Assembly (NCBI GenBank): GCA_963575745.1
Contig: CAUYUJ010000709.1
Coordinates: 46,296 to 110,295, forward strand
From: Prorocentrum cordatum
Lineage: Eukaryota; Sar; Dinophyceae; Prorocentrales; Prorocentraceae
Direction: 5' to 3'
Length of the DNA stretch: 64,000 nucleotides
A program made the translations under genes and the position numbers. The notes beneath the pieces were generated by a model that saw only the letters and a list, made by a program, of their open reading frames with translations, did no database searches and was not told where the DNA came from. Shown one piece after another: positions 1 to 64,000 of the stretch. Every line of letters starts with the position of its first letter. The first letter of the stretch is position 1.

Positions 1-332
1 CTGCTTCCACGCGTGGGGGTGCTCAGAGTCGAAGCAGAGAGCTTCTGGAGGCATGGCTCAAAAAAATGAACAGTTCGACATAAAGTTCTATTCGCCAAGT
101 GTTGGGATAGTGAAAGTGCGCCCATAGAGCTCATATTAAGACAGAGAGGCCCAGATAGTCGTCCACAGGTGCAAAAAATCTGCTTCCTCAAAATGAATTG
201 TGAATATCTCTCAAATTTTCGCAAAACCGACCCAAAGTTATCACATCTTCTTATCTGGCCGGGTCGGCCAACTAGCTCCACCCCGCGCCGGAATTCCTCT
301 AGCTTATCGAAAACGAAGAGCTCTACGAGGTA
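1..332 (-). mobile_element. HR-A element 1, cut by the window start
   Basis: Matches the body and tail of the complete HR-A copy at 10,516-10,913, but the hairpin end lies left of the window. The tail is intact, from 'gggtcggccaactagctcc' to the subterminal repeat GAGCTCTACGAGG and the terminal TA at 331-332. No coding capacity is visible. The orientation given is that of the putative element 5' to 3', with the hairpin at the 3' end. Confidence 0.7.
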
Positions 333-514
333 TTAGCAAAAGGTCCGCCGAGATTGAAAAATAAAGAAATGTTGTTTTCGGTCGCACACAGTGTTGGTTC
401 CCCCTTGTCTTTTCATCGAAATAGTGCAGCTAGGGCCCTGAGCATTGCACCATCGAAAGCGCCATGATTTACTGCATAGAATGCAAATTCAAATTTGCAA
501 AACGAATTTCAAAA
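333..514. other. Unassigned AT-richer stretch between elements
   Basis: It begins with a piece resembling the HR-B tail (agcaaaaggtccgccgagatt), then shows only faint similarity to HR-A/HR-D interiors. Nothing coding is supported. Confidence 0.4.
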
Positions 515-543
515 CTTGGTAGCGTCCAAAACCCGGAGAGCAA
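515..543 (-). mobile_element. HR-C 3'-end fragment
   Basis: Only the terminal block is present: CTTGGTAGCG then CCAAAACCCGG then AGAGC. It is followed at once by an HR-D hairpin. It is preceded by A, as at every HR-C end in this window. Confidence 0.6.
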
Positions 544-808
544 CTGGGAACCGGCGGTGAACCGTCAACCATGTTACCGCTGGACACCTCCTAGAGCTCT
601 TTTGTTGCACAGCGCTCCTCGGAACCCACAAAGGAAGCTTCTGAAGCGAGAGCCGAGAAACTCGGAAAATCACGATTTTTTGGTTTCCATCCAAAGTCGG
701 TTCTGCAAGTCTATTGATAGTAATATTGCAGCTACAAACCTGGGTATTTAGCTGGCAGACGCGGCATAACCCACTACACGTGAGAAGCATTTGGTTCCTC
801 AATATGAA
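544..808 (-). mobile_element. HR-D element 1, truncated
   Basis: HR-D has the same hairpin end as HR-A (CCGGCGGT...ACCGCCGG, here decayed to ACCGCTGG), but a body with 'ctcttttgttgcac' and 'gcagacgcggcataacccactaca'. This copy loses its tail where HR-A element 2 begins. Confidence 0.55.
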
Positions 809-1036
809 CTGGCGCCGGCGGTGAACCGTCAACCTGGTCACCGCCGGGAACCTCGTAGAGCTCTTTGCACGCGTAAGAGTGCTTAGATTCAAAGCAGACA
901 GCTTATTGGGGCATTTCTAGAAAAACATCGAATTTTCATTTTTTGTTATGAACTTCATGTCGGTTGCAATATCTTTGAACTATTAGCAAAACCGACTCAA
1001 AGTTGTCACATTGTCCCTTTTGGTCGGGTCGGCCAA
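809..1036 (-). mobile_element. HR-A element 2, internally deleted
   Basis: The hairpin end is perfect (CCGGCGGTGA / TCACCGCCGG with the ccgtcaacc loop), followed by CCTCGTAGAGCTC. The body is shortened, and the tail stops at 'ggtcggccaa', where HR-D element 2 begins. Confidence 0.65.
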
Positions 1037-1632
1037 CTAGGAGCCGGCGGTAAACCGTCAACCAGGTTACCGCCGGAAGCCTCGTAGGGCTCTTGTCTGC
1101 ACGACGCTGCTTGAAACACATGGGGGGAGCTTTCTTACGCGTGAGCTGAAAATCTTCAAAAGTTACGTTCTTCAGCTACAGCACCTCTCAGATTCACTCG
1201 TATAATACGAATAGTTTCGCGGATCTAGCTCGAGTAGCAGACCGAGTTCAGACCTCTCGATAGAACAGACAAACGCGCCTGATGAATCTGAACTGGTTTC
1301 TGTAAGTAGCAGCTCTGTACCTCTCATAAATCTTGAGAAGTACAGAAAACCGTCAACGCGTGTCAAGATGCTCGAAACGGCCGACGGTTCCCTCAAGTCT
1401 TTTGATAGTAATATTGCAGCTACAGACCTGAGAATTTCACTGGCAGACGCGGCACAACCCACTACAGGTGAGAGAAAAGTCTGGTTCCCAAAACAAAATT
1501 AAAAATTTTGCACAAAGATTGCAAAACCGACCCAAAGTGACCATATTGTCTCTTAAGGTCGGGTCGGCCGACTAGCTCCACCCTCCGCCCGAGTTCCTCT
1601 TCGCTCATCTTGCCGAAGAGCACTACGAGATA
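1037..1632 (-). mobile_element. HR-D element 2 carrying a block of HR-B repeat units
   Basis: Hairpin CCGGCGGTAA/TTACCGCCGG at 1043-1076. Between about 1,175 and 1,382 the HR-D body is replaced by HR-B type sequence (cacctctcagattcactcg, gagttcagacctct, cgtgtcaagatgctcgaaacggcc). HR-D sequence then resumes (ggttccctcaagtcttttgatagtaat). The tail reaches 'gaagagcactacgagata'. It looks like a recombinant or gene-conversion product. Confidence 0.55.
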
Positions 1633-1806
1633 CAAGCTCCAACCCGCGCCGGAATTCCTCTAGCTCATCGCTGACGAAGAGCTATACGAGGCATTGTCAA
1701 ATATCTGTCAATCTCAGCAAAACCAACCCAAAGTCACCACTTTGTCTCTTAAGGCCGGGTCGGCCAACTAGCTCCACCCCGCGCCGGAATTCCTCTAGCT
1801 CATCGA
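1633..1806 (-). mobile_element. HR-D/HR-A tail fragments
   Basis: Two partial tails in a row: 1,633-1,692 (agctccaacccgcgccgg to agctatacgagg), then 1,694-1,806 (caaaaccaacccaaagtcacc to ctagctcatcga). HR-D element 3 is inserted in the second tail after catcga. Confidence 0.5.
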
Positions 1807-2144
1807 CTGGGAGCCGGCGGTAAACCGTCAACCAGGTTACCGCCGCGAGCCTCGTAGAGCTCTTTTCTCGCACGGCGCTGCTTAGAACATGCGGCAGGAG
1901 CTTTTCTGATACGCAAGGTGAAAATTCGAAAAAGGGAGTTGTTTTAGTTGTCACCGACGACGGTTCCGCCAAGTGTTTTGATAGAAAACTGCAGCTACGG
2001 ACCTGAGAATTCATTAGCAGACGCGACACGACCCACTACAGGTGCGAAAAATACCGGCTCTTTAAGCGAATGTTCACATCTCTCACAAAGTTCGTCCAAC
2101 CGACCCAAAGTTCGCACATCGTCCGTCGGGGCCGGGTCGGCCAA
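1807..2144 (-). mobile_element. HR-D element 3
   Basis: Hairpin end gagccggcggtaaacc...ggttaccgccg, then CCTCGTAGAGCTC. The body has the typical 'aagtgttttgatag' and 'cacgacccactacaggtgcgaaaaat' blocks. It ends at 'gggtcggccaa' against HR-B element 1; its own terminal tail is missing. Confidence 0.6.
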
Positions 2145-3227
2145 GTGGGCGCCGGCGGTAAACCGTCAACCTTTCTTACCGCCGGGGGCCTCGTAGAGCT
2201 TCCTGAATCGAAAAAAAAATTGCAGAGAACGAATGGTTTCAGCCCGAGCGATTCCAGACCTCTCGATGCAACAGCCGAACGCCCCAGATGCTTCTGGATC
2301 GCTTTCTCTGCGTACGAGCTCTGTAGCTCTCCTACAGCCCGAGTCACGTGCGAAAATCGACAGCACCTCTCAAGATGACTCGAACAATATGAATAATTTC
2401 GGAAACCTAGCTCGAGTATCAGACCGAGTTCAGACCTCTGAATGCGACAAGCAGACGCGTCTGATGTCTTCACATCGATTCCTCTGATTGCCAGCCCTGT
2501 AGCCTCGCTACAGCCCTAAGCAGTAACCCAACAGCACCTCTCGAGATGACTCGAACAATGCGAATAGTTTCGCGCAGGAGACCGAGTTCCGAGCTCTAGA
2601 GTCGACAGGCGGACGCGCCTGATGTCTCGGAAACGATTCCTGTCATTACCACCCCTGTATCCCCCCCCCCTACAGTCCGAGGTAAGTGGAAAAAAACCGA
2701 CGCCTCTCAAGGTGGGTCGGGCGATACGAACAGCTTCGCGGACCTAGCTCAGGCAGAAGACCGAGTTCAGATCTCTGGATTCGACAGGCGGACACGCCTG
2801 ATGTCTCAAATCGATGCCTGTGATTATCAGCCCTCTAGCCCCCCTACAGCCCGAATTAAGTACAGAGAACCGACAGCATCTCTCAAGATGACTCGAACAA
2901 TACGGATAGTTTTGTGAACCTAGCTCGGACAGCAGACCGAATTCAGAGCTCTAGATTGAAAAAACAAACGCGCCTGATGATTTTGAATCGATTCCTGTAA
3001 GCATCAGCTCTGTAGCTGTCCTATAGCTCGAGTTAAGTACAAAAAACGTCAACGCGTATCAAGATGACTCGAAACGGCCGATCCCGCCGGGATGCTTTTT
3101 GTCAGTAATATCTACCCGATCGAGCTGAGATCAAGACGGCGAGCGGGAAGAAGATCGAATATCATGGGAAAAATACTAGAGCTCCAACGAATGGTTGAAT
3201 CTCGAGAACAAAATTTTGAACCGACCA
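2145..3227 (-). mobile_element. HR-B element 1 with about five internal units
   Basis: Defines HR-B. The hairpin end is CCGGCGGTAA...TTACCGCCGG, followed by 'ctcgtagagcttcctga' and a leader. Diverged tandem units of about 180 bp follow, each with 'cacctctcaagatgactcgaacaatacg', 'agcagaccgagttc' and 'ctgtagc...ctacagc'. The tail starts 'cgaaacggccgatcccgcc' and continues 'gagatcaagacggcgagcggg'. The copy breaks at 3,227 against an HR-C end fragment. No open reading frame persists through the units, so no product is proposed. Confidence 0.65.
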
Positions 3228-3242
3228 CTTGGTAGCGTCGAA
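3227..3242 (-). mobile_element. HR-C terminal fragment
   Basis: 'cttggtagcgtcgaa': only the terminal ten or so bases of HR-C remain between HR-B element 1 and HR-D element 4. Confidence 0.45.
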
Positions 3243-3540
3243 CTGGACCGGCGGTAAACCGTCAACCTGGTTACCGCCGGGAACCTCGTAGAGATCTTTA
3301 CTTGCATGGCGATCGTCGGAACACATGGAGAAAGCTTCTGGGCGAGAAACAAAAAACTCGAAAAATCACGTTTTTCTGTTTTTATCCAACGTCGGTTCCC
3401 CCAAGTGTTTTGATAGTAATACTGCACCTACAGACCTGAAAATTTTACTGGCAAACGCGGAATAACACTACAGGTGCGAAAAATCTGCTTTTTCAAAATA
3501 AATGGTCAAATATCTTTCAAATATTCGCAAAACCGACCCA
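3243..3540 (-). mobile_element. HR-D element 4, interrupted by HR-A element 3
   Basis: Hairpin CCGGCGGTAA/TTACCGCCGG. The body has 'ggttcccccaagtgttttgatagtaatactgc'. It is interrupted after 'cgacccaa'. A plausible continuation, 'ggttaacactttgtcctttctgctcgggtcgaccaa', lies at 3,935-3,970 beyond the inserted HR-A copy. Confidence 0.55.
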
Positions 3541-3934
3541 ACTGGTGCCGGCGGTGAACCGTCAACCTGGTGACCGCGGGGAACCTCGTAGAGCTCCTTT
3601 TACGCATAAGAGTGCCCAGAATTGAAGCAGAACTTTACAGTAGATTTTCTTCTTAATCTTTAATTTCCAAATCTTTATGTTAATATGAGGACAGGTTCCT
3701 GGCTTTGCTCAGAAGAATTTGTCGATGGAATGAGCTCAGAATTTGAGAGGCAACTTCTGTGATGCGAAGCTTCGCTCTGCGGAATTAACAGCCCAAACGA
3801 ATGGTTAGAACTGCAAAATCGGCTGAGCCAGGCCGCGGATGGCATGATCGCGTCTCTTTTGGAGATGTCGCCAACTAGCTCCACCCTGTCGCCGAATTTC
3901 ACTAGCTCTGTTACCATCAGAGCTCTACGAGGTA
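3541..3934 (-). mobile_element. HR-A element 3 with unrelated interior
   Basis: The ends are HR-A: a decayed hairpin GCCGGCGGTGA...TGACCGCGGG, CCTCGTAGAGCTC, and a tail ending GAGCTCTACGAGGTA. The interior from about 3,640 to 3,870 does not match other HR-A copies and I do not recognise it. Confidence 0.55.
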
Positions 3935-3970
3935 GGTTAACACTTTGTCCTTTCTGCTCGGGTCGACCAA

Positions 3971-4367
3971 CTGGCGCCGGCGGTGAACCGTCAACCTGGT
4001 CACCGCCGGGAACCTCGTAGAGCTCCTTCCACGCGCATAGTGCTCAGAGTCTAAAGAGAAGGCTTCTGGAGGCATTTCTCGAAAAAATAAACATTTATTT
4101 TTTTCCATGTCGACATGAAGTTGGTTCCCCCAAGTGTTTTGATCATAAATTTGCGCCTACAGAGCTCATATTAAGACGCAGAGGCCCTGATAGTCGTTCA
4201 CAGGTGCGAAAAATCTGCTTTCTCAAAATAAATTGTCAAATCTCTCCGAAATCTTTGCAAAACTGACCGAAAAATAACACTTTGTCCTTTCTCGCCGGGT
4301 CGGCCAACTAGCTCCACCCCGCGCCGGATTCCTCTAGCTCATCGATAACGAAGAGCTCTACGAGGTA
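3971..4367 (-). mobile_element. HR-A element 4, full length
   Basis: It runs from the hairpin (CCGGCGGTGA/TCACCGCCGG) to the tail 'gaagagctctacgaggta'. Subterminal repeats CCTCGTAGAGCTC and GAGCTCTACGAGG are exact inverted copies. Confidence 0.7.
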
Positions 4368-4405
4368 CTAGCTCCACCCCGCGCCGGAATTCCTCTAGCT
4401 CATCG
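4368..4405 (-). mobile_element. HR-A tail fragment, site of the next insertion
   Basis: 'ctagctccaccccgcgccgg' to 'ctcatcga': the first part of an HR-A tail, cut after catcga by HR-A element 5. Confidence 0.45.
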
Positions 4406-4744
4406 ACTGGCGCCGGCGGTGAACCGTCAATCTGGTCACCGCCGGGAACCTCGTAGAGCTCCGTTCACGCGTGAGAGAGCTCAGAGTCGCAAGAGAGAGC
4501 TTCTGGAGGCATCTCGAAAAATTGAACATTGATTTTTTTAAGGTCGAAATAAAGTTGGTTGCTCCAAGTGTTTTGGTAGTAAAAGTGCGCCTAGAGAGCT
4601 CATATTAAGACGCAGAGGCCCTCACAACCTTTTACAGGTGCGAAAAATCTGCTTTCTTAAAATAAATGGTCAAATATCTTTCAAATATTCGCAAAACCAC
4701 CCAAAAGTTGTCATCACATTGTCTTTTCTGGTCGGGTCGACCAA
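4406..4744 (-). mobile_element. HR-A element 5, tail missing
   Basis: The hairpin and body are intact up to 'ggtcgggtcgaccaa'. HR-B element 2 follows directly. Confidence 0.6.
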
Positions 4745-5918
4745 CTGGGCGCCAGCGGTAAACCGTCAACCTTCCTTACCGCCGGGGGACTCGTAGAGCT
4801 TCCTGAGCATATATAATGTCAAAAAAATTGCAGAGAACGAATAGTTTTTCAGCCTAAACGATTTCAGACCTCTCGATGCAACAGCCAAACGCCCATCATG
4901 CTTCTGGATCGTTTTCTGTGCGCCCGAGCTCCGTAGCTCACCTACAGCCCGAGTTACGTGCGAAAACCGACAGCACCTCTCAAGATCACTCGAACAATAC
5001 AAATAGTTTCGCGAGTCTAGCTCGAGTATCAGACCGAGTTCAGACATCTGAATGCAACAGGCGGACGCGCCTGATGTCTCCGAATCGATTCCTGTGATTA
5101 CCAGCCCGGCAGCCCCCTTACAGCCCGAGTTAAGTGCAGAAAATCGACAGCACCTCTGAAGATGACTCGAACAATACGACTAGTTTCGCGGACCTAGCTC
5201 GGGCAGCAGGCCGAGTTCAGGGCTCTGAATGCGACAGGTGGACGCGACTGATGTCTCCGAATCAATTCCAGTGATTACCAGCCCTGCAGCCCCCTTACAG
5301 CTCGAGTTAAGTGCAGAAAACAGTCAGCACCTCTCAAGATGCCGACGAATACGAACAGTTTTGCGAACCTAGCTCGGGCAGCACACCGAGTTCCGAGCTC
5401 TGGATTCGGCAGGCGGACGCGCCTGATGTCTCCGAATCGATTCCTGTGAATACGAGCCCTGTAGCCCCCCTACAGCCAGAGTTAACCGCAGAAAACTGTC
5501 AGCACCTCTCAAGATGACTTTAACAATACGAATGGTTTCGCGATTCTAGATCGGGCAGCAGACCGAGTTCAGACCTCTAAATGAAACAGACGAACGCGCC
5601 TGATGATTCGCAATCGATTTCTGTGAGAATCAGCTCTGTAGCTGCCCTACAGCTCGAGTTAAGTAAAAAATACCGACAACGCGTATCAGGATGACTCGAA
5701 ACAGCCGATCCCGCCGCGATGCTTTTTTGCAGAAATATTTACCCGATCGAGCTGAGAGTATGAGTGCGAGCGGGAATAAGATCGAATATGGTCAGATAAA
5801 ATACTAGAGCTCAAACGAATTGTTGAATTTCGAGAACAAAATTTTGAACCGAAGAAAAGTCACCAAAAGGTCCGTCGAGATTTTTCTTGCCAACTAGCTC
5901 TCCAGCGCGCCGGAATTA
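4745..5918 (-). mobile_element. HR-B element 2
   Basis: Hairpin end 'gggcgccagcggtaaacc...ccttaccgccggggg', subterminal ACTCGTAGAGCTT, then the leader 'cctgagcatatataatg' and several internal units. The conserved tail is 'gtccgtcgagatttttcttgccaactagctctccagcg'. It ends at 'ccggaatta', where HR-B element 3 begins. Confidence 0.65.
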
Positions 5919-7063
5919 CTGGGCGCCGGCGGTAAACTGTCAACCTGTCTTACCGCCGGGGGACTCGTAGAGCTTCCTGACAATATATAATGTTGAACGA
6001 TAGTTTTTGAGCCCAAGCGATTTCAAACCTCTCGATGCAACAACCGAACGCCCCCGATGCTTCTGAATTGCCTTCTGTACGACCTCTCTAGCTCTCCTTC
6101 AGCCCGAGTTACGCGCGTAAATCGACAGCACCTCTGAAGATGACTCGAACAATAGAGATAGTTGGGCATACCTAGCTCGAAAATCAGACCGAGTTCAGAC
6201 CTCTGAATACGACAGGCGGACGCGTCTGAGTTCTCCGAATCGATACCTGTCAATACAAGCCCTGCGGCGCCCACAGCCGAGTTAAGTGCAGAAAATCGGC
6301 ACCTCTGAAGATGACTCGAACAATACGAATAGTTTCGCGGACCTAGTTTGGGCAGCAGACCGAGTTCGGAGCTCTGGATTCGTCAGGTGGGCGCGCCTAA
6401 TGTTTGCAAATCGATTTCTGTGAGAACCAGCACTATAGCCACCCTACAACGAGTTAAGCATAGAAAACCGACAGCATCTCTCAAGGTGACAAGAACACTA
6501 CGAATAGTTTTGCGATTCTAGATCGGACAGCAGACCGAGCTCAGAGCTCTGAATTCGACAGACGAACGCGAATGATGATTCTGAACCCGTTTCTGTAAGT
6601 ATCAGCTCTGTAGCTGCCATATAGCTCGAGTTGCATACAGAAAACCGAGAGCGCCTGTCAAGATGACTGGAATAATACGAATGGGTATGCGGACCTACCT
6701 CGGATAGCAGACCGAGTTCAGAGCTCTGGATGTAACAGACGGACGCGCCTGATGATCCTGCATCGACTAGATCTGCTTACCAGCTTTGTAGCTCTCCTGT
6801 ATCTCGAGTTAAGTCCAAAATAGCGACAGCGCGTATCAAGATGACTCGAAACGGCCGATTCCGTCCATGTGCTTTTTGGCAGTAAAGATATCTGATCGAG
6901 CTAAGATCAAGATGGCGAGCGGGAATGAGATCGAATATCACGGAAAAAATACTAGAGCTCTAACGAAGGGTTGAATTTCGAGAACAAAATTTTCAACCGA
7001 CCGAAAGTCAGCAAAAGGTTCGTCGAGATGTTTCTTGCCAACTAGCTCTCCAGCGCCCCGGAA
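5919..7063 (-). mobile_element. HR-B element 3
   Basis: Hairpin CCGGCGGTAA...CTTACCGCCGG, ACTCGTAGAGCTT, and internal units to the tail 'cttgccaactagctctccagcgccccggaa'. HR-D element 5 is inserted directly after 'ccggaa', the same position used in HR-B element 5. Confidence 0.65.
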
Positions 7064-7454
7064 CTGGGAACCAGCGGTAAACCGTCAACCAGGTTACCGC
7101 CGGAACCCTCGTAGAGCTCTTTTCTGACATCGCGCTCCTCAGAACAAATGAAGGAGGCTTCTGGGCGAGGCCCGAAAAAATCCAAAAAATCCGTTTTTTG
7201 ATTTTTATTTGACGTCGGTTGCTCCAAGTGCTTTCGTAGTAATACTGTACCTAACGGCCTGGAAATTTTACAGGCGCACGCGTCATAACCCATTACAGGT
7301 AAGAAAAATCTGGTTTCTCAAAATGAATTTTCAAATATCTTTCAAATCTTTGCAAAACCGACCCAAAGTCACCACTTTGTCTCTTAAGGCCGGGTCGACC
7401 AACTAGCTCCAGCCCGCGCCGGAATTCCTCTAGCTCATCGATGCCGAAGAGCTC
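7064..7454 (-). mobile_element. HR-D element 5
   Basis: Hairpin end 'gaaccagcggtaaacc...ggttaccgccgg', CTCGTAGAGCTC, HR-D body, and a tail reaching 'catcgatgccgaagagctc'. It is followed by 'cagcgccctggattactcttagcttccagcaa', a piece of HR-B tail (7,455-7,486). Confidence 0.55.
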
Positions 7455-7486
7455 CAGCGCCCTGGATTACTCTTAGCTTCCAGCAA

Positions 7487-7535
7487 CTCGAACCGGCGGT
7501 AAACCGTGAACCTGGTCACCGCCGGGAACCTCTTC
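7487..7535 (-). mobile_element. Solo hairpin fragment
   Basis: 'gaaccggcggtaaaccgtgaacctggtcaccgcc...' with one stem mismatch (GGTAA against TCACC), then a broken 'gaacctc'. It is followed by an HR-B tail piece, 'actagctctccagcgccccggaa' (7,536-7,561). Confidence 0.45.
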
Positions 7536-7561
7536 CTAACTAGCTCTCCAGCGCCCCGGAA

Positions 7562-7844
7562 CTGGCGCCGGCGGTGAACCGTCAACCTGGTTACCGCCGG
7601 GCACCTCGTAGAGCTTCTTGCACGCGTAAGAATACTCAGATTCAAAGTAGACCGCTTCTCAGAGCATTTCTAGAAAAACATCATATTTGCATTTCTCGGT
7701 GTCAACGTAACGTCAGTTCCTCCAAATGTTTAGATAGTAAAACTGTCTCGGAAGAGCTGAGATGCTCGCAAAATAAAGTTAAGATACCAATGCTCGGAGT
7801 AAAAATCTGCTTTCTTAAAATGAATTGTCAAATATCTTTTGAAT
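7562..7844 (-). mobile_element. HR-A element 6, truncated
   Basis: The hairpin is CCGGCGGTGA...TTACCGCCGG (one stem mismatch, so one side looks converted). The body runs to 'aaaatgaattgtcaaatatctttt'. The tail is missing where HR-B element 4 starts. Confidence 0.55.
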
Positions 7845-9349
7845 ACTGGGCGCCGGCGGTAAACCGTCAACCTTTGTTTTTTTGCGTCTTTGCTGGGACC
7901 GTCTTGGCCACTAAGGCCAGGTCCAACAAAGTATCAGGCGAAACAGAGCCTCTTATTCATCACGCAAGCAGTCCGCTCTTATACCACACAGCGAAGCTGA
8001 AGGAATGAAGAGAAACGCATGCCGCAATGACACAATCAAACGCAAAGCACACAAAGAAATGAGTCAGTGAACAGCGAAGCTGTTGGAATAAACAAGAACA
8101 CAGATAAAGAAGAAACAATGTGTGACTTATCCCTGCGAATGATCAAAGAAGGTCTGCACTACCTGTGTGAGCACATAGCATACGCGCTCCGCCGCTGATA
8201 GTTCCGCATCTGTAACAGTGGCGCTTGGTGGCAGACACCAGGCAACATATAATGTCGAAAAATTTACACCGAAAAAATACTTTTTCAGCCCAAGAAGTTT
8301 CAGACCTCTCGGATGCAACAGCCGAACGCCCCCCTGCTTCTGCATTGTCTTCTGTACGAGCTCTGTAGCTTTCCTACAGCCCGACTTACGTGCGTAAATC
8401 GACAGCACCTCTCAAGATGACTCGAACAATACGAATAGTTGGGCAAACCTAGCTCGAGTATCAGACCGAGTTCAGATCTCTGCATGCGACAGGCGGACGC
8501 GTCTGATGTCTCTGAATCGATTCATGTGATTACCAGCCCTGCGGCCCCCCTACAGCCCGAGTTAAGTGCAGGAAACCGACAGCACCTCTCAGGATGACTC
8601 GAACAATACGAATAGTTTCGCGGACCTAGTTCGGGCAACAGACAGAGTTCGGAGCTCTGGATTCCAAAGGCGGACGCGCCTGATGTCTCCGAATCGATTC
8701 CACTGATTACCAGCCATGCAGCCCCCTACAGCCCAAGTTAAGTGCAGAGAACCGACAGCATCTCTCAAGATGACTCGAACAATACGAATAGTTTCGCGAT
8801 TCTAGATCGGGCAGCAGACCGAGTTCGGAGCTCCGGATTCAACAGACAGCGGCCACTGATGATTCTTAATCAGATTACGTACGCATCAGCTATATAGCTG
8901 TCCTGTAGCTCGAGTTAAGTACAGAAAACCGAGAGCGTCTGTCAAGATGACTCGAATAATACGAATAGGTTTGCGGACCTAGCTCGGCTAGCAGACCGAG
9001 TTCAGACCTCTGGGTTCAACAGGCGAACGCGCCTGATCATTCTGAATTGATTAGCTGTGCTTACCAGCTCTGTAGCTATTCTGAAGCTCGGGTTATCTTG
9101 AGAAAACCATCACCGCGTGACAAGATGGCCCGAAACGGCTGATCCCGCCCGTGTGCTTTTTGGCAGTAAAAGGTAAGCGATCGAGCTGAGATCAAGATGG
9201 CGAGCGGGAATAAGATCGAATCTCATGGGAAAAAATACTAGAGCTCTAACGAATCGTTGAATTTCGAGAACAAAATTTTCAACCGACCAAAAGTCAGCAA
9301 AAGGTCCGTCGAGATTTTTCTTGCCAACTAGCTCTCCAGCGGCCCGGAA
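7845..9349 (-). mobile_element. HR-B element 4, interrupted by a LINE fragment
   Basis: It starts with the left hairpin arm and loop (CCGGCGGTAAACCGTCAACC). About 370 bp of LINE 3'-end sequence has replaced the right hairpin arm and the ACTCGTAGAGCTT repeat. HR-B sequence resumes at 'caacatataatgtcg' (8,243) and runs through the units to the tail 'agctctccagcggcccggaa'. Confidence 0.6.
7872..8242 (-). mobile_element. 5'-truncated LINE, 3' end only
   Basis: On the minus strand the end of an open frame (8,242 to 8,127) reads ...SATVTDAELSAAERV... and stops after HSQG. This matches the C-terminus of the complete LINE, which reads ...GATVTDSELTACERL. A 3' untranslated region and a short A run (Ts at 7,875-7,882) follow. 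It differs enough from the complete LINE to be another subfamily. Confidence 0.6.
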
Positions 9350-10515
9350 CTGGGCGCCGGCGGTAAACCGTCAACCTTTGTTACCGCCGGGGGACTCGTA
9401 GAGCTTCCTGACAACATATAATGTTGAAAAAATACAAAGAAAAAATACTTTTTCAGTCCAAGCAATTTCAGACCTCTCGGATGCAACAGCCGAACGCCCC
9501 CGATGCTTCTGGATTGTCTTCTGTACGAGCTCTGTAGCTCTCCTACAGCCCGAGTTACGTGCGTAAATCGACAGCACCTCTCAAGATGACTCGAACAATA
9601 CGAATAGTTTGGCAAACCTAGCTCGAGTATCAGACCGAGTTCAGACCTCTGCATACGACAGGCGGACGCGTCTGATGTCTCTGAATCGATTCATGTGATT
9701 ACCAGCCCTGCGCCCCCCTACAGCCCGAGTTAAGTGCAGGAAACCGACAGCACCTCTCAGGATGACTCGAACAATACGAATAGTTTCGCGGACCTAGTTC
9801 GGGCAACAGACAGAGTTCGGAGCTCTGGATTCCGAAGGCGGACGCGCCTGATGTCTCCGAATCGATTCCACCGATTACCAGCCATGCAGCCCCCTACAGC
9901 CCAAGTTAAGTGCAGAGAACCCACAGCATCTCTCAAGATGACTCGAACAATACGAATAGTTTCGCGATTCTAGATCGGGCAGCAGACCAAGTTCGGAGCT
10001 CCGGATTCAACAGACAACAACCACTGATGATTCTGAATCAAATTCTGTACGTATTAGCTCTGTAGCGGTCCTGTAGCTCGAGATCAGTACAGAAAAGCGA
10101 GAGCGTCTGTCAAGATGACTCGAATAATACAAATAGGTTTGCGAACCTAGCTCGGCTAGCAGACCGGGTTGAGACGTCTGGGTTCAACAGGCGAACGCGC
10201 CTGATCATTCTGAATCGATTAGCTGTGCTTACCAGCTCTGTAGCTGTCCTGAAGCTCGAATTATCTGAAGAACACCGTCACCACGTGACAAGATGACCCA
10301 AAACGGCCGTCCCGCCGCAGTGCTTTTCGGCAGTAAAGAATACCCGATCGAGCTAAGATCAAGACGGCGAGCGGGAATAAGATCGAATATCACGGGAAAA
10401 AATACTAGAGTTCAAACGAATAGTTGAATTTCGAGAACAAAATTTTCAACCGACCAAAAGTCCTCAAAATGTTTGTCGAGATTTTTCTTGCCAACTAGCT
10501 CTCCAGCGCCCCGGA
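9350..10515 (-). mobile_element. HR-B element 5, main part
   Basis: Hairpin CCGGCGGTAA...TTACCGCCGG, ACTCGTAGAGCTT, internal units and a tail to 'ccggaa'. Its last 50 bases (ttactcttaagcttcc... to GGAAGCTCTACGAGTTA) lie at 10,914-10,963, displaced by HR-A element 7. When joined, AAGCTCTACGAGT at the tail pairs exactly with ACTCGTAGAGCTT near the hairpin. Confidence 0.7.
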
Positions 10516-10913
10516 ACTGGCGCCGGCGGTGAACCGTCAACCTGGTCACCGCCGGGAACCTCGTAGAGCTCCTTCCACGCGAAAGAGTGCTCAGAGTCGA
10601 AAGAGAGAGCTTTTGGAAGCATTTCTCGAAAAAGGGAAAAATTGTTTTTTTCGTGTCGACATGAAGATGGTTCCACCAAGTGTTTTGATAGTAAGATTGC
10701 GCCTACAGAGCTCATATTAAGACAGAGAGGCCCTCATAGTCGTTTACAGGTGCGAAAAATCTGTTTTCTCAAATGAATTGTCAAATATCTTTCAAAAAAA
10801 TGCAAAACCACCCAAAAGTTACTCATTTGTCCTTTCTGGCCGGGTCGGCCAACTAGCTCCACCCCGCGCCGGAATTCCTCTAGCTCATCGATGCCGAAGA
10901 GCTCTACGAGGTA
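10516..10913 (-). mobile_element. HR-A element 7, reference full-length copy
   Basis: This is the clearest HR-A. On the plus strand it starts CTGGCGCCGGCGGTGA, followed by the loop ccgtcaacc, then TCACCGCCGG and CCTCGTAGAGCTC. The body has 'tttgatagtaagattgcgcctac' and 'ctggccgggtcggccaac'. It ends GAGCTCTACGAGGTA. The flanks 'ccggaA' and 'Ttactc' are contiguous in other HR-B tails, so the empty site is A|T. Confidence 0.8.
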
Positions 10914-10963
10914 TTACTCTTAAGCTTCCAGCATTAACTTGCTAAGGGAAGCTCTACGAGTTA
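10914..10963 (-). mobile_element. HR-B element 5, displaced tail
   Basis: 'ttactcttaagcttccagc' to AAGCTCTACGAGTTA: the continuation of HR-B element 5 beyond the inserted HR-A copy. Confidence 0.7.
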
Positions 10964-11366
10964 TACCTCGTAGAGCTCTTCGGCATCGATGAGCTAGAGG
11001 AATTCCGGCGCGGGGTGGAGCTAGTTAGTTGGTCGACCCGGCCAGAAAGGACAAAGTGATAACTTTTGGATGGTTTTGCAATTTTTTGAAAGATATTTGA
11101 CAATTCATTTGGAGAAAGCAGATTTTTCGCACCTGTAAACGACTATAAGGGCCTCTCTGTCTTAGCATGAGCTCTGTAGGCGTACTTTCACTATCAAAAC
11201 ACTTGGAGCAACTAACTTTATGTCGACATGAAAAAAATCATGTTTCCTCTTTTTCGAGAAATGCTTCCAGAAGCCCTCTCTTTTGATGCTGAGAACTCTT
11301 ACGCGTGAAAGGAGCTCTACGAGGTTCCCGGCGGTGACCAGGTTGACGGTTCACCGCCGGCGCCAG
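10964..11366 (+). mobile_element. HR-A element 8, inverted copy
   Basis: Full length but in the opposite direction to every other HR-A here. It starts TACCTCGTAGAGCTC and ends with the hairpin and CGCCAG, followed by T. With HR-A element 7 it forms an imperfect palindrome of about 850 bp with a 50-bp spacer. Confidence 0.75.
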
Positions 11367-11395
11367 TTTGGAAAAGCGACCCAAGTTATCACACT

Positions 11396-11457
11396 TGGTA
11401 ACCCAAAACCCGGAGAGCAAAGAGGGCACACACCAAAAAGCCTTCCTGGCAAGCCCA
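11396..11457 (-). mobile_element. HR-C end fragment
   Basis: 'cttggtaacccaaaacccgg' then 'agagcaaagagggcacac' and 'agccttcctggcaagccca': a short, altered HR-C 3' part. Positions 11,367-11,395 hold a remnant of an HR-A/D body ('aagcgacccaagttatcaca'). Confidence 0.5.
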
Positions 11458-12457
11458 CTGGGCGCCGGCGGTAAACCGTCAACCTTGGTTACCGCCGGGG
11501 GACTCGTAGAGCTTCCTGACAATAACTAATGTGGAAAGAAAAATTGTTAAGAACGAATAATGTTTCAGCCCGAGCGATTTGACCTCGATGCAACAGCCCA
11601 ACGCCCCCGATGCTTCTGCATTGTCTTCTGTACGGGCTCTGAAGCTCCCCTACAGCCCGAGTAACGCGCGAAAACCCCCAATGACAGGCGCACGCGTCCG
11701 ATGTCTCCGAATCGATTCCTGTGATTACCAGCCCTGCAGCCCCTCTACAGCCCAAGTTGAGTGCAGAAAAGGACAGCACCTCTCAGAATGACTCGAACAA
11801 TAGGAATAGTTTTGCGACCTAGCTCGGGCAGCAGACCGAGTTCCGAGCTCTCGATTCGACAGGTGGACGCGCCTGATGTCTTCAGTTCAGAGCTCTGAAT
11901 TCAACAGACAAACGCGACTCATCATTCTGAATCGGGTTCTGTAAGTATCAGCTCTGTAGCTGTTATATAGCTCGAGCTAATTACAGAAAACCGAGAGCGT
12001 CTGTCGAGATGACTCGAATAATACGAATAGGTTTACGGGCCTACCTCGGCTAGCAGACCGAGTTCAGACCTCTGGATTCAACAGACGAACGCGCCTGATC
12101 ATTCTGAATGGAATAGGTGTGCTTACCAGCTCTGTAGCTTACTGCTCGAGTTAGGTAGAAAATACCGACAACGCGTATGAAGGTGACTCGAAACAGCTGA
12201 TTCCGCCAGTGTGCTTTTTGGCAGTAAAAGCTACCCGATCGAGCTGAGATGGAGATGGCGACCGGAAATGAGATCGAATATCACGGGCAATAATACTAGA
12301 GCTCAAACTAATTAAGAAAATCCCAGAACGGAATGTTCAACCGACCAAAAGTCAGCAAAAGGTCCGTCGAGATTTTTCTTGCCAACTAGCTCTCCAGCGA
12401 CCCGGAATTCCTCTTAGGCTTCCAGCAATAACTTGCCAAGGGAAGCTCTACGAGTTA
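11458..12457 (-). mobile_element. HR-B element 6, full length
   Basis: The most complete uninterrupted HR-B of minimal length (1.0 kb). It has hairpin CCGGCGGTAA/TTACCGCCGG, ACTCGTAGAGCTT, about four internal units, the 'gatcgagctgagatggagatggcgacc' block, and a tail ending AAGCTCTACGAGTTA. The two subterminal repeats are exact inverted copies. Confidence 0.7.
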
Positions 12458-12970
12458 CTTGGTAGCGTTCACTTGGTAGCGTCCATCTGTTGTTGTCCAA
12501 AACCCGGATAGCGAAGCCAGAGACGCGCGCGCACGGGTCTCGTTGCGCCAGCGACCTCAGCTGTGCCCCTGGCGCCGCGCGTGTCCTGTAGTCGCCTGAG
12601 AGTGGCCCACACGCTGCGTGCGCATGACCAGGTGCACGTCTTGGACGTGGGCGGAGATGCAAGTTTCTGAAGCGCTGCAAAAGCTGCTTGCAAACGTGCG
12701 CGGTGGCGCTGGAAAGCTCGCCTGGCGCGCTCCTGAAAGGCAGAGGGCCACGCTTTCACGCGTGCCTGCACGCGTGGGCGCTCGCTGCCCGGGAAGCTTC
12801 GCGGGGCCTCTGGGGCACGTTCGCAAGGCCTCTGGAGCACGTTCTACGGGAACGTATTGGAACAGACGCTCCGGGACACGCTGCAGAACCCGAGGGACCA
12901 CGGAAGGGCACGTGGAGCGGTGGGCGGAAGGGTGCGGCGGCGCACGCGCACCTGCCGGCTTCTTCTCTAA
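12458..12970 (-). mobile_element. Long GC-rich HR-C relative with doubled terminus
   Basis: The 3' terminus is present twice in tandem (CTTGGTAGCGTTCA, CTTGGTAGCGTCCA), followed by 'ccaaaacccggatagc', the version found in the two large elements. The remaining GC-rich 450 bp share only short blocks with HR-C (gaaagctcgcctggcg, cacgcgtgcctgcacgcgtg). Short overlapping open frames here have no recognisable motif. Confidence 0.5.
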
Positions 12971-13305
12971 CTGGCGCCGGCGGTGAACCGTCAACCTGGT
13001 CACCGCCGGAAACCTCGTAGAGCTCCTTTCACGCGTAAGAGTGCTCAGAGTCGAAAGAGAGAGCTTCTGGCATTTCTCGAAAAAGGGAACAATTCACTTT
13101 TTTCGTGTCGACATGAAGAAGGTTGCTCCAAGTGTTTTGATAGTAAAAGTGCGCCTACAATGCTCATACTAAGAAAGAGAGGCCCTCATAGTCGTTTACA
13201 GATGCAAAAAATCTGCTTTCTCAAAATGAATTGTCAAATATCTTTCAAAAAATTGCAAAGACACCCAAAAGTTATCACTTTGTTCTTTCTGGCCGGGTCG
13301 ACCAA
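12971..13305 (-). mobile_element. HR-A element 9, tail missing
   Basis: Intact hairpin, CCTCGTAGAGCTC and body to 'ggccgggtcgaccaa'. HR-B element 7 then follows. Confidence 0.65.
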
Positions 13306-14439
13306 CTGGGCGCCGGCGGTAAAACGTCAACCTTTGTTACCGCCGGGGACTCGTAGAGCTTCCTGACAACATATAATGTAGAAAAAAAATTACACAGAAA
13401 AAATAGTTGTCCAGCCTAAGCAATTTCAAACCTCTCGGATGCAACAGCCGAACGCCCCCGATGCTTCTGGATTCTCTTCTGTACGAGCTCTGTAGCTCTC
13501 CTACAGCCCGAGTTACGTGCGAAAATCGACAGCACCTCTCAAGATTACTCGAATATTTCGAATAGTTTGGCAAACCTAGCTCGAGTGTCAGACCGAGTTC
13601 TGACCTCTGCATGCGACAGGTGGACGCGTCTGATGTCTGCGAATCGACTTCTGTGATTACCAGCCCAACAGCCCCCCCTACAGCCCGAGTTAAGTGCAGG
13701 AAACCAACAGCACCTGTCAGGATAACTCGAACAATGGGAATATTTTCGCAGACCTCGGGAAGCAGACAGAGTTCGAAGCTCTGGATTCGAAAGGCGGACG
13801 CGCCTGATGTCTCCGAATCGATTCTAGTGATTACCAGCCATGCAGCTGCCTGCCCTACAGCCCGAGTTGAGTGCAGAGAACCAACAGCATCTCTCAAGAT
13901 AACTCAAACAATACAAATGGTTGTTACGATTCTAGATCGGGCACAAGTTCAGAGCTCTGGAGTCAACAGACAAGGGCCACTGATGATTCTGAAACAGATT
14001 CAGTACGTATCAGCTCTGTACTGTCCTTTAGCTCGACTTAAGTACCGAAAACCCCGAGCGTCTCTCAAGATACTCGAATAATACGAATAGGTTTGCGCAT
14101 CTAGCTCGGCTAGCAGACCGAGTTCAGACCTCTGGGTTCAACAGGCGAACGCGCCTGATTATTCTGAATCGATTAGCTGTGCTGACCAGCTCTGTACCTG
14201 TCCTGAAGCTCGAGTTATCTTGAGAAAACCGTCACCGCGTGAAGCTGACCCGAAACGGGCGATCCCGCCGCAGTGCTTTTTGGCAGTAAAAGGTACCCGA
14301 TCGAGCTGAGATCAAGATGGCGAGCGGGAATAAGATCGAATATCACTAGATAAAATACTAGAGCTCTAACGAATGGTTGAATGTCGAGAACCAACCGACC
14401 AAAAGTCATCAAAATGTCCGTCGAGATTTTTCTTGCCAA
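13306..14439 (-). mobile_element. HR-B element 7, main part
   Basis: Hairpin end (ggtaaaacg...gttaccgccgg), ACTCGTAGAGCTT, units, and a tail to 'cgagatttttcttgccaa'. The rest of the tail, 'ctagctctccagcgcc' to 'tctctacgagtta', lies at 15,530-15,601 after HR-B element 8, which is therefore nested in it. Confidence 0.65.
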
Positions 14440-15529
14440 CTGGGCGCCGGCGGTAAACCGTCAACCTTTGTTACCGCCGGGGGACTCGTAGAGCTTCCAG
14501 ACAGTATACAATGTGGGGAAAAATCCAGAGAACGACAAGTTGTTCAGCACAAGCGATTTCAGACCTCTCAAGATGATTCTAAAAAAAAAAAAAAAAAAAA
14601 AAAAAGTTTGGCCTTTGAATGCGACAGGCGGGCGCGTCTGATTCTGCGAATCGACTCATGTGATTACCAGCCCTGCACCCCCCCTACAGCCCGAGTGAAG
14701 TGCAGAAAACTGACAGTAGGTCTCAGGATGACTCGAATAATACAATAGGTTCGCGAAGCTAGTTCGAGCAGCAGACTGAGTTCCGAGCTCTGGGTTCGAC
14801 AGAAGGACGTGCCTGCTTTCTCCAAATCTTTCTGTGACCACCAGCAATGTAGCCCGCCCTCAGCATAGTTTAGTGCAGAAAACCAAGAGCACTTCTCAAG
14901 ATAACTCGAAGAATACGAATAGTTTCGCGAACCTAGCTCGGGCAGCAGACCGAGTTCAGCGCTCTCGATTCGACAGACCAACACGCCTGATGATTTCCCA
15001 TCGATTTCTGTGACTATGAGCCCTCTAGCTGCCCTACAGCTCGAATTAAGTACAGAAAACCAAGAGCGTCTCTCAAGAAACTCGAATAATACGAATAGGT
15101 TTACGGACCTAGCGCGGCTAGCAGACCGATTCCAGACCTCTGGTGTCAACAGGCGAACGCGCCTGATGATTCTGAATGCGATAGGTGTGCTTACCAGCTC
15201 TGTAGCTGCTCCACAGCTCCAGTTAAGTACAAAATACCGACAACGCGTATCGAGATGACTCGAAATAGCCGATCCCGCCGGAACGCTTTTTGGCAGTAAA
15301 AGGTAGCCGATCGAGCTGAGATCAAGATGGCGAGCGGGAATAAGATCGAATATCACGGGAAAATTTACTAGAGCTCAAGCGAATTGTTGAATTTCGAGAA
15401 CAACATTTTCAACCGACCGAAAGTGAGCAAAAGGTCCGTCGAGATTTTTCTTGCCAACTAGCTCTCCAGCGCCCCGGAATTACTCTTAAGCTTGCGGCAA
15501 TAACTTGCTAAGGGAAGCTCTACGAGTTA
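14440..15529 (-). mobile_element. HR-B element 8, full length, nested
   Basis: Complete from CTGGGCGCC plus hairpin to AAGCTCTACGAGTTA. It carries a pure A run of about 25 at 14,581-14,605 where related copies read 'ctaacaaaaaaacgaacag'. Its flanks 'gccaa' and 'ctagctc' join into the standard HR-B tail. Confidence 0.7.
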
Positions 15530-15622
15530 CTAGCTCTCCAGCGCCCCGGAATTACCCTTAAGCTTCCAGCACTGACTTGCTCAGGGAATCTCTACGAGTT
15601 ATTACTCTTAAGCTTCCAGCAA
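15530..15622 (-). mobile_element. HR-B tail pieces
   Basis: 15,530-15,601 is the displaced tail of HR-B element 7. 15,602-15,622 (ttactcttaagcttccagcaa) is a further partial tail whose parent copy I could not identify. Confidence 0.5.
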
Positions 15623-16293
15623 CTGGACGCCGGCGGTAAACCGTCAACCTTGGTTACCGCCAAGAGACTCGTAGAGCTTCCTAGCTCGACTTCAGTTGAG
15701 AAAACCGAAAGCACCTCCAACATTCCGACTTATAGTGAATATTGCTTGACCTCTGAATGCGACAGACAGCCGCGTCTGATGTCTGCGAATCGACTCCTGC
15801 CATTACCAGCCCTGCAGCCAAAACCGAGAGTTGCTGTCAAGATGACTCGAATAATACGAATAGGTTTGCGGGCCTAGCTCGGCTAACAGACCGAGTTCAG
15901 ACCTCTGGACTCAACAGGCGAACGCGCCTAATCATTCTACATCTACTAGTTGTGCTTACCAGCTCTGTAGCTGTCCTAAAGCTCGAGTTATGTTCAGAAA
16001 ACCGTCAACGCGTATCAAGATGACTTAAAACGGCCGATCCCGCCACAGTGCTTTTCGATGGAAATATTCACCTGATCGAGCTGAGATCAAGATGGCGAGC
16101 GGGAATAAGATCGAATATCACGGGAATAAATACTAGAGCTCTAACGAATGGTTGAATTTCGAGAACGAAATTTTCAACCGACCAAAAGTCTGCAAAAGTT
16201 CCGTCGAGATTTTTCTTGCCAACTAGCTCTCCAGCGCGCCGGAATTACTCTTAGCTTCCAGCAATAACTTGCTAAGGGAAGCTCTACGAGTTA
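15623..16293 (-). mobile_element. HR-B element 9, internally deleted
   Basis: Only 670 bp, with a short leader and about two units. Hairpin right arm altered (GGTTACCGCCAAG). Subterminal ACTCGTAGAGCTT pairs with AAGCTCTACGAGT at 16,279-16,291. A duplicated tail end (gctaaggaaagctctacgagtta) occupies 16,294-16,322. Confidence 0.6.
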
Positions 16294-16322
16294 TGACTCG
16301 CTAAGGAAAGCTCTACGAGTTA

Positions 16323-17540
16323 CTGGGCGCCGGCGGTAAACCGTCAACCTTTCTCACCGCCGGGGGACTCGTAAAGCTTCCTGACAATATATAATTCTCG
16401 AAAAAATGCAGAGAACGAATAGTTTTTCAGCCCAAGCGATGTCAGACCTCTCGATGCAACAACCGAACGCCTCCCGATGCTTCTGGATTGTCTTCTGTAC
16501 GAGCTCTGTAGCTCTCCTACAGCCCCAGTTACGTGCGTCAATCGACAGCATCTCTCAAGATGACTCGAACAAAACGAATAGTTTGGCAAACCCAGCTCGA
16601 GTATCAGACCCAGTTCAGACCTCTGAATGCGACAGGCGGACGCGTCTGATGTGTCCGAATCGATTCCTGTGATTACCAGCCCTGCAGCCACCCTACAGCC
16701 CGAGTTAAGTATAGAAAGCCGACAGCATCTTTCAGGATGACTCGAACAATACGAACAGTTTCGCGGACCGAGTTCGGGCAGAAGACCGAGTTCCGAGCTC
16801 TGGATTCCACAGGCGGACGCGTCTGATGTCTCCAAAATCGATTGCTGTCACCACCAGCACTCTAGCCTCCCTACAGCCCAAGTTCAGTGCAGAAAACCGA
16901 CAGCACCCCTCAAGGTGACTCGAACAATACGAACAGTTTCGCGATTATGGATCGGGCAGCAGACCGAGTTCAGAGCTCTGGATTCAACAGACAAACGCGA
17001 CTGATGACTCTGAATCGGTTTCTGTAAGTATCAGCTCTGTAGCTGTCCTATAGCTCGAGTTAAGTACAGAAAACCGAAAGCGCCTGTCAAGACGACTCCA
17101 ATAATACGAATAGGTTTGCGGACCTAGCTCGGCTAGCAGACCGAGTTCAGACCTCTGGGTTCAACAGACGAACGCGCCTGATCATTCTGCATCGATTAGC
17201 TCTGCTTACCAGCTCTGTAGCTGTCCTGAAGCTCGAGTTATCTCGATAAAACCGACAGCGCGTATCAAGATGACTCGAAACGGCCGATCCCGCCCGTGTG
17301 CTTTTTGGCAGTAAAAGTTACCCGATCGAGCTGATATCAAGATGGTGAGCGGGAATAAGATCAAATACCATGGGAAAACATACTAGAGCTCTAACGAATA
17401 GTCAAATTTGGAGAACAACATTTTCAACCGACCAACAGTCACCAAAAGGTCCGTCGAGAATTTCCTTGCCAACTAGCTCTCCAGCGCGCCGGGATTACTC
17501 CTAGCTTCCAGCAATAACTTGCTAAGGGAAGCTCTACGAG
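16323..17540 (-). mobile_element. HR-B element 10
   Basis: Hairpin CCGGCGGTAA...CTCACCGCCGG, a changed subterminal repeat ACTCGTAAAGCTT, several units, and a tail ending AAGCTCTACGAG without the last TTA. Confidence 0.65.
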
Positions 17541-17555
17541 ACACCCTGCGCCGGA

Positions 17556-17858
17556 CTTGGTAGCGTCCAAAACCCGGAGAGCAGAGAGACTCTTTGGAAA
17601 CGGGGAAGCTCGGGGAAGCTCTGGGAAGCTCGGCAGAGCTCCCTGCGGCGCTGCCGAAGCGCTGCCAGAAACGCTTTCACGCGTGCCTGCACGCGTGCAG
17701 GCACGCGTGGAAGCTTGTGGGAAGCTCTCCCGGACCCGTTGCCGGCTCAAGCAAGTCGCTCCGAGGCCTGTGGAGCGACGGAAAGGAGCTTCTGGCGGGC
17801 ACAACCACCGTCCGGCTTCTAATCTTAAACCCTTTAGCTCTCAGCGAGCTCCCCCGGA
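17556..17858 (-). mobile_element. HR-C element 3
   Basis: It begins (element 3' end) CTTGGTAGCG, CCAAAACCCGG, AGAGC. The body has 'cgctgccgaagcgctgccag', 'gtggaagcttg', 'agctctcccggacccgttgc' and 'ccgtccggcttctaatctt'. The other end, agctctcagcgagctccccc, then runs into an HR-A/D tail piece (attcctcaagctcatcgatgcc) at 17,859-17,891. Confidence 0.6.
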
Positions 17859-17891
17859 ATTCCTCAAGCTCATCGATGCCGATTTCTCTTA

Positions 17892-17920
17892 ATTGGTAGC
17901 GTCCAAAACCCGGAGAGCGA
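17892..17920 (-). mobile_element. HR-C 3'-end fragment
   Basis: 'ttggtagcgtccaaaaccc' then 'ggagagcga': terminal piece directly before HR-A element 10. Confidence 0.5.
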
Positions 17921-18230
17921 CTGGCGCCGGCGGTGAACCGTCAACCTGGTCACCGCCGGGAACCTCGTAGAGCTCATTGCACGCGTAAGAGTGCTCGGAG
18001 TCGAAAGAGAGAGCTTCTGGAAGCATTTCTCGAAAAAGAGAAAAAATCATTTTTTTCGTGTCGACATAAAGATGGTTCCGCCAAGTGTTTTGATAGTAAA
18101 AGTGCGCCTACAAAGCTCATATTAAGACAGAGAGGCCGTCATGGTCGTTTACAGGTGCGAAAAATCTGCTTGCTCAAAATGAATTGTCAAATATCTTTCG
18201 AAAAATTGCAAAACCACCCAAAAGTCATCA
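17921..18230 (-). mobile_element. HR-A element 10, hairpin part
   Basis: Perfect hairpin and body to 'acccaaaagtcatca'. The remaining part lies at 23,996-24,084. The two parts join into 'agtcatca|ctttgtcctttctgg', which matches other HR-A copies. The interruption is HR-C element 5, itself split by the LINE. Confidence 0.75.
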
Positions 18231-18235
18231 CTTGG
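18223..18235. repeat. Target-site duplication of the LINE, 3' side
   Basis: AGTCATCACTTGG, identical to 23,662-23,674. It sits immediately outside the 3' end of the LINE. Confidence 0.85.
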
Positions 18236-18302
18236 GTGTTGGGTGTTGGGGTCGGCTACACAGGGCGCGTGCACCCTAGCCGTGCAGAGTCCCTAGGGCC
18301 CC

Positions 18303-21300
18303 TCACGCCCTCTCAAGGATCTCAGAGATAATCTGCCGAACACCTTGGAGCAGGCGTTCACAAGCTGTGAGCTCGCTATCTGTAACAGTGGCCCCCATAG
18401 GGAGTAAAGAAGCCTCCTGGAAAACACGTCGCCAGTGGTTGTCCCCAAATGAGACCTCCACATAGCAACCTAGAGCAGAGCCTTCAACACTCACGCCACC
18501 GCCCCATCCTCCACGGATACGTTTGATACAATGTCTCTGTTGTCGTAAATATCTGAAGTCAATCCATCTTCCCGTCCTTCCCCTCCTCGCCTCCCAAGTC
18601 AACTCATCCGCAACACAATTGAACTCTCTGTAGATATGCTTCCACGGATCCGTCCCTACAGTGGCACACCTGATGTCGTAATCCTCCGCCAGTTGATTCA
18701 TATCGTTTTGTAGACCGTGCACTCTCCTGCGGTACGAACGATCACGGCATTCCCAGATCCCTCGGGCCCAGTTCACCACACACATACTATCACCAGTCAT
18801 TTCAACCAACAATGAGCTCTCCGAGCCCTCCTGCCAGACAGTTTCGTTGTTATATCCGTGGGCAATCCTACGGGCGAGCCTGTCGGAGTCCTCAGGGGAG
18901 TCCCACGTATCCACAGGGCAAGGAGCACAGGGCGGTTTCCTGAAGATGGGCTCCCATCGAGGCTGTATTTTTGTCATGCACGCAACTACATTCCACCAGT
19001 CCGTCGCATTCCACTTGATGCTGAACCAGCGTAAATTACCACTCGCCGCCAGCATAAGACAATGCCAGCTGTCAGTGCTTGCATGCGCTCTCCCTCCCAT
19101 TCTCCTCGTACCTTCCCTCCTCCTGGCTCCCGTGAACATGGATACAAGTGTGTCCCTCCGTAGTGACCATTCCCCCGCACAGTGTAACATGGCCTGCAGC
19201 GTCTGACGCCAGGCTCGTGCCCCACGCAAGTCCGTGGTGGCGAAGGCCCGATCATGAAACTGGGCCAGCTCCAACGCAAACTCGAAGTTGGCTCGGACCA
19301 CCTTCTCTAGGAGACTGCAGTGGCCAGCCTGCAAGAATAGCTCGTATGACTTCGGTGTGGTCCTGTCCCTGAACTCCTCCCACGTCTCCTCCTCCCTCTT
19401 GTGTAATCCTCGCATACCGTTGAGACACCTCCCCTCCCAGACCTTAATCCTCTCCAGCAGTCGTAGATTGCACGGCCAGCCTATACATCCGTGGTACACC
19501 ACAGACTGCACACGAGCGGCATACCTGCGAAACTTCTCTTTGAGTGAGACCGATCTGGAGCGATAAAACTGGATGTCAGCAAAATAGGCCTTCCTCCCTT
19601 TCTCCAGTCGATGATACAAGCCGTGATATCCCTTGATTTCCGAGCTGAGTTTCACTCCTAGTACCTCCACCTCCTCCTTCCTCGGCATAACGACAGTCGA
19701 GCGCAAGTGCTCTGGGAGATCCTCATCTCCAGAAATCGCACAGATGGCTGGCGAGAGCGGGCAGAGCAGCGGCGGATCGCCGCCTGTGTACGTCTGGCCA
19801 AAAAGTACATACGCCAAAGAGTCCTCCTTCCAGTCCATCCCTGCCCGTCTGAGTGTTACCGTCATCATACCGATCATCTGTTGTAGCTGGAGCTGCGATG
19901 CAGCACAGAGCGTAACATTGTCCGCCCACAAGAAGTGGTGTACAAGAGCACCGTCTGTCCCCTCCCCTTCCAGTCGGACACCGTATCCTAAGGTATCCCA
20001 AGTCTGAATCACAGATCCCCAGATGGCCTCCAAGACAATATTGAAAAGTATGGGTCCCTCCTTACCTCCCGTTCGGACCGATTTGTTGCATCTCACCTCA
20101 TCGCCGCACACGTTCTGAAACTCAAAGGTAGCAATGTTATCCAGCATGGGCTCCACAATGGCTCTGATGAGGCACACAGGGTACTTAAGGTACAGCATGG
20201 CCTTGATGATAGTGTGCAGTGTGACATTATCGAAAGCTTTGTGTATGTCCAAGACTCCCACGTGCATAGACTCCGCCTTCCCCCACACATTTGCATGTCT
20301 AGTAAGATGTGATAGTGGTGCCGTGACGTTAGTAACCTTCTGATCCTTCTCAAATCCGTATGTGCACAACCGTCGGTTCACAGGAAAAGCATCAATAAAC
20401 TGCAACACACATGCCATGTACCATTTACTCATCACACTGATCAGGCAAATCCCTCTGGTGTTAGAGAGTCGTGTAGCATCCCGCATCTTTGGCACAAGTT
20501 GGATACTGAGCTGCCTCCACGTCTCAGGGCTGGAGGCTCCCTGCTCGAAAATCCTCTGGAAAGCACGCCTCACAAACAAGAGGCTCCTCCACGGCAGCTC
20601 ACGAATGACCTCCGCAACGACTCCATCGCTGCCGGGTGCCGTGCCAGGCTTCAAAGACGCACGAGCCTGCATGAGCATGCCCATCGTGATGACTCTTCCC
20701 TCCACCCCACGGTCGTTGTGTCTGAGTTCCTGAAAGGCCTCCAAAGTCCGTTTTTCCTCCTCCGAGTTCGTGTAAGACGCCGTCGCATACCTAGTGATCT
20801 CCGTACTCCACCTAGTCCTGTCCATTGTCAGCACACCCTCACACTCCAGCTCCTTGAGGATACACCGTGAGGTCTTACTGGATCCCCTGTGGTCCTGCAG
20901 GAGTTGGTTCCTCCTATGCTGTCTCCTAAGGGTCTTCCTCCTACGCAGCAGTTGTTCACGAGCATTCCCAAGGGCCCCACGCCTGATGGCAGACTCCACC
21001 TCTATGAGCTCCCTGGGCCTCTGAATAGGTTTGCAGTTGGGGCGCCCCTTAGTGTGGTCCACAAGCTTTGCCGTCTCCAAGAGTACCCGTCCGACCTGCT
21101 GCAGGTCCGTCCCTACCGTGTCCGATGCAAGTCCCTCAATCGACACATCCGCAAGCACACGAAACATGTTCCTCGCCGTGTCATCCGTCGGCTGCCAGCC
21201 AACCATGGACACAGGGCGGGGTGGCAAAGCTGGGCGCCTGATCTCCGTCGTCTTGAGATTTACCCAGACCAGAGCGTGATCACTATAGGCACTGGCTTTT

Positions 21301-22025
21301 GCACGTATACCTGGCGTAGCTTTGATGGGTTCCACGAACTGGACCTGGCATCTCATTTCCTGGTGAGCTCTTGCCTCATCCGCGCACCAACGTGTAGGGA
21401 TGAGTATATAGTCAAGCACACGCTGCACATGTGTGGAACAGTACGGTATATGTGTGATACGTCGGTCTCCATATGTGTTCGCCGCACAGATCCCCCAAGT
21501 ACTCATGAACCTCATAAGCATGTCCCTCCTCTCTGCATGGTAGTTCGCCTCCTCCCTCCTCCCGTCCACCTGCATAAGACCTCCTCCCGTCATTCCCAGC
21601 ATATCAGGTTCAAGTTCCGTCTGAGCATCCATCCCCACCCATGGTATGACTCCAGCCTGTGTATTTTGAAACATAGTAACACTGCACTTAGTAAGTACAT
21701 CTAAATATTCCCCCAAGTGGTCCACATCACGCATCACACATGGTAGATACACTGATGTAACTAGAGCACCCCTGAATTCAACACACGCAAATCGTACCCC
21801 ACTCCGTCGAGCAATCACATGTGGTGCCCAATCCCTGCACCATGCAACCGCCGCCTTGGAGCAGGAGCTATAGTGAATCTCCCATCCACATCTGTTAAAA
21901 GTATTTGCACTGGTATGCTCACACTCTTGCAGGCACACCATTTGAATTGACCTGGCTTCACATGCAGCGACCAGGTTGGGTACTTGACCGTCGGATATTT
22001 TCTGCACATTCCAGGTTGCGACCAC
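18303..22025 (-). CDS. LINE ORF2: endonuclease, reverse transcriptase, RNase H-like
   Basis: About 1,240 residues. Residues 1-260 are an APE-type endonuclease: TWNV at the start, CLQE, and SDHALVWV near residue 250. The reverse transcriptase lies at about 455-720: APGSDGV, QLVPKM, RGICLISV, LDIHKAFDN, GKEGPILFN and the active-site block LWADNVTL. The second catalytic Asp of the usual ADD reads Asn. After a long linker, TGDSMCVV (about 1,078) and REFNCVADELTWEAR (about 1,137) resemble the later part of RNase H. Beyond them, GGWGGGVSVEGSALGCYVEV and TVTDSELTACERL resemble its first strands and helix. The first codon of the open frame is GTG, not ATG. The frame continues upstream through one TGA into ORF1. 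The protein would nick DNA and copy the LINE RNA at the target. Confidence 0.85.
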   Translation of the reverse strand: MVATWNVQKISDGQVPNLVAACEARSIQMVCLQECEHTSANTFNRCGWEIHYSSCSKAAVAWCRDWAPHVIARRSGVRFACVEFRGALVTSVYLPCVMRDVDHLGEYLDVLTKCSVTMFQNTQAGVIPWVGMDAQTELEPDMLGMTGGGLMQVDGRREEANYHAERRDMLMRFMSTWGICAANTYGDRRITHIPYCSTHVQRVLDYILIPTRWCADEARAHQEMRCQVQFVEPIKATPGIRAKASAYSDHALVWVNLKTTEIRRPALPPRPVSMVGWQPTDDTARNMFRVLADVSIEGLASDTVGTDLQQVGRVLLETAKLVDHTKGRPNCKPIQRPRELIEVESAIRRGALGNAREQLLRRRKTLRRQHRRNQLLQDHRGSSKTSRCILKELECEGVLTMDRTRWSTEITRYATASYTNSEEEKRTLEAFQELRHNDRGVEGRVITMGMLMQARASLKPGTAPGSDGVVAEVIRELPWRSLLFVRRAFQRIFEQGASSPETWRQLSIQLVPKMRDATRLSNTRGICLISVMSKWYMACVLQFIDAFPVNRRLCTYGFEKDQKVTNVTAPLSHLTRHANVWGKAESMHVGVLDIHKAFDNVTLHTIIKAMLYLKYPVCLIRAIVEPMLDNIATFEFQNVCGDEVRCNKSVRTGGKEGPILFNIVLEAIWGSVIQTWDTLGYGVRLEGEGTDGALVHHFLWADNVTLCAASQLQLQQMIGMMTVTLRRAGMDWKEDSLAYVLFGQTYTGGDPPLLCPLSPAICAISGDEDLPEHLRSTVVMPRKEEVEVLGVKLSSEIKGYHGLYHRLEKGRKAYFADIQFYRSRSVSLKEKFRRYAARVQSVVYHGCIGWPCNLRLLERIKVWEGRCLNGMRGLHKREEETWEEFRDRTTPKSYELFLQAGHCSLLEKVVRANFEFALELAQFHDRAFATTDLRGARAWRQTLQAMLHCAGEWSLRRDTLVSMFTGARRREGTRRMGGRAHASTDSWHCLMLAASGNLRWFSIKWNATDWWNVVACMTKIQPRWEPIFRKPPCAPCPVDTWDSPEDSDRLARRIAHGYNNETVWQEGSESSLLVEMTGDSMCVVNWARGIWECRDRSYRRRVHGLQNDMNQLAEDYDIRCATVGTDPWKHIYREFNCVADELTWEARRGRTGRWIDFRYLRQQRHCIKRIRGGWGGGVSVEGSALGCYVEVSFGDNHWRRVFQEASLLPMGATVTDSELTACERLLQGVRQIISEILERA

Positions 22026-22052
22026 GGTCTCTGTCGCAGCCCTACCGCCCCG

Positions 22053-22055
22053 TCA
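22053..22055 (-). promoter_or_regulatory. In-frame TGA between ORF1 and ORF2, possible readthrough
   Basis: The codon series CAT TGA CGG GGC GGT leads without a further stop into ORF2. TGA followed by CGG is a known leaky context in some viral readthrough cassettes. A simple nonsense mutation in a formerly continuous polyprotein is the alternative. Confidence 0.45.
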
Positions 22056-23153
22056 ATGATTCGGGCACCGTAGTGTCTGAAGAAACTGCACCTGATTAAT
22101 ATCGGGCTCAACGTGTGTCAAATTATCACCATAGAGGTTCCATCCTTTTGTCGGTCCCCATTCTGCAATCAAAGTCTTTTGTGTAGTATCATCAGCATTC
22201 GGCATATACCACATATATGTCATTGGCGGACCCGTCTCACCTCGAAGAATAGCCGTCGCATTTTTCTTGACATCAGAAAATAGTGCTTGAAACCGTCCTA
22301 CCGCCCGAACATGTTCTATCTTCCATGGCTGGCATTCAACCTGAAATCGTACATTGGCAGGCAATGAAGTGAGTCCCCGCCTGTAGTCATTCTCCCACAC
22401 ACGTTTCGCTTCCCATAGGATCTCAGAGGATGTACCTGGCTTGAAATAGATCCTACCCCTCGTGTACGGCCAATATCTACCAGTATTCTCCTGAACCGTC
22501 CGATCCAAGTCCAGTGCCACCCTCTGTGTAGCGTCAATTTGTTTAGAGTCAATGAGACCAGTCATCGCCGTCGTCAGTGCCTCCTGTGAAAGAGCCTCCC
22601 GCTGACGTATCTCACGGTTCCTCCATCCCTCCCTTGAAACCCACCCTTTGAACTCAACATAACGTGGATTCCAACCTGGGTCGTGCCTGTCCGTACCCGC
22701 CTTCGTGGATCCACTTGCTACCGACAGCCCGTCCCCCTGCTTGAGCTTCTGAACTTCATTGGTGAGGTCCTGGATCGCCGATTCTGTTTTTGATACCCTG
22801 GAGTCCAGAGATGTTTTCAGACCGTCCATTTCCGTACGAATAGTGTTCCTGAACGATTGCATGTCTGCCGTCATAGTCTGTTGCCCCGTCATGATGGATC
22901 GAAACATCTGTTCAATGTCAAGGCCTGCTTCCTGGGCAACCTCATTCGCACCCAACGTTTGTCCCGCACCTCCTCCTTCTCCTTTCCCTGCTCCTTTGAC
23001 ATTACGAGCACGGACAGCTCTAGCAAACGCCCCACCCCCATCATCAATTGTCATGTCCTGGCCCACCGCATGCATGCCTGGTGCACCTGAAACTGAAGAA
23101 CCTGCTGGCATCGCTGGTGCAACACCTGAAACTGGAGAACCTGCAGCAGCCAT
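22053..23153 (-). CDS. LINE ORF1 protein
   Basis: About 366 residues from the ATG at 23,153 (MAAAGSPVSG). The frame is open further upstream to 23,567 but without an obvious ATG. Residues 95-140 form a predicted coiled coil (heptads through SLDSRVSKTESAIQDLTNEV). A conserved-looking domain follows (WVSREGWRNREIRQREALS ... VRFQVECQPWKIEHVRAVGR). This layout fits ORF1p nucleic-acid chaperones that trimerise and bind LINE RNA. I do not recognise the family beyond that. It ends at TGA 22,053-22,055, followed by CGG, in the same frame as ORF2. Confidence 0.65.
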   Translation of the reverse strand: MAAAGSPVSGVAPAMPAGSSVSGAPGMHAVGQDMTIDDGGGAFARAVRARNVKGAGKGEGGGAGQTLGANEVAQEAGLDIEQMFRSIMTGQQTMTADMQSFRNTIRTEMDGLKTSLDSRVSKTESAIQDLTNEVQKLKQGDGLSVASGSTKAGTDRHDPGWNPRYVEFKGWVSREGWRNREIRQREALSQEALTTAMTGLIDSKQIDATQRVALDLDRTVQENTGRYWPYTRGRIYFKPGTSSEILWEAKRVWENDYRRGLTSLPANVRFQVECQPWKIEHVRAVGRFQALFSDVKKNATAILRGETGPPMTYMWYMPNADDTTQKTLIAEWGPTKGWNLYGDNLTHVEPDINQVQFLQTLRCPNH

Positions 23154-23171
23154 CTTCCTTTTGTGGCTGCG

Positions 23172-23260
23172 TAAGATATTGAAATCGTAACCTTCAGCCT
23201 GCACGAAGTGGTTACGCAAGATATTGAAATCGTAACCTTCACCCTGCACAAACGGTACTG
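23172..23260 (-). repeat. Short tandem duplication before LINE ORF1 start
   Basis: 'gatattgaaatcgtaacctt' occurs twice with similar flanks, about 50 bp apart. In the ORF1 frame it reads EGYDFNILR twice. Confidence 0.7.
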
Positions 23261-23576
23261 TTGGCGTGAGCGATGGCACACAAATAACAGCTCTCCTGTC
23301 TTCTCGAGGTGTCCCGATCTGTCTAGCAAGATAGTCCCAGTCCGCGTGACTGAAGTCGGACCCCCAGCACTCCGTCGTTCCAAGAGAAAGGAAAAGAGAC
23401 AATTGCAGCAGTAGCAATAACAATAACAAGTGCAGGCGGCCTAGCACACACAATAACAATAACAAGTGCAGCGGCCTAGCTGACCTCGATCTCGCTGAAC
23501 CCGAAGAAGACGAAGAATGCAGCGATGGCTGCCGCGCCGCCCGCGGCGACGCACCCCCCTCCCACACGCTAGACGC

Positions 23577-23661
23577 CTGTGGGATCCAGACGCCTTGATC
23601 CAGACGCCTCGAGCCAAAATGGCTTGAGCCAGACGCCTTGATCCAGACGCCTTCGATCCAG
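23577..23661 (-). repeat. 5'-end array of 14-15-nt units in the LINE
   Basis: On the minus strand the units read GCGTCTGGATCAAG, GCGTCTGGCTCAAG, CCATTTTGGCTCGAG, GCGTCTGGATCAAG, GCGTCTGGATCC. All but the last end in AAG or GAG. One unit is spliced-leader-like. Confidence 0.7.
23608..23628 (-). other. Relict dinoflagellate spliced leader
   Basis: The minus strand reads ...TGGCTCAAG CCATTTTGGCTCGAG. The 14-nt core AGCCATTTTGGCTC is identical to the dinoflagellate spliced leader, and the next three bases match two of three. The TCAAG|CCATTT junction is the pattern left when a leader is added onto an older, retroposed leader. It lies about 35 nt from the LINE 5' end. Confidence 0.65.
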
Positions 23662-23674
23662 AGTCATCACTTGG
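23662..23674. repeat. Target-site duplication of the LINE, 5' side
   Basis: Second copy of AGTCATCACTTGG. HR-C sequence (tagcgtccaaaacccgg) continues directly from it. Confidence 0.85.
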
Positions 23675-23995
23675 TAGCGTCCAAAACCCGGAGAGCAACG
23701 GGAAGACACAGCAGAAAGCTATCCTGGCGGGCCCTCCCACGCTCTCGTAAAGCTTTTCTGGCGCTCTGGGAAGGTCCCCTGCTGCGCTGCTGAAGCGCTG
23801 CCAGAATCGCTTCCACACGTGCCTGCACACATAGAGGCCCGCGTGGAAGCTTGCCGGAAGCTCTCCCGGACCCGCTGCCGGTTCAAACGAACTGCTGCGA
23901 GGATTCTGGACCGGCAAATATGGGCTGCTGGCGGGCACCACCACCGTCCGGCTTCTAATCTTAAACCCTCTAGCTCTCAGCGAGCTCTCCGGGAA
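23675..23995 (-). mobile_element. HR-C element 5, main part
   Basis: The first five bases (CTTGG) are at 18,231-18,235, on the far side of the LINE. The body carries the standard blocks ending 'tagctctcagcgagctctccgggaa'. Subterminal GCTCTCCGGG (minus-strand 3' side) is the exact inverse of CCCGGAGAGC at the 5' side. Its host is HR-A element 10, interrupted at A|C. Confidence 0.7.
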
Positions 23996-24084
23996 CTTTG
24001 TCCTTTCTGGCCGGGTCGACCAACTAGCTCCACTCCGCGCCGGAATTCCTCTAGCTCATCAATGCCGAAGAGCTCTACGAGGTA
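23996..24084 (-). mobile_element. HR-A element 10, tail part
   Basis: 'ctttgtcctttctggccggg' through 'ctagctccactccgcgccgg' to GAGCTCTACGAGGTA. It completes the copy begun at 17,921. Confidence 0.75.
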
Positions 24085-24353
24085 AGAGACCCTTTGGTGA
24101 CGGGAGATCTTTTCTAGAGAGCTCTGGGAAGCTCCCCTGCATCGCTGCCGAAGCGCTACCAGAGACGCTTCCACGCGTGCCCGCACGCGCGCGGGCCCGC
24201 GTGGAAGCTTGCCGGAAGCTCTCCCGGACCCGTTGCCGGCTCAGGCGATTCGCTGCGAGGATTCTGGAGCGACGGAAAGGAGCCCCTGGCGGGCACCACC
24301 ACGGTCCGGCTTCTAATCTTAAACCCTTCAGCTCTCAGCGAGCTCTCCGGGAA
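24085..24353 (-). mobile_element. HR-C element 6, 3' terminus missing
   Basis: Starts inside the element (agagaccctttggtgacggg) and ends 'gagctctccgggaa'. It is followed directly by HR-C element 7. Confidence 0.65.
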
Positions 24354-24651
24354 CTTGGTAGCGTCCAAAACCCGGAGAGCAGAGAGACCCTTTGGAAAGG
24401 GGAAATCTTTCCTGGAGAGCTCGGGGAAGCTCCCCTGCAGCGCTGCCGAAGCGCTGCCAGAAACGCTTCCACGCGCGCGTGCACGCGCACAGGCACGCGC
24501 GGAAGCTTGCGGGAAGCTCTCCCGGACCCGTCGCCGGCTCAGGCAAGTCGCTGCGAGGCCTTTGGAGCGACGGGAAGGAGCTCCTGGCGGGCACCACCAC
24601 CGTCCGGCTTCTAATCTTAAACCCTTTAGCTCTCAGCGAGCTCTCCGGGAA
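24354..24651 (-). mobile_element. HR-C element 7, reference full-length copy
   Basis: 298 bp from CTTGGTAGCG to CTCTCCGGGAA. On the minus strand it reads 5'-TTCCCGGAGAGC...GCTCTCCGGGTTTTGGACGCTACCAAG-3'. TTGG/CCAA within the last 15 bases can form a small terminal hairpin. It abuts HR-C copies on both sides, head to tail. Confidence 0.75.
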
Positions 24652-24968
24652 CAACCCTACGTAGCCCAAGAGGCAATCCGGGAAAAACCCAGAGAGCGAA
24701 GACATCCTCGGGCACGGGAAATCTTTCCTGGAGAGCTCTGAAGGGCCCCCCCGCAGCGCTGCTGAAGCGCTGCCAGGAACGCTTCCATGCGTGCCTGCAC
24801 GCGTGTAGGCACGCTTTGGAAGCTTGCCGGACGCTCTCCCGGACCCGTTGCCGGCTCACCGGAGGTTTTGCGAGGCCTGTGGAGCGACGTGGAAGAGCTC
24901 CTTGCGGGCACCACCACCGTCCGCCGTCTAATCGTAAACCCTTTAGCTCTCCGCGAGCTCTCCGGGAA
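24652..24968 (-). mobile_element. HR-C element 8 with altered terminus
   Basis: The body and 5' end match HR-C element 7, but the 3' end reads 'caaccctacgtagcccaaga...' then 'aaaaacccagagagc' instead of the standard terminus. Confidence 0.6.
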
Positions 24969-25123
24969 CTTGTTGTTGTCCAAAACCCGGATAGCTAAGC
25001 GAGAGACGCGCGCGCACAAGTCTCGTCGCGCAAGCGCCACGCCGGGACGTGCCACCGGCGCCGCGCCCCCGCGCTCGCAGAGACGTGCGCAAAGGCGCTG
25101 GAAATCACGTAAAGCGGAGCTCG
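24969..25123 (-). mobile_element. Short HR-C relative
   Basis: 'cttgttgttgtccaaaaccc' then 'ggatagctaagcgagagacgcgcgcgcac'. It is related to 12,458-12,970 (ccaaaacccggatagcgaag...gagacgcgcgcgcac) and shares ATAGC with the large elements rather than AGAGC. Confidence 0.5.
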
Positions 25124-26275
25124 ACTGGGCACCGGCGGTAAACCGTCAACCTTCCTTACCGCCGGGGGACTCGTAGAGCTTCCTGAGCATATATATAATG
25201 TTGAAAAAATTGCAGAGAACGAGTAGTTTTTCATCCTAAACGATTTCAGACCTCTCGATGCAACAGCCAAACGCCCCTCATGCTTCTGGATCGTTTTCTG
25301 TGCGCACGAGCTCCGTAGCTCTCCTACAGCCCGAGTTACCTGCGAAAATCGACAGCACCTCTCAAGATCACTCGAACAATACAATAGTTTCGCGAATCTA
25401 GCTCGAGTATCAGACCGAGTTCAGACATCTGAATGCCACAGGCGGACGCGCCTGATGTCCCCGAATCGATTTCTGTGATTACCAACCCTGCAGCCCCCTT
25501 ACAGCCCGAGTTAAGTGCAGATAATCGACAGCACCTCTGAAGATGACTCGAACAATACGAATACTGTCGCGGACCTAGCTCGGGCAGCAGGCCGAGTTCA
25601 GGGCTCTGAATGCGACAGGTGGACGCGACTGATGTCTCCGAATCGATTCCAGTGATTACCAACCCTGCAGCCCCCTTACAGCTCGAGTTTTGTGCAGAAA
25701 ACGGACAGCACCTCTCAAGATGACTCGAGGAATACGAATAGTTCGCGGACCTAGCTCGGGCAGCTCACCGAGTTCCGAGCTCTGGATTCGGCAGGCGGAC
25801 GCGCCTGATGTCTTCGAATCGATTCCTGTGAGTACGAGCCATGTGGCCCCCCTACAGCCCGAGTTAAGTCCAGAAAACTGTCAGCACCTCTCAAGATGAC
25901 TGCAACAACACGAGTAGTTTCGCGGACCTAGCTCGGGCAGCAGACCGATTTCAGACCTCCAGATGGAACACGAACGCGCCTGATGATTCGCAATCGATTT
26001 CTGTGGGAATGAGCTCTGTAGCTGCCCTACAGCTCGAATTAAATACAAAATACCGACAACGCGTATGAAGATGACTCGAAACGGCCGATCCCGCCAGTGT
26101 GCTTTTTTGCAGAAATATTTAACCGATCGAGCTGAGATTAAGATGGCGAGCGGGAGTAAGATCGAATATGGTCAGAAAAAATACTAGAGCTCTAACGAAT
26201 GGTTGAATTCCGAGAACAAAATTTTCAACCGACCAGAAGTCAGCAAAGGGTCCGTCGAGATTTTTCTTGCCAATT
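25124..26275 (-). mobile_element. HR-B element 11
   Basis: Very similar to HR-B element 2 over the leader and first units ('gcatatatataatgttg', 'cctcatgcttctggatcg'). Hairpin 'accggcggtaaacc...ccttaccgccgg'. The tail is cut after 'cttgccaatta'. Confidence 0.65.
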
Positions 26276-27459
26276 ATGGCGCCGGCGGTAATCCGTGAAC
26301 CTTTCTTACCGCCGGGGGACTCGTAGAGCTTCCTGACAATATATAGTGCGGAAAAACTCAAAGAACGACTACTTTTTCAGCCCAAGAGATTTCAGACCTC
26401 TGAAGATGGCTCTAACCAAAAAAACAAACAGTTTCGCAACCCAGTTCGAGTATCGAACCGAGTTCAGACCTCTGAATGCGACAGGCGGGCGCGTCTGATG
26501 TCTGCGAATCCACTCATGTGATTCCCAGCCCTGCAGCTCCCCTACAGCCAGAGTTAAGTGCAGAAAACCGATAGTATCGACTCGAATGATAGAATAGTTT
26601 CGCAGACCTAGTTCGAGCAGCAGACCGAGTTCCGAGCTCTGGAATCGACCAACAGACGCGCCTGATGTGTGCAAATCGATATCTGTGACCCGCAGCACTG
26701 TAGCCCTCCCCCAGCACGAGTTGAGTGCAGACAATTGAGAGCACTTCTCAAGATGATTCGGACAATACGAATAGTTTCGCGAACCTAGTTCGGGCAGCAG
26801 ACAGATTTCGGAGCTCTCGGTTCAATAGACGAACGCGACTGATAATTCATCATGTGACAATGAGCCCTGTAGCAACCCTACAGCTCGAGTTAAGTACAGG
26901 AAACCGAGAGCGTCTGTCAAGACGACGCAAATTATACGAATAGGTTTGCGGACCTAGCTCGGCTAGCAGACCGAGTTCAGACCTCTAGATTCAACAGACG
27001 AACGCGCCTGATAATTCTGAATGCGATAGAGCTTACCAGCTCTGTAGCTGCCATACAGCTCGAGTTAAGAACAGAAAACCGAGAGCGTCTGTCAAGACGA
27101 CTCGAATAATACAAATAGGTTTGCGGACCTAACTCGGCTAGCAGACCGAGTTCAGACCTCTGGATTCAACGGGCGAACGCGCCTGATAATTCTGAATGCG
27201 ATAGGCGTGCTTACCAGCTCTGTACCTGCCCTACAGCTCGTTCAGTACAAAATACCGGCAACGCGTATCAAGATCACTCGAAACGCCCGATCCCGCCGGG
27301 ACGCTTTTTGGCAGTAAAATGTACCCGACCGAGCTGAGATCAAGGTGGCGAGCGGGAATAAGATCCAATATGACGGGAAAAAATACTAGACTGAACGAAT
27401 TGTTCAATTTCGGGAACAAAATTTTCAACCGACCAAAAGTCACCAAAAGTCCGTCGAGA
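26276..27459 (-). mobile_element. HR-B element 12, A-rich subfamily
   Basis: Hairpin loop altered (ggtaatccgtgaacc). The first unit carries 'ctaaccaaaaaaacaaacag'. The tail is cut at 'gtccgtcgaga', where element 13 begins. Confidence 0.6.
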
Positions 27460-27588
27460 CTGGGCGCCGGCGGTAAACCGTCAACCTGTGTTACCGCCGG
27501 GGGACTCGTGGAGCTTACAGTATATTCCCGGATAGCTCCTTGGAGAGCTGAGGGTTTCAGATAAGAAGCCAGCTGTGGGTGGTGAGGA
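27460..27588 (-). mobile_element. HR-B hairpin end with foreign 80 bp
   Basis: Perfect hairpin and 'gggggactcgtggagctt', then 'acagtatattcccggatagctccttggagagctgagg...' which matches no other copy. It ends where HR-B element 14 starts. Confidence 0.5.
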
Positions 27589-28639
27589 CTGGGCGCCGGC
27601 GGTAAACCGTCAACCTTTGTTACCGCCGGGGGACTCGTAGAGCTTCCTGACAACACATAATGTCAAAAAAAATTGCAGAGAACGAATAATTTTTCAGCCC
27701 ACTCAAGTATCAGACCGAGTTCGGACCTCTGAATGCGACAGACAGACGCGTTTGATGTCTCCGAATCGATTCATGTGATTAACCGCCCTGCAGCCCCCCT
27801 GCAGCCCGAGTTAGGTGCAGAACGGCGACAGTAGCTCTCAAGATGACTGGAAGAATACGAACAGTTTCGTGAGTCTGGATCGCGCAGCAGACCGAGTTCA
27901 GAGCTCTGGATTCAACAGGCGAACGCGCCTGATTATTCTGGGTGTGAGTGTGATAGGTGTTAGCTGGCCCTGCAGCTCGAGTTAAGTAGAAAATACCGAC
28001 AACGCGTATCAAGTTGACTCGAATAATACGAATAGGTTTGCGGACCTAGCTCGGCTTGCAGACCGAGTTCAGACCTATAGATTCAACAGGCGAACGCGCC
28101 TGATTGATTCTGCATGCGATGGGTGTGCCCTCAGCACTGTGTTGCCCTACAGCTCGAGTAAGTTGATAGTACCGGACAACGCGTTCAAGTTGACTCGAAT
28201 AATACGAATAGGTTTGCGGACCTAGCTCGGCTAGCAGACCGAGTTCAGGCCTCTGGGTTCAACAGGCGAACGCGCCTGATCATTCTGCATGCATTAGCTG
28301 TGCTTACCAGCTCTGTAGCTGCCCTAGAGCTCGAGTTATGTTCAAAAACCGACAGCGCGTATCAAGATGACTCGAAACGGCCGTTCCCGCCAGAGTGCTT
28401 TTTGGCCTTCAAAGTTACCCGATCGAGCTGAGATCAAGATGGCGAGCGGGAATAAGATCGAATATCACGGGAAAAAATACTAGAGCTCTAACGAATGGTC
28501 AAATTTCGAGAACAAAATTTTCAACCGAGCAAAAGTTGTCAAAAGTTCCGTCGAGATTTTTCGAGCCAACTAGCTGTGGGGCGCGCCGGAATTACTCTTA
28601 GCTTTCAGCTATAACTAGCTAAGGGAAGCTCTACGAGTT
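27589..28639 (-). mobile_element. HR-B element 14, full length
   Basis: Hairpin, ACTCGTAGAGCTT, diverged units, and a tail with a changed spacer (agctgtggggcgcgccgg) ending AAGCTCTACGAGTTA. Confidence 0.65.
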
Positions 28640-29866
28640 ACTGGGCGCCGGCGGTAAACCGTCAACCTTTCTTACCGCCGGGAGACTCGTAGAGCTTCCT
28701 GACAATATATACTGTGGGAAAAAACTCGAAAGAACGACTATTTTTTAAGCCCAAGCGATTTCAGACCTCTCAAGATGACGCTAACAAAAAACGAACAGTT
28801 TTGCAACCCAGTTCGAGTATCAAACCGAGTTGAGACCTCTGAATGCGACAGGCGGGCGCGTCTGATGTCTGCGAATCCACTCATGTGATTCCCAGCACTG
28901 AAGCCCCCCTACAGCCCAAGTTAAGTGCAGAAAACCGACAGTATCGATTCGAATAATATAATAGTTTTGCGAACCTAGTTCGAGCAGCAGACCGAGTTCC
29001 GAGCTCTGGAATCGACCGAAAGACGCGCCTGATGTGTGCAAATCGATATATGTGACCTGCAGCACTGTAGCCCTTCCCCAGCACGAGTTGAGTGCAGAAA
29101 ATTGAGAGCATGTCACAAGATCATTCGGACAATACGAACAGTTTCGCGAACCTAGCTCGGGCAGCAGGCCGAGTTCAGAGCTCTCGGTACGATAGACGAA
29201 CGCGACTGATAATTCCCAAGCGATGTCTGTCACAATGAGCCCTGTAGCTGCCCTACAGCTCGAGTTAAGTACAGAAAACCGAGAGCGTCTATCAAGATCA
29301 CTCCAATAATACTGATAGGTTTGCGGACCTAGCTCGGCTAGCAGGCCGAGTTCAGACCTCTGGATTCAACAGAGATTCTGAGTGCGATAGCTGTGCTTAC
29401 AAGCACTGTAGCTGCCCCAAAGCTCGAGTTAAGTACAGAAAACCGAGAGTGTCTATCAAGATGGCTCGAATATTACGAATAGGTTTGCGGACCTAGCTCG
29501 GGTAGCAGACCGAGTTCAGACCTCTGGATTCAACAGGCGAACGCGCCTGATCATTCTGAGAGCGATACGTGTACTTACCAACACTGTAGCTGCCCTACAG
29601 CTCGAGTTATGTTCAGAAAACCGACAGCGCGTATCAAGATGACTCGAAACGGCCGTTCCCGCCCCCCTGCTTTTTGGCCTTCAATGTTACCCGATCGAGC
29701 TGAGATCAAGATGGCGAGCGGGAATAAGATCGAATATCATGGGAAAAAATACTAGAGCTCTAACGAATGGTCAAATTTCGAGAACAAAATTTTCAACCGA
29801 CCAAAAGTCAGCAAAAGGTCCGTCGAGATTTTCGTTGCCAACTAGCTCTCCAGCTCCCCGGAATTA
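28640..29866 (-). mobile_element. HR-B element 15, A-rich subfamily
   Basis: Closely resembles element 12 in its first units ('cgctaacaaaaaacgaacag', 'tctgcgaatccactcatgtg'). The tail is cut at 'ccccggaatta' by HR-A element 11. Confidence 0.65.
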
Positions 29867-30204
29867 CTGGCGCCGGCGGTGAACCGTCAACCTGGTCACC
29901 GCCGGGAACCTCGTAGAGCTCCTAGCACGCGTAGGAGTGCTCAACATCAAAAGAGAGGGCTTCTGGAAGCATTTCTCGAAAAAAAGAAAACATGATTTTT
30001 TCCATGTCGATACGAAGATGGTTGCGCCAAGTGTTCTGATAGTAAAAGTGCGCCTAGAGAGCTCATATTAAGACGGATAGGCCCTCATAGTCGTTTACAG
30101 GTGCGAAAAATCTGCTTTCTCAAAATAAATGGTCAAATATCTTTCAAAAAATTGCAAAACCACCCAAAAGTTATCACTTTTTCCGTTCTGGCCGGGTCGG
30201 CCAA
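29867..30204 (-). mobile_element. HR-A element 11, tail missing
   Basis: Intact hairpin (CCGGCGGTGA/TCACCGCCGG) and body to 'ggccgggtcggccaa'. HR-B element 16 follows. Confidence 0.65.
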
Positions 30205-31332
30205 CTGGGCGCCGGCGGTTAAACCGTCAACCTTTCTTACCGCCGGGGGACTCGTAGCGCTTCTCCTGACCTGGATATTATGTGGCAAAGAAATTTCAAA
30301 GTAACGAACTTGTTTTTTCAGCCAGCGATTATAGACCTCTCAAGATGAGCTCTAACAAACAAACGAACAGTTTTCCAATCGAGCTCGAGTATAAACCGAG
30401 TTCAGACCTCTGAATGCGACAGGCGGACGCGTCTGATGTCTGCGGATCGATTCCTGTGATTACCAGCTCTGCAGCCCCCCATACAGCCTGAGTTAAGTGC
30501 AGAAAACCGAGAGTACCTCTCAGGATGACTCGAATAATACAACAGTTTCGCGGATCTCGTTCGAGCAGCAGACCGAGTTCCGAGCTCTCGGTTCGACGAA
30601 CGGACGCGCCTGATGTTTCGAAATCGATTCCTGTGACCAGCAGCACTGTAGCCCTCCCCCAGCACGATTTAAGTACAGAAAACCGAGAGCACTTCTCAAG
30701 ATGACTCGAACAATACCAATAGATTCGCGAACCTAGCTCGGGGAGCAGGCCGAGTTCAGAGCTCTTGATTCAACAGACGAACGCGCCTGATAATTCTCAA
30801 TCGATTTCTGTGATTATCAGCTCTGTGGCTGCCCTACAGATCGAGTTAAGTACGAAAAACCGAGAGCGTCTGCTTCAATGACTCGAATAATACGAATAGG
30901 TTTGCGACCCTAGCTCGGCTAGCAGACCGAGTTCAGACCTCTGGATTCAACAGGCGAACGCGCCTGATCATTCTGGATGCATTAGCTGTGCTGACCAGCT
31001 CTGTAGTTGTCCTGAAGCTCGAGTTATCTTGAGAAAACCGAGAGCGCGTATCAAGATGACTCGAAACGGCCGTTCCCGCCCGTGTGCTTTTTGGCCTTCA
31101 AAGTTACCCGATCGAGCTGAGATCAAGATGGCGAGCGGGAATAAGATCGAATATCACGGGAAAAAAAAAAACTAGAGCTCTAACGAATGGTCAAATTTCG
31201 AGAACGTATTTTTCAACTGAGCAAAAGTTGTGAAAAGTTCAGTTCTTTTTTTTCGAGCCAACTAGCTCTCCAGCGCGCCGGAATTACTCTTAGATTCCAG
31301 CTATAACTAGCTAGGGAAGCTATACGAGCTTA
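30205..31332 (-). mobile_element. HR-B element 16, A-rich subfamily
   Basis: Hairpin with one extra T in the loop side (cggttaaacc). The tail ends 'ggaagctatacgagctta', a decayed subterminal repeat. The large element follows after 14 bp. Confidence 0.6.
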
Positions 31333-31346
31333 CTTGTATGCGTCCA
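31333..31346 (-). repeat. Decayed extra copy of the large-element terminus
   Basis: 'cttgtatgcgtcca' directly precedes 'cttggtagcgtcca'. It is a 14-bp tandem near-duplicate of the terminus, like that at 12,458. Confidence 0.5.
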
Positions 31347-31860
31347 CTTGGTAGCGTCCAAAACCCGGATAGCAAAGAGGAACTCACACAAACGAGCACA
31401 CGCACATAAGCACGCACACACGAACACACACACACACATACAAACACATATACATACACAAGAACGCACACATACGCCAGCATGTTCCACACACACACAC
31501 ACGCACACACACACACACACGCACACACTCACACACACACACACGCACACGCAACACATCCACGCGCAAAGGGCGACACACACGCGCAAACGCGCACACA
31601 CGAACACACAGCACATCTCACATACACACAGGGACGCGCACACGCACACGGATCACACAAGCACTTAGACACACGGGGGCACACACAAACACCCACACGC
31701 ACACACGCACACACACACACACACGCGCACGCACAACCCACGCACACAGACGCACACGCAAGCATCCATGGAAACCTACGCACTGACGACCACACGATGA
31801 CGCACGCACCGCAGCCAACTCGGCCCCCCCCCCCCGCGCTCCCCTGCCGCTCCCACGCAC

Positions 31861-31958
31861 CCCCGCCCTCCCCGCCGGCGCTCCGGAGGGGGGAGGCACC
31901 GCCCCCTTTTGGGGCCGGCCCTCCCTCCGCTCCAACCACTCCGCCCTCGCGGAGCGCC
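31861..31958. repeat. GC-rich 98-bp module, copy 1a
   Basis: Starts 'ccccgccctccccgccggcg', contains CTCCGGAG and GGGCCGGCCC palindromes, and ends 'ccgccctcgcggagcgcc'. Embedded in the CA domain. Confidence 0.8.
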
Positions 31959-32660
31959 AGAGGGAGGGGAGGGGGGAGGGGTAGGGGGCGCGCGGACGGC
32001 GGCAGCACCGCGCGCACGCACGCGCACACGCACATGCGCAGACGAACAACGAACAGGATGGCAAAGAGGATATCACACTAGCAAGCACACGCACACACAC
32101 ACACAGACTAGCACACAAGAGCACACACGTACGCCAGCATGCTCCACACACATGCGCACATACACACATGCACACACACGCACACACACACAAAGGTCCA
32201 CACACACACGCGCAAACGCGCACACGCAAACACACATATATACACAAGAACCCACACAGACACACAGTCACATGCAGCCACACATGCAGCCTGACAGACA
32301 CACAGACACATGCAGCCACAAATCTGACACACAGCTTGAGGAGCTTGAGGACATGCAGCCACACAGACACACAGACATAAACACACGCAAACGATTACAC
32401 ACACACGCACACACACGCGCGAGCACCCAGACACGCACGCGCACACGCACACACGGTCGCGCACACACACACACACATACGAGACACGCGCGAGCCCCCC
32501 CCCACCACCACCACCACAAACACACACACACAAGCGCACACACAGACGCAATCGCGAACACCCGCGGCTAACCACGCACAGACGACAACGCGGTGACAGA
32601 CCCATTCCCCGACTAAGCAGCGCACTCTACCCCCGCGCCCCCCAGCCGCCCCCATGCGCC

Positions 32661-32757
32661 ACCGCCCTCCCCGCCGGCGCTCCGGAGGGGGGAGGCACCG
32701 CCCCATGTTGGGGCCGGCCCTCCCTCCACTCCAGCCACTCCGCCCTCGCGGAGCGCC
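32661..32757. repeat. GC-rich 98-bp module, copy 1b
   Basis: Same module, one base shorter, with 'ccccatgttggggcc' in the centre. Confidence 0.8.
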
Positions 32758-33032
32758 GAAGAGATGGGGGGGGAGTAGGGGGAAGGGGGCGGCGGGGGTG
32801 CCAGCGCCGTGCTCGCACACAGACACACACACACACGCACACACAAGGATGCACGTTTCCTCAGGAAGCGCGCCGCGTCGCAGGCGCGAGCGCGGGTCTC
32901 AAGTGCACACGCGGACATTCACGCGCACACTAAGACACACAGACACACATACACACACACACACGAATACACACACGCACGCCCGCACACTCAATGAGGG
33001 ACGCCCTGGCAAGCGGCCATGGAGGGGCGATC

Positions 33033-34189
33033 TCATCCCAACCTGTGTGGATCAGAGCGGGGTAGGTCTACGCCTGTCCTGTCTGTCACGCGGCCCCGTT
33101 CGCCCTCTTCGCGTCGCCTGCGCGCGGTCTCCGCCTCCCTCGCCTGCTGCGCCTTCTCGTGAGCCTCCACGTCCGGAATCCCGATTGTGGCGTTGCGCGG
33201 GCGCGCTTGAGGGCGCGGCGGTTCGGTGGACGCCGTGCCAGCGCCGGCGCCCACACGAACGACAACGCCAGCCACAATCCTCGTCGTCGCCCCGCCTCCA
33301 CCGCCCTCTGACGGGGCCGAAGCCCCACAGTGCGCGCCAGCATCCCCAGCACCCTCGGACGCGGCGGCCTCTCGCGCACCCTCGAAGCCGCCCTGGGCGA
33401 ACACCTCTGGAGGCGCAGCCGCGGGCGAAGCCTCGGGCAGGGTCCCCGCCGCTGGAACCACCGGCGCAGAAACAGCGCCCGACGCACTGCGCGCCGCTCG
33501 CTCCTGGAACTCCTTCAACTTTGCCTCCGGGATTGCCCCGTCCACGCGCCCTTGCCACCCCTTTGCCCCTTGCTGGCCGAAGTGCCTCTTGCAGAACACG
33601 CCGCATCCCTCCGCGGGGAAACTGCGGCACTGCGCACCCACTCCATCCCCCCAAGTACGAGCCAAACATTTCCTTTCATCGATCATCTTCGGCGTAAAGC
33701 GATGCCACTCGCGGTCGGCAGGTGGCGCCCCCACGCCTGGCTCGACCGCGGCAGGAGCCGGGCCCGCGGACGGGACGCCCGAGGCCCTGCCAGCGTCGTC
33801 GTCCTCGCCGCCCGTGCTGCCCAGAGCAGGCGGGGACTGCCCGCGCTTCTTGCCCCTGCGCAACGGCGGCTGCGGCTGCCCCGAAGCGCCGGGGTCCCCG
33901 TCGCCAGCGCCAGGATCCCCGCCACCCGCCCGACGCCGCTTGCCCGGTGGCTCGCCACCCGACGCCTGCTGCCCGGCGGGCGCACTCGGCGGCGCAGACG
34001 GCGCGGCCGACGTGCTGGAAGCAGCGCCGCCGCCGCCATCGCCGCTCCCCGCAGACCCCGCCGCGCGCCCGCCTGCATGCCCGAGAGGCGCAGTCGGCGG
34101 AGCCGGCGGCGCACCAGACGGTCCCGCACCAGCGCTGCCGCCGGCGCCCCCCGCATACCCCGCCGCCGCGCGCCCGCCGCCTCCGCCCC
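33033..34189 (-). CDS. C-terminal region after the USP domain, copy 1 (Cys/His module)
   Basis: Continues the frame of the USP His box. A long Ala/Gly/Pro-rich linker contains a basic patch (GKRRRAGGGD, LRRGKKRGQS), then a compact module CLARTW...QC...GCGVFCKRH...GRVDGAIPEAKL, then a second low-complexity stretch to the stop at 33,033. The Cys/His spacing suggests metal binding. I know this only as a motif that recurs in dinoflagellate proteins, without a function. Overlapping long frames on the other strand reflect the high GC content. Confidence 0.55.
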
Positions 34190-35326
34190 GCGGACCCGCC
34201 CTGCGCACATACGCAAACACATACGCGCCCATGTGCACCTGGTGGTTTCTGGCGATCTTCGCCCAAGTCTGGAGGTGGACAGTACTGTCGTCGAATTTGG
34301 CGTATTCGTTCACGCCCACGGATGCATACGCATAGTAGTGTCCGCTCGTCGCGCTTTCGCCCTGGTGCACCACGACCCCCGAGAAATCGTACTCGCACTC
34401 GGAATCCACAGGCCGCAGAATCTGAGGAAAGCGCACAGGGCGTCTGTCGTACACTCGCCTATCACCCGCTGCACGATCACGAAGAGCACGGGCGGCGACC
34501 GCTCCCAGCGATTGCCTGTATATACCCTGATGCCTTGACAGACCCCGGCCGCCGCCCTCTGAGCATCATCGAGGTGAGCGTGCGCCGGACATCCTTGCCC
34601 TGGCTCACCGACATGCCTTAATTCCAGCCGGATCATCTCCTCCAGATCGCACGGCCCCGGGTAGTCGGGGCCGAGCAATTCGGAAGGCACCACCTTGAGA
34701 AACGTCTTAATTTCCCCCTTGTCCGAACTTGCTGTGCACGCGGCGCATCGCCTCCGCTGCCGAAACGCAATGCCGCAGACGTGCTGCTGGAGCACACTGC
34801 GCTGCCCGTGAGCCCCCCCTGCGGTGCAAACGGTGTGTTCGGCCGCGGTAACGGCATGGAGGGCGGCCAGGAAGAACTCTGACGCGTCGCATTGCTTCGG
34901 TCTCCCTTGCTGATCGAATTCTGCAAATTCTCGCTCACCAAAGAGCCCCATGCGCGCGGCTATAGCGAGTGGCGCGACGGCGTCGACCCCCTGGACAGAG
35001 AGAGCCGCGGCCTGAGCTCCGAGCGCGCACGCCGCGCAAGAGTCTGCACCAGAGGGCACCGGCCGTGCTCGTGGAGAAGCCGACGGAAGGGAGCCAGGCG
35101 CAGCAGCACCTGCGCGACTGAGCTCACGAAGCAAGTATTGCCGAGGTTTGCGATGCCCACGCCAGAGCCGCGGCCGCTGTGCCACTGCAGCTCCCTGGTG
35201 ACCTCCTCCTGGGACACGCCGTAAGCTGCCATGCACAGATCCCGGTCCAGCGGGCGCAGCTCTGGCGGCTCTGCACCATCGCCAACAGTCGCCGCCGCGC
35301 GAAACATTTCCCCCCAAAGATCCCAC
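34190..35326 (-). pseudogene. Ubiquitin-specific protease (USP) domain, copy 1, frameshifted
   Basis: Cys box GIANLGNTCFVSSVAQVLL with the catalytic Cys codon at 35,131-35,133. QCDASEFFLAAL (34,860-34,900) matches the USP QDA(x)EF box. A C...CAAC knuckle follows, then SPPVLFVIVQRV. The His box HQGESATSGHYYAYA has its His at 34,338-34,340 and KFDD just after it. These are the defining boxes of peptidase family C19, which removes ubiquitin from proteins. The Cys box is in one open frame (34,960-36,135) with the end of the PIF1 helicase, so the protease is fused to the transposase. Two frame changes fall inside the domain, at about 35,050 and about 34,440. Confidence 0.75.
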
Positions 35327-38300
35327 GGCACGACGGTGCCCCTACCGGCGCCGCGGCCGGCACCCCCGCGCCCACGCCCCCGCGAAGCAGCGCTCCCAGT
35401 GGACGGTGCCGCCGCCGCATCTGCGGTCGCCGTCGCGTCGCCGCCGCGGCCGCGGCCCCTGCCCCGCCCCGCAGGCCCTGCGTCGGGCGCAATGTATGCC
35501 GGTGGCACCGTCAGAGCCTGGCCCGGGCGCAGCGCGTGCGTGGGCAGAGGCGTCTGCACAGACGCCGCAGGGGCCACCTCCCCGTCCGAAGGCGCTGATC
35601 CAGTGGCGTCGTCGTCGTCGTCGTCGTCGCCCACCTCGTCACCGACGCCCGCTGAGCTCCCCACGGCGCGAGGCGGGCCTGGCGGCGTCGCCCGAGGCAC
35701 CGTCGGCGGCGCGGGCGCCGAGCTCGACTCCGGGTTGCCCCGTCCCGCGGGCCCATCCCCCACGTCCCAGCCGTACTCCTGCGCCCTCAGCTTGGCGATT
35801 TCGTAACTCGCTTTGAAAATCCTGCTTTCGAAGCGTTGTACCCCCTCGCGGACGTACTGGGGCGGGCCCCGCTGCAGGATTTCCCAGGGCGGCAGGTTGT
35901 AGACGAGGACGCGATGGGCCACGCGAACGCGACTGAGCATGACGTACAGGTGCAGCCACCAGTCATCGGCGCCCATGTTCATGGGCTTCTGGAGCACCAT
36001 GTGGCCGCATCCATGCCCAAGCCCTGCGCCGTCTGCACGGTGCGAACTTTCTCTGGCAGCAACGGGATCTGGTACCTCGTAACCTTCACCTTCCGAAGCT
36101 TTCGCTCGCCATCGTCTTCGTAGTGATGGTTCCACTCCCAGGACGCCCTGTGCGGCGCGATCTGCACGACCCCTGCTCCGAACCCTAGGTCCTCCGTGAA
36201 GTCATCAAACTTGACGAGGACACCGCGAGGCAAACGCTTGCATCGATAATAACCGAGCCTGTGGGCGTCGTGTGTCTTCTTTTCGCGCCAATCCGCGCCC
36301 GGCGTCTCGAACTCTCGCGGGTGGAACCGCACGTCCTTGACTACCCCCACGGCGTCCTGGACGATCTGGTGCTTCGCCGACAACTTCACGGTCAGCCGCA
36401 CACGCATGCCGATGTACAGCGGGCACATGCCGATGAGGTGACCAGTGTTGTTCACGTTCGGCTCCTGCAGCATGGCCTTGTAATGCTCCTCACCGAAGGC
36501 CGTGGGGGCTGGGGGCAAGTCCACGGCCTGTACGTACAGCAGCATCTGCCCCTTCTCCCTGGCCTCTCGCTCGGCCCGATACTGCATCTGCCTGTGCACG
36601 GCCTCCCAGGCGATGCCCATCTCGAACCCGTCTTTGACAGCGGGGTCCTGCAGCCGCTTGTCGTTCTTACCGGGTCGGACCACCCACCCTTGCACCACCC
36701 TTTTCTGCTCGGCCGTGAACTTCTTGCCCTCCCTCATGGTCTTCAAGAACCCCGGCATGAAAGGGCAGGGCGCGTGCGGAGTTACGAGCCTGTCCTTGAA
36801 GCGGTGCGTCTCGTACAGAAACATCGCGTGGGTCACGCCGTCCAAGAATATCGACTGCCCATTGCGGACGTGAACCCACTGGTCGGGTGCCTCACGCTGC
36901 AGCAGGGAAGACCTCTTGCCTTTGCCGCTCACAGGGCCCAGCTGATAAAAGTCACCCAGGAACATGACAATCGGAGCCTTCCCGAACATGTGTCACCGCT
37001 CCATGTACAGGTCCACGTCGCAATTGTGCGTCGCCTTACGGGCTTTGCACATGCGAAACGATGCAGCGCCGAGAAGCGCAGGCGGCACCATGGACACCTC
37101 CTCCACGATGACGGCCTTGAGAGCGTTCATGCGGTCCACGAAATCATCCTCGACTTTCTGCACGGAGAGCCTAGCGATGGTCAAGGCCTGCTGCCCGCTC
37201 AGCCCGAAGCCGCTGTGGATCGTCTCCCCCCCGATGACGCGCGCAGCGCTGTTCGACGAGGCCACGGCGATCTCCGATCCCTTGCCGAACACCTCGGCGA
37301 ACACACGCCGCAGCAGTTTCACCACCTCCGTCTTCCCCGTCCCGCCCTCCCCGTGCAACAGGAGAGCCATCTGCTCCACCGGCTTGGGGCTTTTTCCGCT
37401 GCGCAGATCTTCCTCGTATGCCACGATGGCCTCCACCTGGCCCACGACCAGGGCGACCACCGCCTTCTGATCCTTATTGAACGTCACCGGGTTGTCCGCC
37501 CTGGTCGCCCACTCGTCCAACAGCCTCTGCGCGATGTCGCGCGCCCGCGGCGGCCGCTTCTCGTCGCCGGCAACCGCGGGCGCCGGCGGCCGACCAGGCA
37601 CGAGCGCGGCAGGCGCCGAACCCGCGAGGCCGCCCCCCCCGTCGCCATACCCAGGCAAGCCCTCAGCTCCCTTCTTCCTGTATCGGAACGCCTCCTTCTG
37701 CTGTGCTTTGCCTTCCTCGAACTGAGAGTCGCCCAAGTCGAGACCACCGAATCCGGTCTGCCTTCCAGTACTCGCGGCAGCAGGCTGCGGCTTATGGTCT
37801 CTCGCATAACCCTCAAGGAAGATGTTCTTATTGACCAGGCTTTGTGACGACCCACGAATTTGCTCCAACTGGGCCACCGCGGGCACCTCGCTATCCGGCA
37901 CGGCGAACCTGGCCTTCTGTCGGTGCGCCGCCCACGCTTCGTCCGCCTCGCCCTCGTCCACCTCCTCAGCAAAACCGTCGAAGGCTCCGCCACCGGCGCC
38001 CGACCCCTCCTCCTCGTCCGCCTCCCCGGCAGGCCGATTCTCCGCTGGCTGCAGCTCAGAGTACACAAAGTCCTTGGCCTCCGGACGAGTCTTGATTCGC
38101 GGCCGCCCTTTCGCCTCCGTCTCCACGTCGAGGTTCGTCGCGACCTGGACGGTCCAGCGCGCCATGAACTCGGCGGCGCTGGGGCGCTGTGCAAAATGGC
38201 CCGGGCCCTCCTCGGAGCCGCGATCCAGATCGATGTCCTCGATCGTGAACCCCTTTCCAGCTCGCCGCTCGCAAAGCTCGTACTGCCTGGACAACGCCAC

Positions 38301-38645
38301 CTGCTTCGCCCACCACTCCTCCCAGGCAGGCTTATGCTTCCCGGACGCGTCGACACCGGCCCTGTAGGGCGCCCAGGCTGCCGCCCCCTTCTCAGCCGGC
38401 TGCATCGGGCGAAAAATCACCGACTTGAACAGCGCGTTCACCTCTTCCTCTTTCTCCTTCGAAGGCATCGCGAAGCCGAAGAACTTGGGCACCCTGAACG
38501 GCGCGCCGACGCGGAGCGTCTGCACTCGGGAGGCGGCGGCCGGGTGCGAGTCCGCGAACGCGTACGTCTCGAAGTCCTGCGCGTCGAAGTGGAGCGGGTT
38601 GGCCTGAGCTGTGTACACGTACATGGCGTAATGGTACATGCCATG
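35327..38645 (-). pseudogene. PIF1-family helicase domain, copy 1, broken
   Basis: Walker A GEGGTGKTEVV at about 37,321-37,353, VIVEEVSMV as Walker B, GDFYQLGPVSG, TAQGLGMDAAT and LHLYVMLSRVRVAHR appear in PIF1 order (superfamily 1B, 5'-3' helicase). A stop TGA at 36,990-36,992 replaces the glycine codon found in copy 2. One G is missing at about 36,001 and one C at about 38,650, compared with copy 2. An acidic/proline-rich linker with (GAC)n coding for Asp leads to the USP domain. Confidence 0.8.
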
Positions 38646-40515
38646 GACTTCAGGGGCTCCCTGTCGCCGCGATGCAGCCAGTCCATCTTCATGTCGTGCT
38701 CCTGCCGTGCCCGGTATTCGACGGCCTGCTGCTGCTGCTCCTGCTCGGGCTGGCCCTCCCCAGCAGCACCGGCACCCGCGCCCTCCCCGACGACGCCGTT
38801 GACGACCTCGGCGCGAAGCGTTGCGCGCCCCTCGCCAAGCGCATCCATGATACCGCCCCCCCCCTCGCCGTCCTCTTCTCCCGCGGCCGGCTGGTCCACC
38901 TCGATGTCCTCTGCGCGGGGGTCGGTCCAGAAGTCGTCCCTTTTCTCGTGAACGGCGTGGCTTGCCTGGAACGCCAGCGCCACGATCCCCTTGCAATACA
39001 GACTCCAGGTGTCATGGGAGCAGTAGCACTCGTGGCCATACTGCATCTGAAACATCATCTCGGGCAACTTCTTCAGGAGCGCCCGGTGCGAGCTGGTCGT
39101 GAGCTTGATGATTGTTCGCCTGGCAGTGTCGAGCACTCCGCCCCAGCCGCTGCGACGAGCGACAGCAGCGGCCCGGGCCCCGTCGACGTCCTCCTTGCCC
39201 TCCTCCTCCGCCGCCTCATCCGCCTCCCGCTCCGCCCTCTGCTGGAGTCGGAGCCACTCCAACCCGGTGCTCTGCGCGTGCAGCACTCCGAGGTCTCCCG
39301 CGATCGGCCCCGCCTTGGTCGCGTAGTCCGTCTGGTAGTGCGCCATATTGATGGCGTCCATGAACACGGCCTCCAGGGAGTGCAAAACGTGCTCCCGCAG
39401 GCTGCCCGGCGGACCGCTGCCGCTCGCGCCAGCAGCTGAGGCGGAGGCGGCGGGCGAGGCAGGCGCGCGCGATGCAGGGCCGCCAGAGGCCGCGCGCGAT
39501 GCGGCGCGGCCCGGCGCCCGCGACCTCGGCTCTGTCTCGACGGCTGATTCTGCCAGCTCGCGCTCCGCGCGCAGGTCGCTGTAGTAGCCCAGGCCCTGCT
39601 CCCCCTTTTTGAACACGAACCCGGGTCGGCTGCCGTCGTAACAGGAAGCCGCGCAGAAGCTCGCGGTGTCCTCGCCCTGTGGATCTGCCGGCCCGACTGC
39701 CTGCTTTACGCCGCTTTGTTCCGGCGTCGGCGGAGGCGGCGGACCCAGGTCATACGCATCGACCAAATCGAACACATCTTCATCGCCCCCACCCATGTCC
39801 CAGTTGTCCCCCGCGTCGGGATCGTCCATCGTGGTGGTCGGCGCCCCGCCGAGCAAGCCGCCTCCCCTGGGCAGGCCGAGGCGGCGGCCCACGGGCAGGC
39901 GCGCCCCCCCGCCGCAGGCGCGCGCACCGACCCCTCGCCCGCTCCGCCCACGCCCTGAGTTGCGGCCGACACCCCTGATTCCGTGGAACCTCCGCTCTGC
40001 CCGGCGCCCTCGTCGCAACCGGTGCCGCCAGTCTCGGCCCCAGCCAGCGCCTCCGACGCGGCGCCGACCGGCTCGGCGAACGCACCAGGCTCCGGAGGCG
40101 GCGGCACGGCCGGGTCGACGTCGGCCGCGGACGCGCCCCCGACGCTGTCGTCGCCGGGCAGGTCGAGCTCCACGCGGTCCAGACACTGGACGTCCAGGTT
40201 GCTCCGCAGACACACCTGGCCCACAGGATTCGTGCTCCCGTGGCACGGGTGGTACCGCACCACGTCGACGCGACCAGCTCTGCCGTACCGGTTGCAGCGG
40301 TGCGCCCACGGGCCGTAGCCTTCAGCCGGAACGTCGCCCAGATCCAGGCGCTCGCCAGGCGGGTTCCACTGCCCCTCCTCCAACGGGCCGCACGCGTACT
40401 GAACCTTCGCACCATCCGGAAGCACCAAATCCTTCCCCTTGCGCAGGCGCCGCCAGACGAGAGAGGCGGCCGGGCGCTTCCTGGACGGGTGGCTGTACAC
40501 CGCAGTCTCGTACTC
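38642..40515 (-). pseudogene. Helitron Rep C-terminal part with two-tyrosine motif, copy 1
   Basis: Begins HEYETAVYSHPSRKRP in the same frame as the upstream Rep segment, after a TAA at 40,516-40,518. VDVVRYHP...QVCLRSNLDVQCLDRV corresponds to the Helitron segment usually reading VVPYNP...HINVE. HYQTDYATK holds the two catalytic tyrosines in YxxxYxxK spacing (codons 39,335-39,337 and 39,323-39,325). ECYCSHDTWSLYCKG follows. A frame change lies in the Ala/Gly-rich linker near 39,900-40,000. Confidence 0.75.
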
Positions 40516-40518
40516 GTG

Positions 40519-43105
40519 TTAGAAGCCAAGCCGGCACACCTTGCAGTGCTGAGGCACATCGTCGTTCGTCTTGTGCTTCCAGCACGTGGGACCGCACCTG
40601 TGCAGGTGGCCACGGATGATACACTTTCGCGCGTCCCGCGCGAAGCAGCCCGCCCAGGTGCGCGCCTCCTCGTCCGGGCGGTCCGCAAAGTGCATGGCCG
40701 CGGTGCCGCCCGCGCGCTCGCGGTACGCAGGCTTGCGGCGGTACTGCGGCTGCAGCGTCACGTGCGCACCCGTGAGAGGCTCGCCAAAGACCGCCGGGTA
40801 CTGTGCCCGCTGATCATGGGGATCGGGCTCTGGATCTGCACACGGCGCGAACGGGCGCTGCCGGCGCGGACCCTCAATTGCGGGCTGCTCCTGCAGCATC
40901 GCTCTCTCCTCTCCGAGATCGATCTTCATCATGGCCGCAACCTCGTTCCGCAGCTCTTCTGTGGACAATTTCTTGTCATCACGGACAGAGCGGCGCCCCG
41001 CGTCGTACTCCGGCTTGAGAAGCTTCCCGAGCTGACGGCGCGAAGCGCCAGCGATCGTATGGGACTGCAAGGAGAGGTCGTCCTCCTCCAGCTTCCCGTC
41101 CGCGAACGCGAGACGTCGATCCCGCGGGGCGAGCGGAAGCGGCGGCAGCCACTCCCGCCCGCCCCGCCCGTCCAAGCCCAGCTGCCGGCCCACCTCCTCC
41201 GCCGCGTCGAACTGCACGCTGCCGACCCGGGCGAGCACGGCCTCCCTCCACTTCCTCAGACGCCCCTCGAGGCCTTCGACGTCCCCCGAGCGCAGCTTCG
41301 CAAGGAACGCGCCAGTCATCGGGTGCAGGCGCCACAGGTGGATGTGCGGATGGATGCCGCCGCGCCCCTGCGACTCCACGGGGCCGAAGTACGCGCGGAC
41401 GAGCCCGAACGCTCCACACGCCCCCGTGGCGGCCACGCCGTCGGAGACGCCCGCGGCCCCGCGCTGCGGCGTGACGCCGACGACATGCTCCAGGAACAGT
41501 TCCAGCATGAGGTTCGTGACCATGGCCTGCGACACCGGGTCTGCGGCCACCCGCTGCAGCATCTCCCGCGTCGAGGGCATCACGGGAGAGGTCTCCTCCA
41601 GCAGCCGCCATTGCTGCACGGAGGCGCCCTCGTACATCAGGGACACCATCATATTCCGAGTGTCCGCGATGTTCGGCGTCGTGAACACCAGGGGCGGACC
41701 AAAGAGCCGGGTGTAGCTGGTACTGATGTGCCGCAGCGTGGTCCGGTGCGCGTCGGAGCCGACGACATCGCGGTTGCTGAGCAGCATGCTGCGCAGCGCG
41801 CTCTTGACGTTCCGGGGCAAGCCCTCGTGGCCCAGGGCCTGCTTCAGGCCCGCCCCCCTGCCGAGCTCGGCCACGACCAGCGCCAGATCCTCCGGCGTCA
41901 AAGCGGCCAGGTCCGCGATGCTTTCCCCGAGGCGGTGCTTGCGCACGAATAACCTGGCCGACTGAATGCTTGCCTTTCTGCGCCAGAGGCAATACTGGGC
42001 CGTGAGCAGGTCTGCGTGGCGACGCCAGCGCGGCACGGGCGACTCAGACGCGGCGGGCGCCTTCGCAGCGTCGGGCGCGGGCGCCCGCGCAGCGTCGGGC
42101 GCCGAGACGTCGTCGGGGACCACGTACTCGAGCTCCACGCGAGCCATGAGGCACCGGCACCACTCGTCGTACGTCAACTTTGCGTCCCTCTCGAGTCCGA
42201 AGACGCCGTCCCCATACGGAAACGCGACAGGGTCGAAGGCGCTCCAGCAGCCGGGCGAGAACATGCTGACAGGCTCGGTTCCAGTGGGCACGACGACCCG
42301 CACCGCGCGCCTCGCCCCCCCGGCCTCGGCGCCCCCGGCCGGCGCGCCGCCGCCGCCGCCGCCGCCGGCCGCGCGCTTCCCGGCAACTCCTGGAGGAGGC
42401 CGCGTGGCCTGAATCTTCTGCTCCGTCTGCTCCAACTTCTTTGTGAGCGCCTCCTTCTTGCAGTTGGTGAGCAACTTCGCAGCCTTGCGGGCCTCTTCCG
42501 TGGCCTCCGCCAAGCGCCGGTCGAGATCTCGGTCCTGGAAATTCTCCATGCCGTCGACCTGCCGCGTTTCTGCCTCCGCGCGCTGCTTCTCGCGCGCAAT
42601 CTCCTCCGCCCTCTGGAGGCTGAGGTGCACATTCGCCCACTGCTTGTCCAGATCGGACATAATGTCGGCGTCCGCGACGGCGGCGCAGTACTCGCCTTCT
42701 TCGACACCCTCGCCGCCCTCTCCCTCGCCAGCCTCGCCCTCGTCGCCCTCTGCATCCTCCCCACCAGCGCCCGTAGCGTCCTCACCGCTGGCCCCTGCCT
42801 CGCCCTCTGCCTCGCCCCCGCCGTCTGCCGCCGCGTTCGCGTCGCCCTCCGCGCTCGCAGCGCCTGCACTCGTCCGCTTCGGCGGGGCCGAGCCCACGCC
42901 GGGCTGCACGGCATCGGCCGGGCCCTCCTGGCGAGCGTCGCCACCCTCACCCACCACGGCCACGCACGCCGCGAGACAGCGAGGCAGGCCCAGGAGCGAG
43001 GAGCCGTCGCCATCGCCGTCGCCCTCGGGGTCCGCAAAGTTTCGCGCTGCCTCTTCGTCCACCGCACTGCGGCGTACTGCTCGTTCGTGTCGCGGAGGTA
43101 ATCGT
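40519..43105 (-). CDS. Helitron Rep (HUH nuclease) segment, copy 1
   Basis: The acidic N-part (EGDGDGDG, EGEAGEGEGGEGVEEGEYC) leads to a coiled-coil stretch and then the Rep core: FTTPNIADTRNMMVSLMYEG, then GGIHPHIHLWRL with the HUH histidines at 41,338-41,346. The segment ends with a Cys/His-rich stretch (CIIRGHLHRCGPTCWKHKTN, then HCKVCRLGF) and TAA at 40,516-40,518. Rep nicks and joins single DNA strands in rolling-circle transposition. One C is missing at about 43,064 compared with copy 2, so the first residues (DYLRDTNEQYAAVRW) are in another frame. Confidence 0.8.
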
Positions 43106-43132
43106 AAAAAAAAACAAAAAAAAAAAAACTAA

Positions 43133-43167
<35 letters not shown>

Positions 43168-43209
43168 AACAAAAAAAATAAAAAAAAAAAAAATGAAAAA
43201 AAAAAAAAA

Positions 43210-43253
<44 letters not shown>

Positions 43254-43257
43254 CAAA

Positions 43258-43322
<65 letters not shown>

Positions 43323-43345
43323 AAAAAGAATAAAAAAAAAAAAAA

Positions 43346-43388
<43 letters not shown>

Positions 43389-43427
43389 AAAAAAAAAAAA
43401 AAAAAAAAAAAAAAACAAAAAAAAAAA

Positions 43428-43463
<36 letters not shown>
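43106..43463. repeat. 358-bp A-rich tract inside the transposase gene
   Basis: Almost pure A with scattered C, G and T. Copy 2 reads 'gtactcgtaagcgcgcttg' here and copy 1 reads 'gtaatcgta', then the tract, then 'gcgcgcttg'. It therefore replaces a two-A step and adds 356 bp without removing neighbours. It encodes poly-Phe on the coding strand and shifts the frame. No target duplication is visible. Confidence 0.85.
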
Positions 43464-43464
<1 letters not shown>

Positions 43465-46400
43465 CGCGCTTGAAATCGTCGAGGGGCACGCCGAGCTCCT
43501 CCAACCGCGCCTTCTGCAGGGTGGCGGGATCGGAACCCGCGAAGTCAATCTGCACAAACTCGACAAGATCGCTCTCCCGCGGCGGCAGCGACAGCACCTG
43601 CCGACCGCCGTCCGCCTGCGGGAACGCCACGAAGTTCCCCACGTACGCCTTGATCTGCTGGTCGATTGGAGCCCACTGGCCAGCATCGGCCTTGCAGTTG
43701 AACCGCCGCACGATGCCCCGCGCGATGGGCAGCAGAAGCTTCGCGCCCAGCGTGAGGTTCCGCAGCGGCGGTGGCAGCCGACCGATCCAGAGATCGTTGG
43801 CCAGCGCGCAGGGCGGCATCGTGGGCAACCTCTTGGAGAGCGCGCCGTGACACCCTGCGCAGATGGGCACCCTCTGCTTCGCGTCGGCCACGAGCACCCC
43901 GTCTGACTCGCGCCTGTCAATATTGAAGCACTTCTTGTGCAAGAGCCACAGCTTCCCGTCTGGGCCAGGGTCGCGCACTGCGGACGCCTCCAGCTCCTCG
44001 AGGGGGATGCCGCCCGGGCGCTCGACGCCGTTGGGGCCCTCGCGCACGAAGCGCCACCGGGCGTGGTACCGTGCCGGGTCCCGCAGCGCGTGGGCGCGCT
44101 GCCGCTGCGTCAGGCGCATGGCCTGCGCCTGCGCGCCCGCGGCCTCGGATGCCTCTCCCCTCGCCGCCTCGAGCTCGGCGCGCGCGGGCGGCTTCGGCAC
44201 CTCGTCGCAGAGCAGCGAACGCTCCCCGGCGCCGTCTGGCTGCTGCCAGAAGTGCACGCGGCGCAGCTCGTCCGCCCAGTGGAGACGAGCGCAGACGCAG
44301 CAGTCGACCCTCGAGCGCACGGCGCGGCGACTCTGCCCGGGCTCGGGCCCCTCGGCGTCCGACGCCGCCGGAGCAGCGCCCAGCGCGTCCATGTCCACGG
44401 GCGGCATGTCCACGCCCGCGGGCGGCACGGACCCGTCCGCGCCTGGCGGCTTCCACCAGGCGCGCGGCGCGTCCGGCGCGGCAGCGGCGGCGGCGGCCTC
44501 CCCCGAATCGGCGGGCGCTGCGCAGGCCGGCCAGTCGTGAGACCCCGTGACGAGGTGCTCAGAGAAAGCCTCCACGCACTGCCGCCACTCCTGGGGCCTC
44601 ACGGGCCGCACGTCGTCGTCCTGCTGGGGCCACTGCTCGGCCAGGTAGAACAGGCGCTTCCTGTACTCCGGCCACCCGTGGTGCTTTTCGTCCACGTGCT
44701 TTCTGAAGCCGGCATGCGTGGCGAAGTTCTTGTCGCAAAGGCGGCACGGGAACGGCGGGAGAGCCTCCGGGGCCTCTTTAACCGCCCGCAGAGGGCCGCG
44801 CTCGTCACACGGGAGAGCCACATACTTGGGCTGGAGCCTGGGCACGCGCGCCTTGCGAGCGGCAGCGATGGCCGGGGTCGGCGCGGGCGGGGCGCCGCCG
44901 GCCTGCGTCTCGCGCGTCCGCGCCTCCTTCACGGCCATGTCGTACCGTTCCGGGCACTCGCGGGTCAGGGAGCTGTGGCCCTTGTCCGGGTCCCACAGCC
45001 CGAGAGTTCGCTGCTCGGGTCTGCCATGGCTCCCACAGAACTGCCCTTCGCCTTTGCAAGGAGTCCGGCACTGCGCGAGCAAGGACACGCAACGGTGCTG
45101 GCGCCAGACGCGCGCGCGGCACCTGCCAGCGACGCACGGCGCGGGGTCCAGGAGCCACGCCGGCAGGGTGCCCTCCTCGCTCACGTGGGGGTCATCCAGA
45201 GCCACGTTCACCTCCACGTCCCCTGCCTTCACTGTCTTCCCTCTGAGACGCTCCTCCTCTTCCTTCCGCAGCCGCTCCTGCCGCAACCGCTCCAAGTCCC
45301 TTCTCGCCGCCCCGCGAGTCCGCGGCCCTGGCCCCTCGGGAGCTGGCCTCTTGGGTCCGCCGCCGAGCAGCCGACCCGCGCCCCCGCCCGCGCCCCCGTC
45401 GCCGTCGCCGCCCGCGCCACCGTCGCCCGGCCCCTGCGCACCAGAGCCCGACCCCGACGCTGGTCCACCGTTCGCACCGCTGCCCGAAGAAGACCCGCCG
45501 CCGCCGCCGCCGCCGCCCCCGGAAGAGTCGTCGCCGCCGGCCCCTCCCCCCACCACCTCCTCCCCGCACCCCGCCAGACGCAGCCATTCGGTGCATGTCC
45601 GGTCCAACCAGATGCGCACGAATTCCTGCGAATACTTCTGCGCCACACTTGCAACACCCCGCGCGAGCTTCGCTTCCTTGAAATCGGGCCCCCCGCGCCG
45701 ATCGGCGAACGCGTCCGGCCAGACACCGCCGTGACGGGCACGGAAATCGTCGAGGGCAATCAGAGCGCGCCTGTCCGTGTCTGTAAGCGCCGCGCCCTTC
45801 TCCACCGCGGCGAGCAACGCGGGATCCCTCTCGAGCGCAGCAAGCAAGCGCTGCTGGTCCAGGTCCCAGTGCCCCGCGGCGAGGTTCCACGTCAAGCCCA
45901 CGCCCGCCCGCTCCCGGCGCACGAAAGCCGCCACCTGCCGCGCCGCCTGAGGCTTCAGCTTGAGGAGCTGCTGCCAGACTGGCCACTCGGGGATCGCCTG
46001 CGGCTTCAGGTCCGCCAAGTACCCGGGCGGCTTCAGGTCGCCACTCGGGGGCCGCCGCGCGCCCTCGGCGGCCTCCACCCTGTACATAATGTCGCGGTCA
46101 CCCTCGAGCTGCTGCAAGCGCGCAGCCAGGGCGTCGCCCATGAGAGCGACGCCGCCGCGCGCGCGGCACCAGGCCCGCAACAGCCAGAGCTCCGCGGGCA
46201 CGTCGCCCGGCTCGCCCGTGTAGTAGCCGCGCCGCCCCTGGGGGGACGTGTCGGCGGCGAAGCCCGACTCCACGGCCTCGGAGAAGAACGCACCGCCAGG
46301 GCCGGCCCACGCTTTCGGGATACCGAAGACGCGCGGCCAGGGCGCCAGCCTGCTCCCGTCGGGCCCCGCGCGCTGGTACCAGGGCTCCAGAGCGCGTCGC

Positions 46401-48727
46401 TGGTCGAGCTGCACGCTCGCTTCGCAGTTGTCCTGGTGGAAGCACTCGTCCTCCAGCAGCAGACCACGGAACTCAGCGAATCCGTTCTCCCCCCTCGCCG
46501 CGCACTGGGCCGCCTGCTTTCGCCGCATGGCGCGGGCGCGCTCCGCTTCCACCGCCTCGCGCTTCGCCGCCAAACTGGGCAGCTTCTTCTTCGACGCGAA
46601 ACGCAGCCTCTCACACCACGCAGTGACCTCCTCGTCGCTCATCTCGTCGCCTCCACCCCGCTCGCGCTCGAATTCCTGCTGGCACTTGTAGCAGAGGAAA
46701 TCGGAGGGCAGGCGCAGGAGCACGCTGCCGTGCACCGGGGCGCCAGGAGCGCCGTCCAGCCGCGCCTGCTCTGCGTGCCGCGCCTGGCGCGTCGCCTCGC
46801 GCATCTCCCCAGGCCTCCAGACCTCTCCCTCGGCGGCGTCCAGCGACGGCAGCAGCGGCGCGCGGACAGGCCCCGGCTTGCCGTCGTCGCGGAGCGGCGC
46901 GCGCCAGCGCAGCGGCTCGCGACGGCAGCAGACCCAGACCTCGCGCTCCACGCCCTCCTGCTCGAGCCGTTGGAGCAGGCGCTGCCACTGCTCCCAGGGC
47001 TCCCGCGCGTCCGAATTGGGCACGGGCGCGCGGCGCAGCAGCTCGGGGTCGGCCTTGCGCAGGCGCCGGATCGCCTGCGACCGCGCCACGTTGTCCTGCG
47101 CCGTGGCCGCGTCGAGCCCCAGGGCGACGTCCCGCAGCCGCTCCAGCTCCGCCACCTGCCGCTGCAGCTCCGCGTCCGGGGCCTCCCCCGCGAAGAACCT
47201 GGGCAAGACAGGCACCCACGACAGCATGCAGGTCGCCAGAACGTACCGCACGAAATCCTCGTGCTCCTCGCCGACGCCCGCGGGCAGCTCCTCCTCGTCC
47301 GCCATGCCCCGGGGCTCTTCGTCCGCGTCCGCCATCTCTGCGTCTCCCTCCTCCTGCTCTCGTCGCTCGTCGTCGCCCTCCTGCTGCTCCTGCTTCTCCT
47401 GCTCCTGCTCCTCCTCGTCCTCCAGCTCCTCTTCCTCCTGCTCCTCTCCTTCCTCCTCCTCATCCTCCTCTCCGAGCGCCTCGCGGCGCGGATCTTCGGC
47501 CGCCGGGGCAGCCAAGGCTTCGCGGACCCGCCTGTCTTTGGCCAGGGCAGCGAAGACGTCGAGCCCGAGCGCAGCGCCCTGCAGCGCGTCCACGTACGAC
47601 AGCTGGGCGCCCACGAGCGCGGTCTTCACCCGACGAGCCAGCGCCCTGTCTGCCCTCTGAAACCTGGCGAACATATCCTGCGTGACCTCCGCGCGCCGCT
47701 CCTCCGCGAGGCAGTCGGCCGGGTCCGGCTCTTCCTGCTCCTCCTCGCCCTCTTCCCCGCAGGCCTCCTCCTCCTCGGCCGCGCGCTGCAGCAGCTCCTG
47801 CCGGTGCGCCTCGAGCGCCCGCGCCTCCGCCTCCCTGCTCTCGGCGTCGCGGCGCGCGGCTGCCGCCTGCGCGTACTTCTGCCGCTGCGCGTCGAAGGTC
47901 GCGGGCGCGTTGAAGGACGCCGCGCGGCCCTTCCGCTCGTGGTTCGCGATGAAGTTCGCCAGCCTGCGCTCCTCGTCATCCTCCGCCTTCTCCACCGGCA
48001 TCCTCTGGTTCTTCTCGCACCACGCCTCCAGCGCCTGGACCTGAATGAGATCCGCGCCCAGCGCCGCCTCCAGCTGCGCGCGCCAATGCTCGTCGAGGCC
48101 CTCGACGCCACGCGCTCGGACGTGCTCCACCCAACGCGCGAGCAGATGCTCCCGCGGATCGTCGTCGTGACCGAAGCGCTGCGGCCCTCGCCGGTGCCTC
48201 TCGACGAACGCCTTCACCTCGAGCACGCGCTCCCGCGCCGTCCGCCGCTGCCACGCGCGCCTGTTCACCAGCTTATCGAACCTCTCCTGGTTGTCATCAT
48301 CCAGCTCGTACTGCCCTTCGGTGACATTATTGATCCACCGCGCGAGCTTCTTCTCCTCCTCGTCCGCCGCCTTCTGCTTCGGCAGCTCGTCGAGAACGTC
48401 CACGTGCTCCGCGATGCGGTCCAGCATCGCGCGGGCGCGCGCGCGCCTCTCCTCCCGCCGGTTCTCGAGCCCGTCGAACCGCGCGCGCCGCTCGGGCGTC
48501 AACGGGAAATGCCCCTTGCTCACGTTGTGCACCCATGTCCCAAGGGCGGACTCCTTCTGCGCTGGAAGCCGGCCGTGCTGCTCCACGTGCCTCGCCAATT
48601 CGCGAAGCAGCTCCTCGGAATGGTCCCGCGATCGCGCCTCCGCGCCAGCATGCTGCTCATATCGATGCCCAGGTGCGCCGCGAGGCCCTGTACACCTTGC
48701 TGTCCAATCGCTTGCGCTCCGAGCCAA
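43464..48727 (-). CDS. N-terminal part of the large transposase, copy 1: HA-like repeats, zinc finger, DUF6570-like
   Basis: About 1,755 residues open before the poly(A) tract; the frame opens with TTG, so the true start is unknown. Residues 35-340 hold three or four repeats like helicase-associated domains (GRLPAQKESALGTWVHNVSK; LPKQKAADEEEKKLARWINN; MPVEKAEDDEERRLANFIAN). A Glu-rich tract lies near 420-460, a Cys module (CRARVW...QCRTPC...FCGSH) near 1,200, and a C2H2 finger (CRLCDKNFATHAGFRKH) near 1,330. Paired CxxC sites follow. The segment CAGCHGALSKRLPTMPPCAL continuing NDLWIGRLPPPLRNLTLGA matches the DUF6570 signature found at Helitron transposase N-termini. Copy 2 enters the window just after this point. 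Confidence 0.7.
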
Positions 48728-50288
48728 CCCAGCGCCACGAAGACGGCACCCCAGTCTCGCGATCGCCCCGCAATCGCGCAGCCAACTTTTCCAATTCAGC
48801 GAAACTCATCCGCGCCAACACCTCCGCGTCCACACCGTCGCGCGCGCCCCCGCGAGCGCCCTGCACCCCTCCGGCACCCTGCTCCACGGCGCTTCGGCGC
48901 CCCGCCTCGCAGCGCGCCACGCCCCGCACCCGCGCGCGGCGACCGCGAAACCGAACTCGAACGCCGTGAGCGACGACGCGACACCAGGGCGCGCTCTCGG
49001 CTTCCCCCCACTCCACGTCACCAGAACCCACCGACTCCTCCACCGCGCACACGTGGCCGCCGTCGAGCCACAGCAGAGCACCAGCGCAGAAGCCCGCCGC
49101 GTGCCCCAGCGCCCACGTCACACGCCTTCCTTCCTGTGCTTCGAACGCTTCCGCAGACTCCGCAGAGAACACCCACAAGTGCAGGCAGCGGGAGCGCAAG
49201 TGCTGGACGACGACCTCAAAATTCCAGCGCTCCACCAGCGACCCGCAGGCGCCCGAACCCTCGTGGTTCTGACACACGCGACCGAAATGCCCCGCGGCGT
49301 CGCCCCCCACGAGCTCAGCCACTGCGCTCTGCAGACACTACCCACGCCACTCGACGGGAGAACTCCCGCGCGCGCGGCGGTTCCCCCGCCCGCGTCCGCC
49401 GCGCGGCCGTGGGCGCGGTGGGCGAGCGGCACCGAATGCACCAACAGACATGGGCACGGCGCCGTCCTGCGTCGCCCCGCTGAACCCCGCCGGACACGCT
49501 CCGAGAGCGATCATGGCGCAGGCAGCGCGCACGGCCAGGTCCCCGACGAAAACCTTGGACTCCCGCGCAGCCTGGCACTTCGCCCCGCCGATGCCGACGC
49601 CCGGCGAGAACCGGCGCGCACAGACGCGGCGGCCGCCGCACGTCCGTGCCGAGAGCCCGTAGAGCACGCAGCAGAACCACCTGACGACCGCGACTGCACG
49701 ATCGGCCAGCCCGGGCGCGTCCGGGAGCTCCCGCGCGAACACATCCCGCTGCCGCCACCAGCGCGCCGCCGCGACCTTCCTCGTCATCACCACTCTGCTG
49801 TCTTCTTGTGGCGGGCACACGCCGAGAGCGACGAAAACGCAGGCTGCGCGCAGGGCCGCGTCGCCCACGGTCCACGACGACGCGTCGGGCGCGGCCTCGG
49901 CAGCGGCGCGGAGAGCGCGCGCCGGCGGCTGCTCCGGGTCGTCGGCACGTGCCGCGCGCGCGGTCAGGAACTGCTCCACGCGCCCGTTCTTGCAAGCCGC
50001 CCCCCGCGAGCTGCGCCCAGACGAAGCCCGCTCTGGCGACGCGTCGCGCAACAGCGGGCGCGGCACGACGGGGAGCAGCACACGGGTAGCAAGCTGCTCG
50101 TTCCGCTCGACCGCCGCCTCCGTCTGCCGCGCCCACTCCGCCTCCCGCCGCGCGCGCCGAGACCGCCGGCACGACGCTCGGCACGCTTTCCGGACCGATT
50201 TCTGCTCGCGCTCCGCCGCCTCCAGCGCGGTATCATCGACGACCTCCTCGTGGATCACGTCGTGCTCTGCGAGCAAACACTCCTGCAC
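48657..50288 (-). pseudogene. OTU-like cysteine protease region, copy 1, with in-frame TAG
   Basis: One frame interrupted only by TAG at 49,338-49,340. The first part has two similar segments (VGDAALRAACVFVALGVCPP and VGDLAVRAACAMIALGACPA). Just after the stop comes CLQSAVAELVGG, then WNFEVVVQHLRSRCLHLWVF and ALLWLDGGHVCAVEE. This order resembles the OTU protease pattern (DGNCLFRAV, a strand-helix pair, then the catalytic His). The stop falls on the residue before the putative catalytic Cys. OTU domains are known from Helentron-type Helitrons. The match is weak and made by eye. Confidence 0.4.
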
Positions 50289-50464
50289 CCGGTCATCCCA
50301 TGAGCGCGACTCCCGGGCCGGCGACGAGCGCTCCGCGCACCGCCCCCGAGAGCCGAGCCCGCCCCCCGCCGAGGTCCCGTTCCCGTCCGCGTCCCGGTCC
50401 TGGTCCCGGTCCTGGTCCCGGTCCCGGTCCCGGTCCCCGTCCCGGTCCCGGTCGTCGCCGTCGA

Positions 50465-50499
<35 letters not shown>

Positions 50500-51007
50500 G
50501 CGCCCTCCTCCTCCTCCTCCTCCTCCTCCTCCTCCTCCTCGTCTCCCTCTTGCTCCTCCTCTTCCTTCTGCTCTTCCTCCTCCTCCTCCCCTCCGCCTCC
50601 TCCTTATCCTTCTTCTCTTTCTTCTCGTCTTCTTGCTTCTGCTCCTCCTCTCCCTCGTTCTCCTCCTGATTCACCTGCTTCTCCTGCTCGCTCTCCAGAT
50701 CTCCGTTGTCGCATATGCCGCCGCAGTCGCCGCCACCTCCAGCCAAGGACATGTGCTTCTTCTGCTTCGCCTTCTGCTGCTGCTTCTTCTGCTCGGCCTC
50801 CTCCTCCTCCTGATCCTCTTCCTCGTCTTCCTCCTGCTCTGTCTCGTTTTCCTCCTTCTGCTTCTCCTTCTCCGGCTCTTGCTCCCGGCGCGAGGTCAGC
50901 TCCGAGGAATTCTGCCAGAGAACACGCGCCTCCGCAACATTCGCCAAGCAAGAAAATGCCCGGACAAAAAAACGCGAGCATTTCCCCCTTGTAGCGATTA
51001 TTTTCAA
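50255..51007 (-). CDS. Acidic low-complexity 5' region of copy 1
   Basis: Open from about 36 bp inside the proposed element 5' end. The track starts at a TTG, and the first in-frame ATG is at HMSLAGGGG. It is rich in Glu, Gln and Lys (EEDEEEDQEEEEAEQKKQQQ), then enters GAG and GAC/GTC-type microsatellites (50,400-50,560). There the reading frame probably changes into a DDDDDD / DRDRDGD tract that leads to the next segment. No domain is recognised. Confidence 0.45.
50360..50560. repeat. Coding microsatellites (gtcccg)n, (gtc)n, (ctc)n
   Basis: 'ggtcccggtcctggtcccgg' repeats, then a run of gtc and a run of ctc triplets. On the minus strand in one frame they read Arg-Asp repeats, poly-Asp and poly-Glu. 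Confidence 0.8.
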
Positions 51008-51371
51008 GGAAAACTACGCCTTCAACACAGCGCGCCGGGCAGACTTGGTAGCGCCCAAAACCCGGATAGCAAAGAGGCACTTACATAAACGAGCATACGC
51101 ACATAAGCACGCACAAACGAACACACACATACAAACACATATACATACACAAGAACGCACACATACGCCAGCATGCTCCACACACACACCACCCATACAC
51201 ACACACGCACACGCAACACATCAACACGCAAACGTCGACACACACGCGCAAACACGCACGCACAAACACACAGCACATCTCACACACACACACAGAGGGA
51301 CGCGCACACGCACACCAATCACACATGCACATACACACACGGGGGCACACAAACACTCACACGCACACACG

Positions 51372-51403
<32 letters not shown>

Positions 51404-51546
51404 CACACACACGCACGTACAACCCACGCACACAGACGCAAACGCAAGCATCCAGGGAAACCCACGCACTGACGACCACACGATGACGCACGCACCGCAG
51501 CCGCCTCAGCGCCCCCCCCCGCGCTCCCCTGCCGCCCCCACGCGCC

Positions 51547-51643
51547 CCCGCCCTCCCCGCCGGCGCTCCGGAGGAGGGAGGCACCGCCCCATTTTGGGGC
51601 CGGCCCTCCCTCCGCTCCAACCACTCCGCCCTCGCGGAGCGCC
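51547..51643. repeat. GC-rich 98-bp module, copy 2a
   Basis: Same module as in copy 1, with 'ggaggagggaggcaccgcc' and an intact 'attttggggccggccc' centre. A G-run (about 51,643-51,672) follows. Confidence 0.8.
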
Positions 51644-52165
51644 GGGGGGGGGAGGGGGGAGGGGGGAGGGGGGGCGCGCGGACGGCGGCGCCACACCGCG
51701 CGCGCACGCGCACACGCACATGCGCAGACGAACACAGACGCAGGATAGCAAACAGGCAGTCACACAAGCAAGCACACGCACATAGGCACGCACACACGGA
51801 GACACACAGACTAATACACAAGAGTACACACGTACGCCAGCATGTTCCACACACATGCGCACATACACACACACACACATACACACACACGCACACACAC
51901 ATCCACACGCGAACGTCCACACACACGCGCAAACGCGAACACACAAACACACATACATACACAAGGACACACATACGCCAGCATGCTCCACACACACACG
52001 CACAAATACACACACACGCACACAGACACACATCCACACGCAAAGGTCTACACACACGCGCAAACGCGCACACACAAACACACAACATATCACACACACA
52101 CACACACGGACACGCACACGCACGCGGATCACAAGAGTACATACACACACGGGGGGCACGCGGCG

Positions 52166-52263
52166 CCCCCGCCCTCCCCGCCGGCGCTCCAGAGGGGGGA
52201 GGCACCGCCCCATTCTGTGGCCCGCCCTTCCTCCACTCCAACCACTCCGCCCTCGCGGAGCGC
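52166..52263. repeat. GC-rich 98-bp module, copy 2b
   Basis: The most diverged module: 'gctccagagggg' and 'cattctgtggcccgccc' break both internal palindromes. Confidence 0.75.
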
Positions 52264-52772
52264 CCGAGGGGGGCGAGGGGGGAGGAGGGGGCGCGCGGAC
52301 GGCGGCACATGCGCAGACGAACACAGACGCAGGATAGCAAAGAACCAATCACACACGCAAGCACACGCGCATAAGCACGCTCACGCGTACACACACGGAC
52401 AAACTCAAATCCATACATACACAAGAGCACGCACGTACGCCAGCATGCTCCACACACACTCACACATACACACATACACACACGAGCGCACACACGTCCA
52501 CACGCAAACGCACACACACTCACACACACACGCGCATGTGCACCCAGACACACGCAGGGGCACACACACACATACGAGACACACGCGCCCCCCCCCCACC
52601 CACCCACCCACCCACCCCCACACACACACATACACACACACGCACAAGCGCACACACAGACGCAATGGCGAACACCCACGGATAACCACGCACAGACGAC
52701 AACGTGGTGACAGACTCATTCCCCGACTGGTCAGCGCACTCTTCCACCGCGCCCAAAAGACCCCCCCACGCG

Positions 52773-52871
52773 CCCCCGCCCTCCCCGCCGGCGCTCCGGA
52801 GGGGGGAGGCACCGCCCCATTTTGGGGCCGGCCCTCCCTCCACTCCAGCCACTCCGCCCTCGCGGAGCGCC
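52773..52871. repeat. GC-rich 98-bp module, copy 2c
   Basis: Palindromes CTCCGGAG and GGGCCGGCCC are intact. It is preceded by 'ccccgactggtcagcgcact', like module 1b ('ccccgactaagcagcgcact'). Confidence 0.8.
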
Positions 52872-53229
52872 GGGGAGAGGGGTGGAGGGGGAGAGGGGGG
52901 GGCAGGAAGGGGCGGGGGTGCCAGCGCCATGCGCCCACACACACACACACGCACGCACACGGGCACACACGCACTTTTCCTCAGGGAGCGCGCAGTGTCG
53001 CACACGTACGCAAGCATGCTCCACACACACGCACACACACGCACAACCACACGCAAAGGTCGACACCCACGCGCAAACGCGCAAACACAAACACACAACA
53101 CATATCACACACACACACACCGCGGACACACACACAAACACGCAAACACACCAGACACGCACAAACACACTGACACACACACAGATACACACACACACGC
53201 TCGAGCACACTCACATCCACACGCGCCCA

Positions 53230-53261
<32 letters not shown>

Positions 53262-53662
53262 CGAACAGACACGCGCACAAAAAGAGATACAAACAGAGAT
53301 GCATACAGACACACAGACAAACACACACACATACCCACGGACACACATACAGACACACAGACAGACACACAAACAGAGCCACAAACACACAGACACAAAG
53401 ACACCCACACACACACTTACACACACACGCCAGCAGACACACAGGCAAACACAAACACACGCCAGCGCACACACACTCACGCACTGACAAAACATCCTCA
53501 TGCACACAGCCACACAAGAACACACATGCAAGACGGACGCGCCTACAGGGCGCCCGTGCCAACCTCCAGTGGCAGCCCAAGCGCCCGGTGCGCTTGAACG
53601 GCAGAGCTCTGTCAACGGCACACCCAGGGCCGGCAAGCGCCGCTGCACACGAGGCGCAGCTC

Positions 53663-55015
53663 TCAGAGAGCCGCGTCCGACACCGCCACGATCGTTTGCT
53701 CGTCATCTCCGCCCCCGCGCAGGCGGCGCAACGTCTGTCGCAGCCTCTCCTCAGCCCACCTGCCAATTCCGACGGGCACGCCCTCCCGACGCGCCACGAA
53801 AGCTCCAACGACTTCGCCGATCAAGTCCTGCCGCTGGTTGTGCTCGGCGATGGCCAGGCGCTGCCGCCTCTCATCAGGATCCTCCTGCCGCGCGCGATCC
53901 TCAGCAGCAGCGGCAGCGATATCCCGCGTGCTCGCGCGGCTGCCACGCTCCCCGCGCTCTTCGCCCGACGACAGGGCCGAAGCCGCACTGGGCGCGCCAG
54001 CCCCTCCAGCACCGTCGCCGCCCCCTGTCGGCGCCCTCGCGGCGACGCCATCGCTGGCGGGCACCTGGGCGGATCGCCCCTCCGCGGGCCCCCCCGCGGG
54101 CGCGCCACTCGCGCCAGCCTCGGCCGCGGGCGCCGCGCGCGGGGCCTTGCCTGCATGCCCTCCCCCCGGAGCCGCCTCTGCACGCGCCGCCCCCCCCCGC
54201 CCGCTTCCGCTGGCAGACCCAGCACCTGCTCGCGTGACGCCCGCGGCCCGCCCCGCGCCCTCGCCAGTCGCGCCAGCCTCAGCCGCGGGCGCCGCACGCG
54301 GGGCCTTGCCTGCGTTCTTCTCCTTGAACACCTTCAACTTTCCCTCCGTGATGGGCCCGTCCACACGCCCATGCCAACCATCCTTGTGCTGCTGCTTGAA
54401 ATGCTGCCCGCACAGATCTCCGCATCCCTGCTTTGGCGCGCTCCGGCATTGCCCGCCAGCTCCGTCCGCCCAGGAACGAGCCATGCACTTAGCGGTGTCA
54501 ATGTTTTCTGGCGTAAAGCGACGCCATTCGTCCCCCGCGAGCGACGCCCCCGCGCCTGGCTGGACTCCAGCAGGAGCCGTGTCCGCGGACGGAACGCCAG
54601 CGGCCCTGCCAGCGTCGTCGTCCTCGTCGCCCGTGCTGCCCAGAGCCGGCGGGGACAGCCCGCGCTTCTTGCCCCTGCGCAATGGCTGCTGCGGCTGCCC
54701 CGAAGCGCCGGGGCCCCCGTCGCCAGCGCCAGGATCCCCGCCACCCGCCCGACGCCGCTTGCCCGGTGGCTCGCCCCCGACGCCTGCTGCCCGGCGGGCG
54801 CACTCGGCGGCGCAGACGGCGCGGCAGGGGCGCTGGAAGCAGCGCCGCCGCCGCCATCGCCGCTCCCCGCAGACCCCGCCGCGCGCCCGCCTGCATGCCC
54901 GAGAGGCGCAGTCGGCGGAGCCGGCGGCGCCCCAGAGGGTCCCGCACCACCGCTGCCGCTGGCGCCCCCCGGAGACCCCGCCGCCGCGCGCCCCGCCCGC
55001 CGCCTCCGCCCCGCG
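53663..55015 (-). CDS. C-terminal region after the USP domain, copy 2 (Cys/His module)
   Basis: Contains the basic patch (GKRRRAGGGD) and the Cys/His module KCMARSW...QC...GCGDLCGQH...GRVDGPITEGKLKVF. It differs from copy 1 in its last part: an Ala/Gly-rich segment with a repeated KAPRAAPAAEAGA block and a charged end (EDRARQEDPDERRQRLAIAE). A frame change lies in the Gly-rich linker between about 54,780 and 55,015. Confidence 0.55.
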   Translation of the reverse strand, partial: RGAEAAGGARGGGVSGGRQRQRWCGTLWGAAGSADCASRACRRARGGVCGERRWRRRRCFQRPCRAVCAAECARRAAGVGGEPPGKRRRAGGGDPGAGDGGPGASGQPQQPLRRGKKRGLSPPALGSTGDEDDDAGRAAGVPSADTAPAGVQPGAGASLAGDEWRRFTPENIDTAKCMARSWADGAGGQCRSAPKQGCGDLCGQHFKQQHKDGWHGRVDGPITEGKLKVFKEKNAGKAPRAAPAAEAGATGEGAGRAAGVTRAGAGSASGSGRGGAARAEAAPGGGHAGKAPRAAPAAEAGASGAPAGGPAEGRSAQVPASDGVAARAPTGGGDGAGGAGAPSAASALSSGEERGERGSRASTRDIAAAAAEDRARQEDPDERRQRLAIAEHNQRQDLIGEVVGAFVARREGVPVGIGRWAEERLRQTLRRLRGGGDDEQTIVAVSDAAL

Positions 55016-56338
55016 GACCCGCCCTGCGCACATACGCAAACACATAGGCGCCAACGTGCACCTGGTGGTCTCTGGCAATCTGCGCCCAAGTCCTGGGCTG
55101 AACAGCTTCGTCGTCGAATTTGGCGTATTCGTTCACACCCGCGGCTGCACACGCATAATAATGGCCGCTCTTCGCGCTTTCGCCCTGATGCACAACGACC
55201 CCAGAGAAATCGTACTCGCACTCGGCATCCACAGGCCGCAGAATCTGAGGAAAGCGCACAGGGCGTCTGTCGTACACTCGCTCCGATCAGCGCGCGTGAC
55301 CACCCGCTCCACGGTCACGAAGAGCACCGGCGGCGATCGCTCCCAGCGATTGCCCGTATACACCCTGATGCCTTGACAGACCCCGGCCGCCTCCCTCTGC
55401 GCACGACTGAGGTGCGCGTGCGCCGGACATCCTTGACCTGGCCCGCCAATATGCCTCAATTCCAGTCGGATCAAATCCTCCAGATCGCAGGGCCCCCGGT
55501 GGTCGGGGCCGAGCAATTCGGAAGGGACCAGCTTCAAGCGCGAATCAATCACCCCCGTGTCCGAACTTGCCCGGCACACGTCGCCTCGCCTCCGCTGCCG
55601 CAACGCAATGCCGCAAACGTGCTGCTGGAGCGCAGTGCGCGCACCGTGATGCGGTGTCGGTACCTGATATCCAGCCTCGGTGACAGCACGAAGGGCGGCC
55701 AGGAAGAACTCTGTCGCGTCGCATTGCTTCGGTCTCCCTTGCTGATCGAATTCTGTGAATTCTCGCTGACCGAAAAGCCCCGCGCGCGCGGCAGTAGCGA
55801 GCGGCGCGACGGCGTCGACCCCCACGCCCTGGACAAAGAGAGCCGCAGCCTGAGCTCCGAGCGCACACACCGGGCAAGTTTCTGTGTTCAAAGGGCAATT
55901 CTGGCCGTGCTCGTGGAGAAGCCGACGGAAGGGAGCCAGGCGCAGCAGCACCTGCGCGACTGCGCTCACGAAGCAAGTATTGCCGAGGTCTGCGATGCCC
56001 ACGCCAGAGCCGCGGCCGCAGTGCCACTGCAGCTCCCTGGTGACATCCTCCTGGGACACGCCGTAGGCTGCCATGCACAGATCCCGGTCCAGCGGGAGCA
56101 GCTCTGGCGGCTCTGCACCATCGCCAACAGTCGCCGCCGTGCGAAACATGCCCCCCCAAAGATCCCTCGGCACTACGGCGCCCCTACCAGCACCGCGGCC
56201 GCCACCCGCGCGCCCGCGCCCCCGCGAAACAGCGCTCCCCGTCGACGATGCCGCCGCCGCATCTCCGGTCCCCGTCGCGTCGCCGCCGCGGCCGCGGCCC
56301 CTGCCCCGCCCGCCCCGCAGGCCCAGCGTCCGGCGCAA
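55016..56338 (-). CDS. Ubiquitin-specific protease (USP) domain, copy 2
   Basis: Cys box GIADLGNTCFVSAVAQVLL with the Cys codon at 55,973-55,975. QCDATEFFLAAL at 55,701-55,735, CPVCALG, SPPVLFVTVERV, and the His box HQGESAKSGHYYACA (His codon 55,161-55,163) with KFDDEAV. All catalytic boxes of family C19 are present. One frame change near 55,280 separates the His box from the rest, at the same place as in copy 1. A 4-bp insertion in a CCCGCC run near 56,310 shifts the frame from the helicase. Confidence 0.75.
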
Positions 56339-59129
56339 TGTATGCCGGCGGCACCGTCAGAGCCTGGCCCGGGCGCAGCGCGTGCGAGGGCAGAGGCGTA
56401 TGCACAGACGCCGCAGGGGCCGCCTCCCCGTCCGAAGGAGCTGATCCGTCGTCGTCGTCGTTGTCGCCCGCCCCCTCACCGACGCCCGCCGAGCTCCCCG
56501 CGTCACGAGACGGGCCCAGCGGCGACGGCGGCGGCACCGGCGGCGGCGCGGGCGCCGAGCTCGACTCCTGGGCGCCCCGTGCGGCGGGCCCATCCCCCAC
56601 GTCCCAGCCGTAATCCTGCGCCCATTGCTTCGCGATTTCGAACCTCTCCTTCATCTTTTTCTCAAAGCGTTGGACCCCTTCGCGGACGTACTGCGGCGGG
56701 CCCCGCTGCAGGATGTCCCAGGGCGGCAGGTTGTAGACGAGCACGCGGTGGGCCACGCGAACGCGACTTAGCATGACGTACAGGTGCAGCCACCAGTCAT
56801 CGGCGCCCATGTTCATGGGCTTCTGGAGCACCATGGTGGCCGCATCCATACCCAGGCCCTGCGCAGTCTGCACGGTGCGAACTTTCTCTGGCAGCAACGG
56901 GATCTGGTACATCGTAACCTTCACCTTCCGAAGCTTTCGCTCGCCATCGTCGTCGTAGTGATGGTTCCACTCCCAGGACGCCCTGTGCGGCGCGATCTGC
57001 ACGACCCCTTGCCCGAACCCAAAGTCCTTCTTGAGGCCATCAAACTCGACGAGGACACCGCGCGGCAAACGCTTGCATCGATAATAACCGAGCCGGTGGG
57101 CGTCGTGAAGCTTCTTTTCGCGCCAATCCGCGTCCGGCGTCTCGAACTCCTGCGGGTGGAACCCCACGTCCTTGACTACCCCCACGGCGTCCTGCACGAT
57201 CTGGTGCTTCGCCGACAACTTCACGTTCAGCCGCACACGCATGCCGATGTACAGCGGGCACATGCCGATGAGGTGACCAGTGTTGTTCACGTTCGGCACC
57301 TGCAGCATGGCCTTGTGATGCTCCTCACAGAATGGCTTTGGAGGCAGGTCCACGGCCTGCACGTACATCAGCATCTGCCCTTTATCCCTGGCCTCTCGCA
57401 CGGCCCGATACTGCATCTGCCTGTGCACGGCCTCCCAGGCGATGCCCATCTCGAACCCGTCCTTGACATGGGGGTCCTGCAGCCGCCTGTCGTTCTTACC
57501 GGGTCGGACCACCCACCCTTGCACCACCCTTTTCTGCTCGGCCGTAAACTTCTTGCCCTGCCTCATGGTCTTCAAGAACCCGGGCATGAAAGGGCAGGGC
57601 GCGTGCGGAGTAACGAGAAGGTCCTTAAAGCGGTGCGCCTCGTACAGAAACATAGCGTGGGTGACACCGTCCAGGAACATGGACTGCCCATTGCGGACGT
57701 GAATCGGCGCCTCGGGCGACTCACGCTGCAGCAAGGAAGACCTTCTGCCCTTGCCGCTCACCGGCCCCAGCTGATAAAAATCCCCCAGGAACATGACAAT
57801 CGGAACCTTCCCGAACATGTGCCCCCGCGCCATGTACAGGTTCACATCGCAATTATACTTACCCTTACGGGCTTTGCACATGCGAAACGATGCAGCGCCG
57901 AGAAGCTGGGGCGGCACCATGGACACCTCCTCCACGATGACGGCCTTGAGGTCGTTCATGCGGTCCAAGATGTCATCGACTTTCTGCCCCGAGAGCCTAG
58001 CGATGGTCATGGCCTGCTGGCCGCTCAGCCCGAAGCCGCTGTGGATCGTCTCCCCCCCGCTGACGCGCGCAGCGCTGTTCGACGAGGCCACGGCGATCTC
58101 CGATCCCGCGCCGAACACCTCGTTGAGCAGACGTCGCAGCAGTTTCACCACCTCCGTCTTCCCCGTCCCGCCCTCCCCGTGCAGCAGGAGAGCCATCTGC
58201 TCCACCGGCTTGGGGCTTTTTCCGCTGCGCAGATCTTCCTCGTATGCCACGATGGCCTCCACCTGGCCCGCGACCAAGGCGACCACCGCCTTCTGTTCTT
58301 TATTGAACGTCACGGGGTTGTCCGCCCTAGTCGCCCACTCGTTAAACAGCCTCTCCGCGATGTCGCGCGCCCGCCGCGGCCGCTTCGCGTCGCCGGCAAC
58401 CGCGGGCGGCGGCGGCCGACCAGGCACCAGCACGGCAGGCGCCGAACCCTCGAGGCCGCCCCGCCCGTCGCCATCCCCAGGCAAGCCCTCTGATCCCTTT
58501 TTCCTGTATCGGAACGCCTCCTTCTGCTGTGCTTTGCCCTCCTCGAACAGAGAGTCGTCCAACTCGAGACCGACGAAGCCGGTCTGCCTTCCAGTACTCG
58601 CGGCAGCAGGCGGCGGCTTATGGTCTTTCGCATAGCCGTCAAGGAAGATATTCTTATAGACCAAGCTTTGCGACGACCCACGAATAAGCTCCAACTGAGC
58701 CACCGCGGGCACCTGACTATCCGGCACGGCGTGCGCGGGCATCTGTCGGTGCGCCGCCCACGCTTCGTCCGCCTCGCCCTCGTCGACCTCCTGGGCAAAA
58801 TCATCCAACGCTCCGCCGCCGGCGCCCGCCCCCTCCTCCTCGTCCGCCTCCCCGGCAGGCCGATTCCCCACGGCCTCCAGCTCAGCAGGCTGCTCGAAAT
58901 CCTTGGCCTCCGGACGGATCTTGGTTCGCGGCCGCCCTTTCGCCTCCGCCTCCCCGTCGAGGTTCGTCGCGACCTGGACGGTCCAGCGTGCCATGAACTC
59001 GGCGGCGCTGGGGCGCTGTGCAAAGTAGCCTGGACGCTCGTCCGGGCCCCGGTTCAGATCGATGTCCTCGATCGTGAACCTCTTTCCTGCTCGCCGCTCG
59101 CACTCCTCGTACTGCCTGGACAACGCCAC
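56184..59129 (-). CDS. PIF1-family helicase domain, copy 2, open
   Basis: 981 open residues. Walker A GEGGTGKTEVV near residue 316, VIVEEVSMV near 390 (Glu where PIF1 usually has Asp in the DE pair), GDFYQLGPVSG near 448, TAQGLGMDAAT near 760, LHLYVMLSRVRVAHR near 780. An acidic Pro/Ala-rich linker follows. In Helitrons this domain unwinds the donor strand behind Rep. The last 45 or so residues (to the stop at 56,184) are out of frame because of a 4-bp insertion. Confidence 0.85.
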   Translation of the reverse strand: MALSRQYEECERRAGKRFTIEDIDLNRGPDERPGYFAQRPSAAEFMARWTVQVATNLDGEAEAKGRPRTKIRPEAKDFEQPAELEAVGNRPAGEADEEEGAGAGGGALDDFAQEVDEGEADEAWAAHRQMPAHAVPDSQVPAVAQLELIRGSSQSLVYKNIFLDGYAKDHKPPPAAASTGRQTGFVGLELDDSLFEEGKAQQKEAFRYRKKGSEGLPGDGDGRGGLEGSAPAVLVPGRPPPPAVAGDAKRPRRARDIAERLFNEWATRADNPVTFNKEQKAVVALVAGQVEAIVAYEEDLRSGKSPKPVEQMALLLHGEGGTGKTEVVKLLRRLLNEVFGAGSEIAVASSNSAARVSGGETIHSGFGLSGQQAMTIARLSGQKVDDILDRMNDLKAVIVEEVSMVPPQLLGAASFRMCKARKGKYNCDVNLYMARGHMFGKVPIVMFLGDFYQLGPVSGKGRRSSLLQRESPEAPIHVRNGQSMFLDGVTHAMFLYEAHRFKDLLVTPHAPCPFMPGFLKTMRQGKKFTAEQKRVVQGWVVRPGKNDRRLQDPHVKDGFEMGIAWEAVHRQMQYRAVREARDKGQMLMYVQAVDLPPKPFCEEHHKAMLQVPNVNNTGHLIGMCPLYIGMRVRLNVKLSAKHQIVQDAVGVVKDVGFHPQEFETPDADWREKKLHDAHRLGYYRCKRLPRGVLVEFDGLKKDFGFGQGVVQIAPHRASWEWNHHYDDDGERKLRKVKVTMYQIPLLPEKVRTVQTAQGLGMDAATMVLQKPMNMGADDWWLHLYVMLSRVRVAHRVLVYNLPPWDILQRGPPQYVREGVQRFEKKMKERFEIAKQWAQDYGWDVGDGPAARGAQESSSAPAPPPVPPPSPLGPSRDAGSSAGVGEGAGDNDDDDGSAPSDGEAAPAASVHTPLPSHALRPGQALTVPPAYIAPDAGPAGRAGQGPRPRRRRDGDRRCGGGIVDGERCFAGARARGWRPRCW

Positions 59130-59203
59130 CTGCTTCGCCCACCACTCCTCCCAGGCAGGCCGATGCTTCCCGGACGCGTCGACGCCGGCCCTGTAGGGCG
59201 CCA

Positions 59204-61293
59204 GGCCGCAGCCCCCTTCTCAGCCGGCTGCAAAGGACGGAAGATCACAGACTTGAACAGCGCGTTGACCTCTGCCTCTTTCTCCTTCGAAGGCATCGTA
59301 AAGCCGAAGAACTTGGGCACCCTGAACGGCGCGCCGACGCGGAGCTTCTGCACTCGGGAGGCGGCGGCCGGGTGCGTGTCCGCGAACGCGTACGTCACGA
59401 AGTCCTGCGGGTCGAAGTGGAGCGGGTTGGCCTGCGCGGTGTACACGTACATGGCGTAATGGTACATGCCCATGGACTTCAGGGGCTCCCTGTCGCCGCG
59501 ATGCAGCCAGTCCATCTTCATGTCGTGTTCCAGCCGCGCGCTGTATTCGACACCCTGCTGCTGCTCCTGCTCGGGCTGCCCCCCCCCAGCAGCACCGGCA
59601 GCCGCGCCCTCCCCGACAACGCCGTCGACGACACGGGCGTGCAGCGTTGCGCGCGCCTCGTCCAGCGCATCCATGACACCGCCGCCCCCCTCGCCGTCCA
59701 CTTCCCCCGCGGCCGGCTGGTCCACCTCGATGTGGTCTGCGCGCGGGTCGGTCCAGAAGTCGTCCTTTTTCTGATGAACGGCGGAGCTTGCCTGGAACGC
59801 CAGCGCCACGATCCCATTGCAATACAGAGTCCAGGTGTCATGGGAGCAATAGCACTCGTGGCCATACTGCATCTGGAACATCATCTCGGGCAGCTTCTTC
59901 AGGAGCGCCCGGTGCGAGCTGGTCGTGAGCTTGATGACAGTTCGCCTGGCAGAGTCGAGCACTCCGCCCCAGCCGCTGCGACGATCGGCAGCAGCGGCCC
60001 GGGCCCCGTCGACGTCCTCCTCGCCCTCCGCCTCCGCCGCCTCATCCGCCTCCCGCTCCGCCTTCTGCTGGAGTCGGAGCCACTCCAACCCGGTGCTCTG
60101 CGCGCGCAGCACTCCGAGGTCTCCCGCGATCGGCCCCGCCTTGGTCGTGTAGTCCGTCTGGTAGTGCGCCATATTGATGGCGTCCATGAACACGGCCTCC
60201 AGCGAGTGCAACACGTGCCCCCGCAGGCTGCCGGGCGGACCGCTGCCGCTCGCGCCAGCAGCTGCGGCGGCGGCGGGCGACGCGGGCGCGCTCGATGCAG
60301 GGCTGCCAGACGCCGCCGCGCGCGACGCGGCGCGGCCTGGCGCCCGCGACCTCGGCTCTGGCTCGACGGCTGATTCTGGCAGCTCGCGCTCCGCGCGCCG
60401 GTCGCTGTAGTAGCCCAGGCCCTGCTCCCCCTTCTTGAACACGAACCCGGGCCGGCTGCCGTCGTAACACGAAGCCGCGCTGAACCCAGCGTTGTCCTCG
60501 AATTCCGGCGTCGGCGGAGGCGGCGGATCCAAGCCATACGCATCGGCCAAATCCCACGGCTCGTCATCCTCTTCTCTGAAGCCCCAGATATCCCCCGCGT
60601 TCGGATCGTCCATCGTGGGCGGCGCCCCGCCGAGCAAACCTCCTCCCCTGGGCAGGCCGAGGCGGCGCCCCACGGGCACGCGCCCGCCCCCCGCCGCAGC
60701 CGCGCGCGCCGCCCCCTCGGCCGCCCCGCCCCCGCCCTGCGCTGCGGCCGACGCCCCGGAACCCGTGGAACCTCCGCTCTGCCCAATGCCCTCGTCGCAA
60801 CCGGTGCCGCCAGTCCCGGCGCCAGCCAGCGCGTCCGATGCCTCGCCGACAGGCTCGGCGAACGCACCGGGCTCCGGAGGCGGCGGCACAACAGGGTCGC
60901 TGGCGGGCGCGCGCCCGACGCTGTCGTCGCCCGGCAGGTCGAGCACCACGCGGTCCAGGCACTGGACGTCCAGGTTGCTCCGCAGACACACCTGGCCCAC
61001 AGGGTTCGTGATCCCGTGGTACGGGTGGTACCGCACCACGTCGACGCGACCAGCTCTGCCGTACCGGTTGCAGCGGTGCGGCCACGGGCCGTAGCCTTCA
61101 GCCGGAACGTCGTCCAGATCCAGGCGCTCGCCAGGAGGGTTCCACTCCCCCTCCTCCAACGGACCGCACGCGTACTGAACCTTCGCATCTTCCCGAAGCA
61201 CCAAATCCTTCCCCTTGCGCAGGCGCCGCCAGACGAAGGCGGCGGCAGGACGCTTCCTGGACGGGTGGCTGTAGACCGCAGTCTCGTACTCGT
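59204..61293 (-). CDS. Helitron Rep C-terminal part with two-tyrosine motif, copy 2
   Basis: Continuous here, unlike copy 1: HEYETAVYSHPSRKRP, VDVVRYHPYHG, LRSNLDVQCLDRV, an Ala/Gly-rich linker, then HYQTDYTTK (Tyr codons 60,161-60,163 and 60,149-60,151), ECYCSHDTWTLYCNG, and MYHYAMYVYTAQANPLHF leading to the helicase. A missing base near 59,204 breaks the frame before the helicase, and one near 61,293 breaks it from Rep. Confidence 0.75.
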
Positions 61294-62508
61294 GTAGAAG
61301 CCGAGCCGGCACACCTTGCAGTGCTGAGGCACATCGTCGTTCGTCTTGTGCTTCCAGCACGTGGGACCGCACCTGTGCAGGTGGCCACGGAAGATACACT
61401 TGCGCGCGTCCCGCGCGAAGCAGCGCGCCCAGGTCCGCGCCTCATCCCCCGGGCACTCAGCAAAGTGCATGGCCGCGGCGCCGTCCGCGCGCACCACGCG
61501 GTACGCAGGCTTGCGGCGGTACTGCGGCTGCAGCGTCATGTGCGCACCCGTGAGAGGCTCTCCAAATACCGCCGGGTACTGTGCCCGCTGCTCATGGGGA
61601 TCGGGCTCTGGATCTGCCAGCGGCGCGAACGGGCGCTGCCGGAGCGGACCCTCTAATGCGGGCTGCTGCTCCAGCATCGCCCGCTCCTCCACGAGATCGA
61701 CGTTCATCATGGCCGCAACCTGATTCCGCAGCTCTTCTGTGGACAGTTGGTTGTCAGCACGGACGGAGCGGCGGCCCTCTTCGTACGCCCTCTTGCACAA
61801 CTTCCCGAGCTGACGACGCGAGGCGCCAGCGATGGTATCGTACTTCAATTGGAGGTCGCTCTCCTCTCGCGTCCCGTCCGCGAACGCGAGACGTCGATCC
61901 CGCGGGCCGAGCGGAAGCGGCGGCAGACGGTCCGGCCCGTCCAAGCCCAGCTGCCGGCCCACCTCCTCCGCCGCGTCGAACTGCACGCTGCCGACCCTGG
62001 CGAGCACGGCCTCCCTCCACCTCCTCAGACGCTCCTCGAGGCCTTCGACGTCCCCCGTGCGCAGCTTCGCGAGGAACGCGCCGGTCATCGGGTGCAGGCG
62101 CCACAGGTGGATGTGCGGATGGATGCCGCCGCGCCCCTGCGACTCCACGGGTCCGAAGAACGCGCGGACGAGCCCGAACGCTCCACCCGCCCCCGTGGCG
62201 GCCACGCCGTCGGAGACGCCCGTGGCCCCGCGCTGCCGCGTGACGCCGACGACATGCTCCAGGAACAGTTCCAGCATGAGGTTCGTGACCATGGCCTGCG
62301 ACACCGGGTCAGCGGCCACCCGCCGCAGCATGTCCCGCGTCGAGGGCATCACAGGAGCAGTCTCCTCCAGCAGCCGCCATCGCTGTACGGAGGCGCCCTC
62401 GTACATCAGGGACACCATCAGGTTTCGAGTGTCCGCGATGTTCGGCGTCGTGAACACCAGGGGAGGCCCGAAGAGCCGGGTGTAGCTGGTACTGATGTGC
62501 CGCAGCGT
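61293..62508 (-). CDS. Helitron Rep (HUH nuclease) segment, copy 2
   Basis: FTTPNIADTRNLMVSLMYEG and GGIHPHIHLWRL (HUH histidines 62,107-62,115), LEEHVVGV-type helices upstream, and the Cys/His end CIFRGHLHRCGPTCWKHKTN and HCKVCRLGFY. No stop occurs where copy 1 has TAA. Confidence 0.8.
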
Positions 62509-63057
62509 GTCCGGTGCGCGTCGGACCCGACGACATCACGGTTGCTGAGCAGCATGCTGCGCAGCGCGCTCTTGACGTTCCGGGGCAAGCCCTCGAGGCC
62601 CAGGGCCTCCTTGATGCCCGCCCCCCTGCCGAGCACGGCCACGACCTGCGCCAGATCCTCCGGCGTCAGTGCGGCGAGGTCCGCGATGCTTTCCCCCAGA
62701 CGCTGCGTGCGCACGAATAACCTAGCCGACTGAATGATAGCCTTTCTGCGCCAGAGGCAATACTGGGCCGTGAGCAGGTCCGCGTGGCGACGCCAGCGCG
62801 GCACGGGCGACTCAGACGCGGCGGGCGCCCGCGCAGCGTCGGGCGCGGGCGACCGCGCAGCGTCGGGCGCCGAGACGTCGTCGGGGACCTCGTACTCGAG
62901 CTCCTCGCGAGCCATGAGGCACCTGCACCACTCGTCGTACGTCAACTTCGCCTCCCTGTCGAGTCCGAAGACGCCGTCACCGTAGGGAAACGCGACGGGG
63001 TCGAAAGCACTCCAGAAACCGGGGGAGAACATGCTGACAGGCTCGGTTCCAGTGGGC
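62508..63057 (-). CDS. Segment between the acidic region and the Rep core, copy 2
   Basis: MFSPGFWSAFDPVAFPYGDG...LTYDEWCRCLMAREELEY, then YCLWRRKAIIQSARLFVRTQ and NVKSALRSMLLSNRDVVGSD. Matches copy 1 closely. It is separated from both neighbours by small indels: a 5-bp insertion near 63,060 and a missing G near 62,508. No separate domain is recognised. Confidence 0.65.
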
Positions 63058-64000
63058 GCGGCACGACGACCCGCACCGCGCGCCTCGCCCCCCCGCCCTC
63101 AGCGCCCCCGGCCGGCGCGCCGCCGCCGCCGCCGCCGCCACCGGCTGCGCGCTTCCCGGCGACTCCCGGAGGAGGCCGCGTGGCCTGAATCTTCTGCCCC
63201 GTCTGCTCCAGCTTCTTCGTGAGCGCCTCCTTGTTGCAGTTGGTGAGCGCCTTCGCAGCCTTGTGGGCCTCTTTCGCGGCTTCCGCCAAGCGCAGGTCGG
63301 AATCTCGGTCCTGGAAATTCTCCCTGTCGTCGAACTGCCGCGTCAGTGCCTCCACACGCCGCTTCTCGCGCGCAATCACCTCCGCCTTCTGGAGGCTGAG
63401 GTGCACGGTCTGCCACTGCTTGTCCAGATCGGCCAGCATGTCGGCGTCCGCGACGGCGGCGCAGTACTCGCCCTCCTCGACACCCTCGCCGCCCTCTCCC
63501 TCACCAGCCTCCCCCTCGTCGCCCTGTGAATCCTCCCCGCCAGCGCCAGCCGCGTCCTCACCGGTGGGATCCCCGCGCCCGCCCCCTGCCTCGCCCCCGC
63601 CGTCAGCCGCCGCGTTCGCTTCGCCCTCCGCGCTCGCTGCGCCTGCACTCGTCCGCTTCGGCGGGGCCGAGCCCGCGCCGGGCTGCACGGCGTCGGCCGG
63701 GCCCTCCTGGCGAGCGTCGCCGCCCTTACCCCCCCCGGCCACGCACGCCGCGAGACAGCGAGGCAGGCCCAGGAGCGAGGAGCCGTCGCCATCGCCGTCG
63801 CCCTCGGGGTCCGCAAAGTTTTGCGCGGCCTCTTCGTCCCACCGCACCGCGGCGTACTGCTCGTTAGTGTCGCGGAGGTACTCGTAAGCGCGCTTGAAAT
63901 CGGCGAGGGGCACGCCGAGCTCCTCCCATAGCGCCTTCTGCAGGGTGGCGGGGTCGGACCCCGCGAAGACAATCTGCACGAACTCGACGAGGTCGCTCTC
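63058..64000 (-). CDS. Acidic region after the DUF6570-like domain, copy 2, partial
   Basis: Starts at the window edge within ESDLVEFVQI. DFKRAYEYLRDTNEQYAAVRW is continuous and so gives the intact sequence where copy 1 has its poly(A) tract. Acidic Gly/Glu-rich blocks and a charged coiled coil (KQWQTVHLSLQKAEVIAREK) follow. Confidence 0.65.

Follow-up and report, generated by a model that had tools for sequence, protein, structure and literature searches.

The window, by which we mean the whole 64-kb stretch of DNA analysed, contains two broken copies of a Helitron-like element that lie head to tail and are approximately 90% identical (Table 1). Their alignment consisted of two stretches, one of 6.2 kb at 89.7% identity and one of 3.4 kb at 91.1%. 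The domain order of the element is DUF6570, a Rep with HUH and two-tyrosine motifs, a PIF1 helicase, a ubiquitin-specific protease (USP; Pfam UCH) and a cysteine-rich tail. The initial annotation had confined the feature to 34190..38645, but the element is far larger: copy 1 runs from 31346 to at least 48805, and its 5' region extends beyond this point to ~50.7-51.0 kb. Several frameshifts were found in each copy, the USP included, and thus neither copy can make the full protein.

Table 1. Coordinates of the two element copies and their features in the window
Feature	Positions	Strand	Remarks
Copy 1	31346..48805	-	3' terminus 31346 to start of open N-terminal frame
DUF6570, copy 1	43493..43822	-	PF20209 E=4e-13; within 1952-aa frame 42950-48805
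TTC/GAA-type low-complexity stretch interrupting copy 1	43068..43469	-	poly-Phe reading; not seen in copy 2
Rep (Helitron_like_N) up to HUH motif HPHIH, copy 1	41341..41859	-	PF14214 E=4.9e-12, 46.9 bits, cut-off 28.9
Two-tyrosine motif AHYQTDYATK of Rep, copy 1	39314..39343	-	in-frame reading
PIF1-type helicase, copy 1	35923..37367	-	Pfam match start 37367; motif VI LHLYVMLSRVR at 35923-35955
Helicase-USP linker, copy 1	35161..35922	-	acidic, then RG-rich; single open frame 34963-36201
USP (C19), copy 1	34209..35160	-	Cys box 35068-35160, His/Asp box 34209-34403, frameshift between
Cysteine-rich (Zn-type) C-terminal module past USP, copy 1	33500..33710 (approximate)	-	
Copy 2	51043..64000	-	3' terminus 51043; 5' part outside window
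Frame with HUH Rep (HPHIH), copy 2	59902..62535	-	Rep 93.7% identical to copy 1 over 189 aa
PIF1 helicase, copy 2	57729..58193	-	PF05970 E=9.2e-14, frame 56187-59219(-)
USP, copy 2	55032..56002	-	Cys part 55292-56002, His/Asp part 55032-55226, frameshift between

The Helitron_like_N match of copy 1 sits in frame 40522-43128(-), and the PIF1 match (PF05970, E=1.2e-8) in frame 36996-39011(-). The cysteine-rich module of copy 1 was 60.6% identical to that of copy 2, was matched in the relatives P0004, P0005 and P0006, and was readable in P0003.

The helicase-USP junction and the USP domain

As first proposed, one open frame of copy 1 leads from the end of the helicase (LHLYVMLSRVR) into the USP Cys box: in frame 34963-36201(-), which stays open for 413 aa, motif VI is followed ~255 residues on by IANLGNTCF. 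Copy 2 showed the same order, and all of its C19 boxes were present as claimed, but they were split over two frames, with a further frameshift in the linker. The C19 domain itself was borne out by HMM search, where UCH was significant in both the window and relatives and PIF1 and Helitron_like_N were matched too. The UCH matches of copy 2 had E values of 2.6e-9 in 55136-56356(-) and 1e-8 in 54501-55286(-), and that of copy 1 (PF00443) an E value of 3.8e-8 in frame 33036-34565(-). The short Cys-box piece of copy 1 in 34963-36201(-) scored 23.3 bits (E=5.7e-5), just below the cut-off of 23.9, and no Pfam match was obtained for piece 34313-35341(-) of copy 1. No OTU or herpes-tegument-like (VTD) domain appeared in the Pfam tables of the scanned window frames, genome copies and relatives.

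The Cys, His and Asp boxes of the USP are all present in the family. The Cys box varied, reading NFDGHACF in P0001 and IADLGNTCF in copy 2, which has an Asp at the oxyanion position where USPs usually carry Asn. In a PDB sequence search, USP36 was the top match of the copy 2 USP piece (3.2e-5) and also the best match of the relative P0006 (E=1.8e-13). A mid-confidence structure model (mean pLDDT 66.7, 11 rows) compared with the PDB by Foldseek had 255 matches at E<=0.001, with USP30 as the best (E=9e-14); the best 50 of the 255, judged by title, were USP structures or complexes containing a deubiquitinase. The predicted fold of the transposon domain is that of a USP, and this fold, together with a UCH domain bearing Cys and His boxes, places it in peptidase family C19. 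Like the cellular enzymes USP36, Ubp8 and USP28, it has Cys, His and Asp/Asn boxes in a predicted USP fold, but it is part of a transposase and shares 15-19% identity with the structural matches listed.

Single-frame copies and relatives

From the window's own 4.13-Gb genome, 20 copies were fetched as a non-random sample picked towards long frames, and in 14 of them Rep, the two-tyrosine region, helicase and USP stood together in one uninterrupted frame. With relaxed patterns, helicase motif VI and the USP Cys box shared a frame in 18/20; Pfam placed PIF1 and UCH in the same frame in a nineteenth, L016, a member of a second lineage that likewise has Rep, helicase and USP in a single frame (Pfam). 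The fusion postulated from the window thus recurs in other genomic copies, and the fetched copies did not show the USP as a separate gene. Within the longest frame, all six strict motif patterns occurred in 12 of the 20 fetched copies, the two-tyrosine pattern in 17, HPHIH together with AHYQTDY(A/T)TK in 14, and the USP Cys and His box patterns together in 17. The single 3,332-aa frame of L014 matched DUF6570 (9.7e-17), Helitron_like_N (5.9e-10), PIF1 (3.5e-14) and UCH (1.7e-22). A UCH search of the genome gave 147 matches, of any family, of which 38 lay in open frames of at least 3,000 aa and 9 in frames of at least 5,000; the longest stop-to-stop frame with a UCH match spanned 6,383 codons. 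The Rep-helicase-USP fusion is not a product of decay. Seven of the 14 single-frame copies were 99.8-99.9% identical to one another, and the family has therefore spread recently.

Records from other sources had the same domain order in single ORFs at ~30-41% identity, and the fusion is therefore old; the USP occupied the same place in the relatives, with a USP identity of 30-48%. In the three protein searches, scoring covered the candidates with the most words in common (8,000, 8,000 and 7,998, respectively). P0006 has a single ORF of 3,211 aa with a complete USP (UCH 9.2e-26), P0007 a single ORF of 3,641 aa that stops inside the USP (UCH 1.4e-6, covering positions 1-140 of the 254-position profile), and P0005 (1,613 aa) PIF1 and UCH in one ORF. 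PF05970 and PF14214 shared a frame in L014, P0006, P0007 and L016. A PHROGs search of P0006 matched a Dda-like helicase as the sole match, and an NCBIfam search of P0006 and P0005 gave none. No relative was confirmed in viral contigs scanned with the USP piece and with alignment A3, or in bacterial and archaeal genome contigs scanned with alignment A3. The second, distant Helitron lineage (L016) has its own USP at the equivalent position, and this USP was probably acquired separately.

Relation to known rolling-circle elements

A common 3' break-point was found in 5/5 compared copies, which all end in ...GCTACCAAGT and differ immediately beyond it, and the canonical 3' CTRR was not present at this shared end. 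The first flank bases past it were T, G, G, G and C in the five copies. The 5' sides of the copies lie in variable repeats, which obscure the 5' terminus. By eye, the 3' end of copy 2 adjoins repeats that resemble the 5'-side repeats of other copies.

The element qualifies as a Helitron in having a Rep with the HUH motif and two tyrosines and a PIF1-family helicase in the same protein. Canonical Helitrons have a 5' TC, a 3' CTRR with a palindrome and an A|T target (PMC4067079). The element described here resembles them in linking a PIF1 helicase to a Rep that bears the HUH and two-tyrosine motifs, with Helitron_like_N above the curated cut-off, but it differs in its 3' end, which lacks CTRR, and in a much larger protein with DUF6570, USP and a cysteine-rich tail. 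No endonuclease family, such as the AP endonuclease found C-terminal to the helicase of Helentrons, was among the Pfam matches of P0005, P0006, L014 and L016.

Deubiquitinases as such are not new to these transposons; the initial annotation named the OTU type as a precedent but not the VTD type. In the VTD Helitrons and Helentrons of zebrafish (DrT1, DrT2), whose VTD domains react with ubiquitin probes, the rolling-circle RepHel protein likewise includes a deubiquitinase domain, which lies within the transposon ORF (PMC9741609). As described in the part of that paper covered, those systems have a domain of the herpes tegument-like class, a Helentron with a C-terminal AP endonuclease, and animal hosts, whereas the present element has a USP/C19 domain, no AP endonuclease among its Pfam matches, and a dinoflagellate host. 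The dinoflagellate origin is supported by DVNP, with 28 matches in this genome against 0 in 14 control genomes. OTU-bearing Helentrons similarly have a ubiquitin-system cysteine protease aboard a rolling-circle element; in the account covered, it is of the OTU class and encoded in additional ORFs, while here the USP is fused C-terminally to the helicase (PMC4067079). An earlier report of a USP in a Helitron was not found in searches of the open-licence PMC literature, and within the literature covered the USP is the third deubiquitinase class in rolling-circle transposons, after OTU and VTD. The novelty therefore holds for the USP class.

A possible role for the tethered USP

The reading that we favour, at a probability of roughly 60%, is that the window holds a Helitron-like rolling-circle transposon in two decayed copies, that the single giant transposase of this transposon has at its end a USP in which every active-site box is complete, with a cysteine-rich module behind it in this lineage, and that the tethered USP would act as a deubiquitinase at the transposition site. 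Rep would nick and join DNA, the PIF1 helicase would unwind it, and the USP would strip ubiquitin where transposition occurs. The likeliest substrate would be the giant transposase itself along with surrounding proteins, which would be spared from proteasomal turnover, and the next likeliest would be ubiquitinated host repair, replication or chromatin proteins. Taken together, the sequences suggest that deubiquitination by the transposon helps it to move. USP, OTU and VTD domains have now all been seen in rolling-circle transposons, and a role for the protease is only suggested in the literature covered. A large, young, single-frame USP family and a second USP lineage make a need for ubiquitin removal in transposition testable; for dinoflagellate genomics, the element is a recently expanded, autonomous-looking one. 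More tentatively, and with slightly more doubt than belief, we consider that, in dinoflagellates, a USP may have been joined to a rolling-circle helicase on at least two independent occasions, in addition to the capture of OTU and VTD domains in animals; ubiquitin removal in cis would then be a general requirement of eukaryotic rolling-circle transposition that has been reinvented repeatedly.

Instead of the transposase, the USP could act mainly on host substrates, such as ubiquitinated PCNA, histones, FANCD2-type repair proteins or silencing factors. The Foldseek matches listed include the chromatin USP Ubp8 and the FANCD2-bound USP1, and the helicase would carry the protease to DNA; however, generic USP matches are uninformative on substrate and no sequence feature found pointed to one, and we regard this as rather unlikely. 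It is improbable that the USP is cleaved off by a protease or translated apart through trans-splicing in the linker, with the long frame as a precursor and the USP as a free enzyme. The long low-complexity linker of ~255 residues between helicase and USP would suit such an arrangement, as would the trans-splicing of some dinoflagellate tandem genes out of multi-gene transcripts (PMC11453091), but the single frame has been kept in 19/20 fetched copies and in P0005, P0006 and P0007, a continuity that separate translation would not need.

The several frameshifts of the window copies might be taken to mean that USP and transposon are separate genes whose fusion is an assembly or frameshift artefact; the same uninterrupted frame on many contigs and in records from other sources refutes this for the family, and we give it almost no weight. 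Helitrons often capture genes, and their capture of gene fragments has been described (PMC4289320); the USP could have been such a passively captured host fragment without a role. We rejected this explanation as very improbable because the USP is in frame and retains its catalytic boxes, dN/dS was below 1 in most comparisons, and the USP holds the same place in relatives (30-48% identical) and in the second lineage. In the comparisons of L014 with L028, L019 and L017, the dN/dS of the USP was 0.44 each (limits 0.30-0.64) and that of the helicase 0.34, 0.38 and 0.33, respectively. Between window copies 1 and 2, the corresponding values were 0.45 (0.31-0.67) for the USP and 0.37 for the helicase, and the L028-L019 value for the USP was 0.60 (0.33-1.19), with neutrality falling within the limits. 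Apart from the L028-L019 value, the USP ratios point to purifying selection. Additionally, the USP was more diverged than the helicase between L014 and L028, with dS values of 0.236 and 0.144.

Architecture of the element and identity of its protease domain

The window holds two decayed Helitron-like elements, copies 1 and 2, which are members of different subfamilies and align in two long stretches of 6.2 and 3.4 kb, with identities of 89.7% and 91.1%, respectively. A frame-choice script gave the domain order of an N-terminal part with DUF6570, Rep, a two-tyrosine motif, a PIF1 helicase, a low-complexity linker, a ubiquitin-specific protease (USP), and a cysteine-rich tail. The initial annotation had proposed one open frame in copy 1 from the helicase end into the USP Cys box, and this frame is indeed uninterrupted from helicase motif VI through the Cys box. 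Copy 2 is frameshifted within the linker. Inside the USP, both copies carry a one-base frameshift at the identical point. None of the 19 genome copies used for comparison shares this shift, which could stem from a systematic assembly error or from gene conversion acting on the tandem pair.

The claimed C19 domain is genuine. Four window frames matched the Pfam UCH profile (2.6e-9, 1e-8, 3.8e-8, and 5.7e-5, the last slightly below the curated cut-off), and a fifth had no UCH match in Pfam. The closest solved structure by sequence was USP36 (3.2e-5 with a window piece and 1.8e-13 with P0006, a related protein from another source), and the P0006 alignment matched Cys, His, and the Asp/Asn position. 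A structure model of a second such relative, P0001, based on an 11-row alignment (mean pLDDT, 66.7; pTM, 0.73), gave 255 Foldseek matches in the PDB at E<=0.001, the best 50 of which were, by title, USP structures or complexes holding a deubiquitinase. The Cys box varies, with IADLGNTCF in copy 2 and NFDGHACF in P0001.

Features of the window and of two loci in its own genome
Feature	Position	Strand	Remark
Copy 1	~48.8 kb down to 31.3 kb	minus	
Copy 2	beyond 64 kb down to 51.0 kb	minus	
DUF6570			in the long N-terminal part of the element; Pfam E=4e-13
Rep domain, HPHIH motif			Helitron_like_N E=4.9e-12
Two-tyrosine motif AHYQTDYATK			between Rep domain and PIF1 helicase
Uninterrupted helicase-USP frame, copy 1	34963-36201		
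USP frameshift, copy 1; copy 2	34454-34457; 55277-55280		
Frame with no UCH match	34313-35341		
3' end of homology, copy 1; copy 2	31346; 51043		bases immediately beyond differ among five copies
Satellite of ~177 bp	4859-31065		several arrays
Reverse transcriptase frame	18306-22052	minus	1,249 aa; RVT_1 1.5e-13
L016	944-9700	+	G000:C3162; distant second Helitron lineage, USP C-terminal to helicase
L035	1969-5181	+	G000:C13859; helicase ORF of canonical-type Helitron

Copies in the genome and selection

The window's own genome (4.13 Gb, 21,875 contigs) is that of a dinoflagellate, since it gave 28 DVNP matches versus none in 14 control genomes. Searching it with UCH returned at least 147 matches, host USPs included, a lower bound because scoring covered 146 of the 1,164 first-look candidates; among the 147 listed, 38 were in frames of >=3,000 aa and 9 in frames of >=5,000 aa, and 47 rows (counted by eye) had the identical score of 86.9 bits. 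From a sample of 20 copies of 10 kb each, selected towards long frames, 14 had Rep, two-tyrosine region, helicase, and USP matches in a single frame, and L016, from a different lineage, was one more by Pfam. Motif VI and the Cys box shared a frame in 18 of the 20 under relaxed patterns, with L016 as a 19th by Pfam, so that the proposed fusion, rather than a separate USP gene, is what these copies carry. One of the 18, L021, has an in-frame stop further upstream in the helicase, and the frame of L009 is broken in the helicase-USP linker. The family has spread recently: seven of the 14 single-frame copies (L012-L015, L020, L023, and L025) are 99.8-99.9% identical to one another, and the other seven are less similar to them. 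A Helitron_like_N search gave at least 151 matches; those listed all outscored the window type, and we read them as other Helitron lineages, L035 being the only one checked for a USP.

The USP shows signs of purifying selection. For L014 against L028, L019, and L017, dN/dS was 0.44 in all three comparisons for the USP (limits, 0.30 to 0.64), 0.34, 0.38, and 0.33 for the helicase, and 0.62, 0.47, and 0.62 for the linker. Copy 1 against copy 2 gave 0.45 (0.31-0.67), 0.37 (0.28-0.49), and 0.61 (0.36-1.09) for USP, helicase, and linker, respectively. The L028-L019 values were 0.60 (0.33-1.19) for the USP, compatible with neutrality, and 0.36 for the helicase, and USP nonsynonymous/synonymous changes in three close pairs (2/5, 0/3, and 0/1) were too few to judge. 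Synonymous divergence between L014 and L028 was higher in the USP (0.236) than in the helicase (0.144), while for L028 and L019 the USP value was low (0.071) and the helicase value high (0.189). We take this to reflect a probable exchange of USP modules among subfamilies (L017, L018, L019, and L028).

Relatives and origin of the fusion

The relatives P0001-P0008 came from three protein searches, in each of which scoring was restricted to the ~8,000 candidates with most words in common. P0001, P0002, and P0003 contain USP sequence, and their frame continues across the frameshift point of both window copies; P0001 is a EukProt entry labelled Pyramimonas sp., with contamination possible, and P0002 has peptides resembling translated Illumina adapter at both ends, an artefact of that public contig. 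DUF6570, Helitron_like_N, PIF1, and UCH (9.2e-26) lie within a single ORF in P0006 (3,211 aa), and these domains follow one another likewise in P0007 (3,641 aa), its UCH match (1.4e-6) covering profile positions 1-140 of 254. P0005 (1,613 aa) joins PIF1 (6.2e-14) and UCH (9.9e-16) in a single ORF; P0004 (1,241 aa) matches UCH (7.8e-19) and has no PIF1 match in Pfam, yet is 64% identical to the helicase over 395 aa. P0008 (1,959 aa) combines Rep and helicase and has no UCH match in Pfam.

Rep identity to copy 2 was 94% for copy 1, 68% for P0006, and 63% for P0007, with P0004 and P0005 unmatched by the Rep query. Taken in the order copy 1, P0005/P0004, P0006, and P0007, the values were 88, 68/64, 55, and 51% for the helicase and 78, 46/48, 31, and 30% for the USP; the cysteine-rich tail gave 61, 57/51, and 43%, and P0007 yielded no match to it. 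Because identity drops in this order in every common domain, P0005 and P0004 swapping rank by domain, the values fit one ancient helicase-USP fusion within the window-type lineage.

L016 has DUF6570 (5.1e-9), Helitron_like_N (5.9e-12), PIF1 (2.2e-20), and UCH (1.3e-21) in a single 2,919-aa frame. Its USP is roughly equally near host-type (L001, 49.7 bits) and window-type USPs (L028, 45.4 bits; P0006, 43.5 bits), and its Rep-helicase scored 57.8 bits with L035, 47.0 with P0006, and 40.8 with L014; the USP-less P0008 scored 141-178 bits with L014 in the two best single stretches. The simpler reading would be that the window and L016 lineages gained their USPs separately, judged from pairwise scores that differ little where L016 is involved and from one L016-lineage member. 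The L035 helicase frame had no UCH match in Pfam and ends in ~200 residues with QxGxTCGLHAxNH ... GGHW ... DS, which we take to resemble a Josephin-like or other papain-fold cysteine protease. These residues had neither Pfam nor PDB sequence matches and could represent a further protease class carried by a Helitron.

Predicted role, element ends, and classification

HUH Rep proteins are DNA-nicking and DNA-joining enzymes, PIF1 helicases unwind DNA, and USPs remove ubiquitin. A USP tethered to the transposase would strip ubiquitin off the transposase itself or off proteins at the cut. Deubiquitinases of the VTD (PMC9741609) and OTU (PMC4067079) classes were already known in Helitrons; the authors of the former paper suggest that VTD domains may prevent degradation of proteins required for transposition, and they note that Helitrons can be served by different deubiquitinase classes. 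Our literature search, covering open-licence PMC, recognised no report of a USP in a Helitron. The USP would add a further class to this known association, with a strong structural case and a predicted function.

In the two window copies and three further ones, homology ends at a common 3' position, which looks like the true 3' terminus. We class the element as Helitron-like, with a rolling-circle Rep-helicase. The canonical Helitron class is set aside because this terminus is not CTRR, and the Helentron class because the Pfam matches include no AP endonuclease. By eye, the 3' end of copy 2 adjoins repeats resembling the 5'-side repeats of other copies, giving a head-to-tail arrangement. Farther out, the 3' flanks of copy 1 and of the copies on contigs C15489 and C2034 are alike, and the copy 1 flank is part of the window's satellite region; this resemblance hints at an insertion preference. 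The reverse transcriptase frame in the window belongs to a separate retroelement.
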